From positions 124,001 through 188,000 of the forward strand of contig NZ_BMMD01000003.1 of NCBI RefSeq assembly GCF_014645655.1: DNA of 64,000 nucleotides, read 5' to 3'. Below, piece after piece: positions 1-64,000 of the stretch; within the stretch, counting starts at the first letter, position 1; the number at the start of each line of letters is the position of its first letter. Under the pieces are notes generated by a model. It made no database searches, was not told the DNA's origin, and was given only the letters and a program-made list of their open reading frames with translations. Made by a program: the position numbers and the translations under genes. This DNA comes from Agromyces bauzanensis. Its GTDB lineage: Bacteria; Actinomycetota; Actinomycetes; Actinomycetales; Microbacteriaceae.

Positions 1-675
1 CGGATCGAGCGCCGAGCACGGTTCATCCATGAGCAGCACTCGCGGCCGCACCGCGAGCGACCGAGCGATGCAGAGCCGCTGCTGCTGGCCGCCCGAGAGT
101 CCCGCGCCGGGTGCGCGCAGTCGGTCCTTCACCTCGTTCCACAGGCCGGCCTTGACGAGGCACGATTCGACGAGCTCGTCCTTCTCGCCGTGCGAGACCC
201 GCACGCCGGTCAGCTTGAGGCCGGCGATGACGTTGTCGTAGATCGACATCGCCGGGAACGGGTTCGGCTTCTGGAACACCATCCCGATCTGCTTTCTCGC
301 GTCGACGAGCTTCCGCGCCGGGTCGTAGATATCGTCCCCGTCGAGCAGGACCTCTCCGGCGAGGCTCGCCGATGGCACGAGCTCATGCATGCGATTGAGG
401 ATGCGGAGGAAGGTCGACTTGCCGCAGCCCGAGGGGCCGATCAGCGACGTGATCACTCCCGCCTCCATGGTGAGCGAGACCCGGTCGAGCACCTGGTGGT
501 CGCCGAACCACGCGGTGATGTTGCGGCCCTCGAGGGTTGCGGGGGTCGCGGGCTCGGGTTCGGCCGCCTGAAACGGCTGCTGCTGGATGCCGCGGCCGAA
601 TCGGGGCGGGCGGATGCCTTCCTGCCCGTCAGGGCTCTCGGGAATCACCTCGACGGTGGTGATGTCGTCGGTCAT
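1..675 (-). CDS. pstB: Phosphate ABC transporter ATP-binding protein PstB (3' part beyond the window)
   Basis: Cytoplasmic ATPase that powers the PstSCAB phosphate importer. The 225 codons present carry Walker A (GPSGCGKST), the PstB-type segment [19 protein letters not shown], the ABC signature ([16 protein letters not shown]) and Walker B ([12 protein letters not shown]), where the window ends. The last 60 or so residues are missing. The start is the ATG at 675, preceded by GAAGGAAG. The first 45 or so residues are a non-conserved extension before the usual PstB beginning. It is the last gene of a long minus-strand operon and is separated from pstC-pstA-pstS by six surface-protein genes; the gap to the gene before it is only 57 bp. 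Confidence 0.97.
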
Positions 676-732
676 GGCCTCGTCTTCCTTCGGGTTGCGC
701 GGTTCAGGATGCATGGATCAGGGGGCGCGGGG

Positions 733-1737
733 TCAGAGCAGGTTCGGCAGGAGCCGCACGACCTCGCCGGTCACCCAGAGCGCGGCGAGCACGGTGAGCG
801 GCACGAACACGATCCAGGTGCGGCGCGGCCCCACGTTGCGGTAGGCCCAGACCGCGACGAACTCGACGACCACGAGGAACTGCAGCGCGAACACGAGCGC
901 CCACGCCATCGACGTGTCGCCGCGAAGCTCGCGGTCGGACTCGGGCAGCGTGGCGAAGTTCGTCAGCCGCACCCCCCTCGGCTGCACCTCGCTCGCCAGA
1001 CGGGCATCCACTCGGGCCACTCCCGTCGGCGAGAAGGGCACGCCGCGGGCGGTGGTGAGGATGACGCGGCTCTCGCCCGGCGTCAACCGTGGCGGGGCCG
1101 GGTCGCCCGCGTAGCGCAGGCCGATCACCTCGAACGTGTGCTCCCCCTGCCCCGTGATGATCGTGAATTCGTCACCGGGCGCGAGTTCTTGGATGCGGGC
1201 GAACGGCCCGCCGAAGGCCGCCGCCCGCCCGAGGATCACGCTCACGCCGACCTGGCCGGGCAGCGAGGTGTCGCGACGATGTCCGGGGCCCAGCTGCGTG
1301 GTTCCCGAATCGGTGCCCTCGACCACGATCTCGCGGATGCCGAGCTTCGGGATCTCCATCAGCGCGACGGGCGCCCCGTCGGGCAGCAGCACGTCGTTCA
1401 CGTCGCCTTCGCTCACCGGGCCGACGCCCTGCTCGAGCTGGGCGCGGAAGGAGTCGCTCAGCTGCTGCTGCGTGACGAAGTGGCGGATCTGGCCGATGAC
1501 CATCACGTTCAGCACGAACGCAAGCAGCAACGCCGAGCAGACGATCAGCGTGCCGCGGATGAACTGCATGCGGGGCGAGAGCACCACCGGTGGGCGTTCC
1601 GGTCGCGGCATCCGTCGGGGTGGCTTCGGCGGCCGGGGCGGCTTCGGAGGCCGGATCTTCCGCGGCGGAGTGGCCGAGACGTCGCCGTACGTGTCGGTGC
1701 TGTCGTATCCGTACGTGTCGAGCTCCATGAGCGTCAT
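733..1737 (-). CDS. Membrane-bound sortase-fold protein lacking catalytic His and Cys (pseudo-sortase)
   Basis: 334 aa. A cytosolic Pro/Lys/Arg-rich tail (residues 24-52) is followed by a membrane segment (about 60-82), an extracellular sortase-like domain (about 120-250), and two C-terminal membrane helices (about 278-298 and 307-328). The sortase frame is clear: MEIPKLGI near 127, LPGQVGVSVILG near 159, FGGPF at 175-179, GDEFTII near 188, VILTT at 225-229. Where sortases have GHR the sequence reads G-R171-A, and where they have LTTC it reads LTTA230, so both the His and the Cys are replaced; an Arg (242 or 246) remains. The start ATG overlaps the upstream stop (ATGA). Transpeptidase activity is not expected. 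A scaffold or binding role in the surface complex encoded by neighbouring genes is inferred. Confidence 0.8.
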   Translation of the reverse strand: MTLMELDTYGYDSTDTYGDVSATPPRKIRPPKPPRPPKPPRRMPRPERPPVVLSPRMQFIRGTLIVCSALLLAFVLNVMVIGQIRHFVTQQQLSDSFRAQLEQGVGPVSEGDVNDVLLPDGAPVALMEIPKLGIREIVVEGTDSGTTQLGPGHRRDTSLPGQVGVSVILGRAAAFGGPFARIQELAPGDEFTIITGQGEHTFEVIGLRYAGDPAPPRLTPGESRVILTTARGVPFSPTGVARVDARLASEVQPRGVRLTNFATLPESDRELRGDTSMAWALVFALQFLVVVEFVAVWAYRNVGPRRTWIVFVPLTVLAALWVTGEVVRLLPNLL

Positions 1738-2558
1738 GCAGGTTCTCCCACCCGCACCGGCTGCGCGAGCCGCCGCAGGAAGTAGCGCACCGCCGCGAAC
1801 CCGAGCCCGACGACGATCAGCACGGCGATGAGCCACGGCGGCGCGAACACATTGGCGTCGCGCGTGAACGACGAGAGCTCGGCGTTGTCGACGACTGGGG
1901 GCGGAGTGAGGCGCGCGTGCACCGTCACGAACGTCCACTGTCCCACCCCTTGGAGGGTGGCGCTGATGGTGCGCTTCTCGCCGGGCACCATGCCGGTCAC
2001 CGTCACGTCGTCGACCTCGCTGATGCGGTGGCCGAACGGACCCGCGAGCCAGAAGTCCGCGGTCGCGTCGATCGTCGACGTCGAGACGTTGCGCACGGTG
2101 AACCACACCTGCAGCTGACCGGCGAGCGGGTTGAGCGATGGCGAGAAGCCCCCCGCGAGCCCGCCGACCAGGAGCACACCACCGAGGCTCACCTCGTCCG
2201 GTTCGGGCGCGGGCGGCGTGGGCGGGGTCTGGTCCACGGCCGACGAGGGCGGGTCGGCGGTGTCGATGAACGAGCCGGATGTCTGCCCGTTGACGTTGAG
2301 CCTGCCGGGCGGCGTGATCGGTGGCCCCGCCGGCGGCGTGATTTGGCGACCGGTCGGGCGTCCGCTGGGCGGCACGGTGGGCGGCGGCGTGGGCACGAGG
2401 CCGTCGCTGATGTCCACGGTCAGGTTTCCGTCGCCCTCGCCCTCATCGGCGAGCGCCGTCTGGCCGGATGCCGCGGTGCCGGTCACGATGAGCAGAGCCA
2501 CGATCAGCGCCCCGCGCAGCGCTATCCGCCGGGCGAAGGTGCGGCGGATGCCGGTCAC
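1734..2558 (-). CDS. Exported, C-terminally membrane-anchored Pro-rich protein of the pst surface module
   Basis: 274 aa, function unknown. It has an N-terminal signal peptide (about 1-37, ending near TALADEG), a long Pro/Thr/Gly-rich spacer (about 50-120), one beta-sandwich-like domain (about 125-225, with WFTVRNVSTSTIDATADFWLA) and a C-terminal transmembrane helix (PPWLIAVLIVVGLGFAAV) with a short basic tail. The layout resembles a membrane-tethered stalk whose folded domain lies outside the cell, like the tail of its upstream neighbour. The GTG start overlaps the upstream stop by 4 nt (GTGA), and its own stop overlaps the pseudo-sortase start, so the three genes are translationally coupled. 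No enzyme motif was seen. Confidence 0.8.
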   Translation of the reverse strand: MTGIRRTFARRIALRGALIVALLIVTGTAASGQTALADEGEGDGNLTVDISDGLVPTPPPTVPPSGRPTGRQITPPAGPPITPPGRLNVNGQTSGSFIDTADPPSSAVDQTPPTPPAPEPDEVSLGGVLLVGGLAGGFSPSLNPLAGQLQVWFTVRNVSTSTIDATADFWLAGPFGHRISEVDDVTVTGMVPGEKRTISATLQGVGQWTFVTVHARLTPPPVVDNAELSSFTRDANVFAPPWLIAVLIVVGLGFAAVRYFLRRLAQPVRVGEPA

Positions 2559-3736
2559 GCACCGCTCCCGCCCGGTGTCGGGCCGGTGCCCACGGCGTCC
2601 TTGTCCCGGTCGTCATCGTGCTCGCCCTGCGCGGGTTCGCCCTGCGCGCGCTCGGCCTCGATCTTGCGGCGGGTCTCCTGCTCGGTGTACGCCATCCATG
2701 CGGCGGCGCGCTTCGCCTCGGCACGTCGCCGCCACTTGCCGAACAGCACGTACAGCAGCACGAGCCCTGCGACCACCACCACCGGCCACGGCGGCGCGAT
2801 GAGCACGGTGTCGCGCGAGGTCTGGGCGACCGCGATGCGCTTGGTCTCGTCGTCGCCCTGGACGAAGGGGTTGAGGGTCACCCAGGGGTTGAGGTATCCC
2901 CAGCTCGCGACCCCGGGCACCTCGGTCTCGAAGGTGCGGGTGAACCCGGGCAGCAGTTCGGGCGCGCCATCGCCCTGTTTGCCCGATGCCGGGGCGCTGA
3001 ACCAGGTGCGCACCCCGAGGGTGACGTTCGAGGCGAGCGCGATGTTGCCGGTGTTCTGCACCGTGTAGAGCACGCGCACGGCCCCGTCGAACGGGTTCCA
3101 CCAGTCGCCCACGTATTGACTGTCGACGCTCGAGATCGTGAGTGCGGCCTGGATGTCGCCTGAGACGCGAAGGTAGAGGCGGGTGCCGAGGCGGCGGTCG
3201 AGGTTCACCTGCTGCCCGGGCGTGACGACCGAGGCGACGATCCCGCCGGGATGGTCGCCGGGCCCCGCCTGCGCGGGCACGTCGACGGTGAACGGGATGA
3301 CGCGCGACTCGCCGGGCTGCAGGTCGAACTGCAGGCGGTTGGCGCCGCCCTCGAAGTGCACCCAGGTGCCGACATCCACCGGCTCGGCGGCGGTCTCGAG
3401 CAGGCCGAATTCGCCGGCGTCGTCGTTGAACGCATCGGTTGCGAGCACCGTGAACGACTGCACCACGGTGCCGGCGTTCTGCACGAGGTACTGGTCGGCG
3501 ATCTGCTGGCCGGGGTCCGCACTGTAGCTGAAGCGGGTGCGGCCGTCTGGCTTGCCGTCGGCGCCCGCCGGCTGCCCCGAGATGCCGATGGTGTCCTCGG
3601 CGTGGGCGGCGGCGGGGTCGCCCACGATCATGCCCAGGAGCGCGGCGCAGCCGAGCAGGGCGACGACGAGGGCCCGGTGGATGCCGCGGGAGGCACGACG
3701 CGGGGCGGAGGATGCGGGGAGGATGACTGCAGTCAC
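2555..3736 (-). CDS. DUF916 / WxL-interacting-protein-like membrane protein
   Basis: 393 aa. Signal peptide about 1-46 (GTG start at 3736), then an N-terminal immunoglobulin-like domain (RFSYSADPGQQIADQYLVQN, later WVHFEGG, LQPGESRVIPFTVDVPA, HPGGIVASV) typical of DUF916/WxLIP. A second beta domain (about 195-300) follows, then a transmembrane helix near 310-330 (WPVVVVAGLVLLYVLFG) and a charged cytoplasmic tail of about 60 residues. In Firmicutes, DUF916 proteins pair with WxL surface proteins in peptidoglycan-associated complexes; here the WxL-like gene is directly upstream. The start is the least certain part: AGGAGG lies 24 nt upstream of this GTG and no closer ribosome site is seen. A hairpin lies in the gap to the upstream gene. 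Confidence 0.8.
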   Translation of the reverse strand: MTAVILPASSAPRRASRGIHRALVVALLGCAALLGMIVGDPAAAHAEDTIGISGQPAGADGKPDGRTRFSYSADPGQQIADQYLVQNAGTVVQSFTVLATDAFNDDAGEFGLLETAAEPVDVGTWVHFEGGANRLQFDLQPGESRVIPFTVDVPAQAGPGDHPGGIVASVVTPGQQVNLDRRLGTRLYLRVSGDIQAALTISSVDSQYVGDWWNPFDGAVRVLYTVQNTGNIALASNVTLGVRTWFSAPASGKQGDGAPELLPGFTRTFETEVPGVASWGYLNPWVTLNPFVQGDDETKRIAVAQTSRDTVLIAPPWPVVVVAGLVLLYVLFGKWRRRAEAKRAAAWMAYTEQETRRKIEAERAQGEPAQGEHDDDRDKDAVGTGPTPGGSGA

Positions 3737-3803
3737 GGGCTGTGCATTTCGCTCGGGTCGCCTCCTGGGAGGCGGTGGTGATGTGGGGGTGGACACGCAC
3801 ATG

Positions 3804-3842
3804 CCGTGTGGGAAAGACGCGAGGCGCGCCTTTCCCACACGG
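3804..3842 (-). terminator. 13-bp perfect hairpin between the WxL-like and DUF916 genes
   Basis: CCGTGTGGGAAAG (3804-3816) and its exact complement CTTTCCCACACGG (3830-3842) flank a 13-nt loop in the 135-bp gap of the minus-strand operon. There is no T-run, so it may be a partial terminator, an mRNA stabiliser or a processing site. Any of these would allow the upstream surface proteins to be made in higher amounts than the downstream membrane genes. Confidence 0.55.
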
Positions 3843-3871
3843 GGATCACGTGGTGACGATCGCTCGAAGGA

Positions 3872-5302
3872 CTACTTCGAGACGAGGGTCAGGGTGACGG
3901 TGGAGTTGTAGACACCCTTCTTCGCGTCGATCGGAGCCTTGAAGGTCAGGTCGGCGTCGAAGTTGGCACCCGCCTCGGTGGTGGAGGAGTTCGGTGCACC
4001 CGAGACGAGCGAGCCGAAGACACCCTCACCGGCGACCTTGGCGAGCGGGTTCACCGTGACGCCGTCCTGGATGCCACCGGCGGCGAGACCGGCGTAGCCC
4101 AGCTGAACGGCCGGAATCACGTGGCCGGCGTTCGTGGCCTCCTGACCCGTGAAGTCCGAGGCGCTGACGTTGACGTCCCAGCCCGAGAGCACGTCGCGGT
4201 CGTCGATCACCGAGAACTGGCCGAGCTTCACCGGCGCGGTCGTCTGGTTACGGCGAACCGGGCCGAGGTCGACGTTCGGGTTGGCCGGGGCCACGATCTT
4301 GAAGATGTTCGAAGCGGTGACCGTGGTGGTCAGGTTGCTCGTGAACGACTTCGCCTGAGTCTCGGTGAGCGTGAAGGAACCCCAGGCCGAGAGCGTCTCG
4401 TCGACGATCGTCGAGGGGGCCGGGCGAGCGACCTTCTCGTAGGCGAAGAGCTTCGCGGCGGAACCGGCCGTGACCTTGCCCGCCACGTCGACCGAGCCGA
4501 CGCCGGCGGCGTCGAACACGACCGTGCCGAGCTCGACGCGAGCGCCGCCCTGGAAGGCAGCCACGTCGAGGGTCTTGTTCGCGTTCGCCGCACCGGCGTC
4601 GATCCCGACGACGGTGCTGTCGGGCGTCGTGGTGAGCGTCGCGGTCTCGGGAGCGACGAGCTCCGACTCGACCACGAGGTCGGCCGCGGGCTCGACGGGG
4701 CCGGTCTCGAGCACCAGCGGCTGGTACGTGTAGGTGTCCGTCGCCGCATCGATGGTGACGGTGCGGTAGACCGAAGCGACCGGGGTCACACCGTTGTTCG
4801 TCGTGAAGGCGAAGCCGACGTTCCACTCGCCACCCTCGGTGAACACCGAGTCGATGCCGCCGTTGTTGGCGAGAGCAAGGTCGCCCAAGGTCAGTGCAGG
4901 CGTGAGGAGGTTGCCGGTTGCCGGGTTGAATCCGCTGTCGTTGTAAGCGCGCCAGCTGCCCGTGCCGCCGTTCATCTCGCTCGGCTTCGCGATGAAGACG
5001 TAGGCGTGGTCATACGTGCCGGCGGCGGTGTAGTCGGTCGGCTTGACCTCGGCGAGGTAGTCCACGGGGTCCATGGCACCGAAGATGTACTGGGTCCGGT
5101 CAAACACCCGGCCTTCCTGCTCGGCGAGCTGGGCGTTCTCATCGAAGATGAAGAACGCGCCCGGGGATCCGTTGGGCTGCGGGTTGACCGGGAAGCCGGG
5201 GCCGCTCGGGATGGCGGCGTTCGCCGCCGACGCGCCGCCGCCCACGAGGGCGAGGGCCAGGGCACCGGCAGCTGCCGCGCGCCACTTCTTGCTGATGTTC
5301 AT
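3872..5302 (-). CDS. Secreted WxL-like surface protein
   Basis: 476 aa. It has a clean signal peptide (MNISKKWRAAAAGALALALVGG, cleavage near ASAANA) and no membrane anchor or sortase signal at the C-terminus. The middle is beta-rich and Thr/Val/Ala-rich. The last 115 or so residues look like a WxL-type domain: LGQFSVIDDRD, then GWDVNVSASDFTG (Trp near 375), and a final strand VYNSTVTLTLVSK in the place where canonical WxL proteins have a second Trp. Start ATG 5302 has AAAGGA just upstream. WxL domains bind peptidoglycan non-covalently in Firmicutes, and the adjacent DUF916 gene is the expected partner. Codon use is more uniform than in the neighbours, suggesting high expression. Assignment to WxL is by pattern only. 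Confidence 0.65.
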   Translation of the reverse strand: MNISKKWRAAAAGALALALVGGGASAANAAIPSGPGFPVNPQPNGSPGAFFIFDENAQLAEQEGRVFDRTQYIFGAMDPVDYLAEVKPTDYTAAGTYDHAYVFIAKPSEMNGGTGSWRAYNDSGFNPATGNLLTPALTLGDLALANNGGIDSVFTEGGEWNVGFAFTTNNGVTPVASVYRTVTIDAATDTYTYQPLVLETGPVEPAADLVVESELVAPETATLTTTPDSTVVGIDAGAANANKTLDVAAFQGGARVELGTVVFDAAGVGSVDVAGKVTAGSAAKLFAYEKVARPAPSTIVDETLSAWGSFTLTETQAKSFTSNLTTTVTASNIFKIVAPANPNVDLGPVRRNQTTAPVKLGQFSVIDDRDVLSGWDVNVSASDFTGQEATNAGHVIPAVQLGYAGLAAGGIQDGVTVNPLAKVAGEGVFGSLVSGAPNSSTTEAGANFDADLTFKAPIDAKKGVYNSTVTLTLVSK

Positions 5303-5351
5303 TGCATTCCTTTTCGTGAGGATTGGAAATTGCTGGAGAGGTGGTGGAGAA

Positions 5352-6476
5352 CTAGCCGGCGAGCGCGGCGCGGAACGGCGTGGTGGTCGACGGCGCGAGG
5401 AAGCCGAACTTCTTCTTCACCGAACCGGCCTGACCCGGAAGGGCGCTCTGCGTGTTGCCGAGCTTCTGGGCGGCGTTGCTCACGACGCTGGCGAGGTTGG
5501 GGTCGTACTTCGCGTTGCCGACGGTCACGCGGGCGTTCTCCACGACGATGTAGGTGTCGCGGCCCCACGTGGTGTTGGCGTAGAACGCGGCGTTCGGCAC
5601 CATCGAGGTGCCGGTGCCCGTCACCGCGGAGGTGCCGGCGACCGGCGAGCCGATCTTGACGCCCGCGCCGCGGCGGTCGATGCCGGCGCCTGTGTTCTGC
5701 GCCACCCACTGCGCCGCCGACATCGCGGTCACGGCGTTGGCCGGGAAGACCGAGCCGTCGGCGAGGTGCGACGTGTCGTGCTCCTGGCCGACCACGACGC
5801 AGCCGCCCTCGGAGACCTCGAGCACGCTCGCCTCGGTGGCGCCGATCTTCGCGATGAAGTCCTTGCGCGTGCCCGAGCCCGACTGCGGGATCACGGGAAC
5901 GACCGTGACGCCGCCGACCTGCGTGATGGTGCACTCGAACAGGCCCTTGAGCGTCGCCTGGTCGATGTTGTCGAACGCCGCGTTGTCGCCGCCCGAGTGC
6001 GCGTACGAGAGCGCGTCGCGCCCGAACGGGATGTAGAGCAGCTCGCCGCTCGCGTTGACCGCCGCGCCCGACGACGAGCGTGCGATGTCGACCTGGCCGG
6101 TGATGGTCACGTTCGCGGGTGAACCCGGCGTGGCCGAGGTATAGGGCGCGCCGTCGATCGAGCGGCTGAGCGCCTTCACGCCGTCGCTCGAGCCGTTGGG
6201 TCGGCCGAAGCGCGGGCCGTTCGACTTCGCCTGAATAGTGACGGAACCGGTTGCGTCGAACGACGCCGCGAAGAGGCTGTTGGCCTGGGAGCGGACGGAC
6301 GCGCCGGAGATGGTGGTGCCGTTGGCGAGGGCGTTCAGGACGTCCTGCAGTGTGTCGGAACCCACGACGACCGGACCATTCGCGACCGGCTCGGCGCTCG
6401 CCGGGGAGGCGACTGCGATCAGCGAGACGGCCACGCCGAAGGCGGCGGCCGCTGCTACAATCTTCTTCTTGTTCAC
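5352..6476 (-). CDS. Secreted PstS-like periplasmic-binding-fold protein
   Basis: 374 aa. Signal peptide about 1-28 (KKKIVAAAAAFGVAVSLIA, ASAEP cleavage). The mature protein looks like a PstS-type binding fold: VVVGSDTLQDVLNAL at the start, then VDIARSSSGAA, YIPFGRDALSYA, TLKGLFECTI and PVIPQSGSGTRKDFI, where PstS proteins hold phosphate with a Ser/Gly/Thr loop. There is no lipobox and no C-terminal helix, so it is probably released or held by other surface proteins. GTG 6476 was chosen because AAAGGAAAG precedes it and the signal peptide begins there. It could carry phosphate or another ligand. Confidence 0.75.
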   Translation of the reverse strand: MNKKKIVAAAAAFGVAVSLIAVASPASAEPVANGPVVVGSDTLQDVLNALANGTTISGASVRSQANSLFAASFDATGSVTIQAKSNGPRFGRPNGSSDGVKALSRSIDGAPYTSATPGSPANVTITGQVDIARSSSGAAVNASGELLYIPFGRDALSYAHSGGDNAAFDNIDQATLKGLFECTITQVGGVTVVPVIPQSGSGTRKDFIAKIGATEASVLEVSEGGCVVVGQEHDTSHLADGSVFPANAVTAMSAAQWVAQNTGAGIDRRGAGVKIGSPVAGTSAVTGTGTSMVPNAAFYANTTWGRDTYIVVENARVTVGNAKYDPNLASVVSNAAQKLGNTQSALPGQAGSVKKKFGFLAPSTTTPFRAALAG

Positions 6477-6534
6477 AACTTTCCTTTTCTCGAGGGATCT
6501 GGTGTGACCAACGCTCGCTCTGGAAAGCGGGCGT

Positions 6535-6564
6535 CTTGGCGGCTCCCCGAGGGGGGCCGCCAAG
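6535..6564 (-). other. Hairpin in the 190-bp gap upstream of the secreted PstS-like gene
   Basis: CTTGGCGG and CCGCCAAG flank a C-run/G-run core (CTCCCC..GGGGGG) that extends the stem with one mismatch. It lies about 60 nt upstream of GTG 6476 in the longest gap inside the pst operon (6477-6666). It could be an internal terminator or an mRNA 5' stabiliser. No convincing -10/-35 pair was found in this gap. Confidence 0.5.
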
Positions 6565-6666
6565 TCTGTGGGGCGTCGATGTCCCACACCGAGGCTGGCT
6601 CGGCGAGGTGAACACTCGGCCGTCGTCTTGCGAAGGAACGCTGTACGGGGGCTGTGCAACAGGCAT

Positions 6667-9336
6667 TCACGCGCGCCTCCTGATGCGTGTCATCACCGGC
6701 ACGGCCAGCGCGGTCACGAGGCCGGCGGCCAGCCCGATCGGCACGGCGGCGGCGGCCGGGCCGATCTCGGGGTCCTCGGGGGTCGGTGCACCCGCCAGCG
6801 CCCCCGAGGCGTCACCGGTGGCCGCCGGGTCGGTGACGGCCGACGTAGTGCCCGCCGGCGCCGGCGCCGGTTGCTGCGCCGAAGGCGCCGGCGGGGTGAG
6901 ACTGCCGCCACTGCCCACGTACGCGCCCGACGACGGGGACGACGGAGACGACGGAGACGACGGGGACGACGGGGACGTCGGGAACGTCCCCTGCTCGATC
7001 GCATCCGCCGCAGCGAGGGCCTGGTCCACCCACGACTGCGGCAGCGGCGCGTACCCGGGCGGGAGTTCGCCGACGTCGGTGCCCGGCGTCTGGCCGTCGC
7101 GGGCGGCGTACCGGATGAGGTCGGCGTACACGGCGCGCAGCTCGGCGTCGGTCTGCTTCGGGTTCAGCGCGGCGTACACCGGCATGGTGAGCGGATAGGC
7201 GGTGGGTGCCGCTTCGGCCGCCTTGCCGCCGAAGTCGTACTGGAGCACCTTCGGCTGCGCCGCCGTGGGCGTCATGGCCGCGGCCGCCGCCGCGAGGCTC
7301 TCGCGAGTGGGGGTCACGTACTCGCCCGCCGGGTTGCGCAGCGACGCGGTCACCGTCTGGTAGAGGGCGGCGGCCGGCGCGGTGGTCACGCCGATCACCT
7401 TCTGGCTGCCGAACAGCTCGCGCGGCGTCTTTCCGAACTTCGGGGGCACCGCGAACTTGTCCCAGCCGCCGAGCAGCAGGCCGTCGCCGCGCAGCACGCG
7501 ATAGGCGCCATCGGCGAAGCTGTTGGTGAACGGCCGGTTGGTGACGAGGCTGATCGGGCCGGTGCCGTTGGCCGGGTCGCTCACGGTCGTGTCGGGCTTC
7601 TCGATGGGGTCGGCCTTGGGAAAGCTCTCGGTCGGCAGCGCCAAGCCGTGCCCGGTCGGATTCACCTCGGGGTTGGTCGAATACCAGGGATTCACGATCA
7701 TCCCCCACTCGTCGGGCGTGCCGTCGAGCCAGGCCCGGGCGTCGGGGTCGGCGAGCACGTACTCCCACAGGCGCATGGCGAGGTCGGAGCGACCCGAGGG
7801 CATGAGCATGTCGGCCGCCGACGCCCCCGAGATGATCTGGGCCGACCATTCCGGGTCGTTGATCTCGCGGAACTCCGGGTCCTGCACGATCGTGCGCGCG
7901 TTCTTCCCCGGCTTCGAGAAACTCTCGAAGCCGATGTGCGACCTGTCGGCGCCCCCCGGCAGCGATTCCCAGTACGACGCGGTCAGCAGCTTCGCCACGA
8001 GTCGCGGCGTGAGCTTCATCTCGGTCATCGGCAGCGCCGCGCGGGCCTTGTACTCCTCGGAAGCCTCAGTCGGATGCGGCTGCCGGTCGATCGCGAACGA
8101 GATCGCGATGCCCGACAAGGCGACGGGCGCGTAGGCCACCGGGTCGGCGGCGTCGGCCACGCGGCTCAGGTCGAGAGGGCGCGACGTGAATGCCAGCGGG
8201 CTCGGCGCCGTGCCCGCGGCGCGCGCCAGCGCATCGGTCTCGTTGCCCTGGCTGAGCACGAACGGGGAGCCGTTCTCGCCGAGGCAGAGCCGCGGCTGCC
8301 ACGACGCCACCGCCCCGGCGACGAGCTCGCTCCCCGCCAGCTGTCGCTCTGCTGCGCCGATCTCGCAGCGCACGCCGAGCGGCTTGAACTCGAGCTTCAC
8401 CGCCAGGTGGTGCTCCCAGGCATCCCACCACAGCCCCGACCGGTCGATCTGCACAGATCCCGAGTCGTGCGTGCCGCGCGGGATGATCACGAGCCAGCAC
8501 GACTGACCCACCACGGTGTCGTCGGGCTGCGTGACCGGCGTCCCGCAACCCAGACCGGTGGACTGCAGGGCCGTCTGCACCTCGAACGGCACCGAACCCG
8601 AACCGTCGGCCCCGGCGCCCGCCCACGGGACCTCGTTCGTGGTGAACGCGGAGAAGAACGGATTCGTGTTCAGGTTCACGTACTCGGTGCCGGTCTTCTG
8701 CTTGATGTTGCCCGCGTCGTCGGTCGTGAGGTTGTTCACCACGCGATCCGGCGGAGCCAGCTTCTCGTCGACGATGCCCTCGGGATTGGCGGCGACGAAC
8801 GGGATGCCGGTGTACGTCGGCACGAAGAAGTTGTCAGCAGGATCGGTGTACGGCACGTCCCGTTCAGCGACCGCCTCATCCGCCACGGCGTAGCCGTCGC
8901 GCGCCGCGCCCCAGCCGAGCGTGCCGCCGTACTGGCACGTACGACGATCGGGGTGCCCCGGGTGCTCGGGATCCTCGCCCCAGCACTGCGCGACCTGCAG
9001 GAAGTTCGCTCCGCCATAGTTGCCCGAGGGGCGCACCGACGACTTGCCGCCCTTCCAGCGCACCTCGATGCCCTGCGACACGAGGTCACGGGTCTGCGAG
9101 ACCGTGACCTCGAGATCGGGGAACGGCGCCCCCTCGGGGTTCAGCGCGTCGTGCGCGTTAGTGAGGCTCACCGCGCTCGAGGTGATCGTCTCGTCGGCCG
9201 CGGCCGCGGGTTCGGCCGGCACCACGGCCCCGCCGAACCCCACGGCGCCGGCCACCAGCAGGCCGACGACCAGCCCCGAGAAGCCGGCTCCGAGCCAGAC
9301 CGCGCCGGCCGGGGCATCCGTCGACCTCGTGCTCAT
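6667..9336 (-). CDS. Giant membrane-anchored PstS-like extracellular protein
   Basis: 889 aa. An N-terminal hydrophobic segment (about 12-45) acts as signal or anchor. A large extracellular region follows, rich in Trp and Pro, with a Cys-containing N-terminal half (QCWGEDPEHPGHPDRRTC). A binding-fold-like half follows: ERQLAGSELVAGAVASW, PLAFTSRPLDLS, LMPSGRSDLAMRLWEYV, YPLTMPVYAALNPKQTDA. It then has a Ser-Pro-Ser repeat spacer, a Pro/Ala spacer and a C-terminal transmembrane helix ending in RIRRRA. No lipobox. ATG 9336 overlaps the pstS stop (ATGA), so it is co-translated with pstS. The binding-fold call rests on short motifs and the ligand is unknown. Confidence 0.75.
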   Translation of the reverse strand: MSTRSTDAPAGAVWLGAGFSGLVVGLLVAGAVGFGGAVVPAEPAAAADETITSSAVSLTNAHDALNPEGAPFPDLEVTVSQTRDLVSQGIEVRWKGGKSSVRPSGNYGGANFLQVAQCWGEDPEHPGHPDRRTCQYGGTLGWGAARDGYAVADEAVAERDVPYTDPADNFFVPTYTGIPFVAANPEGIVDEKLAPPDRVVNNLTTDDAGNIKQKTGTEYVNLNTNPFFSAFTTNEVPWAGAGADGSGSVPFEVQTALQSTGLGCGTPVTQPDDTVVGQSCWLVIIPRGTHDSGSVQIDRSGLWWDAWEHHLAVKLEFKPLGVRCEIGAAERQLAGSELVAGAVASWQPRLCLGENGSPFVLSQGNETDALARAAGTAPSPLAFTSRPLDLSRVADAADPVAYAPVALSGIAISFAIDRQPHPTEASEEYKARAALPMTEMKLTPRLVAKLLTASYWESLPGGADRSHIGFESFSKPGKNARTIVQDPEFREINDPEWSAQIISGASAADMLMPSGRSDLAMRLWEYVLADPDARAWLDGTPDEWGMIVNPWYSTNPEVNPTGHGLALPTESFPKADPIEKPDTTVSDPANGTGPISLVTNRPFTNSFADGAYRVLRGDGLLLGGWDKFAVPPKFGKTPRELFGSQKVIGVTTAPAAALYQTVTASLRNPAGEYVTPTRESLAAAAAAMTPTAAQPKVLQYDFGGKAAEAAPTAYPLTMPVYAALNPKQTDAELRAVYADLIRYAARDGQTPGTDVGELPPGYAPLPQSWVDQALAAADAIEQGTFPTSPSSPSSPSSPSSPSSGAYVGSGGSLTPPAPSAQQPAPAPAGTTSAVTDPAATGDASGALAGAPTPEDPEIGPAAAAVPIGLAAGLVTALAVPVMTRIRRRA
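6929..6973 (-). repeat. In-frame 9-bp tandem repeat (Ser-Pro-Ser units)
   Basis: Five consecutive copies of GACGACGGR on the plus strand encode (SPS)n in the giant PstS-like protein. It lies in the stalk between the folded part and the C-terminal helix. Copy-number change would alter stalk length without a frameshift. Confidence 0.8.
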
Positions 9337-10991
9337 CGTTTCACCCCGCTCGACGACGACCCGGCGGTGGCTTCGGCACGTCGCAGCCGTTGCGACAGAT
9401 ACGGGGGCAGCGCCACCGCGGCGAGCAGCAGCAGCACGGCGCCGAGCATCACCGACTCCTCCCAGCCCCAGCCGTTGTCGCCCACCGTGAACGGCGAGGC
9501 GATCGCTGCGCCGGCCACCGTGGAGCCGCCGTCGGAGATCAGGTTGCCGTTCTCGTCGTACACCGCCCCCCCGGCCCCGCCCGCCGCCGCCTCGGCAGCC
9601 GCGGCCGCCGGATCACCGGTGGCGGCACCGCCGGCCGCGCTCCCGTCTGCGGCTGCGCCCGCCCCGCCGGTCGCGGCACCCCCGCCGCCCTTCCCCGACA
9701 CCGGAGTCTCTTCGCGAGCACCGGCCGTGCCCGTCGTGCACTGGGCCGGTCCGCGCTTGTCGCACGCGGCCGGCTGGTGGGCGGTCAGGGCGAGCTGGTT
9801 CTTGTCGGGTGAGTCACCCGGCTTGAACGTGGGGTTGTTGCACGAGTTCGGGTCGACGTTCGCCGAGCCGGCGCCCGGGATGCGCCTGATCTGGTCGAAG
9901 CCCGCGAGCACGAGATTCATCGGCAGCGGCGAATACCCGAGATCGGGGGCCTGCTGCTGGCCCTCGCAGAGGAAGTAGCTCGCGAACGCACCGAGCGTCG
10001 CGCCCTTCGCCGTGGTGAACACGGGGGCGACATCCGGTCTCACCTCGGTCGGCACGATCACGTAGGAGTAGCTCGAGAGCGGGTACGTGCGAGGGTCGGC
10101 GTTGTTGTACACGCCGTCGAGGATCTGCGTCAGGTAGTCGGCCGAGGCGGGATCGGTGTTGATCCGGGCTTTCAGGAGCGCGACGGCCACCGAACTGGCC
10201 GTCGGCTCGATGTAGTAGTCGGCGGCGTTCAGCACCTTCGCGACCGGGAAGCCCGCTTCCAGCGCGTAGGAGTACTCGACGTACGTGATCGCGCCCTCGC
10301 CGTAGCCCTGGGCCACGTACCCTGCGACCTGCGCCGAGCCGCTCTGCGCCTTGCCGTTCGGCGGTGTCGGGAACTGCGAGGTCATGCCGGTGGTCCACAG
10401 ATTGGGGTACTGCTTCGACATCCACAGCGTGAACTGCGCGGTCGTTCCCGAACCGTCGGAGCGCACGATCGGCACGATCGCCTTGTCGGGCATCGCCAGC
10501 CCGGGGTTGTCGGCCTGGATCGCCCTGTCGTTCCAGTTCCTGATCGCGCCGGAGAAGATCTTCGTGATCACCTCGCCCGACAGCCGCAGGTTCGTGACCC
10601 GCTTGCCGCCGATGACGAGGTGGTACATGAACGCCGTGCCACCGGCGACGATCGGCATGTACGCGTACCCGCGAGGCGACACCTCGGGCGCGGAGCCGTC
10701 TTCTGGTCTCGCCTGGAACGGGATCTCGCTCACCGCGAAGTCGACCGTGCCCTGGATGAAGTCGCGGCGACCGGCCGACGAGCCGACGCCGGTGTAGTTC
10801 ACCTGCATGCCGTAGTTCGTCGCCACGTTCGACTTCCATTGGTCGATCGCGTTCTGGGACCAGGTCGACCCGGTGCCGGTGATCGGCTCATAGGTGGTGG
10901 CGGCGCTCGCGGGCAGCGCGATGCCCACGGTGAGCAGCAGGGTGCCGAGCACGGCGACCAGCCGCGTCCGGCGGTGCTTCAGCGGGTTCAT
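9333..10991 (-). CDS. pstS: Phosphate-binding protein PstS with C-terminal membrane anchor
   Basis: 552 aa. High-affinity phosphate receptor of the PstSCAB importer. Signal peptide (VAVLGTLLLTVGIALPASA) without a lipobox Cys, then a full PstS domain: ITGTGSTWSQNAIDQW, GSSAGRRDFIQGTVDFAVSEIPF, FSGAIRNWNDRAI, VRSDGSGTTAQFTLW and GAITYVEYSYAL. After about residue 400 comes a Gly/Ala-rich spacer and a single C-terminal helix (SVMLGAVLLLLAAVALPPYL) with a basic tail. The receptor is therefore tethered from its C-terminus instead of by a lipid. ATG 10991 overlaps the pstA stop (ATGA). Confidence 0.95.
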   Translation of the reverse strand: MNPLKHRRTRLVAVLGTLLLTVGIALPASAATTYEPITGTGSTWSQNAIDQWKSNVATNYGMQVNYTGVGSSAGRRDFIQGTVDFAVSEIPFQARPEDGSAPEVSPRGYAYMPIVAGGTAFMYHLVIGGKRVTNLRLSGEVITKIFSGAIRNWNDRAIQADNPGLAMPDKAIVPIVRSDGSGTTAQFTLWMSKQYPNLWTTGMTSQFPTPPNGKAQSGSAQVAGYVAQGYGEGAITYVEYSYALEAGFPVAKVLNAADYYIEPTASSVAVALLKARINTDPASADYLTQILDGVYNNADPRTYPLSSYSYVIVPTEVRPDVAPVFTTAKGATLGAFASYFLCEGQQQAPDLGYSPLPMNLVLAGFDQIRRIPGAGSANVDPNSCNNPTFKPGDSPDKNQLALTAHQPAACDKRGPAQCTTGTAGAREETPVSGKGGGGAATGGAGAAADGSAAGGAATGDPAAAAAEAAAGGAGGAVYDENGNLISDGGSTVAGAAIASPFTVGDNGWGWEESVMLGAVLLLLAAVALPPYLSQRLRRAEATAGSSSSGVKR

Positions 10992-12238
10992 TGCGGTTCC
11001 TCCAGCGGTTCGGCGGATGCCGCGAGGCGGCGTGCTGCGGCGGCATCCATGCGTTCGACGTCTCGTTCCGACGCGGCGCGCGCGGCGCGCTGCTGGCGGG
11101 GCGACAGGTCTCCGGGGCCCCGGCCGCCGATGACGCGGGCGATCGCGAACAGCGCCAGCACGAGCAGCAGCAGCACGGCGGCCGCGCCGAAGCCGCGCGC
11201 GATGATGTTCGGCTCGGGCGAACGCACGAAGTCGAACACCTGCAGCGGCAGCGAGATCATAGGGCCCTCGAAGGGATTCGTGTTCATCACGCTCGTGACG
11301 CCCGACGTGAGCAGCACGGGCGACGTCTCGCCGATGCCGCGGGCGGTGCCGAGGATCACGGCGGTGACGAGCCCCGAGCGCGCCGTCGGCAGCACCACCT
11401 GCCACACCGTGCGCCACTTCGACGCGCCGAGCGCGTACGACGCCTCGCGCAGGCTCCCCGCGACGAGGCGCAGCACCACGTCGGACGCGCGCACGATGAT
11501 CGGCAGCATCATCACCGTGATGGCGAGCGCTGCCGCGAACCCTGATCGCTGGTGCGTGAAGACCAGGATGACCGCCGAGTAGATGAACAGGCCGGCCACG
11601 ATCGAGGGCAACGCGGTCATGGCGTCGACGACGGTACGCACGAACCGCGCGAAGCGCCCGCCCACCTCGTTGAGGAACAACGCCGTGACGATGCCGAGCG
11701 GAATCGAGATCGCGAGCGCGATGCCGATCTGGATCAGCGTGCCGACGATCGCGTGCGCGACCCCGCCGACGTCGAGGCCGTCGAGCGGGCCTGCGAACTC
11801 CATGTCCTGGAAGAAGAAGTTCAGGTGCAGCAGGGCGGGGAATCCGCGCACCAGCGCGTACGCCACCACGAAGATCAGTGCGGTGCCCAGGATGACCCCG
11901 GCGCTCGCGAGCACGACCGTCATCACGCGATCGATCACCTCGCGCCCGTCGGAGGTCGTGCTCACCAGCAACGCGTAGATGCCGATGAAGCACAGGAACG
12001 CCACGACGACGAACCCGACGAAGCCGCTCAGGGGCGCGATCCAGCCGAACAGCAGGATCGCGATCGCGAGGGCGCCGGCGACGGCGCCCAGCAGGGCGTA
12101 CCGGTCGTCGAGCCGCGCCGAGCGCAGCCGGAGGCGAGGGCCGACCTCGATGCCGTCCTTGACCGGCACGGCCGTGCGCGCCTCAGCCTCGCTCGTCGCC
12201 TCGTCGGGCTCGAGCTGCTCGAGGGTGGTCAGCGACAT
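10988..12238 (-). CDS. pstA: Phosphate ABC transporter permease PstA
   Basis: Inner-membrane half of the phosphate channel, 416 aa. A hydrophilic N-terminal extension of about 40 residues precedes two extra helices (LLGAVAGALAIAILLFGWIAPL and VGFVVVAFLCFIGIYALL). Then comes the normal PstA core with the EAA-type loop LREASYALGASKWRTVWQVVLP that contacts PstB. The family is usually about 300 aa, so the N-terminus is longer than typical. ATG 12238 (TGATG with the pstC stop) was preferred; an in-frame GTG three bases upstream is equally possible. Confidence 0.95.
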   Translation of the reverse strand: MSLTTLEQLEPDEATSEAEARTAVPVKDGIEVGPRLRLRSARLDDRYALLGAVAGALAIAILLFGWIAPLSGFVGFVVVAFLCFIGIYALLVSTTSDGREVIDRVMTVVLASAGVILGTALIFVVAYALVRGFPALLHLNFFFQDMEFAGPLDGLDVGGVAHAIVGTLIQIGIALAISIPLGIVTALFLNEVGGRFARFVRTVVDAMTALPSIVAGLFIYSAVILVFTHQRSGFAAALAITVMMLPIIVRASDVVLRLVAGSLREASYALGASKWRTVWQVVLPTARSGLVTAVILGTARGIGETSPVLLTSGVTSVMNTNPFEGPMISLPLQVFDFVRSPEPNIIARGFGAAAVLLLLVLALFAIARVIGGRGPGDLSPRQQRAARAASERDVERMDAAAARRLAASAEPLEEPQ

Positions 12239-13305
12239 CACACCTCGCTCTCAGCGCCGGAGCGGGAGCGTGCGACGACCGACGCGGCGGTGAAGTTGAT
12301 GACGAGCGTGACCAGGAACAGCACGAGGCCCGCCGCCATCAGCGCCGAGAGCGCGAACTCGCTCGCCTCTCCGTACCGTAGGGCGATGAGCGCGGAGACC
12401 GAGTTGCTGCCGGTCTTCAGCACCTGCCAGTTGATGGAGAAGATCGGCGAGATGATCATGTAGACCGCGATCGTCTCGCCGAGTGCCCGGCCGAGGCCGA
12501 GCATGGTGCCGCCGATGATGCCGCCGCGGCCGAACGGCAGCACGACCGCGGTGATCATGCCCCAGCGCGTCGCGCCGAGTGCGTAGGCCGCCTCGCGTTC
12601 GCCCGCCGGAGCCTGCATGAAGGCCTCGCGCATGATCGAGGTCTGCGTCGGCACGACCATGAGGGCGACCACGACACCGGCGATGAAGGCCGACGAGGTG
12701 AACGCACTGGCATCCGTCAGCGGTTCGCCGGTCTGGTCGGTGACCGCGAAGAAGGGGATCCAGCCGAAGTAGGTCGAGATCCAGCGCGACACGGGAATGA
12801 TGTTCTCCTGCAGGAAGAAGACCCCCCACAGGCCGAACACCACGCTGGGCACCGCAGCCATCAGGTCGACCACGGTGATCGACCACTGCTTGAGCTTTCC
12901 CGTCAGCACCTCGGAGATGAGCATCGAGGTGCCGAGCGCGAGCGGCACCGACACGCACATGGCGATGACCGCGATGGTGATCGTGCCGAACAGCACCGCC
13001 GCGATGCCGAACTCGCCGGTCTCGGGCGACCACTGCTGCTCGACGAGGAACCCGAATCCGGTCACCTGCAGCGCCGAGCCCGCACGCAGCGAGAGGAACA
13101 GGCCGACGGCGAGCATGATGGCGACGGTCGCACCGCCCGCCGCGAAGGCGACCGAACGGAAGATCGAGTCGGACCGCGAGGGCCTGGGCGTCAGCGATCG
13201 CGGCTCCTGCGGCGGCTGTGCCGACGGGCCCTCCTCGGCGAGGATCACCGTGGTGGTGACCTCGCCGGCGCTGCGATCGTCGCTCACGACCGCTCCGATC
13301 GACAT
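12238..13305 (-). CDS. pstC: Phosphate ABC transporter permease PstC
   Basis: 355 aa permease partner of PstA. Six membrane helices, the EAA-type loop (EREAAYALGATRWGMITAVVLP), and the PstC segments AAVPSVVFGLWGVFFL and GRALGETIAVYMI are visible. The start was moved to the ATG at 13305 because the reading frame further upstream encodes a non-conserved Arg-rich stretch and GAGG precedes this ATG. It is the first gene of the pst operon; 150 bp separate it from the kinase gene upstream on the same strand. Confidence 0.95.
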   Translation of the reverse strand: MSIGAVVSDDRSAGEVTTTVILAEEGPSAQPPQEPRSLTPRPSRSDSIFRSVAFAAGGATVAIMLAVGLFLSLRAGSALQVTGFGFLVEQQWSPETGEFGIAAVLFGTITIAVIAMCVSVPLALGTSMLISEVLTGKLKQWSITVVDLMAAVPSVVFGLWGVFFLQENIIPVSRWISTYFGWIPFFAVTDQTGEPLTDASAFTSSAFIAGVVVALMVVPTQTSIMREAFMQAPAGEREAAYALGATRWGMITAVVLPFGRGGIIGGTMLGLGRALGETIAVYMIISPIFSINWQVLKTGSNSVSALIALRYGEASEFALSALMAAGLVLFLVTLVINFTAASVVARSRSGAESEV

Positions 13306-13380
13306 GTCATCGTGTGGAACCTCGGACCTCGAACTCGGACGCTGGAGTGGTGGCGCGTACGAGCGCCGACACGACCTCAC

Positions 13381-13400
13381 GGTGATTGCGGAAGGTGAAC
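13381..13400 (-). promoter_or_regulatory. Candidate PHO-box-like repeat upstream of pstC
   Basis: On the minus strand the segment reads GTTCACC-TTCCGCAA-TCACC, a repeated TCACC with a 13-bp period about 80 bp upstream of pstC. Actinobacterial PhoP boxes are GTTCACC-type repeats with an 11-bp period, so the match is imperfect. No clear -10 was found nearby. Confidence 0.25.
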
Positions 13401-13455
13401 GCTGGATTTCGCCCACACGAAGGACGACTGGACGGCACGTTGCGAACCGAGCGAC

Positions 13456-15237
13456 TCAGTCGGCTTCGGCCCCAGGAGTGGGAGTGGGAGTGGGCGTTGG
13501 CGTTGGCGTGGAGGGCGGCGGGATCTCGGCCTCGAGCAGCGTGACGGTGGTGCGCAGCTCCACCGATGCGCCCTCACCCGGGTCGGTGCCCACGATCGTG
13601 CCCACGGCGACCCCCGCGGTGAGCCGTGAGCCGATCGCGACCGTGAATCCCGCCCGCTGCAGCGCTGCCAGGGCTTCGGCGCGTGAGAGGCCGACCACGT
13701 GCGGCACCCGATTGAACCCCGAGGCGACCGTGAGCGAGACGGCTGTTCCTTCGTCGAGGGTCGTACCCGCCTCGGGCGATGAACCGAGCACCGTGTCACT
13801 GGGACGCTCGGACTCGACGACGGTGAGCTCGCCGACGACCAGGCCGGCATGGGCGAGTGTGCGCGTCGCGTCGGCGAGGGTCGAGAGCGCCAGATCCGGC
13901 ACGACGACGCGAGCGACTGCGGGGATCGTCTCCACGGGCGCGCTCGGCGGCGGGACGGCCGGCGGCGGCGCGGCGGCCGGCGGCGGCGCGGCCTGCTCCC
14001 CGGACGGCGCCGGAGTCGGCACCGGAACGGCCGGGGAGCTCGCTGCGACGACACCGAGGATGGTCGCGACCGTGAGGAGCAGAACGACACCCGACGCCCA
14101 TGCACCGGCAGTGCTGCGCCCGCGCCCGGCGACGAGACGCCGTTTCCCGCTCCGCTTCGGAGCGCCTCGACGGCGCACTGCGCCCGCCCGCTGCACGGCG
14201 GTGACTTCGGTGGTCGGCGACCGCGTCGGCACCGTCGTGCTCCCGAGCACGCGCGTCACGGCCTCACGCTGGGGCCTGCCGACCGCCGAGGTAGCCGACG
14301 TCGCCCGCGTGCTCCCGGGCTCGGTCTTCGGCTTCGCGCCGGAGGCCCCGGCGGCGGTCTCGAGTTCGGCCCGCATCTCGGTGGCCGAGGCGAACCGGTC
14401 CGCCGCATCCTTCAGGAGCGCCCGTACCACGATCCGGTCGATCCGGCGCGGAATGCGCGAGTCCATCACCGACGGCACCGGCGGCGGGGCCTCGAGGTGG
14501 GCGCGCATCGTCTCGGCCGGAGTGGCGCGCGGGAACGGCGCGTGTCCGGTGAGGGCGAAGTAGAGCACCGCACCCGTCTGGTAGAGATCGCCGCGCTCGT
14601 CGACGGCGCCCCCGCGAACCTGTTCGGGAGACATGTAGTTCACATTGCCGATCACCCCGGCGCGGGCCGAAACGTCGGTCACCGACTCGCTGCGCAGGAT
14701 ATCGGTGCCGAGGGCGGCGCGGCCCGCGGCATCCGCAAGTCCGAAGTCCAGCAGTCGCACGCCGTCGGTCGTCAGGCGACCCGATGGATCGAGGGAGACC
14801 ATGACGTTGGCCGGCGACACGTCGCGATGCACGAGACCCGCGCCGTGCGCCGCCTCGAGCGCGCGCAGCACGCCGTCGATCACGTCGATCGCCTCGTCGA
14901 CGCTCAACTGTCCGTGCCGCTCGACCTGCTCCGAGAGACTCCGCCCCTGAGCACGCTCGAGGGCGATCCACGCCACCGGCTCCCCGGTTGCCTCATGGGT
15001 GCCGACCCCGAGCACGCCGGCGATGTTCGGATGCCGGAGTCCCTGGGCACGTCGTGCCTCCTCGAAGAACGCCTCACGCGCAGCCGGCCGGTTCGACAAG
15101 TGCGGGTGCAGGAGCTTCAGGGCGACGGATGAACCGTCCGTCGTATCGAGCGCCGCGAAGACCGAGGCCGAACCGCCTGTGCCGAGCAACTCGCCGAGGC
15201 GGAACCGCCCGGAGATGAGGCCGGACGGTTGGGTCAT
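13456..15237 (-). CDS. PASTA-domain Ser/Thr protein kinase (PknB-like)
   Basis: 593 aa membrane kinase that probably senses peptidoglycan fragments. Cytosolic kinase domain about 10-290: Gly-rich loop GTGGSASVF, VALK (Lys41), HRD (137-139), DFG (164-166), SPEQ. The catalytic loop reads HRDVSPAN where PknB-type kinases have HRDVKPxN, so the usual Lys is Ser141. A basic, Thr-rich juxtamembrane region precedes one transmembrane helix (about 385-410). A Pro-rich spacer and two PASTA-like repeats (VVVPDLALSTLADA..., RVPHVVGLSRAEAL...) follow, and the C-terminus is a Thr-Pro run. The start ATG 15237 overlaps the transglycosylase stop (ATGA), so the two are coupled. Confidence 0.93.
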   Translation of the reverse strand: MTQPSGLISGRFRLGELLGTGGSASVFAALDTTDGSSVALKLLHPHLSNRPAAREAFFEEARRAQGLRHPNIAGVLGVGTHEATGEPVAWIALERAQGRSLSEQVERHGQLSVDEAIDVIDGVLRALEAAHGAGLVHRDVSPANVMVSLDPSGRLTTDGVRLLDFGLADAAGRAALGTDILRSESVTDVSARAGVIGNVNYMSPEQVRGGAVDERGDLYQTGAVLYFALTGHAPFPRATPAETMRAHLEAPPPVPSVMDSRIPRRIDRIVVRALLKDAADRFASATEMRAELETAAGASGAKPKTEPGSTRATSATSAVGRPQREAVTRVLGSTTVPTRSPTTEVTAVQRAGAVRRRGAPKRSGKRRLVAGRGRSTAGAWASGVVLLLTVATILGVVAASSPAVPVPTPAPSGEQAAPPPAAAPPPAVPPPSAPVETIPAVARVVVPDLALSTLADATRTLAHAGLVVGELTVVESERPSDTVLGSSPEAGTTLDEGTAVSLTVASGFNRVPHVVGLSRAEALAALQRAGFTVAIGSRLTAGVAVGTIVGTDPGEGASVELRTTVTLLEAEIPPPSTPTPTPTPTPTPGAEAD

Positions 15238-16109
15238 CCCCGGGCTCGCTCGGCGTAGTCGCTCGCCGCGGCGGCCACGGCGTCGACGTACGCGTCCACG
15301 TGGTTGTAGGCGAAGACCGCGCTGCGCCAGGCGGCCGGATCGGACAGGTCGCCGGAGTTGCACAGGTATCGTGCGGCGGCGAGCGATACGTCATCGATCT
15401 GCTGGGGATCTGCGATCCCGTCGGCGTTTCCGTCCGCGCGCCACTCCTGCCATGTCGACGGGATGAACTGCATCGGTCCGACGGCACGGTCGGTCGCCGG
15501 GGAACCGTCGAGCACGCCGCCGTCGGTGTCATCGATGCGGTCGAATTGCTCGCCGTCGAGGTCGGGGCCGAGGATCGCCGGTCGCGCAACCCCGTCGTCG
15601 CCGAGCGACGACCTGCCATGGGTGCCATGCCCGGACTCCAGCCGACCGATGGCGGCGAGGGTGCTCCAGCCGATGCGGCAGCCCGGCGCCTCGCTCCGCA
15701 TCGCAAGCTCGGCTCCCGCGTAGCCGAGCAGCGCTCGGAGGGGGATCCCGGTGCGGGCCGCCTGCTCGCTCGCCCAGGCGGGGTCGACGTGTGCCGCGTT
15801 CCCGCGCGTCCCCGCACGGGCGACCGCCGCGGCATCCGGAGTCGTGTCGGACACTGTGTCGGATGCCGCGGGCCGCACGACATCGGCCGGCACCGCGGCA
15901 TCCTCGCCCTCGGGCGTTTCCGCGGCGACGAGCTCTCCCGGGTCCACGGACTCCCCCGAGCCGGCGGCCTGCCGCGAGCCGCCGACACCGGCGGAGGAGT
16001 GCGGCTCAGCGGACGTGATGGCGCCGCCGAACATCCAGACCGCGAGTGCGAGGAACGCCGCGAGCATCACCATCGGCCACGCATGCCCTCGTCGCCCACC
16101 GTCAGGCAT
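15234..16109 (-). CDS. Membrane-anchored lytic transglycosylase (SLT/GH23-like)
   Basis: 291 aa. N-terminal signal-anchor (MVMLAAFLALAVWMFGGA), a low-complexity Glu/Ala/Asp spacer to about 110, then a transglycosylase domain: IPLRALLGYAGAELAM, WSTLAAIGRLESGHG (catalytic Glu in RLESG), GPMQFIPSTWQEW, DVSLAAARYLC, AVFAYNHVDAYV. Members cleave peptidoglycan glycan strands outside the membrane. The start overlaps the upstream gene (ATGCCTGA) and its stop overlaps the PASTA-kinase start, giving a three-gene coupled operon with a cell-wall theme. Confidence 0.92.
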   Translation of the reverse strand: MPDGGRRGHAWPMVMLAAFLALAVWMFGGAITSAEPHSSAGVGGSRQAAGSGESVDPGELVAAETPEGEDAAVPADVVRPAASDTVSDTTPDAAAVARAGTRGNAAHVDPAWASEQAARTGIPLRALLGYAGAELAMRSEAPGCRIGWSTLAAIGRLESGHGTHGRSSLGDDGVARPAILGPDLDGEQFDRIDDTDGGVLDGSPATDRAVGPMQFIPSTWQEWRADGNADGIADPQQIDDVSLAAARYLCNSGDLSDPAAWRSAVFAYNHVDAYVDAVAAAASDYAERARG

Positions 16110-16638
16110 CCGCAGACGCTCCCAGGATGCGGGGACGGCCGGCGCCTGATGACGGACCGTGGTCGACGACCGGCGAGATGAGAGCGCGCACGAAGGCCGC
16201 GAGCGCGCCGACTGCCGCCTCTGAACCCGTTGACGAGGAGGCGTACCAGCGGCTCGAGGTCATCACCGGCGACCCCTCGTGCGTGATCATCCAGCCACGT
16301 GACGAGGTCAGTGGCCCGGGAACGATGTCGATCTCGAGGCGTGCCTCGTCGCCCTGCAGCCGCTCCACGTGCATGCGGGCGGCCTCGACGCTGCTGTAGA
16401 GGTGGAAGCTACGTCCGAGTTCGCGATTGTTCGTCGCGAACAGGCGCCAGAGCCCCGGAGACCCCTCCTCCGGCCTGCCGGGGGTTGGTCGGTGCGACGT
16501 GCGGGTCGACACAGCTCGCGACATGGAGCGAGCCGGCCGAGGCGAGGCTTCTGCCGAGCGGACGACGAACGGGTGCCGGAACCGCGCCCACGCGATGAGC
16601 ATCTGGTCGTCCATGGAGTGGAAGACGGTGAAAGTCAC
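16102..16638 (-). CDS. Conserved hypothetical protein, possible DUF1508-like fold
   Basis: 178 aa, no signal peptide. The GTG start at 16638 is supported by GAGGG five bases upstream, and the stop overlaps the next gene by 8 nt (ATGCCTGA). The central part WRLFATNNRELGRSFHLYSS then VEAARMHVERLQ resembles the DUF1508 (YegP) pattern of a Trp/Arg strand followed by a helix. Its C-terminal half carries a Ser/Trp-rich stretch (GWMITHEGSPVMTSSRWYAS). The role is unknown. Coupling to a transglycosylase and a PASTA kinase suggests a cell-envelope link. A longer open frame running upstream to 18900 on the same strand is an artefact of the peptidase gene. Confidence 0.6.
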   Translation of the reverse strand: MTFTVFHSMDDQMLIAWARFRHPFVVRSAEASPRPARSMSRAVSTRTSHRPTPGRPEEGSPGLWRLFATNNRELGRSFHLYSSVEAARMHVERLQGDEARLEIDIVPGPLTSSRGWMITHEGSPVMTSSRWYASSSTGSEAAVGALAAFVRALISPVVDHGPSSGAGRPRILGASADA

Positions 16639-17055
16639 ACGCCCTCGCGGCAGCGTCGCGTCGCTGCCCGAAGCTCGGGGACCGGTCACGATATCCTCAT
16701 TCGCTCTCGCGCCGGCGCGGGTCTCCGACGACCGAGTGACCCGCGGCGCCCGAATTTGGGCGGCGGTGCGGCACGGGCATCTTGCGATGCCGAGGCCAGC
16801 ATTCGGTCGCTCGGTGAGCAGACGGAATGGCGGTGTGGAACAAGGGGTGTCCACGAGGTGACGGCTCGGGAGCCGGCCGGTGTGATCCAGGCGGCGGACA
16901 GCGGAGTTCCGGAGGAAGCGCCGCATCGTGTCCCTCGAACTGGGTGCGCGCCGGGCGCCGGGGAGGTGTCTCCCCCGGGCGAGGGAGTTGTCTCCCCCGG
17001 GCGGCGGTGCGACACTGGACGGGATCGCTCTGGGTCTACGCCCGAACGGAACTTC
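16639..17055. other. 417-bp divergent intergenic region with a 22-bp-spaced direct repeat
   Basis: It separates the minus-strand kinase operon from the plus-strand M23 peptidase. The only structured element is a 15-bp direct repeat TGTCTCCCCCGGGCG at 16967-16981 and again at 16989-17003, a spacing of two helical turns, 52 bp before the peptidase start. No coding potential was recognised. Confidence 0.6.
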
Positions 17056-18612
17056 ATGACGCCGAATCGTTTCTCCTTCACCGCAGAACGCCCGCGGTAT
17101 GCGCGCAGCAATGCCGAACGCCCGTGGTATGTGCGGAGCCGCGGTCGCGCCGGCGTCGTCCTGACCACCGTTACGGCCGTCGCGCTGTTCGGCCTCGGCA
17201 GCGGCGCCGCGGTTGCCGAAGAGGTCGTGCCGACCGATACCGCAATGCCGACGGACACGTCGACGACCGCGGAGCCGACATCCGAGCCGGCGCCGATCGA
17301 GGAACCCGCGGCGGACCCGGAACCCACAGACCCGCCCGCCACCGAAGAACCCACGCCGACCGACCCCCCGGCCACCGAAGAACCCACGCCCACTGACCCG
17401 CCCGCCACCGAAGAACCCACGCCGACCGACCCCCCGGCCACCAAAGAACCCACGGCACCGCCCACCACCGCACCGCCGACGACGGCACCGCCCACCACGG
17501 CACCGCCCACCACCGCGCCGCCGACGTCCGCCCCGCCGGCATCGAGCACCCCGCTGCCGAGCGCACCGCTGAGCTTCTTCGGCGAGGGGCCCGTCGTGCG
17601 CTTCAGCTCCTCGACCACCGCCACGAGCGCCCAGTCCGCGGCGCTCCTCGCCGCCCGCGCGAAGATCGACAGCGCGATGGCCGCGCTGAGGGAGGCCGAG
17701 GCGGCGCTCGCCGACGCCAGATCGATGCGCGGGGAGGCCCGCGCGGTCGCCGAGCTCTTGCAGGAGTCCGCCGATGCGGCGCAGCTCGATGCCGATGCGG
17801 CCGGCCGCGTCTACTTCGCGGCCGCGCACGGTGATGGCACGACGATCTCGTCGATGGACGCCGTGTTCGGGGCGGGCAACGACCTGCTCGCCGGCCTCGG
17901 CGGCGTCGCACGAGTCACGCAGATCCACGGTGACGCCGAGGCGCTGCTCGCAATCGCCGAGGAGCGTGCCGACGAGGCCGAGGCCGCCCAGGAGCGCGCC
18001 GACGCCGCATGGGCCGCCGTCGACGCGGTCCCGGTCGAGGATCGCGAACGCGACGTCGCCGCCGCGGAGCGGGCATTGACCGACGCGCGTGCCGCACTCG
18101 CCGCGCTGCAGCAGCGCGCCGACGACGAGAGCCGGCTCGCCGCGAGCAGCATCGCTCTCATCGCCTCGCTGCCGGCCGACACCGGACAGCTCAGCGAACA
18201 GGGCTGGGCACTGCCCGTGGCCGGTCGCCTCACGGACGGCTTCGGGCCACGCCCGAACAAGCCGCTGCCGAGCGTGAACGACTTCCACCGCGGCACCGAC
18301 GTCTCGACCTCGTGCGGGTCGCCGATCTTCGCCGCAACGAGCGGTGTGGTCGTCGAGGCCCGCCGCAACGGGACGTACGGGAACTGGATCCTGATCGACC
18401 ACGGCTCCGGAATCTCGACCGGGTACGCGCACCTCGCCGACGGGGGGTATGCCGTGAGCGCCGGACAGACCGTCGCCGCCGGCCAGCTCATCGGCGCCGT
18501 GGGCTCGACGGGCGCGTCCACCGGATGCCACCTGCACTTCGAGGTGCGCCTCGGCGGCATCGCGGTCGACGCCATCCCGTTCATGGCGGGCCGCGGCATC
18601 ACGCTCGGCTGA
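17056..18612 (+). CDS. Secreted M23 (LytM-type) peptidase with coiled coil and repeat stalk
   Basis: 518 aa. A basic N-terminus and one hydrophobic segment ([21 protein letters not shown]) precede a Pro/Thr/Glu repeat stalk (about 90-180), a long Ala/Glu-rich coiled coil (about 200-370) and a C-terminal M23 domain (about 385-518). The zinc-site motifs are intact: FHRGTDVS (HxxxD) and CHLHFEV (HxH). The architecture matches EnvC/NlpD-like or RipC-like cell-wall hydrolases whose coiled coil controls activity. The ATG at 17056 starts a good signal sequence. It is divergent from the transglycosylase-kinase operon. Confidence 0.92.
17326..17457 (+). repeat. 33-bp tandem repeat, four copies ([11 protein letters not shown])
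   Basis: Four in-frame 33-bp units encode [11 protein letters not shown], the last with Lys and Ala changes; a run of PPTTA units follows. They form the wall-spanning stalk of the M23 peptidase and are likely length-variable between strains. Confidence 0.85.
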
Positions 18613-18620
18613 CGCGATCG

Positions 18621-18657
18621 GCGGGTTGAGGAGGTGCGCCAGCGCCTCGAAACCCGC
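18621..18657. repeat. REP-like palindrome, family 1
   Basis: GCGGGTTGAGGAG...CCTCGAAACCCGC, an imperfect palindrome eight bases after the M23 peptidase stop. The same core (GGTTGAGGAG...CTCGAAACCC) recurs twice at 45179-45271. It may act as the terminator of the peptidase gene. Confidence 0.7.
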
Positions 18658-18751
18658 CGCCCGTGCCACCCCGCCGCCGCCGTCTGGGATCCCGGACGCA
18701 CACCCTGCGGCATCCGTTGTCGCCGGATGCCTCGTGCGGTGTGATCGAGGC

Positions 18752-20461
<1,710 letters not shown>

Positions 20462-20541
20462 CGGATGTCGCGCCAGCGCGCCCAGAGTGCAGTTGCCGCC
20501 CGCCAACCGGCGCCGACTGCACTCTCGAGGGGGCGCACCCC

Positions 20542-21828
20542 GTGAGCACGCTCATCGCAAACATCGGCGAGCTCGTCACGAACGAACCGGCGCCCGGCCG
20601 CGACGGCGGGCCGCTCGGCATCGTGCGCGACGCCGCGGTGCTCATCGAGCACGGGCGCGTGGCCTGGGTCTGTCGCGCCGCCGATGCCCCGGCCGCGACC
20701 GCGGCCGCTCCTCATCGAACCGTCGCAACCGGTGGGTCAGCCCACGGAGCACCCGCAGTTCGCGACGGTTCGATGAACTCGGACGCGACGCGCGGCACGT
20801 CGGAGGTCGAGGTGGTCGACGCGGGGGGCCGCGCCGTCATCCCCGGCTTCGTCGACAGCCACACGCACCTCGTGTTCGGCGGCGACCGCGCCGACGAGTT
20901 CTCCGCACGCATGGCGGGGCGACGGTACGAGGCGGGCGGCATCCGCTCGACCGTCGCGGCGACGCGGGCCGCGTCCGACGACGAGCTGGGCGCCCGGCTG
21001 GCGGGCTTCGTCGGCGAGTTGCACGCCCAAGGCACGACGACCTTCGAGGTGAAGAGCGGCTACGGCCTTTCCGTCGCCGACGAGGCACGGCTGGTGCGTC
21101 TCGCCGGCGAGGTCACCGACGAGGTGACCTTCCTCGGCGCGCACGTCGTGCCGGCCGAGTATGCCGACGCTCCCGACGCCTACGTCGACCTCGTGGTCGG
21201 CGAGATGCTCACGGCCTGCGCGCCGCACGCCCGCTGGGTCGACGCGTTCTGCGAGCGCGGCGCGTTCACGCCCGAGCAGTCGCGGCGCGTGCTCGAGGCG
21301 GGCGCGGCGGCCGGTCTCGGGATCCGGTTGCACGGCAATCAACTCGGTGAGGGTGACGGAGTTCGCTTGGCGGTCGAGCTGAGCGCGGCATCCGTCGACC
21401 ACTGCACCTACCTGAGTGCGGCGGATATCGCGGCGCTCGCGACATCCGCCACGGTGGCCACCCTGCTCCCGGGCGTCGAGTTCTCGACGCGCCAGCCCTA
21501 CCCCGATGCGCGTCGGCTCCTCGACGCGGGCGTGACCGTCGCGCTCGCGAGCGACTGCAACCCGGGCTCGAGCTTCACGAGCTCGATGCCGTTCTGCATC
21601 GCCGTCGCCGTGCGCGACATGGGCATGACCCCGGCTGAGGCGGTATGGGCGTCGACGGCGGGCGGGGCTGCGGCGCTTCGTCGAACGGATGTCGGCGCCA
21701 TCCGACCCGGCGCACGTGCCGACCTCGCGCTCCTCGACGCGCCGAGTCACGTGCACCTCGCCTACCGGCCGGGCGTGCCGCTCGTCGCGCGGGTGTGGAA
21801 GGAGGGGGAGGTCATCGCCGAGCGGTGA
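20542..21828 (+). CDS. hutI: Imidazolonepropionase with an in-frame palindromic insert
   Basis: 428 aa. It hydrolyses imidazolonepropionate to formimidoylglutamate. Amidohydrolase motifs: [15 protein letters not shown] (metal HxH), [42 protein letters not shown] and [13 protein letters not shown] 20542 is preceded by GAGGGGGC. Between the N-terminal strand ([18 protein letters not shown]) and the metal-site strand ([13 protein letters not shown]) there are about 35 extra residues encoded by a palindromic element, at a surface position where homologues have a short turn. The catalytic residues appear intact. Confidence 0.93.
20712..20776. repeat. 65-bp palindromic element inside hutI
   Basis: TCATCGAACCGTCGC (20712-20726) is exactly complementary to GCGACGGTTCGATGA (20762-20776). 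The interior holds a smaller hairpin, GTGGG-TCAG-CCCAC. It keeps the hutI frame open and resembles a mobile palindromic unit that has landed in a gene. Confidence 0.75.
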
Positions 21829-21843
21829 GCCGGCGGCATCCCG

Positions 21844-22185
21844 TCAATCGTCGTCGCTGCGCCGGATGCGCCGCCCGGCCGAGAGCAGGGTGACGTCGGG
21901 TCGAGAGGCCATGAGCCGCTCGGCACGATCGAGCACCTCGGTCACCCGCTCGGCCCCCGCCGCCACCACGCCGACGCCGATCGCCGCGCGCCGGTGCAGG
22001 TCCTGGTCGCCTACCTCGGCGACGGATGCTTCTGTGGTCTTCCGCAGCTCCGCGAGGATGGGGCGGAGCACCGCACGCTTCTCCTTGAGCGAGTGCACGT
22101 CGCCGAGCAGCAGGTCGAACTCGATCCAGCCGATCCACATGGCCTCAGCCTTCCAGATGCCGGCGAGATCTTCCCTCTCGCTCAC
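21844..22185 (-). CDS. DUF503 family protein
   Basis: 113 aa small cytosolic protein. The DUF503 start WIGWIEFDLLLGDVHSLKEKR and the middle part ASVAEVGDQDLHRRAAIGV are typical; the biochemical role of the family is not established. The GTG at 22185 was chosen for its strong AGGTGA ribosome site. An ATG at 22140, exactly where most family members begin, would give a 98-aa protein. It is convergent with hutI, with a 15-bp gap. Confidence 0.85.
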   Translation of the reverse strand: MSEREDLAGIWKAEAMWIGWIEFDLLLGDVHSLKEKRAVLRPILAELRKTTEASVAEVGDQDLHRRAAIGVGVVAAGAERVTEVLDRAERLMASRPDVTLLSAGRRIRRSDDD

Positions 22186-22277
22186 GTCAGTTCACCTCAC
22201 ATGAGGCGCGGTCGACATGACGGATTCGGAATGTCGAAGAGATTCGGCGCGCGGAGTCCGGAAGAACGTCCGTTTCG

Positions 22278-22541
22278 CTACGCGGGCTCCCGCCGCACCT
22301 CGATCGCGCTCACGCCGCTGAACCCGATCCACGCACGATCCTCCGACTCCACGAGGGTCGCGAGCACGTGCCCGCACGAACCGCACCGCACGACCGTGCC
22401 CGCGCCGCTCCGGTAGACCATCGCGCGTGCGAGCTCCGCCACGGTGCCGCACCCGCTGCACCGGGCGGTGGCCATCGTGACGTCGAAGCTGAAGAACTCG
22501 GCCAGCGGGCCGGCGAGCCAGTTGCCGTCGACGTGCTCCAT
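22278..22541 (-). CDS. DUF6510 zinc-ribbon-like small protein
   Basis: 87 aa. Two Cys pairs (CSGCG near 28 and CGSCG near 54) suggest a zinc ribbon, and the opening DGNWLAGPLAEFFSFDVTMATARC is typical of DUF6510. Function unknown. The ATG at 22541 overlaps the reductase stop by one base (TGATG). In actinobacteria this family often follows the molybdoenzyme and flavin-reductase genes found immediately upstream here, so a role in that redox unit is likely but inferred. Confidence 0.85.
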   Translation of the reverse strand: MEHVDGNWLAGPLAEFFSFDVTMATARCSGCGTVAELARAMVYRSGAGTVVRCGSCGHVLATLVESEDRAWIGFSGVSAIEVRREPA

Positions 22542-23320
22542 CACGTGCCTCCGTATCGCTCGGTGCGGATCGATCGCGTGTCGTGCCCGAGCCCCACCAG
22601 CCAGTCGGCGACGCGCTCGACGAAACCGGTGGACCCGCAGACGTACACGAGCGGCCGGTCGGCTGCGGGGATCACCGCGGCCTCGAGCGCCTCACGCGTG
22701 ATGCGGCCGGCCGGCGCCGGCCAGCCGTCGGGCGTGCGTCGCGAGTACACGAGGTCGAGCCGGAAGGGGGCGGATGCCTCGGCGAGCGCGCGCAGCTCGT
22801 CGGCGAAGTACACGTCGTCGGGCGTGCGCGCCGAGTACAGGAGCCGGAACGGCGCCGGGTCGTCGGCGTCGGCGTGGGCCTGCGCGATCGCGTAGAGCGG
22901 CACGACGCCCGAGCCGCCGGCGATGAGCTGCACCGGGCGGGCGTCGACCCGGTCGGAGCCGGCCGCGCCCGCGGAGCCGGCGGAGCCGGAGCCGGCGCCG
23001 CCCGGCCGCCACACGAAGAACGCGCCGAGCGGACCGTGCACCTCGAGCATGTCGCCCGCTCGCACCTCGTCGACGAGGAACGGCGACACCTCGCCGTCGG
23101 GCAGCTTGTCGACGGCGAGCACGACCCTCATCGTCGGCCCCGACGAGGCGATCGAGTACGACCGCGTGGCCGAGTAGCCGTCGGGCGCCGTGAGCCGCAC
23201 GTCGAGGTGCTGCCCCGCGGCGTTGCCCGGCCAGCCGTCGACGTCCAGGTCGAGGCGTGCGGCGTTGGGCGTCTCGCGATGCGTCGCGGCGACGGTGGCG
23301 ACGTGCCAGCCCGGCCTCAC
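22541..23320 (-). CDS. FAD-binding ferredoxin/flavodoxin-reductase-type oxidoreductase
   Basis: 259 aa. FNR-like fold: FAD motif RSYSIASS, GPLGAFFVW, NAD(P)-site IAGGSGVVPLYAI and C-terminal VYVCGSTGFVERVADWLVG. There is no iron-sulfur domain. A Gly/Ser/Ala-rich insert (SGSAGSAGAAGS) lies between the two domains. GTG 23320 overlaps the molybdoenzyme stop (GTGA) and has GGAGGA upstream. It most likely passes electrons from NAD(P)H to the coupled molybdoenzyme. Confidence 0.92.
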   Translation of the reverse strand: MRPGWHVATVAATHRETPNAARLDLDVDGWPGNAAGQHLDVRLTAPDGYSATRSYSIASSGPTMRVVLAVDKLPDGEVSPFLVDEVRAGDMLEVHGPLGAFFVWRPGGAGSGSAGSAGAAGSDRVDARPVQLIAGGSGVVPLYAIAQAHADADDPAPFRLLYSARTPDDVYFADELRALAEASAPFRLDLVYSRRTPDGWPAPAGRITREALEAAVIPAADRPLVYVCGSTGFVERVADWLVGLGHDTRSIRTERYGGT

Positions 23321-23907
23321 CAGTACCGTTCCTCCTTCCACGGATCCCCGTGGAGGTGGTAGCCGTTCTGCTCCCAGAAGCCGGGATCGTCCTGATCCAT
23401 CATCTCGAGCCCGCGCACCCACTTCGCGCTCTTCCAGAAGTAGAGGTGCGGCACGAGCAGCCGCGCGGGTCCGCCGTGTTCGGGGTCGAGCGGTTCACCG
23501 TCGAACTCGAACGCCACCCACGCCTTGCCGTCGAGCAGCTCGTCGAGTGGCACGTTGGTGGTGTAACCCCCATAGCTGTGCGCCATGACGTACTCCTGCT
23601 CGGTCTCGACGTCGGCGAAGAGCGTGTCGAGCGAGACGCCGCGCCAGCTCGTGCCGAGCTTCGACCAGTGCGTGACGCAGTGGATGTCGGTCGACACGTC
23701 GTCGATGTCGAGTGCCATGAACTCGTCCCAGTTCCAGCGGTGTTCGCCCGACTCGGTGCGGATCGTGAACTCCCACTCGGCCGTGTCGATGTCGGGCGTC
23801 GGGCCGGCCGATAACACGGGGAAGTCGCTGACGAGTGTCTGCCCGGGCGGCAGGCGTTCATCGCGATCGCGACTGCGGCCGCTGAACCCTCTGGTGATGA
23901 ACGACAT
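23317..23907 (-). CDS. Sulfite-oxidase-like molybdopterin-dependent oxidoreductase
   Basis: 196 aa, a cytosolic minimal version of the sulfite oxidase/YedY fold. The Mo-ligand Cys sits in DIHCVTHWSKLGTSWRGV. Other family segments are YVMAHSYGGYTTNVPLDE, HGGPARLLVPHLYFWKSAKW and GFWEQNGYH. There is no Tat signal or heme domain. The family uses Mo-MPT, not the dinucleotide cofactor. It is the first gene of a three-gene operon with a flavin reductase and DUF6510, and is divergent from the molybdopterin genes. The substrate is not known. Confidence 0.93.
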   Translation of the reverse strand: MSFITRGFSGRSRDRDERLPPGQTLVSDFPVLSAGPTPDIDTAEWEFTIRTESGEHRWNWDEFMALDIDDVSTDIHCVTHWSKLGTSWRGVSLDTLFADVETEQEYVMAHSYGGYTTNVPLDELLDGKAWVAFEFDGEPLDPEHGGPARLLVPHLYFWKSAKWVRGLEMMDQDDPGFWEQNGYHLHGDPWKEERYW

Positions 23908-23998
23908 GTGGTCTCCTCCCGCTCGGGCTGGACTCCGTCGGCTTCACACTAGTGACGAGAGAGCCCCGTGTCACCGATCGGCGACTAGCGTCGAGCAC

Positions 23999-24925
23999 AT
24001 GTCGACGTTCCAGTCGGTGCCCGACGGAATGGCGCCCCTCGTATCGGTGTCGGCGCACCTCGAGGGCATCCTCGCCAGCGTCGCGCCGCTTCGCACCGTC
24101 GAGGTGGTGCGACTGGCGGATGCCGCGGGCCGAACCCTCGCGGCATCCGTCGACGCCCTCGTGGACCTGCACTCGTTCGACAATTCTGCCATGGACGGTT
24201 ACGCCGCTCGGCGGGCGGATGCCGCCCCGGGTAGGCGGCGCGCATCATGACGGCGGCGCCTGTTCCCGCGGGCGCCGACGCGGTGGTGCCCGTCGAGCAC
24301 ACGGATGCCGGCACCACCCGGGTCGCCATCCATGCCGTCCCCCGGCCGGGCCACCACATCCGCCTCCGAGGCGAGGACCTCCGCGCCGGCGACCGCGTGC
24401 TCACGGCCGGCATGGAGCTCGGCGCTCGCCGGCGTGCGACGCCGTGGTCTTCTCCGGCGGCGTGAGCGTCGGCGCGTACGACGTCGTCCGGCACGTGCTC
24501 GGCGAGCTCGGCACGGTCGACTTCCCGCGCGTCGCCATGGAGCCCGGCAGGCCGCAGGCCTTCGGCGCGCTGCCCGGCCGCAGCCCGGCGTTCGGCCTGC
24601 CCGGCAACCCCGTGAGCGTGGCCGTGTCGTTCGAGGCGTTCGTGCGCCCGGCGCTGCTGCGCCTCTCCGGCCGCAGCGACGTGCGGCGGCCGACCTGGCG
24701 CGCCACGGCCGAGGTGGGCTGGCGCTCGTCGGCCGGCCGTCGCCAGTACATGCCCGTCGCGCTCGGCACGGGCGACAGCGGTCCGTCCGTGCGCCCGCGA
24801 CGTCGGGTGGCGCAGGCTCGAACCTCGTCGGCGGACTCGCTGCCGCCGACGGGTTCGCGATCATCCCCGAAAACGTCGAGGAGGTCGCGGCGGGCGACCT
24901 CGTCGAGGTGGCGGTCACGCGATGA
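23999..24925 (+). pseudogene. moeA: Decayed molybdopterin molybdenumtransferase (moeA copy 1)
   Basis: The MoeA sequence is spread over four reading-frame segments. 23999-24245 encodes the N-terminus through FDNSAMDGYA. 24240-24440 encodes RIMTAAPVPAGADAVVPVEHTD through MELGARR. About 24440-24815 encodes CDAVVFSGGVSVGAYDVV, PGNPVSVAVSFEAFVRP and RRQYMPVALG. 24815-24925 encodes GSNLVGGLAAADGFAIIPEN to the end. Compared with the intact copy at 28129-29331, about 30 and about 80 residues are missing at the first two junctions. These are deletions, not single-base errors alone. A TAGCGT -10 lies 7 nt before the ATG. Base-calling or assembly loss cannot be excluded. Confidence 0.8.
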
Positions 24926-25228
24926 CCGGCATGGACGCGATCATCCTCGCGGGCGGCCGCGCCGGCCGGCTCGGGGCGCGTCGAAGCCCGACCTCGTGGT
25001 CGGCGGTCACCGGCTGCTCACGACCGCGATCGACGCGGCGCGGTCGGCCGGGTTCGAGCACGTCGTCGTCGTCGGTCCGCCGTCGCTCGAGGCACCGGGA
25101 TGCCTCGTGGTGCGCGAGGACCCGTCGCTGCATCTGCGCCCCGCCCGCTCGGCCGACGACTCGAGGCATCCGCACACTGGAAACGCGGGGACTCGCCTGC
25201 GCGTGCGGCACGTAGGGTGGATGCATGA
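24922..25228 (+). pseudogene. mobA: Decayed molybdenum cofactor guanylyltransferase (mobA-like)
   Basis: It starts ATGA-coupled to the moeA remnant with MDAIILAGGRAGRLG, the nucleotide-binding signature of MobA-type transferases. It then shifts frame to KPDLVVGGHRLLTTAIDAARSAGFEHVVVVG and ends abruptly after VVREDPSLHLRPA. Only about 100 codons of a normal 180-200 remain and they are in at least two frames. The downstream piece up to moaA (LEASAHWKRGD) was not recognised. MobA would attach GMP to molybdopterin; that step seems lost here. Confidence 0.7.
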
Positions 25229-26292
25229 CGACGCTCGCGCTCGGCATGCCGACGATCAGGCGGTCGCCCACCGTGGCACCGTCGGTCGAGGGTCGCCCCG
25301 ACGTGCCCGGCCTCGTCGACCGCTTCGGCCGGGTCGCCCACGACCTGCGCGTGTCGATCACGACCGCGTGCTCCCTGCGGTGCACCTACTGCATGCCCGC
25401 CGAGGGGCTCCCGCTCGTCCCGCGCGACGAGCTGCTCTCGGCGCGTGAGATCGGTCGTCTCGTCGGCATCGCCGTGCGCGACCTCGGCGTGCGCGAAGTG
25501 CGGTTCACGGGAGGCGAGCCGCTCACCCGCGCCGACCTCGTCGACATCATCGCGCTGAGTGCGGCCGCGGCACCCGGCACGCCGCTCGCACTCACGACGA
25601 ACGGCATCGGGCTCGACGCCAAGGCCGACGCCCTCGCCGCCGCCGGTCTCACGCGCGTGAACGTGTCGCTCGACACGCTCGACCGCGAGCACTTCGCCCG
25701 GCTCACTCGCCGCGACCGCCTGCCGCGCGTGCTCGACGGCATCGCCGCGGCGCACCGCGCCGGGCTCGGGCCGCTCAAGATCAACGCCGTCGCGATGCGT
25801 GAGACGCTCCACGACGCGCCGACCCTGCTCGCGTGGGCGATCGAGCACGGATGCCGCCTCCGCTTCATCGAGCAGATGCCGCTCGATGCCGACAAGACGT
25901 GGGTGCGCGAGAACATGGTCGACGCGGAAGAACTCCTCGCCGTCCTCGGCGAGCGCTTCGCGCTCGAACCGATCGGTCGCGACGACCCCGCGGCGCCCGC
26001 AGAGGAATGGCTCGTCGACGGCGGCCCCGCGACCGTCGGCATCATCGCCTCGGTGACGCGTTCGTTCTGCGGCGCGTGCGATCGCACGCGCCTCACCGCC
26101 GAGGGCTCGGTGCGCTCGTGCCTCTTCGGTGACGACGAGACCGACCTGCGCGGGCTGCTGCGCGGCGGGGCCGACGACGCCGAGATCGCCGATCGCTGGC
26201 GTGCCGCCATGTGGGGCAAGAAGGCCGGGCACGGCATCGACCACGAGGACTTCGTGCGCCCGCTGCGCTCGATGGGCGGGATCGGTGGCTGA
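25225..26292 (+). CDS. moaA: GTP 3',8-cyclase MoaA
   Basis: 355 aa radical-SAM enzyme that starts molybdopterin synthesis from GTP. The SAM cluster motif [28 protein letters not shown], the C-terminal cluster motif [21 protein letters not shown], and the terminal SMGGIGG are all present. The tail GG is required for activity in the family. A TAGGGT -10 at 25213-25218 puts the predicted transcript start at the ATG, so translation is probably leaderless. The start lies inside the mobA remnant. Confidence 0.97.
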
Positions 26293-26293
26293 C

Positions 26294-26545
26294 ATGGAAT
26301 CGCTGACCGTGCGCTACTTCGCCGCGGCCGCCGACGCCACGGGCGTCGAAGAGGAGACGCTGGCGCTCGACGCCGTCGGGAGCACGGTCGGGGAGCTCCG
26401 CGACCTGCTGGTCGACCGGTATGGCGCCGCGATGGCCCGGGTCGTAGCGAACGGCTCGTTCCTCGTCGACGGTGTCGTGCAGCGCGACGCGTCGGCGCCC
26501 CTCGGCTCGAGCGTCGACGTGCTGCCACCGTTCTCCGGCGGCTGA
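26294..26545 (+). CDS. moaD: Molybdopterin synthase small subunit MoaD
   Basis: 83 aa ubiquitin-like sulfur carrier. It ends in PPFSGG, the Gly-Gly tail that is activated by MoeB and carries the thiocarboxylate used by MoaE. Starts are ATG 26294 (one base after the moaA stop) or an in-frame GTG at 26285; the ATG gives the usual N-terminus (LTVRYFAAAADATG). Convergent with moaE. Confidence 0.93.
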   Translation: MESLTVRYFAAAADATGVEEETLALDAVGSTVGELRDLLVDRYGAAMARVVANGSFLVDGVVQRDASAPLGSSVDVLPPFSGG

Positions 26546-26592
26546 CGCGAGCGGCCTCGGGGCGCTCGCCGCCTTGGGTGCGGCTCGGGTGC

Positions 26593-26617
26593 GGCTCCTC
26601 CTGCACCCCGAGGAGCC
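26593..26617. terminator. Hairpin between convergent moaD and moaE
   Basis: GGCTCCTC and GAGGAGCC form a perfect 8-bp stem with a 9-nt loop in the 143-bp convergent gap. There is no T-run; it may serve as a two-way terminator. Confidence 0.5.
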
Positions 26618-26688
26618 TTCCCAACGGCCGTTTCCTCGATCTGAAGCGACCTTCTCTCGCGCCATCCCGGTGCCGAAGCGCCCAAAGC

Positions 26689-27108
26689 TCAGAGGTTCAC
26701 CCATTCCGTGGCGCCGCCCTCGAGGTACTGGCGCTTCCAGATCGGGGTGCGCTCCTTGACTCGGTCGACCAGCAGGGCGCACGCGGCGAACGCCTCGGCG
26801 CGGTGCGGCGCCGCCACGCAGGCCACGAGTGCGACATCGCCGATGGCGAGCGCTCCCACCCGGTGCGCGGCCCCGACGCGGAGCCCCGTCTCGCGCGCGA
26901 CCTCGACGCATGTCTCGCGCAGGAAACGCTGCGCGTCGGGATGCGCCTCGTAGTCGAGGGCGGTCACGGACGCCCCGTGGTCGTGATCTCGGATCACGCC
27001 CTCGAACGACACGACCGCACCGTCCCGACGCGTGGTGACGAACGACTCGATCGCCACCCGGTCGAGCGGCTCGGTCGTGACGAGGGCGAAGACGTCGTGC
27101 TCAGGCAT
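26689..27108 (-). CDS. moaE: Molybdopterin synthase large subunit MoaE
   Basis: 139 aa. Uses MoaD thiocarboxylate to put the dithiolene sulfurs on precursor Z. Motifs: GAVVSFEGVIRDHDHG, LDYEAHPDA, RVGALAIGDVALV, HRAEAFAAC, and the catalytic Lys region VKERTPIWKRQYLEGG. Last gene of the minus-strand operon moeB-moeA-moaC/mogA-moaE; its start overlaps the fusion gene by 8 nt (ATGCCTGA). Confidence 0.96.
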   Translation of the reverse strand: MPEHDVFALVTTEPLDRVAIESFVTTRRDGAVVSFEGVIRDHDHGASVTALDYEAHPDAQRFLRETCVEVARETGLRVGAAHRVGALAIGDVALVACVAAPHRAEAFAACALLVDRVKERTPIWKRQYLEGGATEWVNL

Positions 27109-28132
27109 TCGAGACCTCCGTGTGCGCGGGGCGGGGCGCGTGGTCGCCGCCCGCGAGCTGGTCGACGACGTGCGGCAGCAGGTCCGCGAGCACGCCGAGC
27201 CCGTCGGCGACGCCGCCCCCTGAGCCGGGCAGGTTCACGACGACCGTGCGCCCCGCGATCCCGGCACGAGCCCGGCTGAGCGCGGCGGTGGGCGTCGCCG
27301 CGCGTCCCGCCGTGCGGATGGCCTCGGCCACGCCGGGCAGCTCCTGGTCGAGCACCGCGAGCGTCGCCTCGGGCGTGCGGTCGGTCGGGTTCACGCCCGT
27401 ACCGCCGGTCGTGATGAGCACCGACGGCGACGCGGCGACGGCTCCGCGCACGGCATCGGCGACGTCCGCGTCGGCGACCACGACCGGCTCCGCGGTCTCG
27501 AAGCCGCGCTCGCGCAGCCACCCGACGATGACGGGCCCGGTGGTGTCGTCGGCCGCACCCGCGGCCGCGCGAGTCGAGACCACGAGCACGAGCGCGGTGC
27601 GACCTGCCGGCGACGTGTCTGCCGAGGCATCCGTCGGGCCTTCGACGGCCGCCGAGTCCGCGGCATCCGCTCTCCAGACGCCACGCTTGCCGCCGCGCTT
27701 CTCGACGAGTCGGATGCCGCCGAGCCGTGCCGCCGGGTCGACGGCTTTCACCATGTCATGCAGCGTGAGCCCGGCGATGGCGACGGCCGTGAGCGCCTCC
27801 ATCTCGATGCCGGTGCGCGCGGTGGTCGAGACCGTGGCCCGAATCGTCACCGCGGCGTCCTCGAAGCCGAAGTCGATCGACACCGCGTCGAGCGGCACGA
27901 TATGCGCGAGCGGGATGAGCTCGCTCGCTCGCTTCGCGCCCGAGATGCCCGCGATGCGCGCCGTCGGCAGCACGTCGGCCTTCTTCAACCCGTCGCTGCG
28001 CACGAGCCCGACGACCTCGGGAGTCGTGTCGAGCCGTCCCTCGGCGATCGCGACGCGACGGGTGACGGGCTTCGCGCCCACGTCGACCATGCGTGCGCGG
28101 CCGTCGTCGTCGAGATGCGTGAGCGATGTCAT
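27101..28132 (-). CDS. moaCB: Bifunctional MoaC-MogA/MoaB fusion
   Basis: 343 aa. Residues about 1-155 are cyclic pyranopterin monophosphate synthase (MoaC): KKADVLPTARIAGISGAKR, PLAHIVPLDAV, GIEMEALTAVAIAGLTLHDMVKA and GGIRLVEKRGGKRG. Residues about 175-325 are the molybdopterin adenylyltransferase/MogA-like domain: VLITTGGTGVNPTDRTPEA and GIAGRTVVVNLPGSGGGVADGL. A short Asp/Ala-rich linker joins them. One chain thus supplies an early step and the adenylation step. The ATG overlaps the moeA stop (ATGA). Confidence 0.95.
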   Translation of the reverse strand: MTSLTHLDDDGRARMVDVGAKPVTRRVAIAEGRLDTTPEVVGLVRSDGLKKADVLPTARIAGISGAKRASELIPLAHIVPLDAVSIDFGFEDAAVTIRATVSTTARTGIEMEALTAVAIAGLTLHDMVKAVDPAARLGGIRLVEKRGGKRGVWRADAADSAAVEGPTDASADTSPAGRTALVLVVSTRAAAGAADDTTGPVIVGWLRERGFETAEPVVVADADVADAVRGAVAASPSVLITTGGTGVNPTDRTPEATLAVLDQELPGVAEAIRTAGRAATPTAALSRARAGIAGRTVVVNLPGSGGGVADGLGVLADLLPHVVDQLAGGDHAPRPAHTEVSNA

Positions 28133-29331
28133 AAGAGCACGGTATCGACCACGGCGCCCGCGTCGAGTTCGGTGACGTCCTCGGGCACCACGATGAGCAG
28201 GTCGGATGCCGCGAGCGCGGCCACGAGGTGCGACCCGGGCCCGCCCACCACGCCCGCCCGCCCGTCGTCGGTACGGCGCCCGCGGAGGAACTGCCTCCTG
28301 CCCGCCACCGACGTGAGCGGCTCGGCGAGCTCGAGGCGTTCGGTCGCCGCGGGCGGTAGTCCCGCGATCGCCCGCAGCGACGGCGCGACGAACAGCTCGA
28401 ACGACAGCTGCGCGCTCACGGGATTGCCCGGGAAGCCGATCACGGGCACGCCGCGATACGCGCCCGTCGCCTGCGGGCCGCCGGGCTGCATCGCGACACT
28501 GCCGACCCAGCCCCCGGCGGGTTCGAGGAGCTCGCGCACGACCTCGAACGCACCCTTCGAGACGCCGCCACTCGTGATCACGAGCTCAGCCCCCGCCTCG
28601 CGTGCGGTGTCGAGCTCGGCGCGCAGCCGATCGACATCGTCGCGAACGCGACCCCCGTGCACCACGACCGCGCCGGCAGCGCGAACCGCTGCGGCGAGCG
28701 CGACCCCGTTCGCGTCGGGGATCTCCCCCTGCCCGAGGGGGGTGCCCAGTGGAACGAGCTCGCTCCCCGTGCTTACGACCGCGACGCGCACGCGTTCGCG
28801 TACGAGCACTTCGGCGAGGCCGGATGCCGCAGCCGCCGCCAGGTGCCGGGAGGCGAGCCTGAGTCCGGCGGGCAGCACGTCGGAGCCGGCCTCGAGGTCG
28901 GATCCGGCCTCGCGCACGTATTCGCCGACGGCCCTCGGGTGGAGGATCAGCACGCCGGTCACGTCGCCGCCGACCTCTTCGGTGTCCTCCACCGGCACCA
29001 CGGCATCGGCGCCGTCGGGCACGGGCGCGCCCGTCATGATCCGCACGGCCGTTCCCGGCTCGAGCGGGGCGGGGACCCCGGGTGCCGCAGCAATCTCGCC
29101 GACGACCGGCAGCGACACCGGGGCATCCATCACGTCGGCGGAACGCACGGCGAAGCCGTCCATCTGCGAGTTGCGGAAGGGCGGCAGCGCGATGGGCGAT
29201 TCGACGGGCGACGCCGTGATGCGGCCGAGCGCGTCGGCGAGCGCGACCCGCTCGGTGGGGCGGGCGCCGAGTCCGGCGAGCAGCGACCGCACGAACGCGG
29301 CGTGCTCATCGACCGGGATACGTGCGCCCAT
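28129..29331 (-). CDS. moeA: Molybdopterin molybdenumtransferase MoeA (intact copy)
   Basis: 400 aa, full length. Inserts molybdate into adenylated molybdopterin. Motifs: FRNSQMDGFAVRSAD, RIMTGAPVPDGADAVVPVE, STGSELV, ITSGGVSKGAFEVV, GFPGNPVSAQLSFE, and the C-terminal domain through VVPEDVTELDAG. Coupled to moeB (TGATG) and to the moaC/mogA fusion (ATGA). Presumably the functional copy, because the other moeA at 24 kb is broken. Confidence 0.96.
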   Translation of the reverse strand: MGARIPVDEHAAFVRSLLAGLGARPTERVALADALGRITASPVESPIALPPFRNSQMDGFAVRSADVMDAPVSLPVVGEIAAAPGVPAPLEPGTAVRIMTGAPVPDGADAVVPVEDTEEVGGDVTGVLILHPRAVGEYVREAGSDLEAGSDVLPAGLRLASRHLAAAAASGLAEVLVRERVRVAVVSTGSELVPLGTPLGQGEIPDANGVALAAAVRAAGAVVVHGGRVRDDVDRLRAELDTAREAGAELVITSGGVSKGAFEVVRELLEPAGGWVGSVAMQPGGPQATGAYRGVPVIGFPGNPVSAQLSFELFVAPSLRAIAGLPPAATERLELAEPLTSVAGRRQFLRGRRTDDGRAGVVGGPGSHLVAALAASDLLIVVPEDVTELDAGAVVDTVLL

Positions 29332-30515
29332 CAGTACCTCGCCACGGCCGGATCGACCGTGCGCGACCAGGCGTCGATGCCGCCGGCGAGATTGCGCACG
29401 ACCTCGAAGCCGCTGATCGCGAGTTGCTGCGCCGCCCGCTGCGAGCGCACCCCGAGGTGGCAGTAGACGACGACGGATGCCGCGGGGTCGAGCTCACCGA
29501 CCCGCTCGCCGAGCTCACCGAGCGGGATCAGCACCGATCCGGGCAACGCCGCGATCTCCGCCTCCCACGGCTCGCGCACATCGACGAGGAGCGGTGGGGC
29601 GGCCGACGCGAGCTCGTCGGCGAGCTCCGCCGCCTCCACCGCCGTGGGTATCGCTGGCCGAGTAGCAGACGAAGGAGGCGAATCGAGACTCGCCGGCGGA
29701 CCTGCTGGTCTCGATACGGCCGCTTCGCGGCCCACTCGACCACCGGAGGATGCGGCCGCTTCGCGGCCCACTCGACCACCGGAGGCATCCGTCGCCCGCC
29801 GGTACCTGATCTCCCGGGTGCGGCCGCTGAGTGCGTCGTAGACGAGGACCCGTCCGATCAGCGGCTCCCCGATGCCGGTGAGGAGCTTCAGCGCCTCGCC
29901 CGCCATCATGCCGCCGGTGACCGTGCAGACCGTCGGGAGGATGCCGTCGATCTCGCAGCTGAGGCCTCCGTCGGCGGCCGGCTCGGGGAACAGGTCGCGA
30001 TAGGAGATGCCGCGTTCCTCCCACGAGACGCCCACCTGCCCCGAGAACCTCGCGGCGGAGCCCCACACGAGCGGGATGCCGGCACGTGCCGCGGCGTCGT
30101 CGGCGACGTAGAGGGTCGGCAGGTCGTCGGTGCCGTCGATCACGAGGTCGGCGTCGGCGAGCAACGCGTCGGCGTTCTCCGCGGTGAAGCGGTGCGGCAC
30201 GGGATGCACGGCGGTCTCGGGGGAGAGCGCCGCCGCGGCATCCTTCGCCGAGTCCACCTTGGTGCGCCCGACGTCGGCGTGCCCGTGCAGGAGTTGGCGG
30301 TGCAGGTTGGTGACGTCGATGACGTCGTCGTCGACGATGGTGAGGCGGCCGACGCCCGCGGCGACGAGCGCGGGCACGACCGCGCTGCCGAGTCCGCCGG
30401 CGCCGAGCACCACGATGTGCGCGTCGGCGAGCCGGCGCTGGCCGGCCGCCCCGAAGCCCGGCAGCACACGCTGGCGCGCGTACCGCGCGGAGGCGGGATC
30501 GATCACGTCGTCCAT
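29331..30515 (-). CDS. moeB: MoeB/ThiF-type adenylyltransferase with C-terminal rhodanese domain
   Basis: 394 aa. E1-like domain about 1-245: RYARQRVLPGFGAAGQRRL, VVLGAGGLGSAV, DDDVIDVTNLHRQLLH, LVIDGTDDLPTLY and the catalytic-region Cys in PTVCTVTGGMMAG. Rhodanese domain about 300-394 with active-site loop VVYCHLGVRSQRA. It adenylates and thiolates the MoaD C-terminus. The usual zinc CxxC pairs are not seen. The linker contains a REP-derived stretch with a 12-residue duplication (GGRVGREAA twice). Start ATG 30515; first gene of the operon. Confidence 0.94.
   Translation of the reverse strand: MDDVIDPASARYARQRVLPGFGAAGQRRLADAHIVVLGAGGLGSAVVPALVAAGVGRLTIVDDDVIDVTNLHRQLLHGHADVGRTKVDSAKDAAAALSPETAVHPVPHRFTAENADALLADADLVIDGTDDLPTLYVADDAAARAGIPLVWGSAARFSGQVGVSWEERGISYRDLFPEPAADGGLSCEIDGILPTVCTVTGGMMAGEALKLLTGIGEPLIGRVLVYDALSGRTREIRYRRATDASGGRVGREAAASSGGRVGREAAVSRPAGPPASLDSPPSSATRPAIPTAVEAAELADELASAAPPLLVDVREPWEAEIAALPGSVLIPLGELGERVGELDPAASVVVYCHLGVRSQRAAQQLAISGFEVVRNLAGGIDAWSRTVDPAVARY
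29651..29785. repeat. REP-like elements (family 2) inside moeB, with a 36-bp tandem duplication
   Basis: A unit at 29651-29690 (GGCCGAGTAGC...AATCGAGAC) faces an opposite unit at 29707-29746 (GGTCTCGATACGG...CACTCGACCACC). Part of the second unit is repeated at 29753-29785; the two 33-bp copies are identical and start 36 bp apart. All of it is translated as the linker of moeB. Confidence 0.8.
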
Positions 30516-30547
30516 CCTTCGATTCTCGCAGGCGGCGGCACCGTGGC

Positions 30548-31264
30548 CTATCCGGCGGAAGGGGAGCTGGTCGACCGGTCGCGGGCTGCGGGCCGCGCGG
30601 TGCGCTCCGCGCGATCGCGGATGCCGCGCAGCATCCGCTCGGTCATCAGGAAGCTCACCATCTCGACCGGCTCGACCAGCGCCGCCGCCCACCCGGTGAG
30701 GTACGCGTATCGCTCGCGGACGACGAGTCGCGTGGAGCCGTCGGACCGCGGCATGAGGACGAACGCCCAGGTGAAGTCGTACGGCGCGCCGGCGCCGGTG
30801 CCGGCACCGCCCGTGCCTGCGCCGGCACCCGTGCCGTCGATCGCGACGGCCCCGCGCAGCACGAGATGCCGCTCCGCTTCGAGCGCGGCGACCGTCAGCG
30901 CCACCCCTGGGGCGAGGTCGACGGCGTCGCCCACGGCCTGCATCTGCAGATCGGGGACGATGCGGTCTGCGGTGCTGATCTCGACGCCGACGAGGTTCTC
31001 GAGCCAGTCGTAGCTGTAGAAGCCGCCCCGATTCTGGCCGAGCTGCGCGATCCACGGCCACACGTCGGCCGGCCCCGCATCGATGGAGATGGCCCGAGTG
31101 GCCACGAGGTCGGGATCGGAGAGCAGGTCGTCGCCCGGCAGCGCCATGCGCAGCTCGTCATCGCTCGCACCCCAACGCAACGACGCCCGACGAAGCAGCA
31201 CGACCGCCCCGACGGCCGCCGCGACGACGGCCACGCCCGTTGCCATCCCACGAATCCACCCCAT
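30548..31264 (-). CDS. SRPBCC-fold (START-like) membrane-tethered protein
   Basis: 238 aa. An N-terminal helix (GVAVVAAAVGAVVLLRRAS) and a ligand-binding SRPBCC domain: RAISIDAGPADVWPWIAQLGQNRGGFYSYDWLEN is characteristic, as is the end HLVLRGA...YDFTWAFVLMP...TRLVVRERYAYL. A Gly/Thr/Ala run (GTGAGAGTGGAGTGAGA) is inserted in a loop at about 140-160 and is encoded by a GC-rich short repeat. The ligand is unknown. It lies directly upstream of moeB on the same strand (32-bp gap), so co-transcription is possible. Confidence 0.85.
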   Translation of the reverse strand: MGWIRGMATGVAVVAAAVGAVVLLRRASLRWGASDDELRMALPGDDLLSDPDLVATRAISIDAGPADVWPWIAQLGQNRGGFYSYDWLENLVGVEISTADRIVPDLQMQAVGDAVDLAPGVALTVAALEAERHLVLRGAVAIDGTGAGAGTGGAGTGAGAPYDFTWAFVLMPRSDGSTRLVVRERYAYLTGWAAALVEPVEMVSFLMTERMLRGIRDRAERTARPAARDRSTSSPSAG

Positions 31265-31393
31265 CCGCCCAGTATTCCAACCCGATCGCACCAGGACAAC
31301 GGATGTCGCGAGCGGCCTGCTGGCTATCCTTGCCGGGAGCACGAGCGTGCGACATCCGCCCGCACCCGTGACGCAGCGCGAAGGGAGCCGACC

Positions 31394-31828
31394 ATGGCCG
31401 CAGCGCCGTCGACCTACTCGGTCCACGCCATGAGCACGAACGGCGGGAGCGCCGCCGTGACAGCCGGGAACGAGACGATCCCGTTCGACGCGAGCTGGGG
31501 CCGCGACGAGCCGTCGGGCCTCCCCGGGCCGGCCGAGCTGCTCGCCGGCGCGTTCACGGCATGCCTGCTGAAGAACCTCGAACGCGCCGGCGCCCTGCTC
31601 GGCTTCTCGTACGAGTCGGCGGAAGTCGACGTCGTCGCCCGGCGTCAGGACGCGCCGCCGAAGTTCGTCGAGCTCCGGTACGAGCTGCGTATCGTCACCT
31701 CCGAGACGCAGCACCGCGTCGACCTCGTGCACCAGAACCTGCGGAAGTTCGGCACCGTCTACAACACCCTCGCTGCGGTCTGCGACGTCGACGGCACCGT
31801 GGTTCCCGTGGCGCCGACCGACGCTTGA
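31394..31828 (+). CDS. OsmC family protein
   Basis: 144 aa. OsmC/Ohr-type fold: the AELLAGAFTACLLKNLERAG helix carries the conserved Cys, but Ohr's second Cys is not apparent; only CDV near 130 remains. A peroxidase role is therefore uncertain. Start ATG 31394 with AAGGGAG upstream. A short TATCCT -10-like hexamer lies about 65 bp before it. It stands between the moeB operon and the mod operon without obvious coupling to either. Confidence 0.85.
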   Translation: MAAAPSTYSVHAMSTNGGSAAVTAGNETIPFDASWGRDEPSGLPGPAELLAGAFTACLLKNLERAGALLGFSYESAEVDVVARRQDAPPKFVELRYELRIVTSETQHRVDLVHQNLRKFGTVYNTLAAVCDVDGTVVPVAPTDA

Positions 31829-31877
31829 GGCGGCGACGGCCGACTCCCGCGCAAAGCCCGCCTTCCGCGATCGCGGG

Positions 31878-31910
31878 TAGAATACCGCCATGCATGCGCA
31901 TCTGCAGATG
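31878..31910 (+). promoter_or_regulatory. Predicted promoter and palindrome of the molybdate operon
   Basis: TAGAAT at 31878-31883 is a good -10. Downstream, the perfect palindrome CATCTGCAGATG (31899-31910) ends five bases before the GTG of the HTH-TOBE gene. Its position in the short 5' leader suits a repressor operator, perhaps for the HTH-TOBE protein itself. Confidence 0.5.
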
Positions 31911-31915
31911 AGATC

Positions 31916-32332
31916 GTGACACAGTTCCGCATCAGCGAAGCGGCCGCGCTGCTCGGCGTGAGCGACGACACCGTGCGGCGCTGGGCCGAGCAGGGCCGGC
32001 TCGCCGTCACCCGCGGCGCGAACGGCATGCGGGTCGTCGAGGGCGCCGACCTCGTGCCGCTCATGGAGGAGCTCGGCTCCGGCGGCGCACTCGCCGAAGC
32101 GTTCCCCCTCGCGCGGGCGTCGGCGCGAAACCGCTTCGTCGGCCTCGTCACGCGCGTGCAGCGCGACGGCGTCATGGCACAGGTCGACCTGCAGGCCGGC
32201 CCGTTCCGGATCGTCTCGCTCATGAGCGCCGAAGCCGCCGACGAGCTCGGCCTCGAGCCCGGCGTGCTCGCCGCGGCGAGCGCGAAGGCCACGACCGTGT
32301 CGATCGAGCTGCCGCCGGGGCCCGACTCGTGA
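31916..32332 (+). CDS. HTH-TOBE molybdate-responsive regulator (ModE-like)
   Basis: 138 aa. An excisionase/MerR-type helix-turn-helix (FRISEAAALLGVSDDTVRRWAEQGRL) at 1-30 precedes a single TOBE (molbindin) domain at about 65-135 (SARNRFVGLVTRVQRDGVMAQVDL), which binds molybdate. It is the first gene of the operon with modABC and overlaps modA (GTGA). It likely adjusts molybdate uptake to supply. Confidence 0.9.
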   Translation: MTQFRISEAAALLGVSDDTVRRWAEQGRLAVTRGANGMRVVEGADLVPLMEELGSGGALAEAFPLARASARNRFVGLVTRVQRDGVMAQVDLQAGPFRIVSLMSAEAADELGLEPGVLAAASAKATTVSIELPPGPDS

Positions 32333-33105
32333 GGCGCCACGGCGCGCCCGCGCCGGTGCTCGTGGTCGCCGTCGCCACTGTCCTGGCCGGGTGCGCGACC
32401 GGCGAGGCACCCGAGGCCCCGTCGTCGGATGCCGTACCGTCGACGGTGACCGTCTTCGCCGCCGCCTCCCTCACGCAGGTGTTCGACACGCTCGCCGAGC
32501 GGTTCGAGTCGACGCATCCGGGCGTCGGCGTCGTGCTGACCTCGGGCGGGAGCGGCGCGCTCGCCCAGCAGATCGTGGCGGGCGCGCCGGCCGACGTGTT
32601 CGCGTCGGCCGCCGAGGCCCCCATGCAGACGGTCGTCGACGCCGGGCTCGCCGAGGCTCCCGTGGTGTTCGCGACGAACACGCTCGAGCTCGTGGTGCCG
32701 GCGGGCAACCCCGTCGGCGTCTCCGGTCTCGACGACCTCGCTCGGGCGGAACTCCGGATCGCCCTCTGCGACGCCTCCGTGCCGTGCGGTGCGGCCTCCG
32801 TCGAGCTGCTCGCGCGACGGGGGGTGACCGCCGCGCCCGACACGCTCGAGACCGATGTCACGAGCGTGCTCACGAAGGTCGTGCTCGGCGACGTCGATGC
32901 CGCCCTCGTGTACCGCACCGACGTGATCGCCGCGGGCGGCGCGATCGAGGGGATCGACGCGCCGGGCGCGGCATCCGTCGTCAATCGCTACCCGATCGCG
33001 GTGCTGGCGGATGCCGCGAGCCCCGCCGCGGCCGAGTTCGTCGCGTTCGTGACGGGCGTCGAGGGGCGCGCCGCACTCGACGCGGCGGGGTTCGGCGCAC
33101 CGTGA
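32329..33105 (+). CDS. modA: Molybdate-binding lipoprotein ModA
   Basis: 258 aa. A lipoprotein signal with lipobox VLAGC (Cys near 22) is followed by the ModA fold: VTVFAAASLTQVFDTLAERFE, LTSGGSGALAQQIVAGAPADVFASA, ATNTLELVVPAGNP, VVLGDVDAALVYRTDV. Ligand-binding Ser residues in AAASLT and GGSGAL are present. The GTG start overlaps the regulator stop and the stop overlaps modB (GTGA). Confidence 0.96.
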   Translation: MRRHGAPAPVLVVAVATVLAGCATGEAPEAPSSDAVPSTVTVFAAASLTQVFDTLAERFESTHPGVGVVLTSGGSGALAQQIVAGAPADVFASAAEAPMQTVVDAGLAEAPVVFATNTLELVVPAGNPVGVSGLDDLARAELRIALCDASVPCGAASVELLARRGVTAAPDTLETDVTSVLTKVVLGDVDAALVYRTDVIAAGGAIEGIDAPGAASVVNRYPIAVLADAASPAAAEFVAFVTGVEGRAALDAAGFGAP

Positions 33106-33932
33106 CTGCACCCACCCGCCGGCTTGCCTCCGGCCCCGGCGGCCGGCTCGCCTGGCCGATCGCCGCCCTGGCCGCCGTCGCACTGGCCCTGCTCGTGCTG
33201 CCGCTCCTGTCGCTCGTGCTGCGCGCGCCGTGGGCCGACCTGCCCCGTCTCCTGGCGCGCGAGTCCGTGCTGCAGGCCCTGGTGCTGTCGTTCGGCACGG
33301 CGCTCGCGGCGACCGCCGTGTGCCTCGTGCTCGGGGTGCCGCTTGCGACCGCGCTCGCACGCGCGAGCGGCTGGCCGACGCTGGCGAGACGACTCCTGCG
33401 GGCCGCGGTCACGGTGCCGCTCGTGCTGCCGCCCGTGGTCGGCGGCATCGCGCTCCTGCAGCTCCTCGGGCGGCGGGGCGTCGTCGGCGGCCTCCTGGAC
33501 GACTGGTTCGGCATCGCGGTGCCGTTCACCACGGGGGCGGTCGTCATAGCGCAGGTCTTCGTGGCGATGCCGTTCCTCGTGTTCGCGGTGGAGGGCGCGC
33601 TGCGCACGGCCGACCGTCGCACCGAGCTCGCCGCCGCGACGCTCGGCGCCTCGCGGTGGCAGGTCTTCCGGCACGTGACGCTGCCGCTCGTCGCCCCCGG
33701 AGTGGCCGCGGGCGCCGTGCTCTGCTTCAGCCGCGCGCTCGGGGAGTTCGGCGCCACGATCACGTTCGCCGGGTCGCTGCCCGGCGTCACGCGCACCCTG
33801 CCGATCGCGAGCTACCTCGCGATGCAGTCCGATCCCGACGAGGCGATCGCGCTCGCGCTGCTCCTCCTCGCGGTGTCGATCACGGTGCTCGTCGGACTCC
33901 GCGACCGGTGGCTGCCCGGAGTGCGCGGATGA
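33102..33932 (+). CDS. modB: Molybdate ABC transporter permease ModB
   Basis: 276 aa with about six membrane helices. The coupling loop for ModC is ELAAATLGASRWQVFRHVTLPL; ALGEFGATITFAGSLPG and TLPIASYLAMQ are typical of ModB. The start is a GTG overlapping the modA stop, and the stop overlaps the modC ATG (ATGA). Confidence 0.96.
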   Translation: MTAPTRRLASGPGGRLAWPIAALAAVALALLVLPLLSLVLRAPWADLPRLLARESVLQALVLSFGTALAATAVCLVLGVPLATALARASGWPTLARRLLRAAVTVPLVLPPVVGGIALLQLLGRRGVVGGLLDDWFGIAVPFTTGAVVIAQVFVAMPFLVFAVEGALRTADRRTELAAATLGASRWQVFRHVTLPLVAPGVAAGAVLCFSRALGEFGATITFAGSLPGVTRTLPIASYLAMQSDPDEAIALALLLLAVSITVLVGLRDRWLPGVRG

Positions 33933-34654
33933 CGCGGACGCCGCGACCCGCCCTCCACGTCGACGTGCACGTCGCGCGCGGGAGCCTGCACGTCGAGGCC
34001 GCGTTCGACGCGGCGCCGGGGCATCCGCTCGCCATCATCGGACCCAACGGCGCAGGAAAGTCGACCGTGCTCGCCGCGATCGCGGGGCTCGTGCCGCTCG
34101 AGTCGGGCGCTGTGTCGATCGGCGACCGCGCCGTCGGCGCCCTGCCGCCCGAGGCCCGGCGCATCGGCGTCGTGTTCCAGGACTACGTGCTGTTCCCCCA
34201 CCTCGACGTACGCGACAACATCGCGTTCGCAGCCCGCATGCGCGGCGGTTCGCGAGTGGCCGCCCGCGCAGCCGCCGAGCCCTGGCTCGAGCGTTACGGG
34301 CTGACTCCGCTCGCCGAGCGGTTCCCCGCCGAGCTCTCGGGTGGGCAGGCGCAGCGCGTGGCCCTCGCCCGGGCGCTCGCCGCCGAGCCGGAGGTGCTGC
34401 TCCTCGACGAGCCGATGTCGGCGCTCGACGTGGAGGTGCGCGCGGAGATGCGCTCCGAGCTGGCGACGCACGTGCGCGAGTTCGGCGGCGCCACGGTGCT
34501 CGTCACCCACAGCACGGCGGATGCCGCAGCGCTCGCCGACTCGGTCCTCGTGCTCGAGGCGGGCGGGGTGACGCAGCGCGGCGCGCTCGCGGACCTGCGC
34601 GCCGCGCCGGCGACGCCCTACGTGCAGCGGATGCTCGCGGCCGCAGCCGAGTGA
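33929..34654 (+). CDS. modC: Molybdate ABC transporter ATPase ModC (short form)
   Basis: 241 aa ATPase: Walker A GPNGAGKST, VVFQDYVLFPHLDVRDN, signature LSGGQAQRVALARAL, Walker B LLLDEPMSALD and the switch His in VLVTHS. It lacks the C-terminal TOBE domain of typical ModC (about 350 aa); the regulatory molbindin function is in the separate HTH-TOBE protein of the same operon. Convergent with the SixA-like gene, with an 11-bp gap and no clear terminator. Confidence 0.95.
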   Translation: MTRTPRPALHVDVHVARGSLHVEAAFDAAPGHPLAIIGPNGAGKSTVLAAIAGLVPLESGAVSIGDRAVGALPPEARRIGVVFQDYVLFPHLDVRDNIAFAARMRGGSRVAARAAAEPWLERYGLTPLAERFPAELSGGQAQRVALARALAAEPEVLLLDEPMSALDVEVRAEMRSELATHVREFGGATVLVTHSTADAAALADSVLVLEAGGVTQRGALADLRAAPATPYVQRMLAAAAE

Positions 34655-34665
34655 GACGGCGGCGC

Positions 34666-35151
34666 CTACGACCGCGGCGTGTCGAACCGCACCGCGCGCA
34701 CGAGTCCTTCGTCCAGTTCGTTCCACGCGTCGGCTTCGAACCGGAACTCGGCGACCGCGCAGGTCGGCATGTGCCCGATCTCGTCGGTGAACCGGTGCAC
34801 GAGCGACGTCATCTCGGGATTGTGGCCGACGACGAACGCCGTGCCCACCGAGGACTCGACTTCTCCGATGACGCCGAGCAGGCCCGACGCCGACGTCGCG
34901 TAGAGCCGCTCGTCGGCGACGATCCCGTCGCGGTCGATTCCCAGCGCTTGGGCGATGAGTTCCGCCGTCGTCAGTGCCCGCACCGCCGTGCTCGACAGGA
35001 TGAGGTCGGGCGCGAGGCCTCGCGAGGCGAGCCGCCGGCCCATCCTCGGCGCATCGCGGCGCCCGCGGTCGTTGAGCGGCCGCTCGTGGTCGGCGAGGCC
35101 GGGGTGGTCCCAGCTCGACTTCGCATGGCGCACCAGCACGAGCGTCTTCAT
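34666..35151 (-). CDS. SixA-like histidine phosphatase
   Basis: 161 aa. It starts TLVLVRHAKSSW, the RHG motif of the phosphoglycerate-mutase superfamily in its SixA variant; the second catalytic His is in VVGHNPEM, with LSSTAVRALTTAEL between. The substrate could be a phosphohistidine protein or a small phosphate ester. The ATG overlaps the stop of the hutG-like gene (TGATG), so the two are co-translated. Confidence 0.93.
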   Translation of the reverse strand: MKTLVLVRHAKSSWDHPGLADHERPLNDRGRRDAPRMGRRLASRGLAPDLILSSTAVRALTTAELIAQALGIDRDGIVADERLYATSASGLLGVIGEVESSVGTAFVVGHNPEMTSLVHRFTDEIGHMPTCAVAEFRFEADAWNELDEGLVRAVRFDTPRS

Positions 35152-36083
35152 CAGCGCAGCCCGACCCCCGTCGCCACCTCGAGCACGCACAGCGCGGCGA
35201 GCCGCACGGTGCGGCCGTCGGGGGCGTCGGCGGTGGCATCCACCTCGGCGAGGTCGACCGACTCCACCGCCGGCGCGGCACCGGCCGCACGCGACGCCGC
35301 CCGCAGCTCCCACGCCGAGATGCCGCCGGGCACCGAGGCCGGGCAGCCGGGAGCCACCGACCGGTCGCACACGTCCACGTCGAGGTCGACGTGGACGGGC
35401 CCGCCCGCCGCCCCGGCGATCTCGAGCGCCTCGGCGAACACGTCCGTGATCGGGCGGCGGTGCAGTTCGTCGCGGTGCACGACGGTGATGCCGAGCTCCT
35501 CGGCCCGGTCGGCGTAGTGCCGCGAGTTCGCGAAGTCGGCGATGCCGAGCTGCACCACCCGCCTGCCGTCGAGGCCGGCCTCGATGAGCCGGCGCACGGG
35601 CGAACCGTTGCTGACCCCGTCGCGCAGGTCGTAGTGGGCGTCGAGCGTGATGAGCCCGGCGGTGCCGAGCCGGTCGCCCCACACGCCGAGCGCCACCGGC
35701 ATCGTGAGCGAGTTGTCGCCGCCGAGCGCCATGACGACCGTCGAACGCTCGCTCGCCGTGGCCGCAGCCGCGCGCACGCGTGCCTCGCCATCTGGCCCGT
35801 CGGGCTCCTCGACATCGCCCGCGTCGACGAGCGTCAGGACATCGACGTCCTCCGCCTCCTCACGTGAGGGCGAACCGCGGTCGGGCATGAGTGCCGGGCT
35901 GTACCGTCGCAGCGCCTCGCGGATCGCCGCGGGGGTCGCGTGCGCCCCCGTGGGCGACAGCGAGGTGCGCCACGTCGGCGCGCCGAGCAGCACGAGGTCG
36001 GCGGTCTCCCCGGCTTCGAGGTCGGCGAGCGCCGGCCAGTCGCCCGCACGGGGCCACAGCGGATCGTGCGAGAGCGTCACCAT
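35151..36083 (-). CDS. hutG: Formimidoylglutamase (arginase superfamily)
   Basis: 310 aa. It hydrolyses formimidoylglutamate in the last step of the hut pathway. Manganese-site motifs: MALGGDNSLTMPV, LITLDAHYDLRDG and VHVDLDVDVCDRSVAPG. The first site has Asn where arginases have His (GGDHS), a variation common in actinobacterial HutG-like proteins. PASVPGGISAWELR and the C-terminal ADAPDGRTVRLAALCVLE are typical of this group. The ATG at 36083 was chosen; the frame upstream encodes a non-conserved Arg-rich stretch. It lies 13 kb from hutU-hutI on the other strand. Confidence 0.87.
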   Translation of the reverse strand: MVTLSHDPLWPRAGDWPALADLEAGETADLVLLGAPTWRTSLSPTGAHATPAAIREALRRYSPALMPDRGSPSREEAEDVDVLTLVDAGDVEEPDGPDGEARVRAAAATASERSTVVMALGGDNSLTMPVALGVWGDRLGTAGLITLDAHYDLRDGVSNGSPVRRLIEAGLDGRRVVQLGIADFANSRHYADRAEELGITVVHRDELHRRPITDVFAEALEIAGAAGGPVHVDLDVDVCDRSVAPGCPASVPGGISAWELRAASRAAGAAPAVESVDLAEVDATADAPDGRTVRLAALCVLEVATGVGLR

Positions 36084-36179
36084 CTCACGACGCTGGCAAT
36101 GGCGGATACCGCCGGCCGAGGCATCCGTCGACCGCCGTGTCTGCGATTCCGGACGCACACCGACGCGCCCCGATACGCC

Positions 36180-36455
36180 TCAGCCACCCGCCGGCGGCGA
36201 GGTCTCGTCGAGCGCGCGCCGGATCTCGCGGTACTCGTCGGGTGTGACCTCTCCACGCGCGAGCCGCTCCTCCAGGATGGCCCGGGCGTTGCTCCGGGGC
36301 GGCTGTCCGTGCGTCGGCGGCTGCCCCGGCGGTGGCCCTGAGGAACCGGACGTGAACGATCGCACCACCAGCACGACGAGCGCGGCGATCGCGAGCAGCC
36401 CGAACAGGATCAGGATCCAGCCCCAGCCCATGCCGTAGCCGTAGTCCCACATCAT
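36180..36455 (-). CDS. Small membrane protein with SHOCT domain
   Basis: 91 aa. One transmembrane helix (WGWILILFGLLAIAALVVLVV) after an aromatic start (MMWDYGYGMGW), then a Pro/Gly spacer and a C-terminal SHOCT motif (ARAILEERLARGEVTPDEYREIRRAL). GGAGGTGA lies upstream of the ATG. SHOCT proteins are common, short and of unknown role. A TAGCAT -10-like hexamer (minus strand) lies at 36505-36510. Confidence 0.9.
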   Translation of the reverse strand: MMWDYGYGMGWGWILILFGLLAIAALVVLVVRSFTSGSSGPPPGQPPTHGQPPRSNARAILEERLARGEVTPDEYREIRRALDETSPPAGG

Positions 36456-36554
36456 GCACCATCACCTCCGATACCGACGGGAGCGGAGCCGCCCCCTTGG
36501 GCTCATGCTACGCCCGGCGTCCGGTCGGGCGTCAGGCTCGTGGCACTGCGATGG

Positions 36555-37541
36555 TCAGCCTCGAAGCGCCGCGAGCAGTTCGCGCTCGCGCTCCGCGCTG
36601 AGGCCCGCGCCGCGCGGGCGGTCGAGCCCTTGGGCGAGTTCCCACTCGAGCACGTCGCTGAGCAGGTCGTCGAGCGGCCGCAGCCGGAGTCCAGCGGCGC
36701 GGGCGGCGGCGTTCGACCGGTCGAGGAACGCGTTCCACTCGGGGTCGGCGATCCACAGCGGGAGCGAGTCCTGACCGGACCACTCGGCGACCCCCTGCGC
36801 TCCGAGCCATTCGGGCGAGACCGCGACGACCTCGCCTCGGTGCCCACCGATCGCCCGGGAGCGCTCGAGCCAATCGGCGAACGTGACCCGGTCGCCGACC
36901 GCGTTGAACCGGCCCGTCAGCCCCCGCTCCACCGAATCGAGCGAGAAGCGCACGAGGTCGCCGACGTGGATCGCCTGCACTGGTGCATCGAGGATGTCGG
37001 GCACGAGCATCGGCTCATCGTCGCGGGCGGCGCGCGCGACCCAGTACCCGCTGCGTCCCGAGGCATCGCCGGGCCCTGCGATGAGGCCGGGCCGGATGAC
37101 GAGCAGCCGGTCGCCGAGCGCTTCGCGGTAGGCGAGCTCGATCGCCGACTTCGCCTCGCCGTACGTCTCGGGCGTCGACACGTCGGACTCGAGCGGTGGC
37201 AGCAGTTCGGCGGACTCATCGGCACCCGGCTCGTCGTGCCGAGCGTAGACGCTCCCCGATGAGATGAACGTCCAGTGCCGGGCGTGCGGCGCGAGGCCGG
37301 CGGCCGCACGCCGGGCGAACCCGGGCTGGCGGGTCACGTCGATCACGGCGTCCCATTCCTGACGCGCGACCTCGTCGTACGCGCCGGACTCCGACCGGTC
37401 GGCCCGCACCAGCCGCGCACCGTCGGCGACGTCGCCCGCTTCGCCTCGCGCGAGGCACGTCACGCGATGCCCCCGGCCGATGGCCTCCCTCGCGAGTTCC
37501 CGTCCGAGCCATTGCGTGCCACCGAGGATGAGCAGGTCCAT
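36555..37541 (-). CDS. NAD-dependent epimerase/dehydratase family protein
   Basis: 328 aa extended-SDR protein. Nucleotide motif LILGGTQWLGRELAREAI, then VTCLARGEA, WTFISSGSVYA, TYGEAKSAIELA (Tyr-x3-Lys) and VIRPGLIAGPGD. Related actinobacterial proteins are annotated as reductases or epimerases without a known substrate. The ATG at 37541 begins at the first strand; the frame upstream is Arg-rich and not conserved. Confidence 0.9.
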   Translation of the reverse strand: MDLLILGGTQWLGRELAREAIGRGHRVTCLARGEAGDVADGARLVRADRSESGAYDEVARQEWDAVIDVTRQPGFARRAAAGLAPHARHWTFISSGSVYARHDEPGADESAELLPPLESDVSTPETYGEAKSAIELAYREALGDRLLVIRPGLIAGPGDASGRSGYWVARAARDDEPMLVPDILDAPVQAIHVGDLVRFSLDSVERGLTGRFNAVGDRVTFADWLERSRAIGGHRGEVVAVSPEWLGAQGVAEWSGQDSLPLWIADPEWNAFLDRSNAAARAAGLRLRPLDDLLSDVLEWELAQGLDRPRGAGLSAERERELLAALRG

Positions 37542-37602
37542 GGGTTCATCCCAGCATGAGACGGATGCCCCGCGCCCGCCTGTTCTCGCAGCGCGAACCC
37601 GC

Positions 37603-40464
37603 TCAGCCCGCGGGGACCGCCTGGGCCGAGGCATCCGCGCGCCGACCCTCGATCATGCGGATGCCGAGCTTGCGCAACTCCTCGACCCAGACGACCACCG
37701 AGGCCATGCCTGCACACACGAGCCAGTGCTCGAGGCTGAGGCTCTGCGTGCTGAACGCCACCTGCAGCGGCGGCAGCGACACCACCGCGATCTGCAGCAG
37801 CACGGCGAGCACGACCGCACCCCAGAGCCACCGGTTCGCGAAGAGCGCTCGGAACGCGCTCGAGGTGGCCGAACGCGCGTTGAACGCCGTGAGCAGCCCT
37901 GCGAACACGAGCGTCGTGAAGCCCGCGGTGCGCGCGGTGTCGAAAGAGTTCGTGCCGCCGGGGATGAGGCCGCCCGGCAGGAAGATGTCCATCGTGAGCA
38001 GCGTGATGACTGATATCACGAGGCCCGTGGTGCCGATGCCGATCCACATGCCCGAATCGATCGCCCGGTCATGGATGCCGCGTGGCGGCCGCGTCATGAC
38101 GTCGTCGATCTCGGGGTCGACGCCCATCGCGAGCGCCGGACCCGAGTCGGTGACGAGGTTCATCCAGAGGATCTGCGTGGCGAGCAGCGGCAGCACGAGC
38201 CCGTCGCCGCCCGCCTCGGTGAATCCGAGCACCCCCGCGAACACGACGCCGAAGAAGACCGTGAGCACCTCGCCCATGTTCGAGTAGAGCAGGTAGCGCA
38301 GGAACTTGCGGATGTTGTCGAAGATCACCCGGCCCTCGCGCACGGCGTGCACGATGGTCGCGAAGTCGTCGTCGGCGAGCACCATCTTGGCCGCCTCCTT
38401 GGTGACCTCGGTGCCCGCGATGCCCATGGCGATGCCGATGTCGGCGGATTTCAACGCGGGGGCGTCGTTGACGCCGTCGCCTGTCATGGCGACGATCTGG
38501 CCCTCCGCCTGCAGGGCATCGACGATGCGCAGCTTGTGTTCGGGCGCCACGCGCGCGAACACCGACACGGTGCGCACGGCGTCGCGCAGCTGGTGCTCGT
38601 CCATGCCGTCGATGCGGGCGCCGGGCAACGCGATGCCCTCCTCGTCGATGATGCCGAGGTCGCGCGCGATGCGGGAGGCGGTCGCCGGATGGTCGCCCGT
38701 GATCATGATGATCCGGATGCCGGCGGCGTGCGCCTCGGCGATCGCCGGTCGCACCTCGGGGCGCGGCGGGTCGATGATGCCCACGACACCGGCGTAGACG
38801 AGTCCCTCCTCCGAGGACTCGTCGAACGATGCCGCGTCCGGGGCCCCGCCCGTGGCCGCGAGTTCGGGCGCCAGGCGGTACGCGACCCCGAGGGTGCGGA
38901 ACGCCTCCTCCGACAGCGCCTCCATGTCGGCGAGGCAACGGGCCCGCCGCACGGGGTCGAGCGGCACGATCTCGGTGCCGACCTGCAGCCTGGTGCAGTG
39001 CCGCAGCAGCACGTCGGGCGCACCCTTGCTCAGCACGACGAGGTCGCCGTTCTCGTGGCGATGCGCCGTCGACATCATCTTGCGCTCGGAACTGAACGGC
39101 ACCTCGCCCACGCGGCCGTAGTGCGCCGCCTCCTCCGCGGTGCCGGCGAGCTTGCCGGCCGCGACGAGGAACGCCGCCTCGGTCGGGTCCCCCTCGATCT
39201 CCCACATGCCGTCGCGTTCGGCGAGCTGCGCGTCGTTCGCGAGCGAGCCGACGCCGATCACGATCTGCGCCTCGGCGAGCAGGGGCCCCTCGCCGAGCTC
39301 CAAGCCCTTCGACGTGGCGCGGCCCATCGGCGCGTAGCCGACGCCGCCGAGGTCGACGGTGCCCGATGCGGTGACGATCCGCTGGATGGTCATCTGGTTC
39401 GTCGTGAGCGTGCCGGTCTTGTCGGTGCAGATGACGGATGCCGATCCGAGCGTCTCGACGCTCGAGAGCTTCTTCACCACCGCGTTCCGCTTCGCCATGC
39501 GCTGCACGCCGAGGGCGAGCACCAGCGACAGGATCGCCGGAAGGCCCTCGGGCACGGCGGCCACGGCGAGCGAGACGCCGAGCAGCAGCACGGTCACGAG
39601 GTCGGCGGGCGAGCCGATCCCCTGCACGAGCGCGACGGTGATCATCACGACGATCGCGATGATCACGACGATGCGGCCGAGCATGCGACCGAGATGGGCG
39701 ACCTCGTCCTGCAGGGGCGTCGGCTCCTCCACCGTCTCGTCGAGCATGGTGGCGATCGCACCCATCTCGGTGGACATGCCGGTGGTCGTCACGATCGCCC
39801 GGCCCGTTCCGCGGCTCACCGCCGTGCCCTTGTGGACCATGTCGAATCGGTCGCCGAGCGGCACCTTCGCGTCGATCGTGTCGACGCGCTTCTCGACGGC
39901 CTCGCTCTCGCCGGTCAGCGACGCCTCGGCGACTCGGAGGGAGTTCGCGCGGAACAGGCGCGCGTCGGCACCGACCTGGTCGCCCTCGGCGAGCACGAGG
40001 ACGTCGCCCGGCACGAGGTCGCTGCTCGGCACGGTGTGCAACTCACCGTCGCGGAGCACGGCCGAGTGCGCCTGCGTCATCACGGCGAGCGCCGCCACGG
40101 CGCGTTCGGCCCGTGATTCCTGCACAAGACTGAGCGCCGCGTTCAGCAGGATGATCGCGACGATCACGATCGCGTCGATCGGCCAGCCCTCGGCGCCCTC
40201 GATGATCCACGCGATGAGCGAGATCACGACCGCCGCGACCAGCAGCAGGATGAGCGGGTCGGTGAACTGCGCCACCACCCGTCGCCAGAGCGGACTGCGC
40301 ACGGCGCTGCGCAGTTCGTTCGGTCCATGCTCGGCGAGCCGCGCGGATGCCTCGTCCGACGTCAGCCCGCGTTCGGGATCGACACCCATGACGCGGGCGA
40401 CGTCGGCGGCATCCGTTCGCACCGGGTCGAACGTGTCGGCGGACGCTTCCCGAGGACTCGTCAT
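37603..40464 (-). CDS. Cation-transporting P-type ATPase (P2, Ca2+/SERCA-like)
   Basis: 953 aa. Membrane pump with an N-terminal cation-ATPase domain (RGLTSDEASARLAEHGPNEL), TGES loop (EASLTGESEAVEK), the ion-site PEGLP in helix 4 (AVAAVPEGLPAILS), phosphorylation site CTDKTGTLTTNQM, KGAPDVLL, TGDGVND and helix 6 NLVTDSGPALAMGVD. This matches Ca2+ or related P2-type pumps. ATG 40464 is the first Met of the conserved frame. Divergent from the copper ATPase. Confidence 0.93.
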   Translation of the reverse strand: MTSPREASADTFDPVRTDAADVARVMGVDPERGLTSDEASARLAEHGPNELRSAVRSPLWRRVVAQFTDPLILLLVAAVVISLIAWIIEGAEGWPIDAIVIVAIILLNAALSLVQESRAERAVAALAVMTQAHSAVLRDGELHTVPSSDLVPGDVLVLAEGDQVGADARLFRANSLRVAEASLTGESEAVEKRVDTIDAKVPLGDRFDMVHKGTAVSRGTGRAIVTTTGMSTEMGAIATMLDETVEEPTPLQDEVAHLGRMLGRIVVIIAIVVMITVALVQGIGSPADLVTVLLLGVSLAVAAVPEGLPAILSLVLALGVQRMAKRNAVVKKLSSVETLGSASVICTDKTGTLTTNQMTIQRIVTASGTVDLGGVGYAPMGRATSKGLELGEGPLLAEAQIVIGVGSLANDAQLAERDGMWEIEGDPTEAAFLVAAGKLAGTAEEAAHYGRVGEVPFSSERKMMSTAHRHENGDLVVLSKGAPDVLLRHCTRLQVGTEIVPLDPVRRARCLADMEALSEEAFRTLGVAYRLAPELAATGGAPDAASFDESSEEGLVYAGVVGIIDPPRPEVRPAIAEAHAAGIRIIMITGDHPATASRIARDLGIIDEEGIALPGARIDGMDEHQLRDAVRTVSVFARVAPEHKLRIVDALQAEGQIVAMTGDGVNDAPALKSADIGIAMGIAGTEVTKEAAKMVLADDDFATIVHAVREGRVIFDNIRKFLRYLLYSNMGEVLTVFFGVVFAGVLGFTEAGGDGLVLPLLATQILWMNLVTDSGPALAMGVDPEIDDVMTRPPRGIHDRAIDSGMWIGIGTTGLVISVITLLTMDIFLPGGLIPGGTNSFDTARTAGFTTLVFAGLLTAFNARSATSSAFRALFANRWLWGAVVLAVLLQIAVVSLPPLQVAFSTQSLSLEHWLVCAGMASVVVWVEELRKLGIRMIEGRRADASAQAVPAG

Positions 40465-40557
40465 GCCTCCATCCTCGCAAGCCGCGACCGGAGTTGCCGG
40501 AAATCTCTCGCGAAGGCGGGAACAGATCGCGGGGGCGGTGCGTTCTTGGTGGTGAGC

Positions 40558-40576
40558 AATACCCACTGGGGGTATT
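40558..40576. promoter_or_regulatory. CsoR-like copper operator
   Basis: AATACCC-ACTGG-GGGTATT, perfect 7-bp arms with a 5-bp centre, 30 bp before the copper ATPase start. It matches the TACCC..GGGTA pattern bound by copper-sensing CsoR repressors. No csoR gene lies in the window. Confidence 0.75.
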
Positions 40577-40606
40577 CGCGAACCGGGTGGCAACGGAGGA
40601 AGATCG

Positions 40607-42775
40607 ATGAGCATGACCCGAGATGACATGCACGAGCACCACGCCGGGCACGAGGGACACGACATGCCCGGCCACGACATGGCGGAACACGGCGGCCACG
40701 ACATGGCGGAACACGGCGGCCACGAGATGGCGGGACACGGCGCTCATGGCGGCGGGCATGGCGGTCACGGCGACCATGTCGCCCAGTTCCGCCGCCTGTT
40801 CTGGATCATGCTCGTCGTCGCGATCCCGACGATCGCGTTCAGCCCCATGTTCGCCGGCATCATCGGCTACGCGCTGCCCGATTCTCCGCTGATCCCGTGG
40901 ATCTCACCGGTCCTCGGCACCGTGATGTACTTCTGGGGCGGGCGCCCGTTCCTGACCGGCGCCTGGTCGGAGCTCAAGGCGCGCAAGCCCGGAATGATGC
41001 TCCTCATCGGCCTCGCCATCACCGTCGGGTACTTCGCGTCGCTCGGGGCGACGCTCGGCATCCTGCCCCACCACCTCGACTTCTGGTGGGAGCTCGCCCT
41101 CCTCATCGTGATCATGCTGCTCGGCCACTGGATCGAGATGCGCTCGATCGCGGCCACGTCGTCGGCGCTCGACGCCCTCGCTGCGCTGCTGCCCGACGAG
41201 GCCGAGCGAGTGGTCCCGTCGGACTCGGCCACCGGCGAGACGACCACCGAGACCGTCTCCCCGTCCGACCTCGTCGTCGGCGACATCGTGATCGTGCGTC
41301 CCGGCGGCCGCGTGCCGGCCGACGGCGACGTGATCGACGGCACGGCCGCCATGGACGAGTCCATGATCACGGGGGAGTCGAGCACCGTGAGCCGCGGGCC
41401 CGGCGACCACGTCGTCGCCGGCACCGTGGCCACCGACACGGCGATCCGCGTGCGCGTCGACGCGATCGGCGACGACACCGCGCTCGCCGGCATCCAGCGA
41501 CTCGTCGCCGAGGCGCAGGCCTCGAGCTCTCGCGCCCAGCGCATCGCCGACCGGGCTGCCGGGTGGCTGTTCTGGTTCGCTCTCGGCGCCGCCGCGATCA
41601 CCGCGGCCGTCTGGTGGGCCATCGGGCTGCCCGAGGAGGGCGTCATCCACACGGTCACCGTGCTCGTGATCGCGTGCCCCCACGCACTCGGCCTCGCCAT
41701 CCCGCTCGTGGTGTCGATCGCGACCGAGCGGGCAGCCCGCGGCGGCGTGCTCGTCACCGACCGACTCGCGCTCGAGACCATGCGCACGGTCGATGCAGTG
41801 CTGTTCGACAAGACCGGCACGCTCACCAAGGGCGAGCCGGCGGTCACGGATGCCGCGGCCGTCCCGGGGCACGACCTCGACGACGTGCTCGCGCTCGCGG
41901 CATCCGCCGAGCACGACTCCGAGCACCCGCTCGCGAAGGCCATCGTCGCGCACGCCGGCCACCGGCAGCTCGCGACGGTCGCGGCATCGGGCTTCGAGGC
42001 ATCCGCCGCCATCGGCGTGCGCGCCGAGGTCGGAGGTCGCACCGTGCACGTCGGTGGACCGGGCATGCTCGCTCGCGAGGGCCTCGATGCGGTCCCCGAG
42101 TCGCGGGAGTGGGCCGAGCGCGGATCGACCGTGCTGCACGTCGTCGTCGACGGCGAGGTCGCCGGCGCGATCGCCCTGGCCGACGAGGTGCGTCCGGAGT
42201 CGAAGGAGGCGGTCGACGCGCTGCACGCCCTGGGCCTGCGCGTCGTGATGATCACCGGCGACGCAGAGCCCGTGGCGCAGACCGTGGCGGGGCAGCTCGG
42301 CATCGACCGCGTCTTCGCGGGCGTGCGCCCCGAGGACAAGGCCGCCAAGGTGCAGGAGCTCCAGCACGAGGGCCTCAGCGTCGCGATGGTCGGCGACGGC
42401 GTGAACGACGCCCCGGCGCTCGCACAGGCCGACGTCGGCATCGCAATCGGCGCGGGCACGGACGTCGCGATCGCGTCGGCCGGCGTCATCCTCGCGTCAT
42501 CCGACCCTCGCTCGGTGGTCTCGGTCATCGAGCTGTCGCGCGCGAGCTACCGCAAGATGACGCAGAACCTGTGGTGGGCCGCCGGTTACAACCTGATCTC
42601 GGTGCCGCTCGCCGCCGGTGTGCTGGCCCCGATCGGGTTCGTGCTGCCGATGTCGGTCGGCGCGATCCTGATGTCGCTGTCGACCGTGATCGTCGCGGCG
42701 AACGCGCAGCTGCTGCGCCGCCTCGACCTGCGTCCCGAGGCATCGGCTCGTGCGGTGCTCGAGCGCGTCGGCTGA
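40607..42775 (+). CDS. copB: CopB-type copper-exporting P-type ATPase
   Basis: 722 aa P1B ATPase. His/Asp/Met-rich N-terminus (about 1-55, with MAEHGGHDMAEHGGH) in place of a CxxC domain. Eight membrane helices with the metal motif VIACPHALGLAIP (CPH, the CopB/P1B-3 type). The chemistry motifs are DESMITGES, LFDKTGTLTKGE, the HP motif SEHPLA, and MVGDGVNDAPAL. SD CGGAGGA precedes ATG 40607, and a CsoR-like operator lies upstream. It likely exports copper ions and protects the cell. Confidence 0.95.
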   Translation: MSMTRDDMHEHHAGHEGHDMPGHDMAEHGGHDMAEHGGHEMAGHGAHGGGHGGHGDHVAQFRRLFWIMLVVAIPTIAFSPMFAGIIGYALPDSPLIPWISPVLGTVMYFWGGRPFLTGAWSELKARKPGMMLLIGLAITVGYFASLGATLGILPHHLDFWWELALLIVIMLLGHWIEMRSIAATSSALDALAALLPDEAERVVPSDSATGETTTETVSPSDLVVGDIVIVRPGGRVPADGDVIDGTAAMDESMITGESSTVSRGPGDHVVAGTVATDTAIRVRVDAIGDDTALAGIQRLVAEAQASSSRAQRIADRAAGWLFWFALGAAAITAAVWWAIGLPEEGVIHTVTVLVIACPHALGLAIPLVVSIATERAARGGVLVTDRLALETMRTVDAVLFDKTGTLTKGEPAVTDAAAVPGHDLDDVLALAASAEHDSEHPLAKAIVAHAGHRQLATVAASGFEASAAIGVRAEVGGRTVHVGGPGMLAREGLDAVPESREWAERGSTVLHVVVDGEVAGAIALADEVRPESKEAVDALHALGLRVVMITGDAEPVAQTVAGQLGIDRVFAGVRPEDKAAKVQELQHEGLSVAMVGDGVNDAPALAQADVGIAIGAGTDVAIASAGVILASSDPRSVVSVIELSRASYRKMTQNLWWAAGYNLISVPLAAGVLAPIGFVLPMSVGAILMSLSTVIVAANAQLLRRLDLRPEASARAVLERVG

Positions 42776-42792
42776 CGGGAGCGCCGTTCACG

Positions 42793-42852
42793 ACGCAGGA
42801 GAACGGGCCCCATCCCGCCGCCACGGCGGGGATGGGGCCCGGATTCCTGCGT
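42793..42852. terminator. Long two-part hairpin after the copper ATPase
   Basis: An inner stem of 16-17 bp (GGGCCCCATCCCGCCG with CGGCGGGGATGGGGCCC, one bulge) is enclosed by an 8-bp outer stem (ACGCAGGA/TCCTGCGT). It begins 17 bp after the copB stop. There is no U-tract, but its strength suggests a terminator. Confidence 0.75.
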
Positions 42853-42935
42853 TGTCGGGCATCCGCTCGCTCCAAGGGGCTACGCAGCCGACCCGGCTCT
42901 GGGCACGAGCCGCGCGGACGGGTAGCGTGCTGGGC

Positions 42936-43304
42936 ATGGACGACTCGATCGCGGTGCTCGTCGCGGGCGCCGAACGCAGGCTGCTGGAACCCGAGGTGCG
43001 CCGCGACCCCGAATCACTCGGCGAGCTGCTGCACGACTCGTTCCGCGAGATCGGCAAGAGCGGCCGGCTGTGGACGCACGACGAGCTCATCGACGTGATG
43101 ACTGGCTCCGACGCGGTCGAGCTGCAGTCGGCCGTCGTCACGGGTGAGCACGTCGAACTCGTGGCGCCCGACCTGGCCCTGCTCACCTACACGCTCGACG
43201 CGAATGGCGAGCGCAGTCGCCGCAGCTCGCTGTGGCGCATCTCGGGTGGTCGTCCGCGACTGGTGTTCCACCAGGGCACGCCGCTCGGCCCCGGCGTGGC
43301 CTGA
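42936..43304 (+). CDS. NTF2-like/DUF4440 family protein
   Basis: 122 aa alpha+beta-cone fold. Family segments: RDPESLGELLHDSFREIGKSGRLWTHDELIDVM, then LTYTLDANGERSRRSSLWR and RLVFHQGTPL. The ligand is unknown. A TAGCGT hexamer at 42923-42928 ends 7 nt before the ATG, so the transcript is probably leaderless. Confidence 0.88.
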   Translation: MDDSIAVLVAGAERRLLEPEVRRDPESLGELLHDSFREIGKSGRLWTHDELIDVMTGSDAVELQSAVVTGEHVELVAPDLALLTYTLDANGERSRRSSLWRISGGRPRLVFHQGTPLGPGVA

Positions 43305-43440
43305 GGCGACCGCAGGTCGGCGCCATCCGTCACTCGACCGACCGAAGCTGAAGTTCGCGCCGATGTCGATCCGGCCCCCTGCCCGTTCGACGACAGAGTG
43401 AGGCGGGCGCTTCGGCCCGCACCGACCGAGGAGGACGACG

Positions 43441-43878
43441 ATGAAGTACATGCTGATCATGCGGGCGAACGAGCAGGGCATCGAGGCGTACCAGGAGATG
43501 GATCTCAACGAGGTCATCGCCGCGATGGGCCGCTACAACGAGTCCCTCATCAAGGCCGGCGTGCTGCTCGCCGGTGAGGGCCTGGCCGATGCCACGGAGG
43601 GGTTCGTGGTCGACTTCGACTCGACGCCGCCCGTGGTCACCGACGGCCCGTACGCCGAGGCGAAGGAGCTCTTCAACGGCTTCTGGATCATCCAGGTGTC
43701 GAGCAAGGAGGAGGCCGCGGAGTGGGCCAAGCGCTGCCCGCTCGGCCCCGGGGCGCGGCTCGAGGTGCGCCGCGTCACCGAGCTCGAGGACTTCCCGCAG
43801 GACAACGAGTGGATCCGGAAGGAAGCAGAGTGGCGCGACGAGGCCGAGGCCGGCCGACTGGCACGACCGGCTGAGTGA
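43441..43878 (+). CDS. YCII/DGPF-type protein partnered with an ECF sigma factor
   Basis: 145 aa. MKYMLIMRANEQGIEAY at the start and VTDGPYAEAKELFNGFWIIQV (the DGPF-like motif) in the middle are typical. Strong SD GAGGAGGA. The stop overlaps the sigma-factor start. YCII proteins of this type sit next to ECF42 sigma factors in many actinobacteria; whether they are targets or regulators is not settled. Confidence 0.93.
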   Translation: MKYMLIMRANEQGIEAYQEMDLNEVIAAMGRYNESLIKAGVLLAGEGLADATEGFVVDFDSTPPVVTDGPYAEAKELFNGFWIIQVSSKEEAAEWAKRCPLGPGARLEVRRVTELEDFPQDNEWIRKEAEWRDEAEAGRLARPAE

Positions 43879-45185
43879 TGCGCGCGGATGCCTCGGGCTC
43901 GGTCGAGTCGGCGTCCGACGCCGACGCCGACCAGGCCCGGCGCGCCCTCGCCGCCGTCTGGCGCATCGAATCGGCCCGCATCGTCGCCACGCTGACGCGC
44001 TTCACCGACGACGTCGGGCAGGCCGAGGACCTCGCCCAGGAGGCGATGCTCGAGGCCCTCCGGCAGTGGACCGAGGAGGGCGTGCCGAACAACGCCGGGG
44101 CGTGGCTCACGACCGTCGCGAAGCGGCGCGCCATCGACGGCTGGCGTCGCCGTGAACGGCTCGACGAGCGATATGCCGCAATGGCGCGCGATCTCGAGCA
44201 GCAGGGCGGCGAGGCATCCCGCGACTTCTTCGACCCCGACACCATCGACGACGACGTGCTGCGGCTCGTCTTCGTGGCGTGCCACCCGGTGCTGTCGCGG
44301 GAGGCGCAGATCGCGCTGACGCTCCGGATCGTGGGCGGCCTGTCGAGCGAGGAGATCGCACGCGCGTTCCTCGTGCCCGTCGCCACGGTGCAGCAGCGCA
44401 TCGTGCGGGCGAAGAAGACCCTCGCGGCGGCGAACGTCCCATTCGCCGTGCCCGAGCCGCAGGACTACGCCGAGCGCCTGGGTTCGGTGCTGAGCGTGCT
44501 CTACCTGATCTTCAACGAGGGGTACCTCCCGGCTTCCGGCGAGGAATGGGTGCGGCCGGATGTCTCGGCAGAGGCCCTGCGCCTGGCCCGCATGGTCGCG
44601 AACCTCATGCCCCGCGAGCCCGAGGCGTGGTCGCTCGTGGCCCTCATGGAGTTCCACGCGTCGCGCTTCGCCGCGCGGGTCGCGCGCGACGGGACCCCCA
44701 TCCCGCTCGACGAGCAGGATCGTAGCTGCTGGGATCGAGCGCAGATCGAACGCGGACGCATCGCCCTCGCCAGGGCTGACCGCATCGGCCGGGGCCGCGC
44801 CTCGTACGGGCTGCAGGCGGCGATCGCCGAATGCCACGCCGTCGCGCCCACGGCCGCCGACACCGACTGGGGGCGGATCGTGGTGCTCTACGAGGCGCTC
44901 GGACGCGTCGCGCCGTCTCCGGTGGTCGAGCTGAACCGCGCCGTCGCCGTGGCGATGGCCACCGGCCCCGCGAGCGCGCTGCGTCTCGTCGACGAGCTCG
45001 AGCGGAGCGGCAGGCTCGCGGGCTACCCCGGACTCCGCGCCGTGCGCGGCGAGCTGCTCGCCCGGCTCGGGCGAACGCAGGAGGCGCGCGGCGAACTCGA
45101 GACCGCCGCCCGGCTCACGGGCAACACGCGGGAGCGCGCCGCGCTTCTCGCGAAGGCGGCGGCCCTGCGCCCGACCGCCGGTTGA
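43878..45185 (+). CDS. ECF42-type RNA polymerase sigma factor
   Basis: 435 aa. Region 2 (RIVATLTRFTDDVGQAEDLAQEAMLEALRQW) and region 4 (LTLRIVGGLSSEEIARAFLVPVATVQQRIVRAKK) lie in the first 190 residues. The 240-residue helical C-terminal extension (LSVLYLIFNEGY, WSLVALMEFHASR, ALGRVAPSPVVELNRAVAV, GYPGLRAVRGELLARLGR) is the hallmark of group ECF42. There is no anti-sigma gene. ATG 43878 overlaps the YCII stop; a GTG three bases upstream is possible. The stop codon lies within a REP element. Confidence 0.94.
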   Translation: MRADASGSVESASDADADQARRALAAVWRIESARIVATLTRFTDDVGQAEDLAQEAMLEALRQWTEEGVPNNAGAWLTTVAKRRAIDGWRRRERLDERYAAMARDLEQQGGEASRDFFDPDTIDDDVLRLVFVACHPVLSREAQIALTLRIVGGLSSEEIARAFLVPVATVQQRIVRAKKTLAAANVPFAVPEPQDYAERLGSVLSVLYLIFNEGYLPASGEEWVRPDVSAEALRLARMVANLMPREPEAWSLVALMEFHASRFAARVARDGTPIPLDEQDRSCWDRAQIERGRIALARADRIGRGRASYGLQAAIAECHAVAPTAADTDWGRIVVLYEALGRVAPSPVVELNRAVAVAMATGPASALRLVDELERSGRLAGYPGLRAVRGELLARLGRTQEARGELETAARLTGNTRERAALLAKAAALRPTAG

Positions 45186-45215
45186 GGAGGCCGCTCGCGG
45201 TCGTCTCGAAACCCG
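45179..45215. repeat. REP-like palindrome, family 1, copy A
   Basis: CGGTTGAGGAGGCC...TCGTCTCGAAACCCG. It contains the last codon and TGA stop of the sigma-factor gene. It is related to the element at 18621. Confidence 0.8.
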
Positions 45216-45228
45216 CCTCCGCACGGGC

Positions 45229-45271
45229 CGGGTTTCGAGACGCGTCGCCTCCGGCGGCGCTCCTCAACCCG
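45229..45271. repeat. REP-like palindrome, family 1, copy B (inverted)
   Basis: CGGGTTTCGAGACGCG...GCTCCTCAACCCG, in opposite orientation to copy A. Its GGTTGA on the minus strand supplies the final Gly codon and stop of the RND transporter. The two copies together form a large potential cruciform between the convergent genes. Confidence 0.8.
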
Positions 45272-48200
45272 CGATCGGAGCCGCGCGCCGCAGCGCACGG
45301 CGCTCGCGCGCGCCCTCGACGAGGTTGTAGAGCACGGGCAGCACGATGAGCGTGAGCGCGGTCGACGAAACGAGGCCCCCGATCACCACGAGCGCGAGCG
45401 GCTGCGAGATGAAGCCGCTGTGGCCGGTGACCCCGAGTGCCATCGGCAGCAGGGCGAAGATCGTCGCGAGCGCCGTCATGAGGATCGGCCGCAGTCGTCG
45501 TGACGAGCCGTGCAGCAGGGCGTCGCGCACGTTCATGCCCCGGTGCCGGTACTGGTTCACGAGGTCGACGAGCACGATGGCGTTCGTCACCACGATGCCG
45601 ACGAGCATGAGCACGCCGACGAGCGACGCGACACCGAGCGGGACGCCGGTGATCACCTGCAGCGCGATGGCGCCGGTGGCCGCGAACGGCACCGACACGA
45701 GCAGCAGCAGGGGCTGCAGGAGCGATCGGAATGTCGCCACCATGACGATGTACACGATGAGGATCGCCGCGAGCAGCGCGAGTCCGAGCTGCGCGAACGA
45801 CTCGGCCTGGTCGGCCGCGACGCCGCCGATCGAGGCGGTCGCACCGGCCGGGAGGTCGGCGCGCTCGATGGCGGCCGTCACCTGTGCGGTGGCCGTGCCG
45901 AGGTCCTCGTCCTTCGGTGTCGCCGAAACGGTCGCGCTGCGCAGGCCCTGCACGGTCGTGACCGACGACGGCCCGTCGACCTCGCCGACGGTCGCAAGCG
46001 AGTCGAGCGGTACGAGGCCCGCAGGGGTCGGTACGTCGAGCGCCGAGAGCTCGCCTATCGTCGCGGGCGGGTTCTCGGTCGCCAGGTAGATCGTGAGCGT
46101 CTTCTCATCGATCACGACCGAGCCGGCGGACTGCGGCTGCGTGGCGGCCGAGACGTAGCCGCCCAGGGCGACCTCCGAGTAGCCCGCGGCCGCGGCATCC
46201 GTTCGGTCCACCTCGACGGCGATGTACCGGCGCGATTCCGACAGGTTCGACGTGGTCTGAGCGAGCGAGTCGAGCCCGTCGAGCTCCTCCAGCACCGACT
46301 CGGTCGCCGCGGCCAGGTCCTCGGCGTTCGATGCGGTGACGTCGACCTCGATGTCGGTGGAGGCGCCGAAACCGCTCGAAGCGGCGAGGGTGACCTCGCC
46401 GACGTCCTCGAGCTCGTCGAGTTCCGACCGCACCGATGCCTGCAGGGCATCCTGATCGGCGCCCTCGTCGGTGGTCACCGAGTACGTCACGGTCGCGCCG
46501 CCTCCGCCGCCGAGCACCGCCGCGAGACCGCGCCCGCCCGAGCCGATCGACGTCTGCACGGTCTCGACGCCCTCGGTGTCGCGGATCACCTTCTCGACGG
46601 GCTGCGACGCCTCGTCCATGGCCTCGAGGCTCGAGCCGACGGGGAGCTCCTGGGTGACCTGGAAGGTGTTCTGACCCGAGGAACCGAGGAAGTTCGTCTT
46701 CATGAACGGCGTGAGTGCGATCGTACCGCCGAGGATGAGCACGGCGATGATGATCGTGACCACGCTGTGCCGCAGCGTCCACTCGATGATCGGCAGGTAG
46801 CCGCGCTGCAGGCGCGACGGGTGCTCGAGTTCGTCGACGGTGCGCGCTGAGCCCGTCGGAGCGGCCGCGGGGCTCGTCTCCTCGACGAACGCGGCCGCCG
46901 CGATCTCCGCCTCGTCCTCGTGCCTGTGGACCCTGGCCGGCTTCAGGAACCAGTACGCGAGCACCGGCACGATCGTGAGCGAGACGAGCAGCGACGCGAG
47001 GAGCGCGATCGTGACCGTGAGCGAGAAGGGACGGAACAGCTCCCCCGTCACGCCCTCGACGAGCGCGATGGGCAGGAACACGGCGACGGTCGTGATGGTC
47101 GACGCCGTGATGGCGCCGGCGACCTCGCGCACGGCGCGGATGATCGTCGACGCCTTGTCGGCGCCCTCGACGAGGTGCCGCTTGATGTTCTCGATGACCA
47201 CGATCGAGTCGTCGACGACGCGGCCGATCGCGATGGTGAGCGCGCCGAGCGTGAGGATGTTGAGCGTGTAGTCGGCGGCCTGCAGCCCGATGAACGTGAT
47301 GAGCACCGACGTCGGGATGGAGATCGCGGTGACGAGCGTCGCCCGGATCGACATCAGGAACACGAGGATGACGAGGACGGCGAACGTGAGGCCGAGCAGG
47401 CCCTCGGTCGCGAGCGACTCGATCGACTGCTGGATGTAGGGTGCCTGGTCGAACACCACCGTGAACGTCGCGCCGGGGTTCGTCGTGTCGAGCGACGACT
47501 CGAGGTCGGGCAGCAGCGCCCGCACGGCGTTCGACACCTCGACGGTGTTGGCGGCGGGGAGCTTCGTCACCGAGATCGTGAGCGCGGGCTCGCCGTTCAC
47601 GCGCGAGATGCTCGTCACCGGGTTGTCGGTGAGTTCGACGGATGCCACGTCGTCGATGGTCGTGGCGACGGTCCCTGAGCCCGTCGAGGGACCCGAATCC
47701 GCCGCAGCACCCGCGCCGAGCACCGGCAGGCCGGCGATGTCGTCGACGCTGCCGAGGCGAACGCCGGCCTGCACCGCGAATGTCGAGTCGCCCTCGGTGA
47801 TCGTGCCGGCGGGGACGAGCAGGCCGTTCTGCTGCAGCGCATCGCGGATCGCCTGCTGCGTGAGGCCGCGCGCGGCGAGCTCTGCGGGCTCGGGGGTGAT
47901 GGTGACGCGCTGGCCGACATCGCCGACGAGCGTCGACTCGCGCACGCCGTCGACGTCGTTGATCTCGCCGAGCGTGGTACGCGTGATCTCGTCGGACAAC
48001 GCGCTCACGTCGTCGACGCCCGTCACGGCGACCGCGATGACGGGGAAGTCGTCGAGGCTCAGTGCGAGCACCTGCGGCTCGACGTCCTCGGGAAGGTCCG
48101 CGGCGATGCGATTGACCGCCGAGAGCAGCTTCTGCTCGGCGAAGGCGAGGTCGGTGCCGTAGGTGAAGCTCGCCGTGACCCGTGAGAGCCCGGTCGAGCT

Positions 48201-48452
48201 GGTGGTCGATGCGGTCTCGAGGCCGGTGATGCCCTGGATGGCCGTCTCGATCGGCGTGGAGACATCCGTGTTCACGACGTCGGGCGACGCGCCGGGATAG
48301 GCGGTGACGATCGACAGCTGCGGGAACGCGATCGACGGCGCGAGCTCCTGCTTGAGGTTCGTGAGCGAGATGCCGCCGAAGATCGCGACGACGACGGTGA
48401 CGAGTGCGATGAGCGCCCGGTTCTTCATGCTGAGCGCGGCAAGCAGGTGCAT
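45264..48452 (-). CDS. RND-family efflux permease (AcrB/SwrC-like)
   Basis: 1062 aa. Classical RND layout: helix 1 (ALIALVTVVVAIFGGISL), the first large external loop (AYPGASPDVVNTDVSTPIE), helices 2-6 with the proton-relay region IAIGRVVDDSIVVIENIKRH, a cytosolic loop near 530, the second external loop, and helices 8-12 (LVGVLMLVGIVVTNAIVLVDLVNQYR). A Ser/Gly/Thr-rich insert (DSGPSTGSGTVATT) lies in the first loop. No membrane-fusion partner is adjacent, as is usual in Gram-positive members. ATG 48452 is preferred; an in-frame GTG at 48458 is possible. The last codon and stop lie in a REP element. Confidence 0.93.
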   Translation of the reverse strand: MHLLAALSMKNRALIALVTVVVAIFGGISLTNLKQELAPSIAFPQLSIVTAYPGASPDVVNTDVSTPIETAIQGITGLETASTTSSTGLSRVTASFTYGTDLAFAEQKLLSAVNRIAADLPEDVEPQVLALSLDDFPVIAVAVTGVDDVSALSDEITRTTLGEINDVDGVRESTLVGDVGQRVTITPEPAELAARGLTQQAIRDALQQNGLLVPAGTITEGDSTFAVQAGVRLGSVDDIAGLPVLGAGAAADSGPSTGSGTVATTIDDVASVELTDNPVTSISRVNGEPALTISVTKLPAANTVEVSNAVRALLPDLESSLDTTNPGATFTVVFDQAPYIQQSIESLATEGLLGLTFAVLVILVFLMSIRATLVTAISIPTSVLITFIGLQAADYTLNILTLGALTIAIGRVVDDSIVVIENIKRHLVEGADKASTIIRAVREVAGAITASTITTVAVFLPIALVEGVTGELFRPFSLTVTIALLASLLVSLTIVPVLAYWFLKPARVHRHEDEAEIAAAAFVEETSPAAAPTGSARTVDELEHPSRLQRGYLPIIEWTLRHSVVTIIIAVLILGGTIALTPFMKTNFLGSSGQNTFQVTQELPVGSSLEAMDEASQPVEKVIRDTEGVETVQTSIGSGGRGLAAVLGGGGGATVTYSVTTDEGADQDALQASVRSELDELEDVGEVTLAASSGFGASTDIEVDVTASNAEDLAAATESVLEELDGLDSLAQTTSNLSESRRYIAVEVDRTDAAAAGYSEVALGGYVSAATQPQSAGSVVIDEKTLTIYLATENPPATIGELSALDVPTPAGLVPLDSLATVGEVDGPSSVTTVQGLRSATVSATPKDEDLGTATAQVTAAIERADLPAGATASIGGVAADQAESFAQLGLALLAAILIVYIVMVATFRSLLQPLLLLVSVPFAATGAIALQVITGVPLGVASLVGVLMLVGIVVTNAIVLVDLVNQYRHRGMNVRDALLHGSSRRLRPILMTALATIFALLPMALGVTGHSGFISQPLALVVIGGLVSSTALTLIVLPVLYNLVEGARERRALRRAAPIAG

Positions 48453-48648
48453 ACCCACGATTCTCGCAGGGGCATGATGGCCGGCATGTCACGGCCGGCT
48501 GTGAATCCACTCGGCGAGGATGCTGGACTCCGGCCTGCCGCCGCCGCTGACGTCGGACGAGCGTGGGGATGAGCAGATGACGTCGGCGGTCGCCGTGCGG
48601 CAGACGCCGTGGCCTCGTCCCGGCACCGGACCCGGCGCCTTTCGCAAG

Positions 48649-50088
48649 TCAGACGACCGAGGACAGCAACTCGGGTTCGGACTCCGCGACGGGCGCGTTG
48701 GCGAGCGACCGCCATGTGCGGGCGAGCGCCTGCACCGCGGCATCCGTGAGCTCGGGTGAGTAGCAGATGGGCAGGCGGATGAACCGCTCGAACGCCCCGT
48801 CGATGCCGAAGCGCGGCCCGGCCGCCACGAGGAGGCCTTCGCGGCGAGCTGCGAGCGCGAGCTGCGAGCTCACGGGCGCGCCGAGTCCGACCCACGTCAC
48901 GATGCCGCCATCGACGTGCGGCACGTCCCACTCGGGGATCGCGTAGGCGAGCAACGCCTCGAGTCGGTCGCGTCCGGCGCGCAGCTGTTCCCGGCGGAGG
49001 TCGAGGATCTCGTCCATGCGTGCGAGCGCCCGCGTGATCATGAGCTGCTCGAGGATGGGCGTGCCGAGATCGCCCGGCGATCGCACGGCGAGGAGCCGCC
49101 GGATCAGCGGGCGCTCGGCGCGGATCCAGCCCACGCGCACGCCGCCCCAGATCGTCTTGCCGACCGAACCGATCATCACTGCCTGCCCGTCGGCTGCCAT
49201 GGGCGGGAACTCGCCGACCCGGTCGATCGAGAGTTCGGCCGTGGTCTCGTCGGCCACCACGACGGTGCCCTGGCTCGCGGCCGCATCGAGCACCTGCTGC
49301 CGGGCGGTGCGACTGAGGGTGCGGCCCGTGGGGTTCTGGAAGTCGGGCATGAGGTACGCCATGGCGGGATTGGAGTGCCGGATCGCCTGCACGAGCGCCG
49401 CCGTCTCCTCGCGCTCGTCGGCGCCCGAAGCGCACGGCGAGGCGGGCACCGGCACGAGCCGCGCGCCGGCGGCCCGCAGCGCCTCGTACGCGTGCGGGTA
49501 CGTGGGCACCTCGATGAGCGCTCGGTCGCCGCGGCCGATGATGGCGCGGGAGAGGAGCGCGATGGCGTGCTGGGCGCCGATCGTCACCATGATCTGCTCG
49601 GGCGTGGTCGGCAGCCCCCGCACCGTGTACCGGTCGGCGATCGCCGCGCGGAGCCCGGGCGTTCCGATCGGGTCGTAGCCGGCATCCGACAGGTGTGCGG
49701 GAAGGTCGTCGGCCGCCTGCCGAGCGAGCTCCGGCAGCCGGGGCAGCGCGGGCGGCGCGGCCTTGGAGAAGTCGAGGTATTCCGTCTCGAGGGGTGCGGG
49801 GAGCACCGCCGGAGCGCCCGGCAGGCGCGCGACACTGCCGGAGCCCCGCACGCTCTGCAGGAGGCCCTGCTCGCGGAGGTGCCGGTAGGCGGCCGTGACC
49901 GTCGTGCGGCTGCACCCGAGTCGATGGGCGAGATCGCGCTCGGCCGGAAGCCGGGTGCCGACCGCGATGCGCCCGTCGAGGATGAGGAGGCGGATGCGTT
50001 CGGCGAGTTCCTCGTAGGCGCTGCCCGCGCCGCGCCAGTCGCCGAGGAGCAACTCGAGCGAGCGAGCCGTGAGCGTGAGATCCGCCAT
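48649..50088 (-). CDS. MocR-type regulator (GntR HTH fused to PLP aminotransferase fold), YczR-like
   Basis: 479 aa. GntR winged helix about 20-90 (LAERIRLLILDGRIAVGTRLPAERDLAHRLGCSRTTVTAAYRHL), then a class-I aminotransferase-like domain about 110-465 with YDPIGTPGLRAAIA, the Asn/Pro loop PDFQNPTGRTLS and the PLP-lysine region SVGKTIWGGVRVGWI. It is divergent from a YczE membrane protein with a 62-bp shared gap, the arrangement of known YczR-YczE pairs, so it probably controls that gene through the repeats between them. Confidence 0.93.
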   Translation of the reverse strand: MADLTLTARSLELLLGDWRGAGSAYEELAERIRLLILDGRIAVGTRLPAERDLAHRLGCSRTTVTAAYRHLREQGLLQSVRGSGSVARLPGAPAVLPAPLETEYLDFSKAAPPALPRLPELARQAADDLPAHLSDAGYDPIGTPGLRAAIADRYTVRGLPTTPEQIMVTIGAQHAIALLSRAIIGRGDRALIEVPTYPHAYEALRAAGARLVPVPASPCASGADEREETAALVQAIRHSNPAMAYLMPDFQNPTGRTLSRTARQQVLDAAASQGTVVVADETTAELSIDRVGEFPPMAADGQAVMIGSVGKTIWGGVRVGWIRAERPLIRRLLAVRSPGDLGTPILEQLMITRALARMDEILDLRREQLRAGRDRLEALLAYAIPEWDVPHVDGGIVTWVGLGAPVSSQLALAARREGLLVAAGPRFGIDGAFERFIRLPICYSPELTDAAVQALARTWRSLANAPVAESEPELLSSVV

Positions 50089-50104
50089 CAGGCCACTCTA
50101 GGCG

Positions 50105-50141
50105 AATTGGCTTCTTGCGAGAAGGCCAATTTGAGAATTGG
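50105..50141. promoter_or_regulatory. Predicted YczR operator in the yczR-yczE gap
   Basis: AATTGGC-TTCT-TGCG-AGAA-GGCCAATT forms an imperfect 27-bp palindrome at 50105-50131. A third AATTGG follows at 50136-50141. MocR proteins commonly bind repeated half-sites of this kind between divergent genes. TTGCGA at 50115-50120 may also serve as a -35. Confidence 0.5.
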
Positions 50142-50150
50142 ATTGCTGTC

Positions 50151-50876
50151 ATGCCCCGCCCCTTCGTACGTCCCTCCGATTCCGCCCCGTTGCTCGCGCG
50201 TCGCCTCGTGCAGCTCTTCACCGGGCTGTTCCTCTACGGCATCGGCATTGCGCTCATCGTGCGCGGCGAGCTCGGCGTCGCCCCGTGGGACGTGCTCACG
50301 CAGGGCATCGCCAAGCAGACGGGCTGGACCTTCGGCGTCATCACCATCGTGACGAGCGCCGTCGTGCTGCTGCTCTGGATCCCGATCCGCCAGAAGCCCG
50401 GCTTCGGCACCGTGATGAACGCGCTCCTCGTCGGACCCTTCGCCGACGTCGGGCTCTGGCTCATCCCGCCGGGCCTCGACCTCTGGGTGCGCGTGCTGCT
50501 GCTTCCGGCCGGCATCGTCGTGGTCGCGATCGCCACGGGCCTCTACATCGGCGCCCACTTCGGTCCCGGTCCGCGCGACGGACTCATGACGGGCCTGCAC
50601 CGCGTGACCGGCTGGAAGATCTGGATCGTGCGCACCGGCATCGAGGTCGTCGTTCTCGCCGCCGGCTGGCTCCTCGGCGGCAACGTCGGCATCGGCACGC
50701 TGGCCTTCGCCCTCCTCATCGGCCCCCTGTGCGGGTACACGATCCCGCTCTTCGCGATCAAGCGATCGAACCGGATGCCGCAGCCGGCCGCCGGAACCGC
50801 AGGCGTCGCCACTCCGGGCGAAGCGGATGCACCGACGCCGACCGGCCCCGTGGCATCCGTCACCGCCGCATCCTGA
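50151..50876 (+). CDS. YczE-type integral membrane protein
   Basis: 241 aa with five or six membrane helices: LVQLFTGLFLYGIGIALIVRGELGVAPWDVLTQGI is the family hallmark, followed by GPGPRDGLMTGLHRVTGWKIWIVRTGIEVVVLAAGWLLGG. The cytosolic tail is Ala/Thr/Pro-rich. The substrate is not established for the family. ATG 50151 was chosen over a start 12 codons upstream, which would fall inside the operator repeats. Confidence 0.92.
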   Translation: MPRPFVRPSDSAPLLARRLVQLFTGLFLYGIGIALIVRGELGVAPWDVLTQGIAKQTGWTFGVITIVTSAVVLLLWIPIRQKPGFGTVMNALLVGPFADVGLWLIPPGLDLWVRVLLLPAGIVVVAIATGLYIGAHFGPGPRDGLMTGLHRVTGWKIWIVRTGIEVVVLAAGWLLGGNVGIGTLAFALLIGPLCGYTIPLFAIKRSNRMPQPAAGTAGVATPGEADAPTPTGPVASVTAAS

Positions 50877-50877
50877 C

Positions 50878-51140
50878 GTCGATCCTGCGCAGCCGCTGCA
50901 GCGTGCGCTCGGCGTGGACGGTCACCGCGTCACGCACGACTCGGCACCGGCCCGGCCGCCGTAGTTCGCAGCGAAGCGCTCGTCGGCCAGGTACATGTCG
51001 GCGAGTCCGAGGAAGTACTCCTTCGTCGGCTGGCCCCCGCCGGGGGGTCGATGCCCCGCTCGCACGCCGCCGTCCAGTCGCTGCCGAGCTGCACGTGCCC
51101 GCTGCTACCACGCCGTCTTGTCGGCGGCGCTCAGCCATCC
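50878..51140 (-). pseudogene. Remnant of a TipA-like (TipAS domain) regulator
   Basis: The 355-bp gap between yczE and the DUF4097 gene is not empty on the minus strand. One frame encodes KEYFLGLADMYLADERFAANY and then stops at 50922. The next frame continues with VRDAVTVHAERTLQRL. Joined, they match the end of a TipAS ligand-binding domain (...GLADMYxADERFxxxY...xxVRDAVxxxAER). Upstream, SDWTAACERGID is a possible trace of the earlier helix. The N-terminal MerR domain is absent and at least one frameshift is present. Confidence 0.5.
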
Positions 51141-51172
51141 CCCTCTGCGGATAGTTGCGTCCGGCCTACACG

Positions 51173-51212
51173 CGATATATCGTGAGTGCAAGGACGGACG
51201 CGATATATCGCG
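51173..51212. promoter_or_regulatory. Two ATATAT-centred palindromes, predicted PadR operators
   Basis: CGATATATCG at 51173-51182 and CGCGATATATCGCG at 51199-51212, with centres 28 bp apart. A possible promoter (TTGCGT at 51155, TATCGT at 51178) places the first site on the -10 and the second just after the start of transcription. This is the expected layout for autorepression by the PadR encoded downstream. Confidence 0.65.
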
Positions 51213-51231
51213 ACTGGAGAGGGGAAGTACC

Positions 51232-52128
51232 ATGACCATCGAGAAGTGGGTCATCGCACCCGGAGAGTCCCGGGTCATCGACCTCGAACTCGTACGCAAG
51301 CTCAAGGTGAGCCTCATCGGCGGGAAGGTCGACGTCATCGCCCACGATGAGCCAGGCGCCCGCATCGAGATCAGGGGCGTCACCGGCAAGGACCTCAAGG
51401 TCGAGATCGACGGCGACGTGCTCGAGATCGACCACCCCCAACTGCGCTGGGACAACTTCATCGAGGCGTTCAAGGGCTTCGTCGGCAGCGCCAAGGCCGA
51501 GGTGTCGATCCTGGCGCCGCGCACGGTCGCGCTGAAGCTCGGCGTCGTCTCGGGCGACGCGCTCGTCTCGGGCTTCGCCGGCGATGCGAAGCTCAACACC
51601 GTCTCGGGCGACATCGTGCTCGACAGCCACGAGGGCGATGTCGAGCTCTCGAGCGTCTCGGGCGAGGTCTCGGCGGGCAACCACACAGGTCGCATCACGG
51701 CGCACTCCGTCTCGGGTGACGTCGTCGCGACGGGCGACATCGTCGCGTTCAACGCCGACACCGTCGCGGGCAACATGATCATCGACACCGAGGGAACGCC
51801 CGACCGCATCGACACCAACACGGTCTCGGGCGACCTCACGGTGCGCTTCGAGCCCGGCACGGGTGCGCGGTACCGCATCAACACCGTGGGCGGCACGGTG
51901 CTGCTCGACGACATGACCGTCAAGGGCATGCTCGGCAAGGGCTTCGAGCGCGTCGTCGGCGAACTGTCCGGCCGCTGGCTCGACCTCGGCGCGAACAGCG
52001 TCTCGGGCAACATCTCCATCATGCGACGCGACGGCGGCAAGACCGGAACGACGGATGCCGCGGCCGGAGCCCGGGCGCAGGCCGGCGCGTCTCAGTCCGA
52101 CCCGAGCGAGGGCGAGGCGTCGGCATGA
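51232..52128 (+). CDS. DUF4097 (adhesin-like beta-helix) protein
   Basis: 298 aa without a signal peptide. A repeated beta pattern with the periodic word VSG (GVVSGDALVSGF, NTVSGDIVLDS, SSVSGEVSAG, HSVSGDVVATG, NTVSGDLTVRF, NSVSGNISIM) forms a right-handed beta-helix typical of DUF4097. The C-terminal 30 residues are Ala/Gly/Ser-rich. Preceded by AGAGGGGA and by palindromic operators; the stop overlaps padR (ATGA). The function is unknown, though the family commonly pairs with PadR regulators in actinobacteria. Confidence 0.92.
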   Translation: MTIEKWVIAPGESRVIDLELVRKLKVSLIGGKVDVIAHDEPGARIEIRGVTGKDLKVEIDGDVLEIDHPQLRWDNFIEAFKGFVGSAKAEVSILAPRTVALKLGVVSGDALVSGFAGDAKLNTVSGDIVLDSHEGDVELSSVSGEVSAGNHTGRITAHSVSGDVVATGDIVAFNADTVAGNMIIDTEGTPDRIDTNTVSGDLTVRFEPGTGARYRINTVGGTVLLDDMTVKGMLGKGFERVVGELSGRWLDLGANSVSGNISIMRRDGGKTGTTDAAAGARAQAGASQSDPSEGEASA

Positions 52129-52751
52129 CTCCCCCCGTCTTCGCCCACGGCAACCTGCGCCTGTACCTGCTGGCGCTCCTGGAGGAGCGGCCGCGGCACG
52201 GGTACGAGCTCATCCAGGCGCTGTCCGAACGGTTCGGCGGCACCTACAGCCCGAGTGCCGGCACGATCTACCCGCGGCTCTCGAAGCTCGAGGAGGAAGG
52301 CCTCGTGACGAAGTCGACCGACGGGCGAAAGACCGTCTACGAGATCACGGATGCCGGCCGCGCCGAACTCGACGCCCGGCGCCACGAGCTCGACGCCATC
52401 GAGGACGACCTCACCGATTCGGTTCGACGCCTCGCCGACGGCGTGCGCGCCGAGGTGAACGACGCGATGCGATCGCTTCGCGCCGAGCTCGCGTCGGCCG
52501 CCCGCGAGGCGAAGCGCCAGGCCACGAGCGCCTCGGCGAGTGCCACGGCCGCCGCCAACGCCACCCACCTCGAGTCCGCCCGTGCGGTGCACGAGGCCGA
52601 CCTCGCGATCAACGAGTTCCGGCAGCAGCTCCGCACCGACCTGCGCACGCACGCGCACCGGGGCAGCCTCGGGCCCGAGTCGGTGGCACTGCTGAAGTCG
52701 CGACTCGCTGAGGTGCGCGCCGACGTGCTCGCCACGCTCGCCGAGCGCTGA
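52125..52751 (+). CDS. PadR-family transcriptional regulator
   Basis: 208 aa. Winged helix about 8-90: NLRLYLLALLEERPRHGYELIQALSERFGGTYSPSAGTIYPRLSKLEEEGLV. The C-terminal half is a long Ala-rich helical region, possibly a coiled coil for dimerisation. Coupled to the DUF4097 gene and likely to repress this operon through the two upstream palindromes. Confidence 0.95.
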   Translation: MTPPVFAHGNLRLYLLALLEERPRHGYELIQALSERFGGTYSPSAGTIYPRLSKLEEEGLVTKSTDGRKTVYEITDAGRAELDARRHELDAIEDDLTDSVRRLADGVRAEVNDAMRSLRAELASAAREAKRQATSASASATAAANATHLESARAVHEADLAINEFRQQLRTDLRTHAHRGSLGPESVALLKSRLAEVRADVLATLAER

Positions 52752-52812
52752 GCTGCGCCCGCAGGTCCTGGAACGGGTGGAGCGTGTCGGCGGGGCGTGA
52801 TCCAATCGGTCC

Positions 52813-53328
52813 ATGGCCGACATCACGCTCCACCCCTGGTCGCCGGACGACCTCGACCTGCTGCGTCGGGCGAACACGCCCGAGCTCATGGACCAGCTCG
52901 GCGGCGTCGAGACCGACGAGCAGGTGATCGCGCGGCACGAGCGCTACCTCCGCATGCAGCACGAGGGCACGGCCTTCCAGTTCCGCATCGAGATCCCGGG
53001 CCACACCGAGGGGGTCGGCGTCATCGGGTACTGGCAGCGCGAGCATCACGGTGAGCCGGTGCTCGAGGCCGGCTGGTCGGTCGAGGAGGCGTACCGCGGA
53101 CAGGGCATCGCGCCGGCCGCAGTGGCCGCCATGCTCGAGCGCGCGCGGGCCGCGGGCGAGACGCTACCGGTGTACGCCTACCCGCGCGTCGACAATCCCG
53201 CGTCGAACGCGGTGTGCCGCAAGGCCGGCTTCACGCTCGTCGGCGAGGAGGACTTCGAGGTGAAGCCGGGGCTCGTGCTGCACGCCAGCGTCTGGGTCGC
53301 CCAACTGGCCGAGACGCCTCGGGGGTAG
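52813..53328 (+). CDS. GNAT-family N-acetyltransferase
   Basis: 171 aa. Acetyl-CoA pocket EEAYRGQGIAPAAVAAML (Q/RxxGxG/A) and the C-terminal YAYPRVDNPASNAVCRKAGFTLVGEED segment typical of RimJ/RimL-like acetyltransferases. The substrate is unknown. A TCCAAT hexamer ends 7 nt before the ATG, suggesting a leaderless transcript. Confidence 0.92.
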   Translation: MADITLHPWSPDDLDLLRRANTPELMDQLGGVETDEQVIARHERYLRMQHEGTAFQFRIEIPGHTEGVGVIGYWQREHHGEPVLEAGWSVEEAYRGQGIAPAAVAAMLERARAAGETLPVYAYPRVDNPASNAVCRKAGFTLVGEEDFEVKPGLVLHASVWVAQLAETPRG

Positions 53329-53337
53329 TCTCGCAGG

Positions 53338-53757
53338 GTGCGCGCGTACCTCGCCGTCGCCCTCGGCGGCCTCATCGGCACCGGCCTGCGGCTCGCGAGC
53401 GATCTCGCGTTCCCCCACGCCGACGGGGAGCTCCCCGTCGAGACCTTCATCGTGAACCTCGTCGGGGCGTTCGCACTCGGCTGGCTCGTCGGCGGCCTGT
53501 GGACCAAGCCGTCCACGCCGATGTGGCTGAAGGCCGGCCTCGGGTCGGGCGTGCTCGGCTCGTTCACGACCCTCTCGGCCGTGCTCGCCTCGGTGCTCGT
53601 GCTCGCGCGCGTGGGCGAGCCGGGCCTCGCCGCCCTGTACCTGGGCGTCTCGGTGGTGGGCGGCCTCGCACTCGCCGCCGCCGGCCTCAGGCTCGGCTCG
53701 CTCGTCGCGCACCGGCCGATGCCGACCGAGGTCACGGACGCCGGGGAGACCCTGTGA
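53338..53757 (+). CDS. crcB: Fluoride channel subunit CrcB/FluC 1
   Basis: 139 aa with four membrane helices. FluC landmarks: GGLIGTGLRLASD, FIVNLVGAFALGW (Asn of the fluoride path), and GSGVLGSFTTLSAV (central TM3 break). It overlaps a second subunit by 4 nt (GTGA), so the channel is probably a heterodimer that lets fluoride leave the cell. TAGTCT at 53326-53331 lies 7 nt before the GTG (leaderless). Confidence 0.95.
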   Translation: MRAYLAVALGGLIGTGLRLASDLAFPHADGELPVETFIVNLVGAFALGWLVGGLWTKPSTPMWLKAGLGSGVLGSFTTLSAVLASVLVLARVGEPGLAALYLGVSVVGGLALAAAGLRLGSLVAHRPMPTEVTDAGETL

Positions 53758-54134
53758 CCGGCGGCCTGACCCCGCTCATCGCGGCGGCCGTGCTCGGGGC
53801 CGGCGCGGTCGGTGCGGTACTGCGCTACGCGTTGTCGCGCGCGTTCCCCGTACGGCCCGGGCACCTGCCCGGCGGCATCCTCATCGTCAACGTGCTCGGG
53901 TCCGGCCTCGCCGGCGCGCTCATCGGGTTCGCCGAGCGGGCCGAACTGGCCGGCGACGTGCGCCTCATCCTCGTCACCGGGTTCTGCGGGGGCCTCACGA
54001 CGTTCAGCACGTGGAGCGTGGAGACCATCGAGCTCTTCGACGGTGGACGGTGGCGCGCGGCGATCCTCAACGTGGTCATGACCCTCGTGCTCGGTCTCGC
54101 CGCCGCCGCCGCGGCCTACCTCGCCGCGCGCTGA
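53754..54134 (+). CDS. crcB: Fluoride channel subunit CrcB/FluC 2
   Basis: 126 aa with four membrane helices; GAVLRYALSRAF, GILIVNVLGSGLAGALIGF, GFCGGLTTFSTWSVETIELF. The partner of the preceding subunit. The GTG start overlaps the first gene's stop. A strong hairpin follows. Confidence 0.95.
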   Translation: MTGGLTPLIAAAVLGAGAVGAVLRYALSRAFPVRPGHLPGGILIVNVLGSGLAGALIGFAERAELAGDVRLILVTGFCGGLTTFSTWSVETIELFDGGRWRAAILNVVMTLVLGLAAAAAAYLAAR

Positions 54135-54162
54135 GCGAACGGACGCGCCGAGCGGACGCAGC

Positions 54163-54222
54163 GAACGGATGCCGCGAACGGATGCCGCGAACGGATGCCG
54201 CGGCGCACCGCCGCGGCATCCG
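54163..54222. terminator. Three 13-bp tandem repeats running into a 14-bp-stem hairpin
   Basis: GAACGGATGCCGC is repeated three times (54163-54201). The last copy overlaps CGGATGCCGCGGCG, which pairs perfectly with CGCCGCGGCATCCG (54209-54222) over a 3-nt loop. It stands between the convergent crcB and DyP genes and probably terminates both. Confidence 0.75.
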
Positions 54223-54234
54223 CCCGCCTCCGAC

Positions 54235-55455
54235 TCACACGAGCGTCTCTCCGATGTAGCCGCCCTCGTCGCACCCGGGCGGGATAGCGAAGACGGCGGA
54301 GCCGATGGGCGCCGTCCACTGGTTGAGCAGGTCGACCTCGTCGAGCCGGCGCTGGATGGGCACGAACTGGCGATCCACGTCGGCCTGGTACGAGACGAAG
54401 ATCAGCCCCGCGTCCGAAACCGACGCCCCGGCCGGCGCGTCGTCGTAGTTGTAGCCACGCCGGAGGATCCGCTCGCGCGGGTCGTCGCTGCGCGCTCGCC
54501 GCAGGTGCGACACCTCCGAGATCACCGGGAAGCCGAGTTCCGTGACGGCCTCGAAGTCGGGGTCGTCACGCTCGGCCTCGCCCGTGAGCGGCGCGCCGGT
54601 GTCGAGTCGGCGCCCGATGGCGAACTCGCGGCCGGGGCGGTCGACCCGGTCCCATCCGTCGAGGTCCATCGCGACGCGGCGCAGCACCATGCCGGTGCCG
54701 CCATCGAGCCACCTCGGGCCGTCGCCGACCCAGACCACGTCCGCGAAGTCGGCGCTCCCCGGTTCGGGGTTGACGGTGCCGTCGACCTGGCCGAAGAGGT
54801 TCCGCATGGTGGTTCCGGATGCCTCGGTGCCGGCCGCCCGCCGGAAGCCGCGCTGTGACCACCGCACGGAGCCGAAGGCGCGGGCGTCCTTCAGGAGCAT
54901 CCGTGCTGCATGCGCCACGGTCACTGGGTCGTCGGCACCGAGCTGGATGAGCAGGTCGCCGTCGCTCCACGCGGGTTGCAGCCGGTCGACGGTGAACGCG
55001 GGCAGCGGCCGCAACCACGTCGGCGACGCGGTGGCGCCGGCCCGTGCGACGAACGCCGACCCGAACCCGAACGTCACCGTGAGCCGGGCCGGCACGAGCG
55101 CCAGCTCGGGCTCGCTGTCGGCGAGCGCGGGCTCGCCGCGCGTGAGACGGGCCGCGTCGTCACTGACGATGCGCATCAGGCGGCGCAACGCCGCGACATC
55201 GACAGCCTCGTGCAGGTCGAGCGCGACGAAGAGCGCATGCGCCTGCGCCGGGGTCTCGATGCCGGCCTGGTGCTCGCCGTGGAACGGCACGACCGCATCG
55301 CCGACGGTCGTCGCCGACGACCCCTCGCTTCCCGTCGCCGCCCGCCACGCCGCCTCGGCGCCGAGGGCCGTCGCAGCGCCCGCGCCCGCGGCGGCTGCTC
55401 CCCCGATGAGGAGCTGCCGTCGCGAGAACCCGCCGCCTGCGGATCCACGGGTCAT
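54235..55455 (-). CDS. Tat-exported DyP-type heme peroxidase (EfeB/DtpA-like)
   Basis: 406 aa. Twin-Arg signal SRRQLLIGGAAAAGAGAATALG at 10-31. DyP motifs: the GxxDG heme-site loop in MRNLFGQVDGTVNP, GGTGMVLRRVAMDL, and the C-terminal GLIFVSYQADVDRQFVPIQRRL. Coupled to a PCu(A)C copper chaperone (TGATG) and downstream of CopC. This context resembles the copper-linked DtpA peroxidase of Streptomyces rather than the EfeUOB iron system, as no efeU or efeO is adjacent. That assignment is an inference. Confidence 0.92.
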   Translation of the reverse strand: MTRGSAGGGFSRRQLLIGGAAAAGAGAATALGAEAAWRAATGSEGSSATTVGDAVVPFHGEHQAGIETPAQAHALFVALDLHEAVDVAALRRLMRIVSDDAARLTRGEPALADSEPELALVPARLTVTFGFGSAFVARAGATASPTWLRPLPAFTVDRLQPAWSDGDLLIQLGADDPVTVAHAARMLLKDARAFGSVRWSQRGFRRAAGTEASGTTMRNLFGQVDGTVNPEPGSADFADVVWVGDGPRWLDGGTGMVLRRVAMDLDGWDRVDRPGREFAIGRRLDTGAPLTGEAERDDPDFEAVTELGFPVISEVSHLRRARSDDPRERILRRGYNYDDAPAGASVSDAGLIFVSYQADVDRQFVPIQRRLDEVDLLNQWTAPIGSAVFAIPPGCDEGGYIGETLV

Positions 55456-55994
55456 CAGTGCGCTCCGTGCTCGCCGCCGTCGTAGCTCTCGTTCGCGCCC
55501 TCGTAGTCCTTGACGGGCACGGTGACCTCGATGGTCGAGCCGTCGTCGAAGGAGATCTCGAGGGCGACCTCGTCACCCGCCAGAAGCGGGGCGGTGAGGC
55601 CGAGCAGCATGATGTGGTTCCCGCCCGGCTCGAGATGCAGGTGATCGCCCGCGGCGATCGGGAACCCGCCGTCCTTCTCGCGCATGGACATGGTGCCGCT
55701 GCCGTCGCCGACCATCTCGTGGAGCTCTGCCGACTCGGCGGCATCCGACTCGACGGCGACGACGACCAGGTCCTCCGACCCGGCGTTCTCGAGCGAGCCG
55801 AACACGGCGGTCATTCCGGTCTCGGCGGCCTTCGCCCAGCCGTCGGTGAGGATGACGGATGCCTCGGCCACCGAGCCTGCGCCCGAATCGGCCGCGCTCG
55901 TGGCGGAGGCCCCCGCACCCGCGCACCCCGCGAGGGAGAGCGCAGCCGCGACGGTGAGGGCGGAGGTGAGGAGGGATCGCTTCATCGTTCGCAT
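55455..55994 (-). CDS. PCu(A)C copper chaperone lipoprotein
   Basis: 179 aa. Lipobox LAGC after a signal peptide. The copper site is complete: HEM, then M at the end of GTMSM, then HLHLEPGGNHIM, matching H(M)x10Mx21HxM. A His-rich C-terminus (GGEHGAH) may bind extra metal. ATG 55994 has GGAGAG upstream. It likely hands copper to an extracytoplasmic acceptor, possibly the coupled DyP system or an oxidase. Confidence 0.93.
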   Translation of the reverse strand: MRTMKRSLLTSALTVAAALSLAGCAGAGASATSAADSGAGSVAEASVILTDGWAKAAETGMTAVFGSLENAGSEDLVVVAVESDAAESAELHEMVGDGSGTMSMREKDGGFPIAAGDHLHLEPGGNHIMLLGLTAPLLAGDEVALEISFDDGSTIEVTVPVKDYEGANESYDGGEHGAH

Positions 55995-56007
55995 GGTCAC
56001 TCTCCGC

Positions 56008-56616
56008 TCAGGACGCGTCGCCACGACGGCGGTTGCGGACGAAGAGGGCGACGATGAGCGCGATCACGGCGAGCGCCGCGGCTGCGCCGGCGATGATGCC
56101 CACGGTCGGCCCGGTATCGGAGGCCGCCGCAGTCTCGTCGGCATGCTCGCCGTCGTCGGCCTGCGCCGCGTACTCGCCCGTCGCACCGGCGCCGACGCCG
56201 AAGTCGATGGTCCCCTCGATGGGGTGGCCGTCGGCGGAGACGGCGCGCCAACGCGCCTGGTACTCCCCGTCGGCGACGTCGGCCGGCAGGGTCGCGGTCA
56301 CCGTGCGGCCCGCGATGACGGGCTCGCCGGTCTCGAGCTCCTCGCCCGCAGCGTCGACGACGACGATCGCCGTGCCCATCTCGATGATGTCGTTCGAGTA
56401 CTCGAGCTCGATGGCGGCGGGGGCCGCATCGAGCACCTGCCCGTCCTCGGGGCTCGAGCCGAGCAGGTCATCGTGGGCGGAGGCCGGCGCGGTATCGGCG
56501 AGCCCGATGGCTGCGGCGGCCAGCACGGCGCCGGCGAGCAGTGTGGCACGGAGCCGGTCGGCGCGTGCGGGGGTCGGGTCGACGGCGATGGCGTCGACGG
56601 CGGTCTGGTCGGTCAT
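56008..56616 (-). CDS. CopC-domain membrane-anchored copper-binding protein
   Basis: 202 aa. Signal peptide (ATLLAGAVLAAAAIGLADTAPASA), then a CopC domain that starts with the copper-binding N-terminal His of the mature chain (AHDDLLGSSPEDGQVLD) and ends VSADGHPIEGTIDFGV. An acidic/Ala spacer and a C-terminal helix (GIIAGAAAALAVIALIVALFV) follow. No CopD domain is fused. The ATG at 56616 follows GAGG about 10 nt upstream. Confidence 0.93.
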   Translation of the reverse strand: MTDQTAVDAIAVDPTPARADRLRATLLAGAVLAAAAIGLADTAPASAHDDLLGSSPEDGQVLDAAPAAIELEYSNDIIEMGTAIVVVDAAGEELETGEPVIAGRTVTATLPADVADGEYQARWRAVSADGHPIEGTIDFGVGAGATGEYAAQADDGEHADETAAASDTGPTVGIIAGAAAALAVIALIVALFVRNRRRGDAS

Positions 56617-56718
56617 GTGGTGAGGTTCCTCGTCTTCGTGACGGACGCACGGGCGGGCGCGGGGGCGCTCGCGCCGGGGCATCCGGAATGCAGTGGATCG
56701 CCGCAGTCGCGGCAGGGG

Positions 56719-57324
56719 TCAGGCGAAGGCGAGGAGTGCGGGCGGGCCGCGGTAGCGCAGCCCGGCGTACCGGAGACGGGACCGCAGCAGCAGCGGCCGG
56801 CCGACGACCGCGGGACGCGGCACCGGGACCTCGACGGGGACGACCGTGGTCGCGCCCGTGAGCCGGCCGACGAGCCGGCGAGCCGTGCCGGTGAGCGAGC
56901 GCCACGCGGCGGCCTCGACGGCGAGGAGGTAGAGGATGGTGAGCCCCGCGGCGAGCGCGTGCGCGACGAGCATGGCGACGTCGGCATGCGCGGCGTGGGT
57001 CACGGCGGGCGCCGCGCCCTCGACGACGGTGACGACCTGGTGGTGGCCGGTGCCGTTCACGACGAGCCGGTCGCCGCCGGCAGCGCCGACGCCGAAGAGC
57101 AGGTGGAACGCACCCTGGCTCACGATGACGGCGAGCGCGAGGCGCACCGGGCTGGTGCGCCGCCCGACGAAGGCGACGGATGCCGCGAGCGCGACGAGTG
57201 CGGCGAACACGAGCCCGACGCCGCCGGGCGCCTCGCCTGCGGCGACGCCGTGCGAGAAGGCCGCGAGGAACACGGCGACCGCAGCCGTGGCCGCGCCACG
57301 CGCAAGCTGCGTCGCACGGTTCAC
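56719..57324 (-). CDS. Multi-pass membrane protein of the copper/DyP operon
   Basis: 201 aa with about four or five helices (ATAAVAVFLAAFSHGVAAG, GLVFAALVALAASVAFVG, LALAVIVSQGAFHLLFGVG, VAMLVAHALAAGLTILYLLAVE). His residues in the external loop (GTGHHQVV, THAAHADVAMLVAHA) may contact metal. Not a recognised family, though similar proteins often precede CopC in actinobacteria. The GTG at 57324 with AGGGG upstream was preferred to a TTG 15 codons earlier. Confidence 0.7.
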   Translation of the reverse strand: MNRATQLARGAATAAVAVFLAAFSHGVAAGEAPGGVGLVFAALVALAASVAFVGRRTSPVRLALAVIVSQGAFHLLFGVGAAGGDRLVVNGTGHHQVVTVVEGAAPAVTHAAHADVAMLVAHALAAGLTILYLLAVEAAAWRSLTGTARRLVGRLTGATTVVPVEVPVPRPAVVGRPLLLRSRLRYAGLRYRGPPALLAFA

Positions 57325-57388
57325 GTCGGGGGCCCCTCGCTCGGTCGGGATTCGTGTCAACTCTACCAACCGCCCGGGGAGCCGCGCG

Positions 57389-57418
57389 TTGACAGGTAAC
57401 CATTTGGTTGCCTATGCT
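57389..57418 (+). promoter_or_regulatory. Promoter with embedded ArsR operator; leaderless start
   Basis: TTGACA (57389-57394) and TATGCT (57413-57418) are separated by 18 bp that form the interrupted palindrome GGTAACCATTTGGTTGCC. The predicted transcript start falls at the GTG of the arsR-type gene (57425). The palindrome between -35 and -10 is an apt operator for autorepression. Confidence 0.75.
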
Positions 57419-57424
57419 GCTGTC

Positions 57425-57733
57425 GTGGACGACGTGTTCCGGGCACTGGCCGATCGGACGAGGCGCATCCTCATCGATGAGCTCGCCGAGCGCGACGACC
57501 AGACCCTGTTCGAGCTGTGTACGCGACTGATCATGCGCCACGGCCTTGAGGTGTCGCGCCAGGCCGTGGCGAAGCACCTCGACGTGCTCGAACGCGCGGG
57601 CCTCGTCGAGACCCGTCGCGACGGGCGCTTCCGCCGCCACACCCTGAACCGTGCGCCGCTCCGGGCCGCGTGGCAGGAGTGGCTCCGAGCGCATGTCGAC
57701 CACCCCGACCATCCCGACCAGGCGAAGGAATGA
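57425..57733 (+). CDS. ArsR-family regulator
   Basis: 102 aa winged helix: DDVFRALADRTRRILIDELAERDDQTLFELC, the recognition region GLEVSRQAVAKHLDVLERAGLV, and RFRRHTLNRAPL. No Cys-based metal site like ELCVCDL is present; a single Cys is seen. A non-metal ligand is therefore possible. The VOC protein gene follows after 7 bp and is probably co-regulated. Confidence 0.93.
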   Translation: MDDVFRALADRTRRILIDELAERDDQTLFELCTRLIMRHGLEVSRQAVAKHLDVLERAGLVETRRDGRFRRHTLNRAPLRAAWQEWLRAHVDHPDHPDQAKE

Positions 57734-57740
57734 GACAACC

Positions 57741-58130
57741 ATGCGCATCAACGTGACGAGCGTCCTCGTGGACGACCAGGAGAAGGCCCTCGACTTCTAC
57801 ACCCGCGTGCTCGGGTTCGAGAAGAAGGTCGACGTGCCCGCCGGCGAGTTCCGCTGGCTCACCGTCGTCTCACCCGAGGCGCCCGACGGAGTCGAGCTGC
57901 TGCTCGAACCCGACCAGCACCCCGCGGCCGGCCCCTACAAGCGGGCGCTCGTCGCCGACGGCATCCCGTTCACCTCCTTCGCGGTCGACGACGTGAACGC
58001 CGAACATGCCCGGCTCGTGGGCGAGGGCGTCGAGTTCACGCAGCCGCCGACCGCGATGGGCCCGGTCACCACGGCGATCTTCGACGACACCTGCGGCAAC
58101 CTCATCCAGATCGCGAGCATGGCCGGGTAG
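57741..58130 (+). CDS. VOC (glyoxalase/bleomycin-resistance) family protein
   Basis: 129 aa of two beta-alpha-beta-beta-beta modules: NVTSVLVDDQEKALDFYTRVLGF, then FAVDDVNAEHARLVGEGVEF and TTAIFDDTCGNLIQI. The conserved C-terminal metal Glu is Asn/Leu here (GNLIQI). Co-transcribed with the ArsR-type gene. The substrate is unknown. Confidence 0.93.
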   Translation: MRINVTSVLVDDQEKALDFYTRVLGFEKKVDVPAGEFRWLTVVSPEAPDGVELLLEPDQHPAAGPYKRALVADGIPFTSFAVDDVNAEHARLVGEGVEFTQPPTAMGPVTTAIFDDTCGNLIQIASMAG

Positions 58131-58145
58131 CGGCATCCGCCCGAC

Positions 58146-58173
58146 TTGACAACGGCGGCGGCAGGCGTAATGT
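58146..58173 (+). promoter_or_regulatory. Promoter of the KimA-like gene
   Basis: TTGACA (58146-58151), a 16-bp spacer and TAATGT (58168-58173). The predicted start of transcription falls at or next to the GTG at 58182, so there is no room for a riboswitch. Confidence 0.7.
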
Positions 58174-58181
58174 CGTCCGCC

Positions 58182-60269
58182 GTGACGAATGAGGCGGGTG
58201 CGCCGGCTGAGTTGAAGTCGCCGAAGAACTGGATCATCGGCGTCCCGCTTCCGACCGAGAGGCTCGAAGGGCAGCTGCTGCCCAAGTACCTCGCGCTGCC
58301 AATCTTCGCGAGCGACCCGCTCTCGTCGGTGGCGTATGCGCCCCAAGAGCTTCTCATGATCCTCATGATCGGCGGCCTCGCCTTCCTGAGCTTCACGCCC
58401 TGGGTCGCCGTGGCGGTCGTGGTGCTGCTCGCGACGGTCGTGCTGTCGTATCGGCAGCTCATCCGGGCCTACCCGTCGGGAGGCGGCGACTACGAGGTCG
58501 CGCATCGCAACCTGGGCGAGAAGGCCGGACTGGTCGTGGCATCCGCCCTGCTCGTCGACTACGTCATGACGGTCGTCGTCTCGGTCGCGTCGGGCGTCGA
58601 CAACATCATCTCCGCCGTTCCGGAGCTGAACCCGTGGCGGGTCGAGATCGCCGTGCTCTTCGTGGTCGTCCTCGCCGCCGTGAACCTGCGAGGCGTCAGC
58701 GAATCGTCGAAGGCGTTCGCCGTGCCGACCTACCTCTTCATCGGCAGCGTCTTCGTGATGGTCGTGGTCGGCCTCACCCGCACCGTCCTCGGCGATGCGC
58801 CCGTCGCCGAGTCGGCAGGGTTCGAGGTGCAGGCCGAATCGCTCACCCAGGCCGGCGTGGTCCTCCTGCTCCTGCGGTCGTTCGCGAGCGGATGCTCCGC
58901 GCTCACCGGCGTCGAGGCGATCTCGAACGGCGTGCCCGCCTTCCGCCGACCGAAGATCCGCAACGCGCGGACGACGCTCAGCCTGATGGGCGGCATCGCG
59001 ATCATCCTCTTCGCCGGCCTCACGGCCCTCGCCCTCATCGCGAACGTGCATTACGCCGAGGTGCCGTGCCACCTGATCGGCTGGGACGACTGCGCCACGG
59101 AGCCCCAGCGCAGCCTCATCGCGCAGGTCGCCGCCGCGACGTTCGGCGACGACACCGTGCCCTTCTACGTGATCCAGGCCGCGACAGCGCTCGTGCTGCT
59201 GCTCGCCGCGAACACCGCGTTCAACGGGTTCCCGCTGCTCGGGTCCGTGCTCGCGCGCGACGGCTACGCGCCGAAGTCGCTGTCGACCCGGGGCGACCGG
59301 CTGATCTACTCGAACGGCGTCGTGATCCTCGCACTCGCGGCGTCCCTGATCCTCGTTGTCTTCCGGGCCAATCTCACGGTGCTCATCCAGCTCTACATCA
59401 TCGGCGTGTTCGTCTCGTTCACCGTCGGGCAGACGGGCATGGTGCGCCACTGGCTGCGCGAGCTGCGCCGGCATCCGTCGACCGCTGCGAAGCGGCCGAA
59501 GCGGCCGGCGGACGCCGATGAGCGGCCGCTCTCGAAAGCCGCCATGCTGCGCGCCCTCGCGATCAACGCCGTCGGCGCGGCCATGACCGCGGTGGTGCTC
59601 GTCGTCGTGACGGTGACGAAATTCACGCACGGCGCCTGGATCGTGTTCGTGCTCATGCCCGTGCTGTACGCGCTCATGCTCGGCGTGCACCGGTACTACC
59701 GCGACGTCGAGAAGGAGATCGAGGTCGATCCCGTCACCACGTTCGGCTCCGCCGGCGACCACGCGATCGTCCTCGTGGGCCGGATGCAGAAGCCGACACT
59801 GAAGGCGCTCGACTACGCCATCGCCGCCCGGCACGACACCCTCGAGGCCGTGCACGTGTCGATCGACGACGAGCAGACGAAGCAGCTGAAGAAGGACTGG
59901 GTGAAGCAGAACATCCACGTGAGGCTGCGCATCCTCTCGTCGCCGTACCGCGACCTCAGCCACCCCCTCATCCAGTACATCAAGGGTCGCCGCGAACGGC
60001 ACGGGTCCGAGGTCGTCACGGTCTACATGCCGCAGTACGTGGTGGGCCACTGGTGGGAGAATCTCCTGCACAACCACAAGGCCAGGCGCATCCGCCAGAA
60101 GCTCATGCTCGTGCACGGGGTGACCGTCGCGCTCGTGCCCTGGCTGCTCGATTCGTCGGACCTCCTCTACGGTCGCCGCTCGCATCCGCTACCCGGACAG
60201 GACCGCCGCGGCGAGCCGGTGCGGCCCGTGCCGCGACGGCCCGTGGCCGGGAGGACAGCCGGCCGATAG
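58182..60269 (+). CDS. kimA: KimA-like potassium importer (APC superfamily)
   Basis: 695 aa. Twelve or so membrane helices: DPLSSVAYAPQELLMIL, YPSGGGDYEVAHRNLGE, ASGVDNIISAVPEL, FASGCSALTGVEAISNGVPAF and LAANTAFNGFPLLGSVLARDGY follow the KimA/APC pattern. A cytosolic C-terminal domain of about 190 residues follows (AIVLVGRMQKPTLKALDYAIA...VVTVYMPQYVVGHWWENLLHN). The GTG at 58182 was chosen because a strong promoter ends just before it. Upstream TTG and ATG codons overlap the -35 and -10. Confidence 0.9.
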   Translation: MTNEAGAPAELKSPKNWIIGVPLPTERLEGQLLPKYLALPIFASDPLSSVAYAPQELLMILMIGGLAFLSFTPWVAVAVVVLLATVVLSYRQLIRAYPSGGGDYEVAHRNLGEKAGLVVASALLVDYVMTVVVSVASGVDNIISAVPELNPWRVEIAVLFVVVLAAVNLRGVSESSKAFAVPTYLFIGSVFVMVVVGLTRTVLGDAPVAESAGFEVQAESLTQAGVVLLLLRSFASGCSALTGVEAISNGVPAFRRPKIRNARTTLSLMGGIAIILFAGLTALALIANVHYAEVPCHLIGWDDCATEPQRSLIAQVAAATFGDDTVPFYVIQAATALVLLLAANTAFNGFPLLGSVLARDGYAPKSLSTRGDRLIYSNGVVILALAASLILVVFRANLTVLIQLYIIGVFVSFTVGQTGMVRHWLRELRRHPSTAAKRPKRPADADERPLSKAAMLRALAINAVGAAMTAVVLVVVTVTKFTHGAWIVFVLMPVLYALMLGVHRYYRDVEKEIEVDPVTTFGSAGDHAIVLVGRMQKPTLKALDYAIAARHDTLEAVHVSIDDEQTKQLKKDWVKQNIHVRLRILSSPYRDLSHPLIQYIKGRRERHGSEVVTVYMPQYVVGHWWENLLHNHKARRIRQKLMLVHGVTVALVPWLLDSSDLLYGRRSHPLPGQDRRGEPVRPVPRRPVAGRTAGR

Positions 60270-60279
60270 GCTGCAGCTC

Positions 60280-60708
60280 ATGGCGACGGATGCCGCGGTG
60301 CGGGAGTTCCTCGACCGGGTCGAGCACCCGGTCCGACGGCGCGACGCCGAGACGATGCTCGAGCTCATGACGCGCGTCACCGGGCAGCCGGCCAAGATGT
60401 GGGGCCCGTCGATCGTGGGCTTCGGGTCGTACCACTACCGGTACGCGAGCGGGCGCGAGGGCGACGCCCCGGCCGCGGGGTTCTCGCCGCGAAAGCCCGC
60501 GACGACGATCTACCTCAACGACGGCATCGCCGCGCACGCCGCACTGATCGAGCGGCTCGGTCCGCACACCACGGGCGTCGGATGCCTCTACCTCAAGAGC
60601 CTCGACGCCATCGACCTCGCGGCGCTCGAGGAGATCGTCGCAGCGTCGTACCGCACGCTCACGTCGGGGACGTTCGGGCAGCGCGCCCGCGACGGCGGCG
60701 CCGGCTGA
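60280..60708 (+). CDS. DUF1801-domain protein
   Basis: 142 aa. VREFLDRVEHPVRRRDAETMLELMTRVTGQPAKMWGPSIVGFGSYHYRY is the DUF1801 (YdhG-like) pattern; later GVGCLYLKSLDAIDLAALEEIV. Function unknown. TAGGCT at 60267-60272 ends 7 nt before the ATG (leaderless). Confidence 0.92.
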   Translation: MATDAAVREFLDRVEHPVRRRDAETMLELMTRVTGQPAKMWGPSIVGFGSYHYRYASGREGDAPAAGFSPRKPATTIYLNDGIAAHAALIERLGPHTTGVGCLYLKSLDAIDLAALEEIVAASYRTLTSGTFGQRARDGGAG

Positions 60709-60738
60709 GGCATCCGCTCACCGGCTGAACGGGTGAGG

Positions 60739-61908
60739 CTAGATCATCGCCATGATCTGGCGCGCGATCATGCGGCCCGCACGGCTCGCGCCGATGGTCG
60801 ATGCCTGGGGTCCGTAGCCGGCGAGGAAGATGCGCGGATCGTTCCACGCGGCGCCCTGCCCCACCTGCACGCCGCCCGCCTTCTCGCGCAGCTTCAGCGG
60901 GGCGAGGTGGCGCAACTCTGGGCGGAATCCCGTCGCCCAGATGATGACGTCGGCGCGGGCCATGCCGCCGTCGGGGCCGTCCCACACCACGCGATCGGCC
61001 TCGATGCGGTCGAACATCGGCCTCGCCGCGAGCAGGCCCCGCTCGATACCGGCGGCGATGCGGCGGCTCTTCGGCACACCGGTGCCGCTCACGATCGACG
61101 GGAGCGCCCGACCCGAGCGCGCCGCCTCGTCCTGGATCGCGACGGCAGCGGATGCTCCCTCGAGATCGAGCTCCTGCCGGTCGAGCCAGTCGATCGGACG
61201 GCGCGAGACCCAAGTGAGTCCCGCCGCCACCGGCTCGAGCTCGAGCATGAAGCCGATCGCCGACGTGCCGCCGCCGACCACCACGACGTGCTTGTCGCGG
61301 AAGTCCTCGGCACTGGTGTAGTCGGAGGTGTGCACGTGGCGACCCGCGAAGTCGGCCATGCCCGGGTAGTAGGGAACGAACGGCGACCCCCATGTTCCCG
61401 TGGCGTTCACGAGGAACTGCGACGTGATCTCGTATCGCGGCGGCGGGGGCGGCCCGGGCTCCTCGAACGAGCGACGCCGACGGAACAGGCCGCGGGCCTT
61501 CTGCTCCTCGATGGGCTGGGGCGTCAGGTCCTCATAGTGCACGCGAAGGTCGACGCCGTCGTTCTCGACGCTGCGCACATTCATCGGCCGACGCACCCTC
61601 AGGTCGAAGTGCTCCTCGTAGCGGCCGTAGTAGTCGGCGACGACCTCCTTCGCCGGCAGCGTGCGGTCGGCGGTGTCGAAGCTGAGCCCGAGATCGGACA
61701 TACCGGGCAGGTCGTTGACCCGGTGGGCCGTGCCCAGGCGCAGCGACGACCAGCGGTGCTGCCACGCACCACCCGGTCCGGGCGCCCGATCGAGCATGAC
61801 GAAGTCCTCGTCGGCGACGAGCTCGAATCGCCGAAGATAGTAGGCGACGGAGAGGCCGGCCTGCCCGGCGCCGATCACCACGACCTTCACGCGCTCAGGG
61901 CTCGACAT
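60739..61908 (-). CDS. Flavin-dependent monooxygenase/NAD(P)-binding oxidoreductase
   Basis: 389 aa. FAD motif VVIGAGQAGLSVAYYLRR near the start, NADPH motif VVVVGGGTSAIGFMLE about residue 180, and ATGFRPELRHL near 315. The order of motifs resembles flavin monooxygenases of the class-B type (YpfD/CzcO-like), but the FMO fingerprint FxGxxxHSxxY/F is only partly matched by HVHTSDY. The substrate is unknown. ATG 61908 was chosen from several nearby in-frame starts. Confidence 0.9.
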   Translation of the reverse strand: MSSPERVKVVVIGAGQAGLSVAYYLRRFELVADEDFVMLDRAPGPGGAWQHRWSSLRLGTAHRVNDLPGMSDLGLSFDTADRTLPAKEVVADYYGRYEEHFDLRVRRPMNVRSVENDGVDLRVHYEDLTPQPIEEQKARGLFRRRRSFEEPGPPPPPRYEITSQFLVNATGTWGSPFVPYYPGMADFAGRHVHTSDYTSAEDFRDKHVVVVGGGTSAIGFMLELEPVAAGLTWVSRRPIDWLDRQELDLEGASAAVAIQDEAARSGRALPSIVSGTGVPKSRRIAAGIERGLLAARPMFDRIEADRVVWDGPDGGMARADVIIWATGFRPELRHLAPLKLREKAGGVQVGQGAAWNDPRIFLAGYGPQASTIGASRAGRMIARQIMAMI

Positions 61909-62015
61909 CACCACATCATCTCAGCACGTCATGCTGTATGCGCGCACACGGAGATGGTGCGGACTCCGTCGCTCGCTCCGATGTGGATGACGCCGGACTG
62001 CATGATCGGCGGTGC

Positions 62016-62097
62016 TAAACTGGCCGTCGGACGAATTTCATTTATCAGATGAGCGCCGGGTGAAGACCATCCCACCCGGCCAGATGTCGTAAGGGGG
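62016..62097 (+). promoter_or_regulatory. Extended -10 promoter and leader hairpin of the DUF3073 gene
   Basis: TGCTAAACT (extended -10; hexamer at 62016-62021) is followed by a leader of about 75 nt. It has an 8-bp stem GCCGGGTG/CACCCGGC (62055-62062, 62073-62080) and a strong SD AAGGGGG at 62091-62097. A translational or stability role is possible. Confidence 0.6.
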
Positions 62098-62103
62098 TCA
62101 CGC

Positions 62104-62307
62104 ATGGGGCGCGGCCGTCAGAAAGCCAAGCACACCAAGGTCGCACGGGAGCTGAAGTACTTCAGCCCGAACACCGACTACACGGCGCTTGAGCGCGAGC
62201 TCACCGGCTCGCAGCATGACGAATTCAGCGACGAGACGGCGAAGTGGGCGGAGTATGCCGCCGACGACGACGACACCTACGTCACGGGCGACGAGCAGCG
62301 CGCGTAA
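62104..62307 (+). CDS. DUF3073 small protein
   Basis: 67 aa. MGRGRQKAKHTKVARELKYF at the start and the acidic tail YAADDDDTYV are characteristic of this actinobacteria-restricted family. Basic N-terminus, acidic C-terminus, no membrane segment. Strong SD (AAGGGGGTCACGC) and a dedicated promoter suggest high expression. Role unknown. Confidence 0.95.
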   Translation: MGRGRQKAKHTKVARELKYFSPNTDYTALERELTGSQHDEFSDETAKWAEYAADDDDTYVTGDEQRA

Positions 62308-62370
62308 GCGCCGCTCCCCCCTGCGCATCCCCGTATCGATCTCTCGCGAGGCGCGTCCTAGGCTGAGCGG

Positions 62371-62922
62371 ATGACCGAGACACTGCGCGCCCTCACGGCC
62401 CGTCTGGCTTGCGCCAACCCGTGGATGCGCGTGCGCGAGGACCTCGTGCGGTGGCCCGGGGGGCACGAGGCCGTGTATGGCGTCGTCGAGAAACCCGACT
62501 TCGCGGTCATCCTCCCCCGCGACGGCGGCGGCTGGTGGATGGTCGAGCAGTACCGGTACACCATCGGTCGACGCGTGCTGGAGTTCCCGCAGGGATCCTG
62601 GCCGGCGGGACACGATGGCGACACGCTCGCCCTCGCCCCGGCCGAGCTCCGCGAGGAGACCGGCTTCACCGCCGGCACGATGCGGCCGATCGGCCGCATG
62701 CAGGAGGCCTACGGCTTCGTCGACCAGGCCTGCGACGTCTACCTCGCGACCGACCTCCGCGCGGGCGAGCCCGATCGCGAGGCCACCGAGCAGCTCATGG
62801 AGCACCGGTTCGTGGGCGACGACGAGCTCGCCGACCTCATCCGCGCGGGCGACGTCGTCGACGCCGTGACGATCGCGGCGCTCACGCTGCACCGGCTCGA
62901 CGAGGCCGCGACATCCGTCTGA
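62371..62922 (+). CDS. Nudix hydrolase with incomplete Nudix box
   Basis: 183 aa. Overall like ADP-ribose pyrophosphatases: YGVVEKPDFAVILPRDGGGWWMVEQYRY, RVLEFPQGSWP, AELREETGFTAG, GFVDQACDVYLA. The Nudix box keeps the EETG end, but the leading Gx5E and the Arg of the RE pair are replaced (LALAPAELREETG). Metal-dependent hydrolysis may be altered. TAGGCT at 62359-62364 lies 7 nt before the ATG. The last 41 bp overlap the opposite-strand membrane gene. Confidence 0.88.
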   Translation: MTETLRALTARLACANPWMRVREDLVRWPGGHEAVYGVVEKPDFAVILPRDGGGWWMVEQYRYTIGRRVLEFPQGSWPAGHDGDTLALAPAELREETGFTAGTMRPIGRMQEAYGFVDQACDVYLATDLRAGEPDREATEQLMEHRFVGDDELADLIRAGDVVDAVTIAALTLHRLDEAATSV

Positions 62923-63544
62923 GTCCCAAGCCGGTGATCACCGCCACGGTCGTCGCCATGAGCACGCCGCCGACGGCGAACAGCAGGAACGTGAGCCAGC
63001 CCGGCGTGGACTCGTCGACGAACGGCGACGGCAGGAACGTGAACACCAGCCCGACGAGCCATGCCGCCATGTTGAGCGGGATCCAACGCCACGCCCGCGG
63101 CACGCTGCGTGCGAGCACCGGCCACTGCGCCACCGGGATGGTCGCGAGCAGCACGAGCCCGGCGAGCCCGGCCACGACCCAGGTGACCGGCGAACCCCAG
63201 TCGATCTCCACGCCGACATCGGCGAGCGTGGGCGGCAGCATTCCGATGGACCAGGCGACGGATGCCGCGCCCGCCGTCGCCGCCACCCAGCGGCCCACGG
63301 GCACCGCCGCACTCGAGCCGCGGAGCGCGAGGGACTGGCCCAGCCCCAGGAGCGCACCCTCGCCCGCGCCCATCACGACGAGCAGGGCCCAGGCCCACCA
63401 CCCCTGGAGCCCAAGGGCCGCGGCGAGCGCGAATCCGGTGACCGGCACGAGGAACCCGATGCTCTCGCCTGCGACGACGAACCCGATCCATCGGCCGAGC
63501 CGCGGCGCAGGGGCGGCCTCATGGTCCACGCGATCAGCTGTCAT
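62882..63544 (-). CDS. Multi-pass membrane protein
   Basis: 220 aa with six or so helices: WIGFVVAGESIGFLVPVTGFALAAALG, WWAWALLVVMGAGEGALLGLGQSLAL and WVVAGLAGLVLLATIPVAQW among them. Not a recognised family. The start is uncertain: ATG 63544 has only a weak SD and a GTG eight codons upstream is possible. It overlaps the Nudix gene tail-to-tail. Confidence 0.75.
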   Translation of the reverse strand: MTADRVDHEAAPAPRLGRWIGFVVAGESIGFLVPVTGFALAAALGLQGWWAWALLVVMGAGEGALLGLGQSLALRGSSAAVPVGRWVAATAGAASVAWSIGMLPPTLADVGVEIDWGSPVTWVVAGLAGLVLLATIPVAQWPVLARSVPRAWRWIPLNMAAWLVGLVFTFLPSPFVDESTPGWLTFLLFAVGGVLMATTVAVITGLGLRRMSRPRRAGAA

Positions 63545-63621
63545 GGGCACACGATAGCGGTCCGTCACCTCGCAGACGCCCGTGCGGCGGCTCGGTCATT
63601 CGAGCCGGGAGAGCCGTCGCC

Positions 63622-63756
63622 GTGCTCACCGCCGTGCTCGGACTCGAGCCCGACGGCGACGCGCTTCGCACGGCTCCGATGGCGCGGTTCACGCCCATGT
63701 CGGTACGGGGCCTGCGTGTGGGAGGGCGCACCGTGGACCTCACGGAAGCGGGCTGA
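63622..63756 (+). pseudogene. Possible C-terminal remnant of a glycogen-debranching-type glucosidase
   Basis: 44 codons encode AVLTAVLGLEPDGDALRTAP, then MSVRGLRVGGRTVDL and a stop. This resembles the extreme C-terminus of actinobacterial amylo-alpha-1,6-glucosidase-family proteins. The rest of the gene is absent; upstream sequence is in another frame. Recognition rests on a short match. Confidence 0.35.
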
Positions 63757-63780
63757 TCGCGAATCCTGTGCCGGGCCAGC

Positions 63781-64000
63781 TCAGCCGACGAGCCAGCGCG
63801 CAGCCTCCTCGACGAAGTGCTCGAGCTCGGCGAGCGATCCCGCCGGCGTGACGGCGCGCAGCACGACCTCGTCGACGACGTCGAAGGCGGCGAGGCCGGC
63901 GGCGGCCATGATCGTGGTGTCGATCGGCCGCACGCCGAGGCGCTCGAAGTTCGCGGCGTACGACGGCACCGCCGCGTAGCGGTCGGCCTCGCGCTCGAGC
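63781..64000 (-). CDS. LLM-class F420-dependent oxidoreductase (C-terminal part, start beyond the window)
   Basis: The last 72 codons are present: ADRYAAVPSYAANFERLGV, then VVDEVVLRAVTPAGSLAELEHFVEEAARW and the stop. The pattern matches the C-terminus of F420-dependent luciferase-like oxidoreductases. The active barrel lies outside the window, so the identification is tentative. Confidence 0.6.
   Translation of the reverse strand, partial: LEREADRYAAVPSYAANFERLGVRPIDTTIMAAAGLAAFDVVDEVVLRAVTPAGSLAELEHFVEEAARWLVG

Follow-up and report, generated by a model that had tools for sequence, protein, structure and literature searches.

The described systems closest to the locus analyzed here are the PstSCAB phosphate ABC importer and the Csc or WxL-WxLIP clusters of Firmicutes (PMC1534035, PMC10599100). 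In these clusters, as depicted in the consulted parts of both papers, a WxL-like protein adjoins a DUF916-type protein with a C-terminal transmembrane segment, and a small anchored protein is also encoded. The same elements occur in a pst locus of Agromyces bauzanensis within a window of 64,000 nucleotides (the whole stretch of DNA that was analyzed). In contrast to the Firmicutes clusters as portrayed in those parts, the set lies inside pst in an actinobacterial host, usually contains a single WxL-like protein without the second Trp, shows no DUF3324 match, and rarely features LPXTG/LAXTG-like motifs (2 of 63 Pro-rich proteins). With the PstSCAB importer the locus shares PstC, PstA, PstB, and PstS, all of which are present and recognized (PstB with a score just under its cut-off), whereas it differs in the gene order (pstC-pstA-pstS, with pstB last), in a PstS held by a C-terminal helix and not by a lipid, in the extra conserved surface genes, and in being an additional copy alongside another pst. 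We show that the locus is an additional Pst-type importer carrying its own envelope module, and that six genes have been conserved as a single unit with pstC, pstA, pstS, and pstB. It looks like a Pst importer combined with a Csc/WxL-type surface unit, and not like a full WxLIP cluster. A literature search of open-licence papers found no earlier description of pst combined with a surface module, and the words phosphate, sortase, and Actinobacteria are absent from the main text of PMC10599100.

All genes of the locus lie on the minus strand and run pstC-pstA-pstS-giant-small PstS-like-WxL-like-DUF916-like-Pro-rich-pseudo-sortase-pstB (Table 1). This confirms the gene order, the single strand, and the six genes for exported or membrane proteins between pstS and pstB that a preliminary description had reported, and its span of 733–9336 is exact for the six genes. 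The junctions, described there as mostly 4-nt overlaps, are such overlaps in five of nine cases (pstC/pstA, pstA/pstS, pstS/giant, DUF916/Pro-rich, and Pro-rich/pseudo-sortase), whereas the remaining four are gaps of 154 nt (giant to small PstS-like gene; ~190 nt with the likelier GTG start), 49 nt (small PstS-like/WxL-like), 33 nt (WxL-like/DUF916-like), and 57 nt (pseudo-sortase/pstB). The listed open reading frame of pstC, beginning at 13416, probably starts too early, with ATG 13305 as the actual start. PstC, PstA, and PstS scored above their NCBIfam cut-offs; PstB remained just below the equivalog cut-off of TIGR00972 (343.2 bits), its best-scoring family. By its sequence, the transporter is a Pst. 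The giant, small PstS-like, WxL-like, and Pro-rich proteins of the window had no above-cut-off match in Pfam or NCBIfam.

Table 1 Features of the pst locus and its upstream neighbors in the A. bauzanensis window.
Feature	Position	Strand	Evidence or remark
Possible lytic transglycosylase, 4-nt overlap with kinase	15234..16109	-	SLT_2 E 1.1e-4, 22 bits, below cut-off 24.3
PASTA Ser/Thr kinase, upstream of pstC	13456..15237	-	Pkinase and two PASTA stretches
Single PHO-box-like GTTCACC, 88 nt before pstC ATG	13394..13400	-	Such words in 11 of 30 module leaders, 0.58 expected
pstC, permease (module type)	12238..13305	-	NCBIfam TIGR02138, 234.3 bits, cut-off 196.45
pstA, permease	10988..12241	-	NCBIfam TIGR00974, 217.2 bits, cut-off 193.45
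pstS, long stalk and C-terminal membrane helix, without lipobox	9333..10991	-	NCBIfam TIGR00975, 205.4 bits, cut-off 205
Giant anchored pseudo-PstS, 889 aa	6667..9336	-	Beta-sandwich N-domain, PstS fold, Pro-rich stalk, TM
Small secreted PstS-like binding protein, altered pocket	5352..~6476	-	Start codon (GTG 6476) inferred
WxL-like secreted protein	3872..5302	-	PF13731 matches in relatives; D-x-R and GW motif
DUF916-like membrane protein (WxLIP peptidoglycan-binding domain)	2555..3838	-	PF06030, window copy E 0.0036, below cut-off
Pro-rich secreted protein, C-terminal membrane helix	1734..2558	-	Hydropathy; relatives in Microbacteriaceae and others
Pseudo-sortase, three predicted membrane helices, catalytic His to Arg, Cys to Ala	733..1737	-	Pfam Sortase 9.5e-11
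pstB ATPase	1..675, continues 230 bases beyond window edge	-	NCBIfam TIGR00972, 337.5 bits

The pseudo-sortase and the giant were searched for in 396 genomes of the order and matched 31 (E ≤ 1e-15) and 30 (E ≤ 1e-10) genomes, respectively. Both co-occurred in 28 genomes, while two had only the pseudo-sortase (G080, G164) and two only the giant (G178, G287). The G287 locus is a remnant in which a pstB of the module type remains along with a truncated giant and a gene for the small PstS-like protein. One pseudo-sortase match (G187) was rejected as an ordinary sortase with its catalytic residues present, and loci L073 and L074 likewise contained ordinary sortases. In a sample of the phylum, the pseudo-sortase query matched 65 of 296 genomes at E ≤ 1e-15, many through part of the sortase domain only, and scores above 100 bits were reached in nine genomes including A. 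bauzanensis itself and one of the same genus. The best 80 of 174 named relatives, which were kept from a scan of named genomes, included members of Agromyces, Microbacterium, Cryobacterium, Leifsonia, Herbiconiux, Subtercola, Cellulomonas, Propionicicella, Arthrobacter, Streptomyces, Planotetraspora, Actinoplanes, Kineosporia, and Acidimicrobiia bins; six of these named loci come from contigs already present in the order set. Microbacterium testaceum StLB037 also has the locus (L098).

In 78 of these best 80 named loci, pstB followed the pseudo-sortase on the same strand, the exceptions being one locus with pstB upstream (L139) and one that stops at a contig edge (L104). The same arrangement was scored by script in 28 of 30 loci of the order; one of the two others (L053) is a start-trimming artefact, and L071 is a real exception with no pstB beside the pseudo-sortase. 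Several loci were rearranged, with the orders sPBP-DUF916-pSrt-pstB-pstC-pstA-pstS, sPBP-giant-pstC-pstA-pstS-pSrt-pstB, and pstC-pstA-pstS-giant-pSrt-pstB-sPBP-DUF916 (sPBP, small PstS-like protein; pSrt, pseudo-sortase). Because the gene set recurs in other Actinomycetota, also with changed gene orders, it reflects more than chance. With the small PstS-like protein as query, matches were obtained in 21 of the 30 module genomes and in 1 of 30 comparison genomes, the latter being the G287 remnant; the nine module genomes without a match are one f20 genome and genomes of f9 and f16. In contrast, DUF916-like proteins were matched in module and comparison genomes alike, often in several copies, and this family is generic. 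No WxL, DUF916, or Pro-rich genes were detected in Streptomyces-type loci and most f9 loci, and the wall part is therefore dispensable for the core. The long/no-DUF916 pattern was drawn from few lineages. The most constant extra genes are the PstS-derived ones or the dead sortase, rather than the WxL part. Conserved linkage, co-occurrence, and domain evidence together support the earlier proposal of a surface assembly made with the phosphate importer. Whether the genes occur mostly away from pst was followed genome-wide for four of the six. The pseudo-sortase and the giant proved tied to pst, the small PstS-like gene had the distribution given above, and the DUF916-like family also has relatives elsewhere in genomes of both kinds. 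The conserved unit is wider than the six genes and also includes pstC, pstA, pstS, pstB, and, in Microbacteriaceae, a PASTA kinase.

Since a search with the PstC family picks up PstA as well as PstC, we take two PstC-family matches to represent one permease set. The A. bauzanensis genome had six matches, which correspond to the window, a plain pstS-C-A-B on C5 (L016), and a Pst-like set on C9 (L015). Four matches were found in 28 of the 30 module genomes (six in A. bauzanensis, three in G249), compared to two matches in 28 of the 30 comparison genomes (four in G012 and G107). The best non-module PstC matches, examined in 30 loci of ~3.9 kb each, were accompanied by pstS, pstA, and pstB in 28 loci and by pstA and pstB only in two. 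In a pstC tree of 65 rows, a long and supported branch (1.87, 100/98) parted 29 of 32 plain rows from 31 of 33 module rows, and the window pstC fell outside the clade of the 29 plain PstC rows. The module label required two changes on this tree, and no bootstrap tree had one. The exceptions were L143_m, a neighboring plain pstC placed beside the plain clade, and L071_m, a long branch grouping weakly with L015, L206, and L207, which represent another Pst type and are the remaining non-module rows.

Residue columns were counted without the duplicate-contig loci L076, L089, L108, L112, L118, and L153 and without L220 (= L016). In the pseudo-sortase, the column of the catalytic His was occupied by Arg in 104 of 104 sequences and that of the catalytic Cys by Ala in 100 and Gly in four, with the best 80 of 174 named loci having been found by a pattern that holds the Arg; among the 30 rows of the order, found without this pattern, Arg was likewise present in 30, with Ala in 26 and Gly in four. 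The first conserved sortase His was retained in all 104 sequences. Two ordinary sortases in the comparison retained both catalytic His and Cys. Compared with the class E sortases of actinobacteria, as covered by the consulted part of PMC5148588, the protein shares the sortase family and the first conserved His but differs in the replaced catalytic His and Cys, in its predicted C-terminal helices, and in a score of 56.4 bits against the class E model NF033747, below the cut-off of 160. The locus is thus not an active sortase system.

The three PstS-related proteins were compared at the phosphate contact residues, which we take to be those of E. coli PstS. The module PstS family lacks a lipobox (0 of 71) and has a C-terminal TM in 68 of 71 members. 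Its columns S38, R135, S139, and G140 were kept in 71 of 71 sequences, while D56 was Glu in 63 and Asp in eight, and T141 was Ser in 47, Thr in 20, and Ala in four. The giant is composed of a beta-sandwich N-domain (residues ~50–330), a PstS fold (residues 328–783), a Pro-rich stalk, and a TM, with the C-terminal helix present in 72 of 76 giants. Residues 328–783 superpose on 319 of 334 residues of the PstS-1 chain (PDB match) and so cover it nearly completely, but in contrast to the Mycobacterium tuberculosis PstS-1 and PstS3 structures the ligand columns are mostly changed and the N-domain, stalk, and TM are additional. According to the profile alignment from which these columns were read, T10 was Glu and S38 Glu or Asp in 76 of 76 giants, D56 was Ser in 61, S139 was Ala in 68, and G140 and T141 were gapped. 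The giant is a PstS fold with most phosphate contact residues lost; R135 is still Arg in 57 of 76, and some anion contact is therefore possible. The small PstS-like protein matched plain PstS with a profile probability of 96.6 over 186 columns. In 68 of 68 sequences, Ser occupied the Asp56 column and Pro, Leu, or Ile the Arg135 column, and an Arg two residues ahead of the Asp56 column was invariant. Without equivalents of Arg135 and Asp56, the small protein may bind another ligand. One relative (L145) passed the Pfam PBP_like_2 cut-off and bears fn3/Ig domains.

Among 28 aligned WxL-like members, nine matched PF13731 at E ≤ 0.1 (best 9e-4), and the window copy had no match to this family. A D-x-R and a GW motif were invariant and the first GW-x-L/V was kept, while none of the 28 had a Trp at the second site. 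PF06030 (PGBD) was found in 36 of 37 DUF916-like members at E ≤ 0.01 (best 3.6e-11), and DUF3324/HBD was absent from the 15 families matched by any of the 37 at this threshold. Ig domains were observed in some WxL-like proteins and in two fused PstS-like proteins.

In Microbacteriaceae (f1; family name taken from named relatives), a PASTA Ser/Thr kinase precedes pstC. Its non-kinase part scored at least 62 bits beside pstC in nine of nine module genomes of this family, versus at most 41.2 bits in 29 non-module genomes. Outside this family, such a kinase precedes pstC in L071, and none was found upstream in the six other of seven f9 loci. The weakly recognized transglycosylase also lies near the operon in L229, L071, and L051. 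Kinase and transglycosylase fit a wall-built device, although their linkage is not general. PHO boxes upstream of pstS are described, in the consulted part of PMC7866108, as two 11-nt direct repeat units. Tandem GTTCACC boxes (≥12 of 14 matches) preceded 3 of 30 module operons versus 25 of 27 plain pst operons (one locus counted twice), and occurred in 0.3% of shuffles. A single GTTCACC was present in 11 of 30 module leaders, including the window, versus 0.58 expected. Control of the module by phosphate is thus possible and would differ from that of plain pst; for the phosphate-starvation surface layer envisaged in the preliminary description, these counts hint only faintly at starvation control.

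Our preferred reading, held with moderate confidence, is that the locus encodes a membrane- and wall-tethered capture-and-relay device for phosphate or a close oxyanion, with the pseudo-PstS and the dead sortase as scaffolds. The ligand would be picked up within or outside the wall by two binding proteins, the small secreted PstS-like one and the stalked, helix-held PstS, while the WxL-like, DUF916-like, and Pro-rich proteins would position and fix the assembly in peptidoglycan. The giant and the dead sortase would act as non-covalent scaffolds that keep loaded binding proteins beside PstCA, with the sortase groove perhaps holding C-terminal segments without cutting, and PstCA with PstB would import the ligand. 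In Microbacteriaceae, the PASTA kinase may link the device to the condition of the wall. Phosphate is the most likely ligand, although other oxyanions or phosphorylated fragments are conceivable given Glu56 of the module PstS and the changed pocket of the small PstS-like protein. Several observations speak against this reading: the scarcity of tandem PHO boxes upstream, the loss of the Arg135 and Asp56 equivalents from the small protein, the Arg kept in most giants, the failure to find the wall part in Streptomyces-type and most f9 loci, the commonness of DUF916 relatives, and the L071 locus with no pstB next to its pseudo-sortase.

The changed site of the giant within a retained PstS fold, its frequent C-terminal helix, and the kinase next to pstC in all nine module Microbacteriaceae genomes would also agree with a sensor or gate, in which a ligand-free giant docks on PstCA and adjusts the transporter or a signal, for instance via the PASTA kinase, in response to phosphate or wall state. 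We consider this unlikely, as PstC, PstA, PstB, and a PstS with its main ligand residues are retained and the kinase has no counterpart upstream in all but one f9 locus. About as unlikely, in our view, is an importer for another oxyanion or for a phosphorylated fragment of a wall or plant polymer, in which the small PstS-like protein and the WxL part would catch the ligand and hand it to PstCAB. The substitutions and the nearby invariant Arg in the small protein, the predominant Glu in place of Asp56 in the module PstS, and the other Pst set already serving the cell favor such a role, but the four intact contact columns of the module PstS and the scores of PstC, PstA, and PstS above phosphate-equivalog cut-offs speak against it.

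It is very improbable that the surface proteins form a Csc-like adhesin layer merely co-transcribed with a Pst paralogue and physically separate from transport. The WxL-like, DUF916-like, and small anchored proteins resemble Csc clusters, and the Ig domains would suit adhesins. However, the WxL part is not among the most constant extra genes, rearranged loci retain pstB next to the dead sortase, and even in the decayed G287 locus pstB, the truncated giant, and the gene for the small PstS-like protein have stayed together.

The capture-and-relay device can be extended, tentatively and with considerable doubt, to a trans-wall nutrient uptake machine of monoderms, that is, a Pst importer with binding proteins at several envelope depths, in which a platform of pseudo-PstS and pseudo-sortase would clamp stalked binding proteins onto PstCA and the WxL-type unit would anchor the outer part in peptidoglycan. 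If true, this machine would be a previously undescribed thick-wall analogue of TonB- or Sus-like reach-through systems. How monoderm bacteria gather nutrients through their thick wall is little understood. The set is conserved in cultured genera such as Agromyces, Microbacterium, Cryobacterium, Leifsonia, and Streptomyces, with a dead sortase and a dead phosphate-binding protein retained beside a transporter, and through this locus a wall-spanning uptake device becomes an experimentally addressable question. The conserved unit suggests that many soil actinobacteria may possess machinery for moving phosphate through their thick cell walls.

The surroundings of the module operon, in which six genes for surface proteins lie between pstS and pstB, were compared across the fetched loci. 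In Agromyces bauzanensis, genes of the hut group flank this operon, with hutH on one side and hutU and hutI on the other, and the same arrangement occurs in two other genomes of the genus (L045 with L227, and L014 with L228). Two further Agromyces loci (L075 and L047) carry hutH on the fetched side. Among the loci examined, no hut match was found in Agromyces seonyuensis (L050) or in other genera. In the window, a peptidase M23 gene is divergent from the transglycosylase-kinase-pst operon, and comparable neighbours occur in L227 and L228.

Positions of features in and around the module operon and related loci
Feature	Sequence	Position	Remark
hutH	L005 (own-genome locus reaching past the window edge)	5983-8664	one flank of the module operon
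FKBP-type isomerase lipoprotein gene	L005	8778-9704	before the window edge; same strand as pstB
Peptidase M23 gene	window	16900-18612	divergent from the transglycosylase-kinase-pst operon
hutU, hutI	window	18626-21828	other flank of the module operon
Extra PstS-like gene	L048 (Microbacterium)	16028-17498	after pstB
Decayed module locus	L225 (genome G287)	3586-7502	

The decayed locus retains a module-type pstB, a truncated gene for the giant anchored pseudo-PstS and a small PstS-like gene; pstC is absent from that locus. In two bins (L133 and L143), where pstB is followed by the genes for the small secreted PstS-like protein and the DUF916-like membrane protein, the module operon has plain-type pstS and pstC, as in ordinary pst operons, immediately downstream. 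A third, more distant Pst-like set was detected in A. bauzanensis (contig C9, L015) and in G012 and G107 (the other two loci being L206 and L207), and its PstC sequences formed a separate branch of the PstC tree.

Additional genes follow pstB in some loci. The FKBP-type isomerase lipoprotein gene, located ~65 nt after pstB, was found only in A. bauzanensis among the loci examined. In eight Microbacterium strains (L048, L077, L101, L102, L103, L105, L107, L112 and L115, with L048 and L112 being the same), an extra PstS-like gene lies immediately 3' of pstB, and is another binding protein beside the same transporter.
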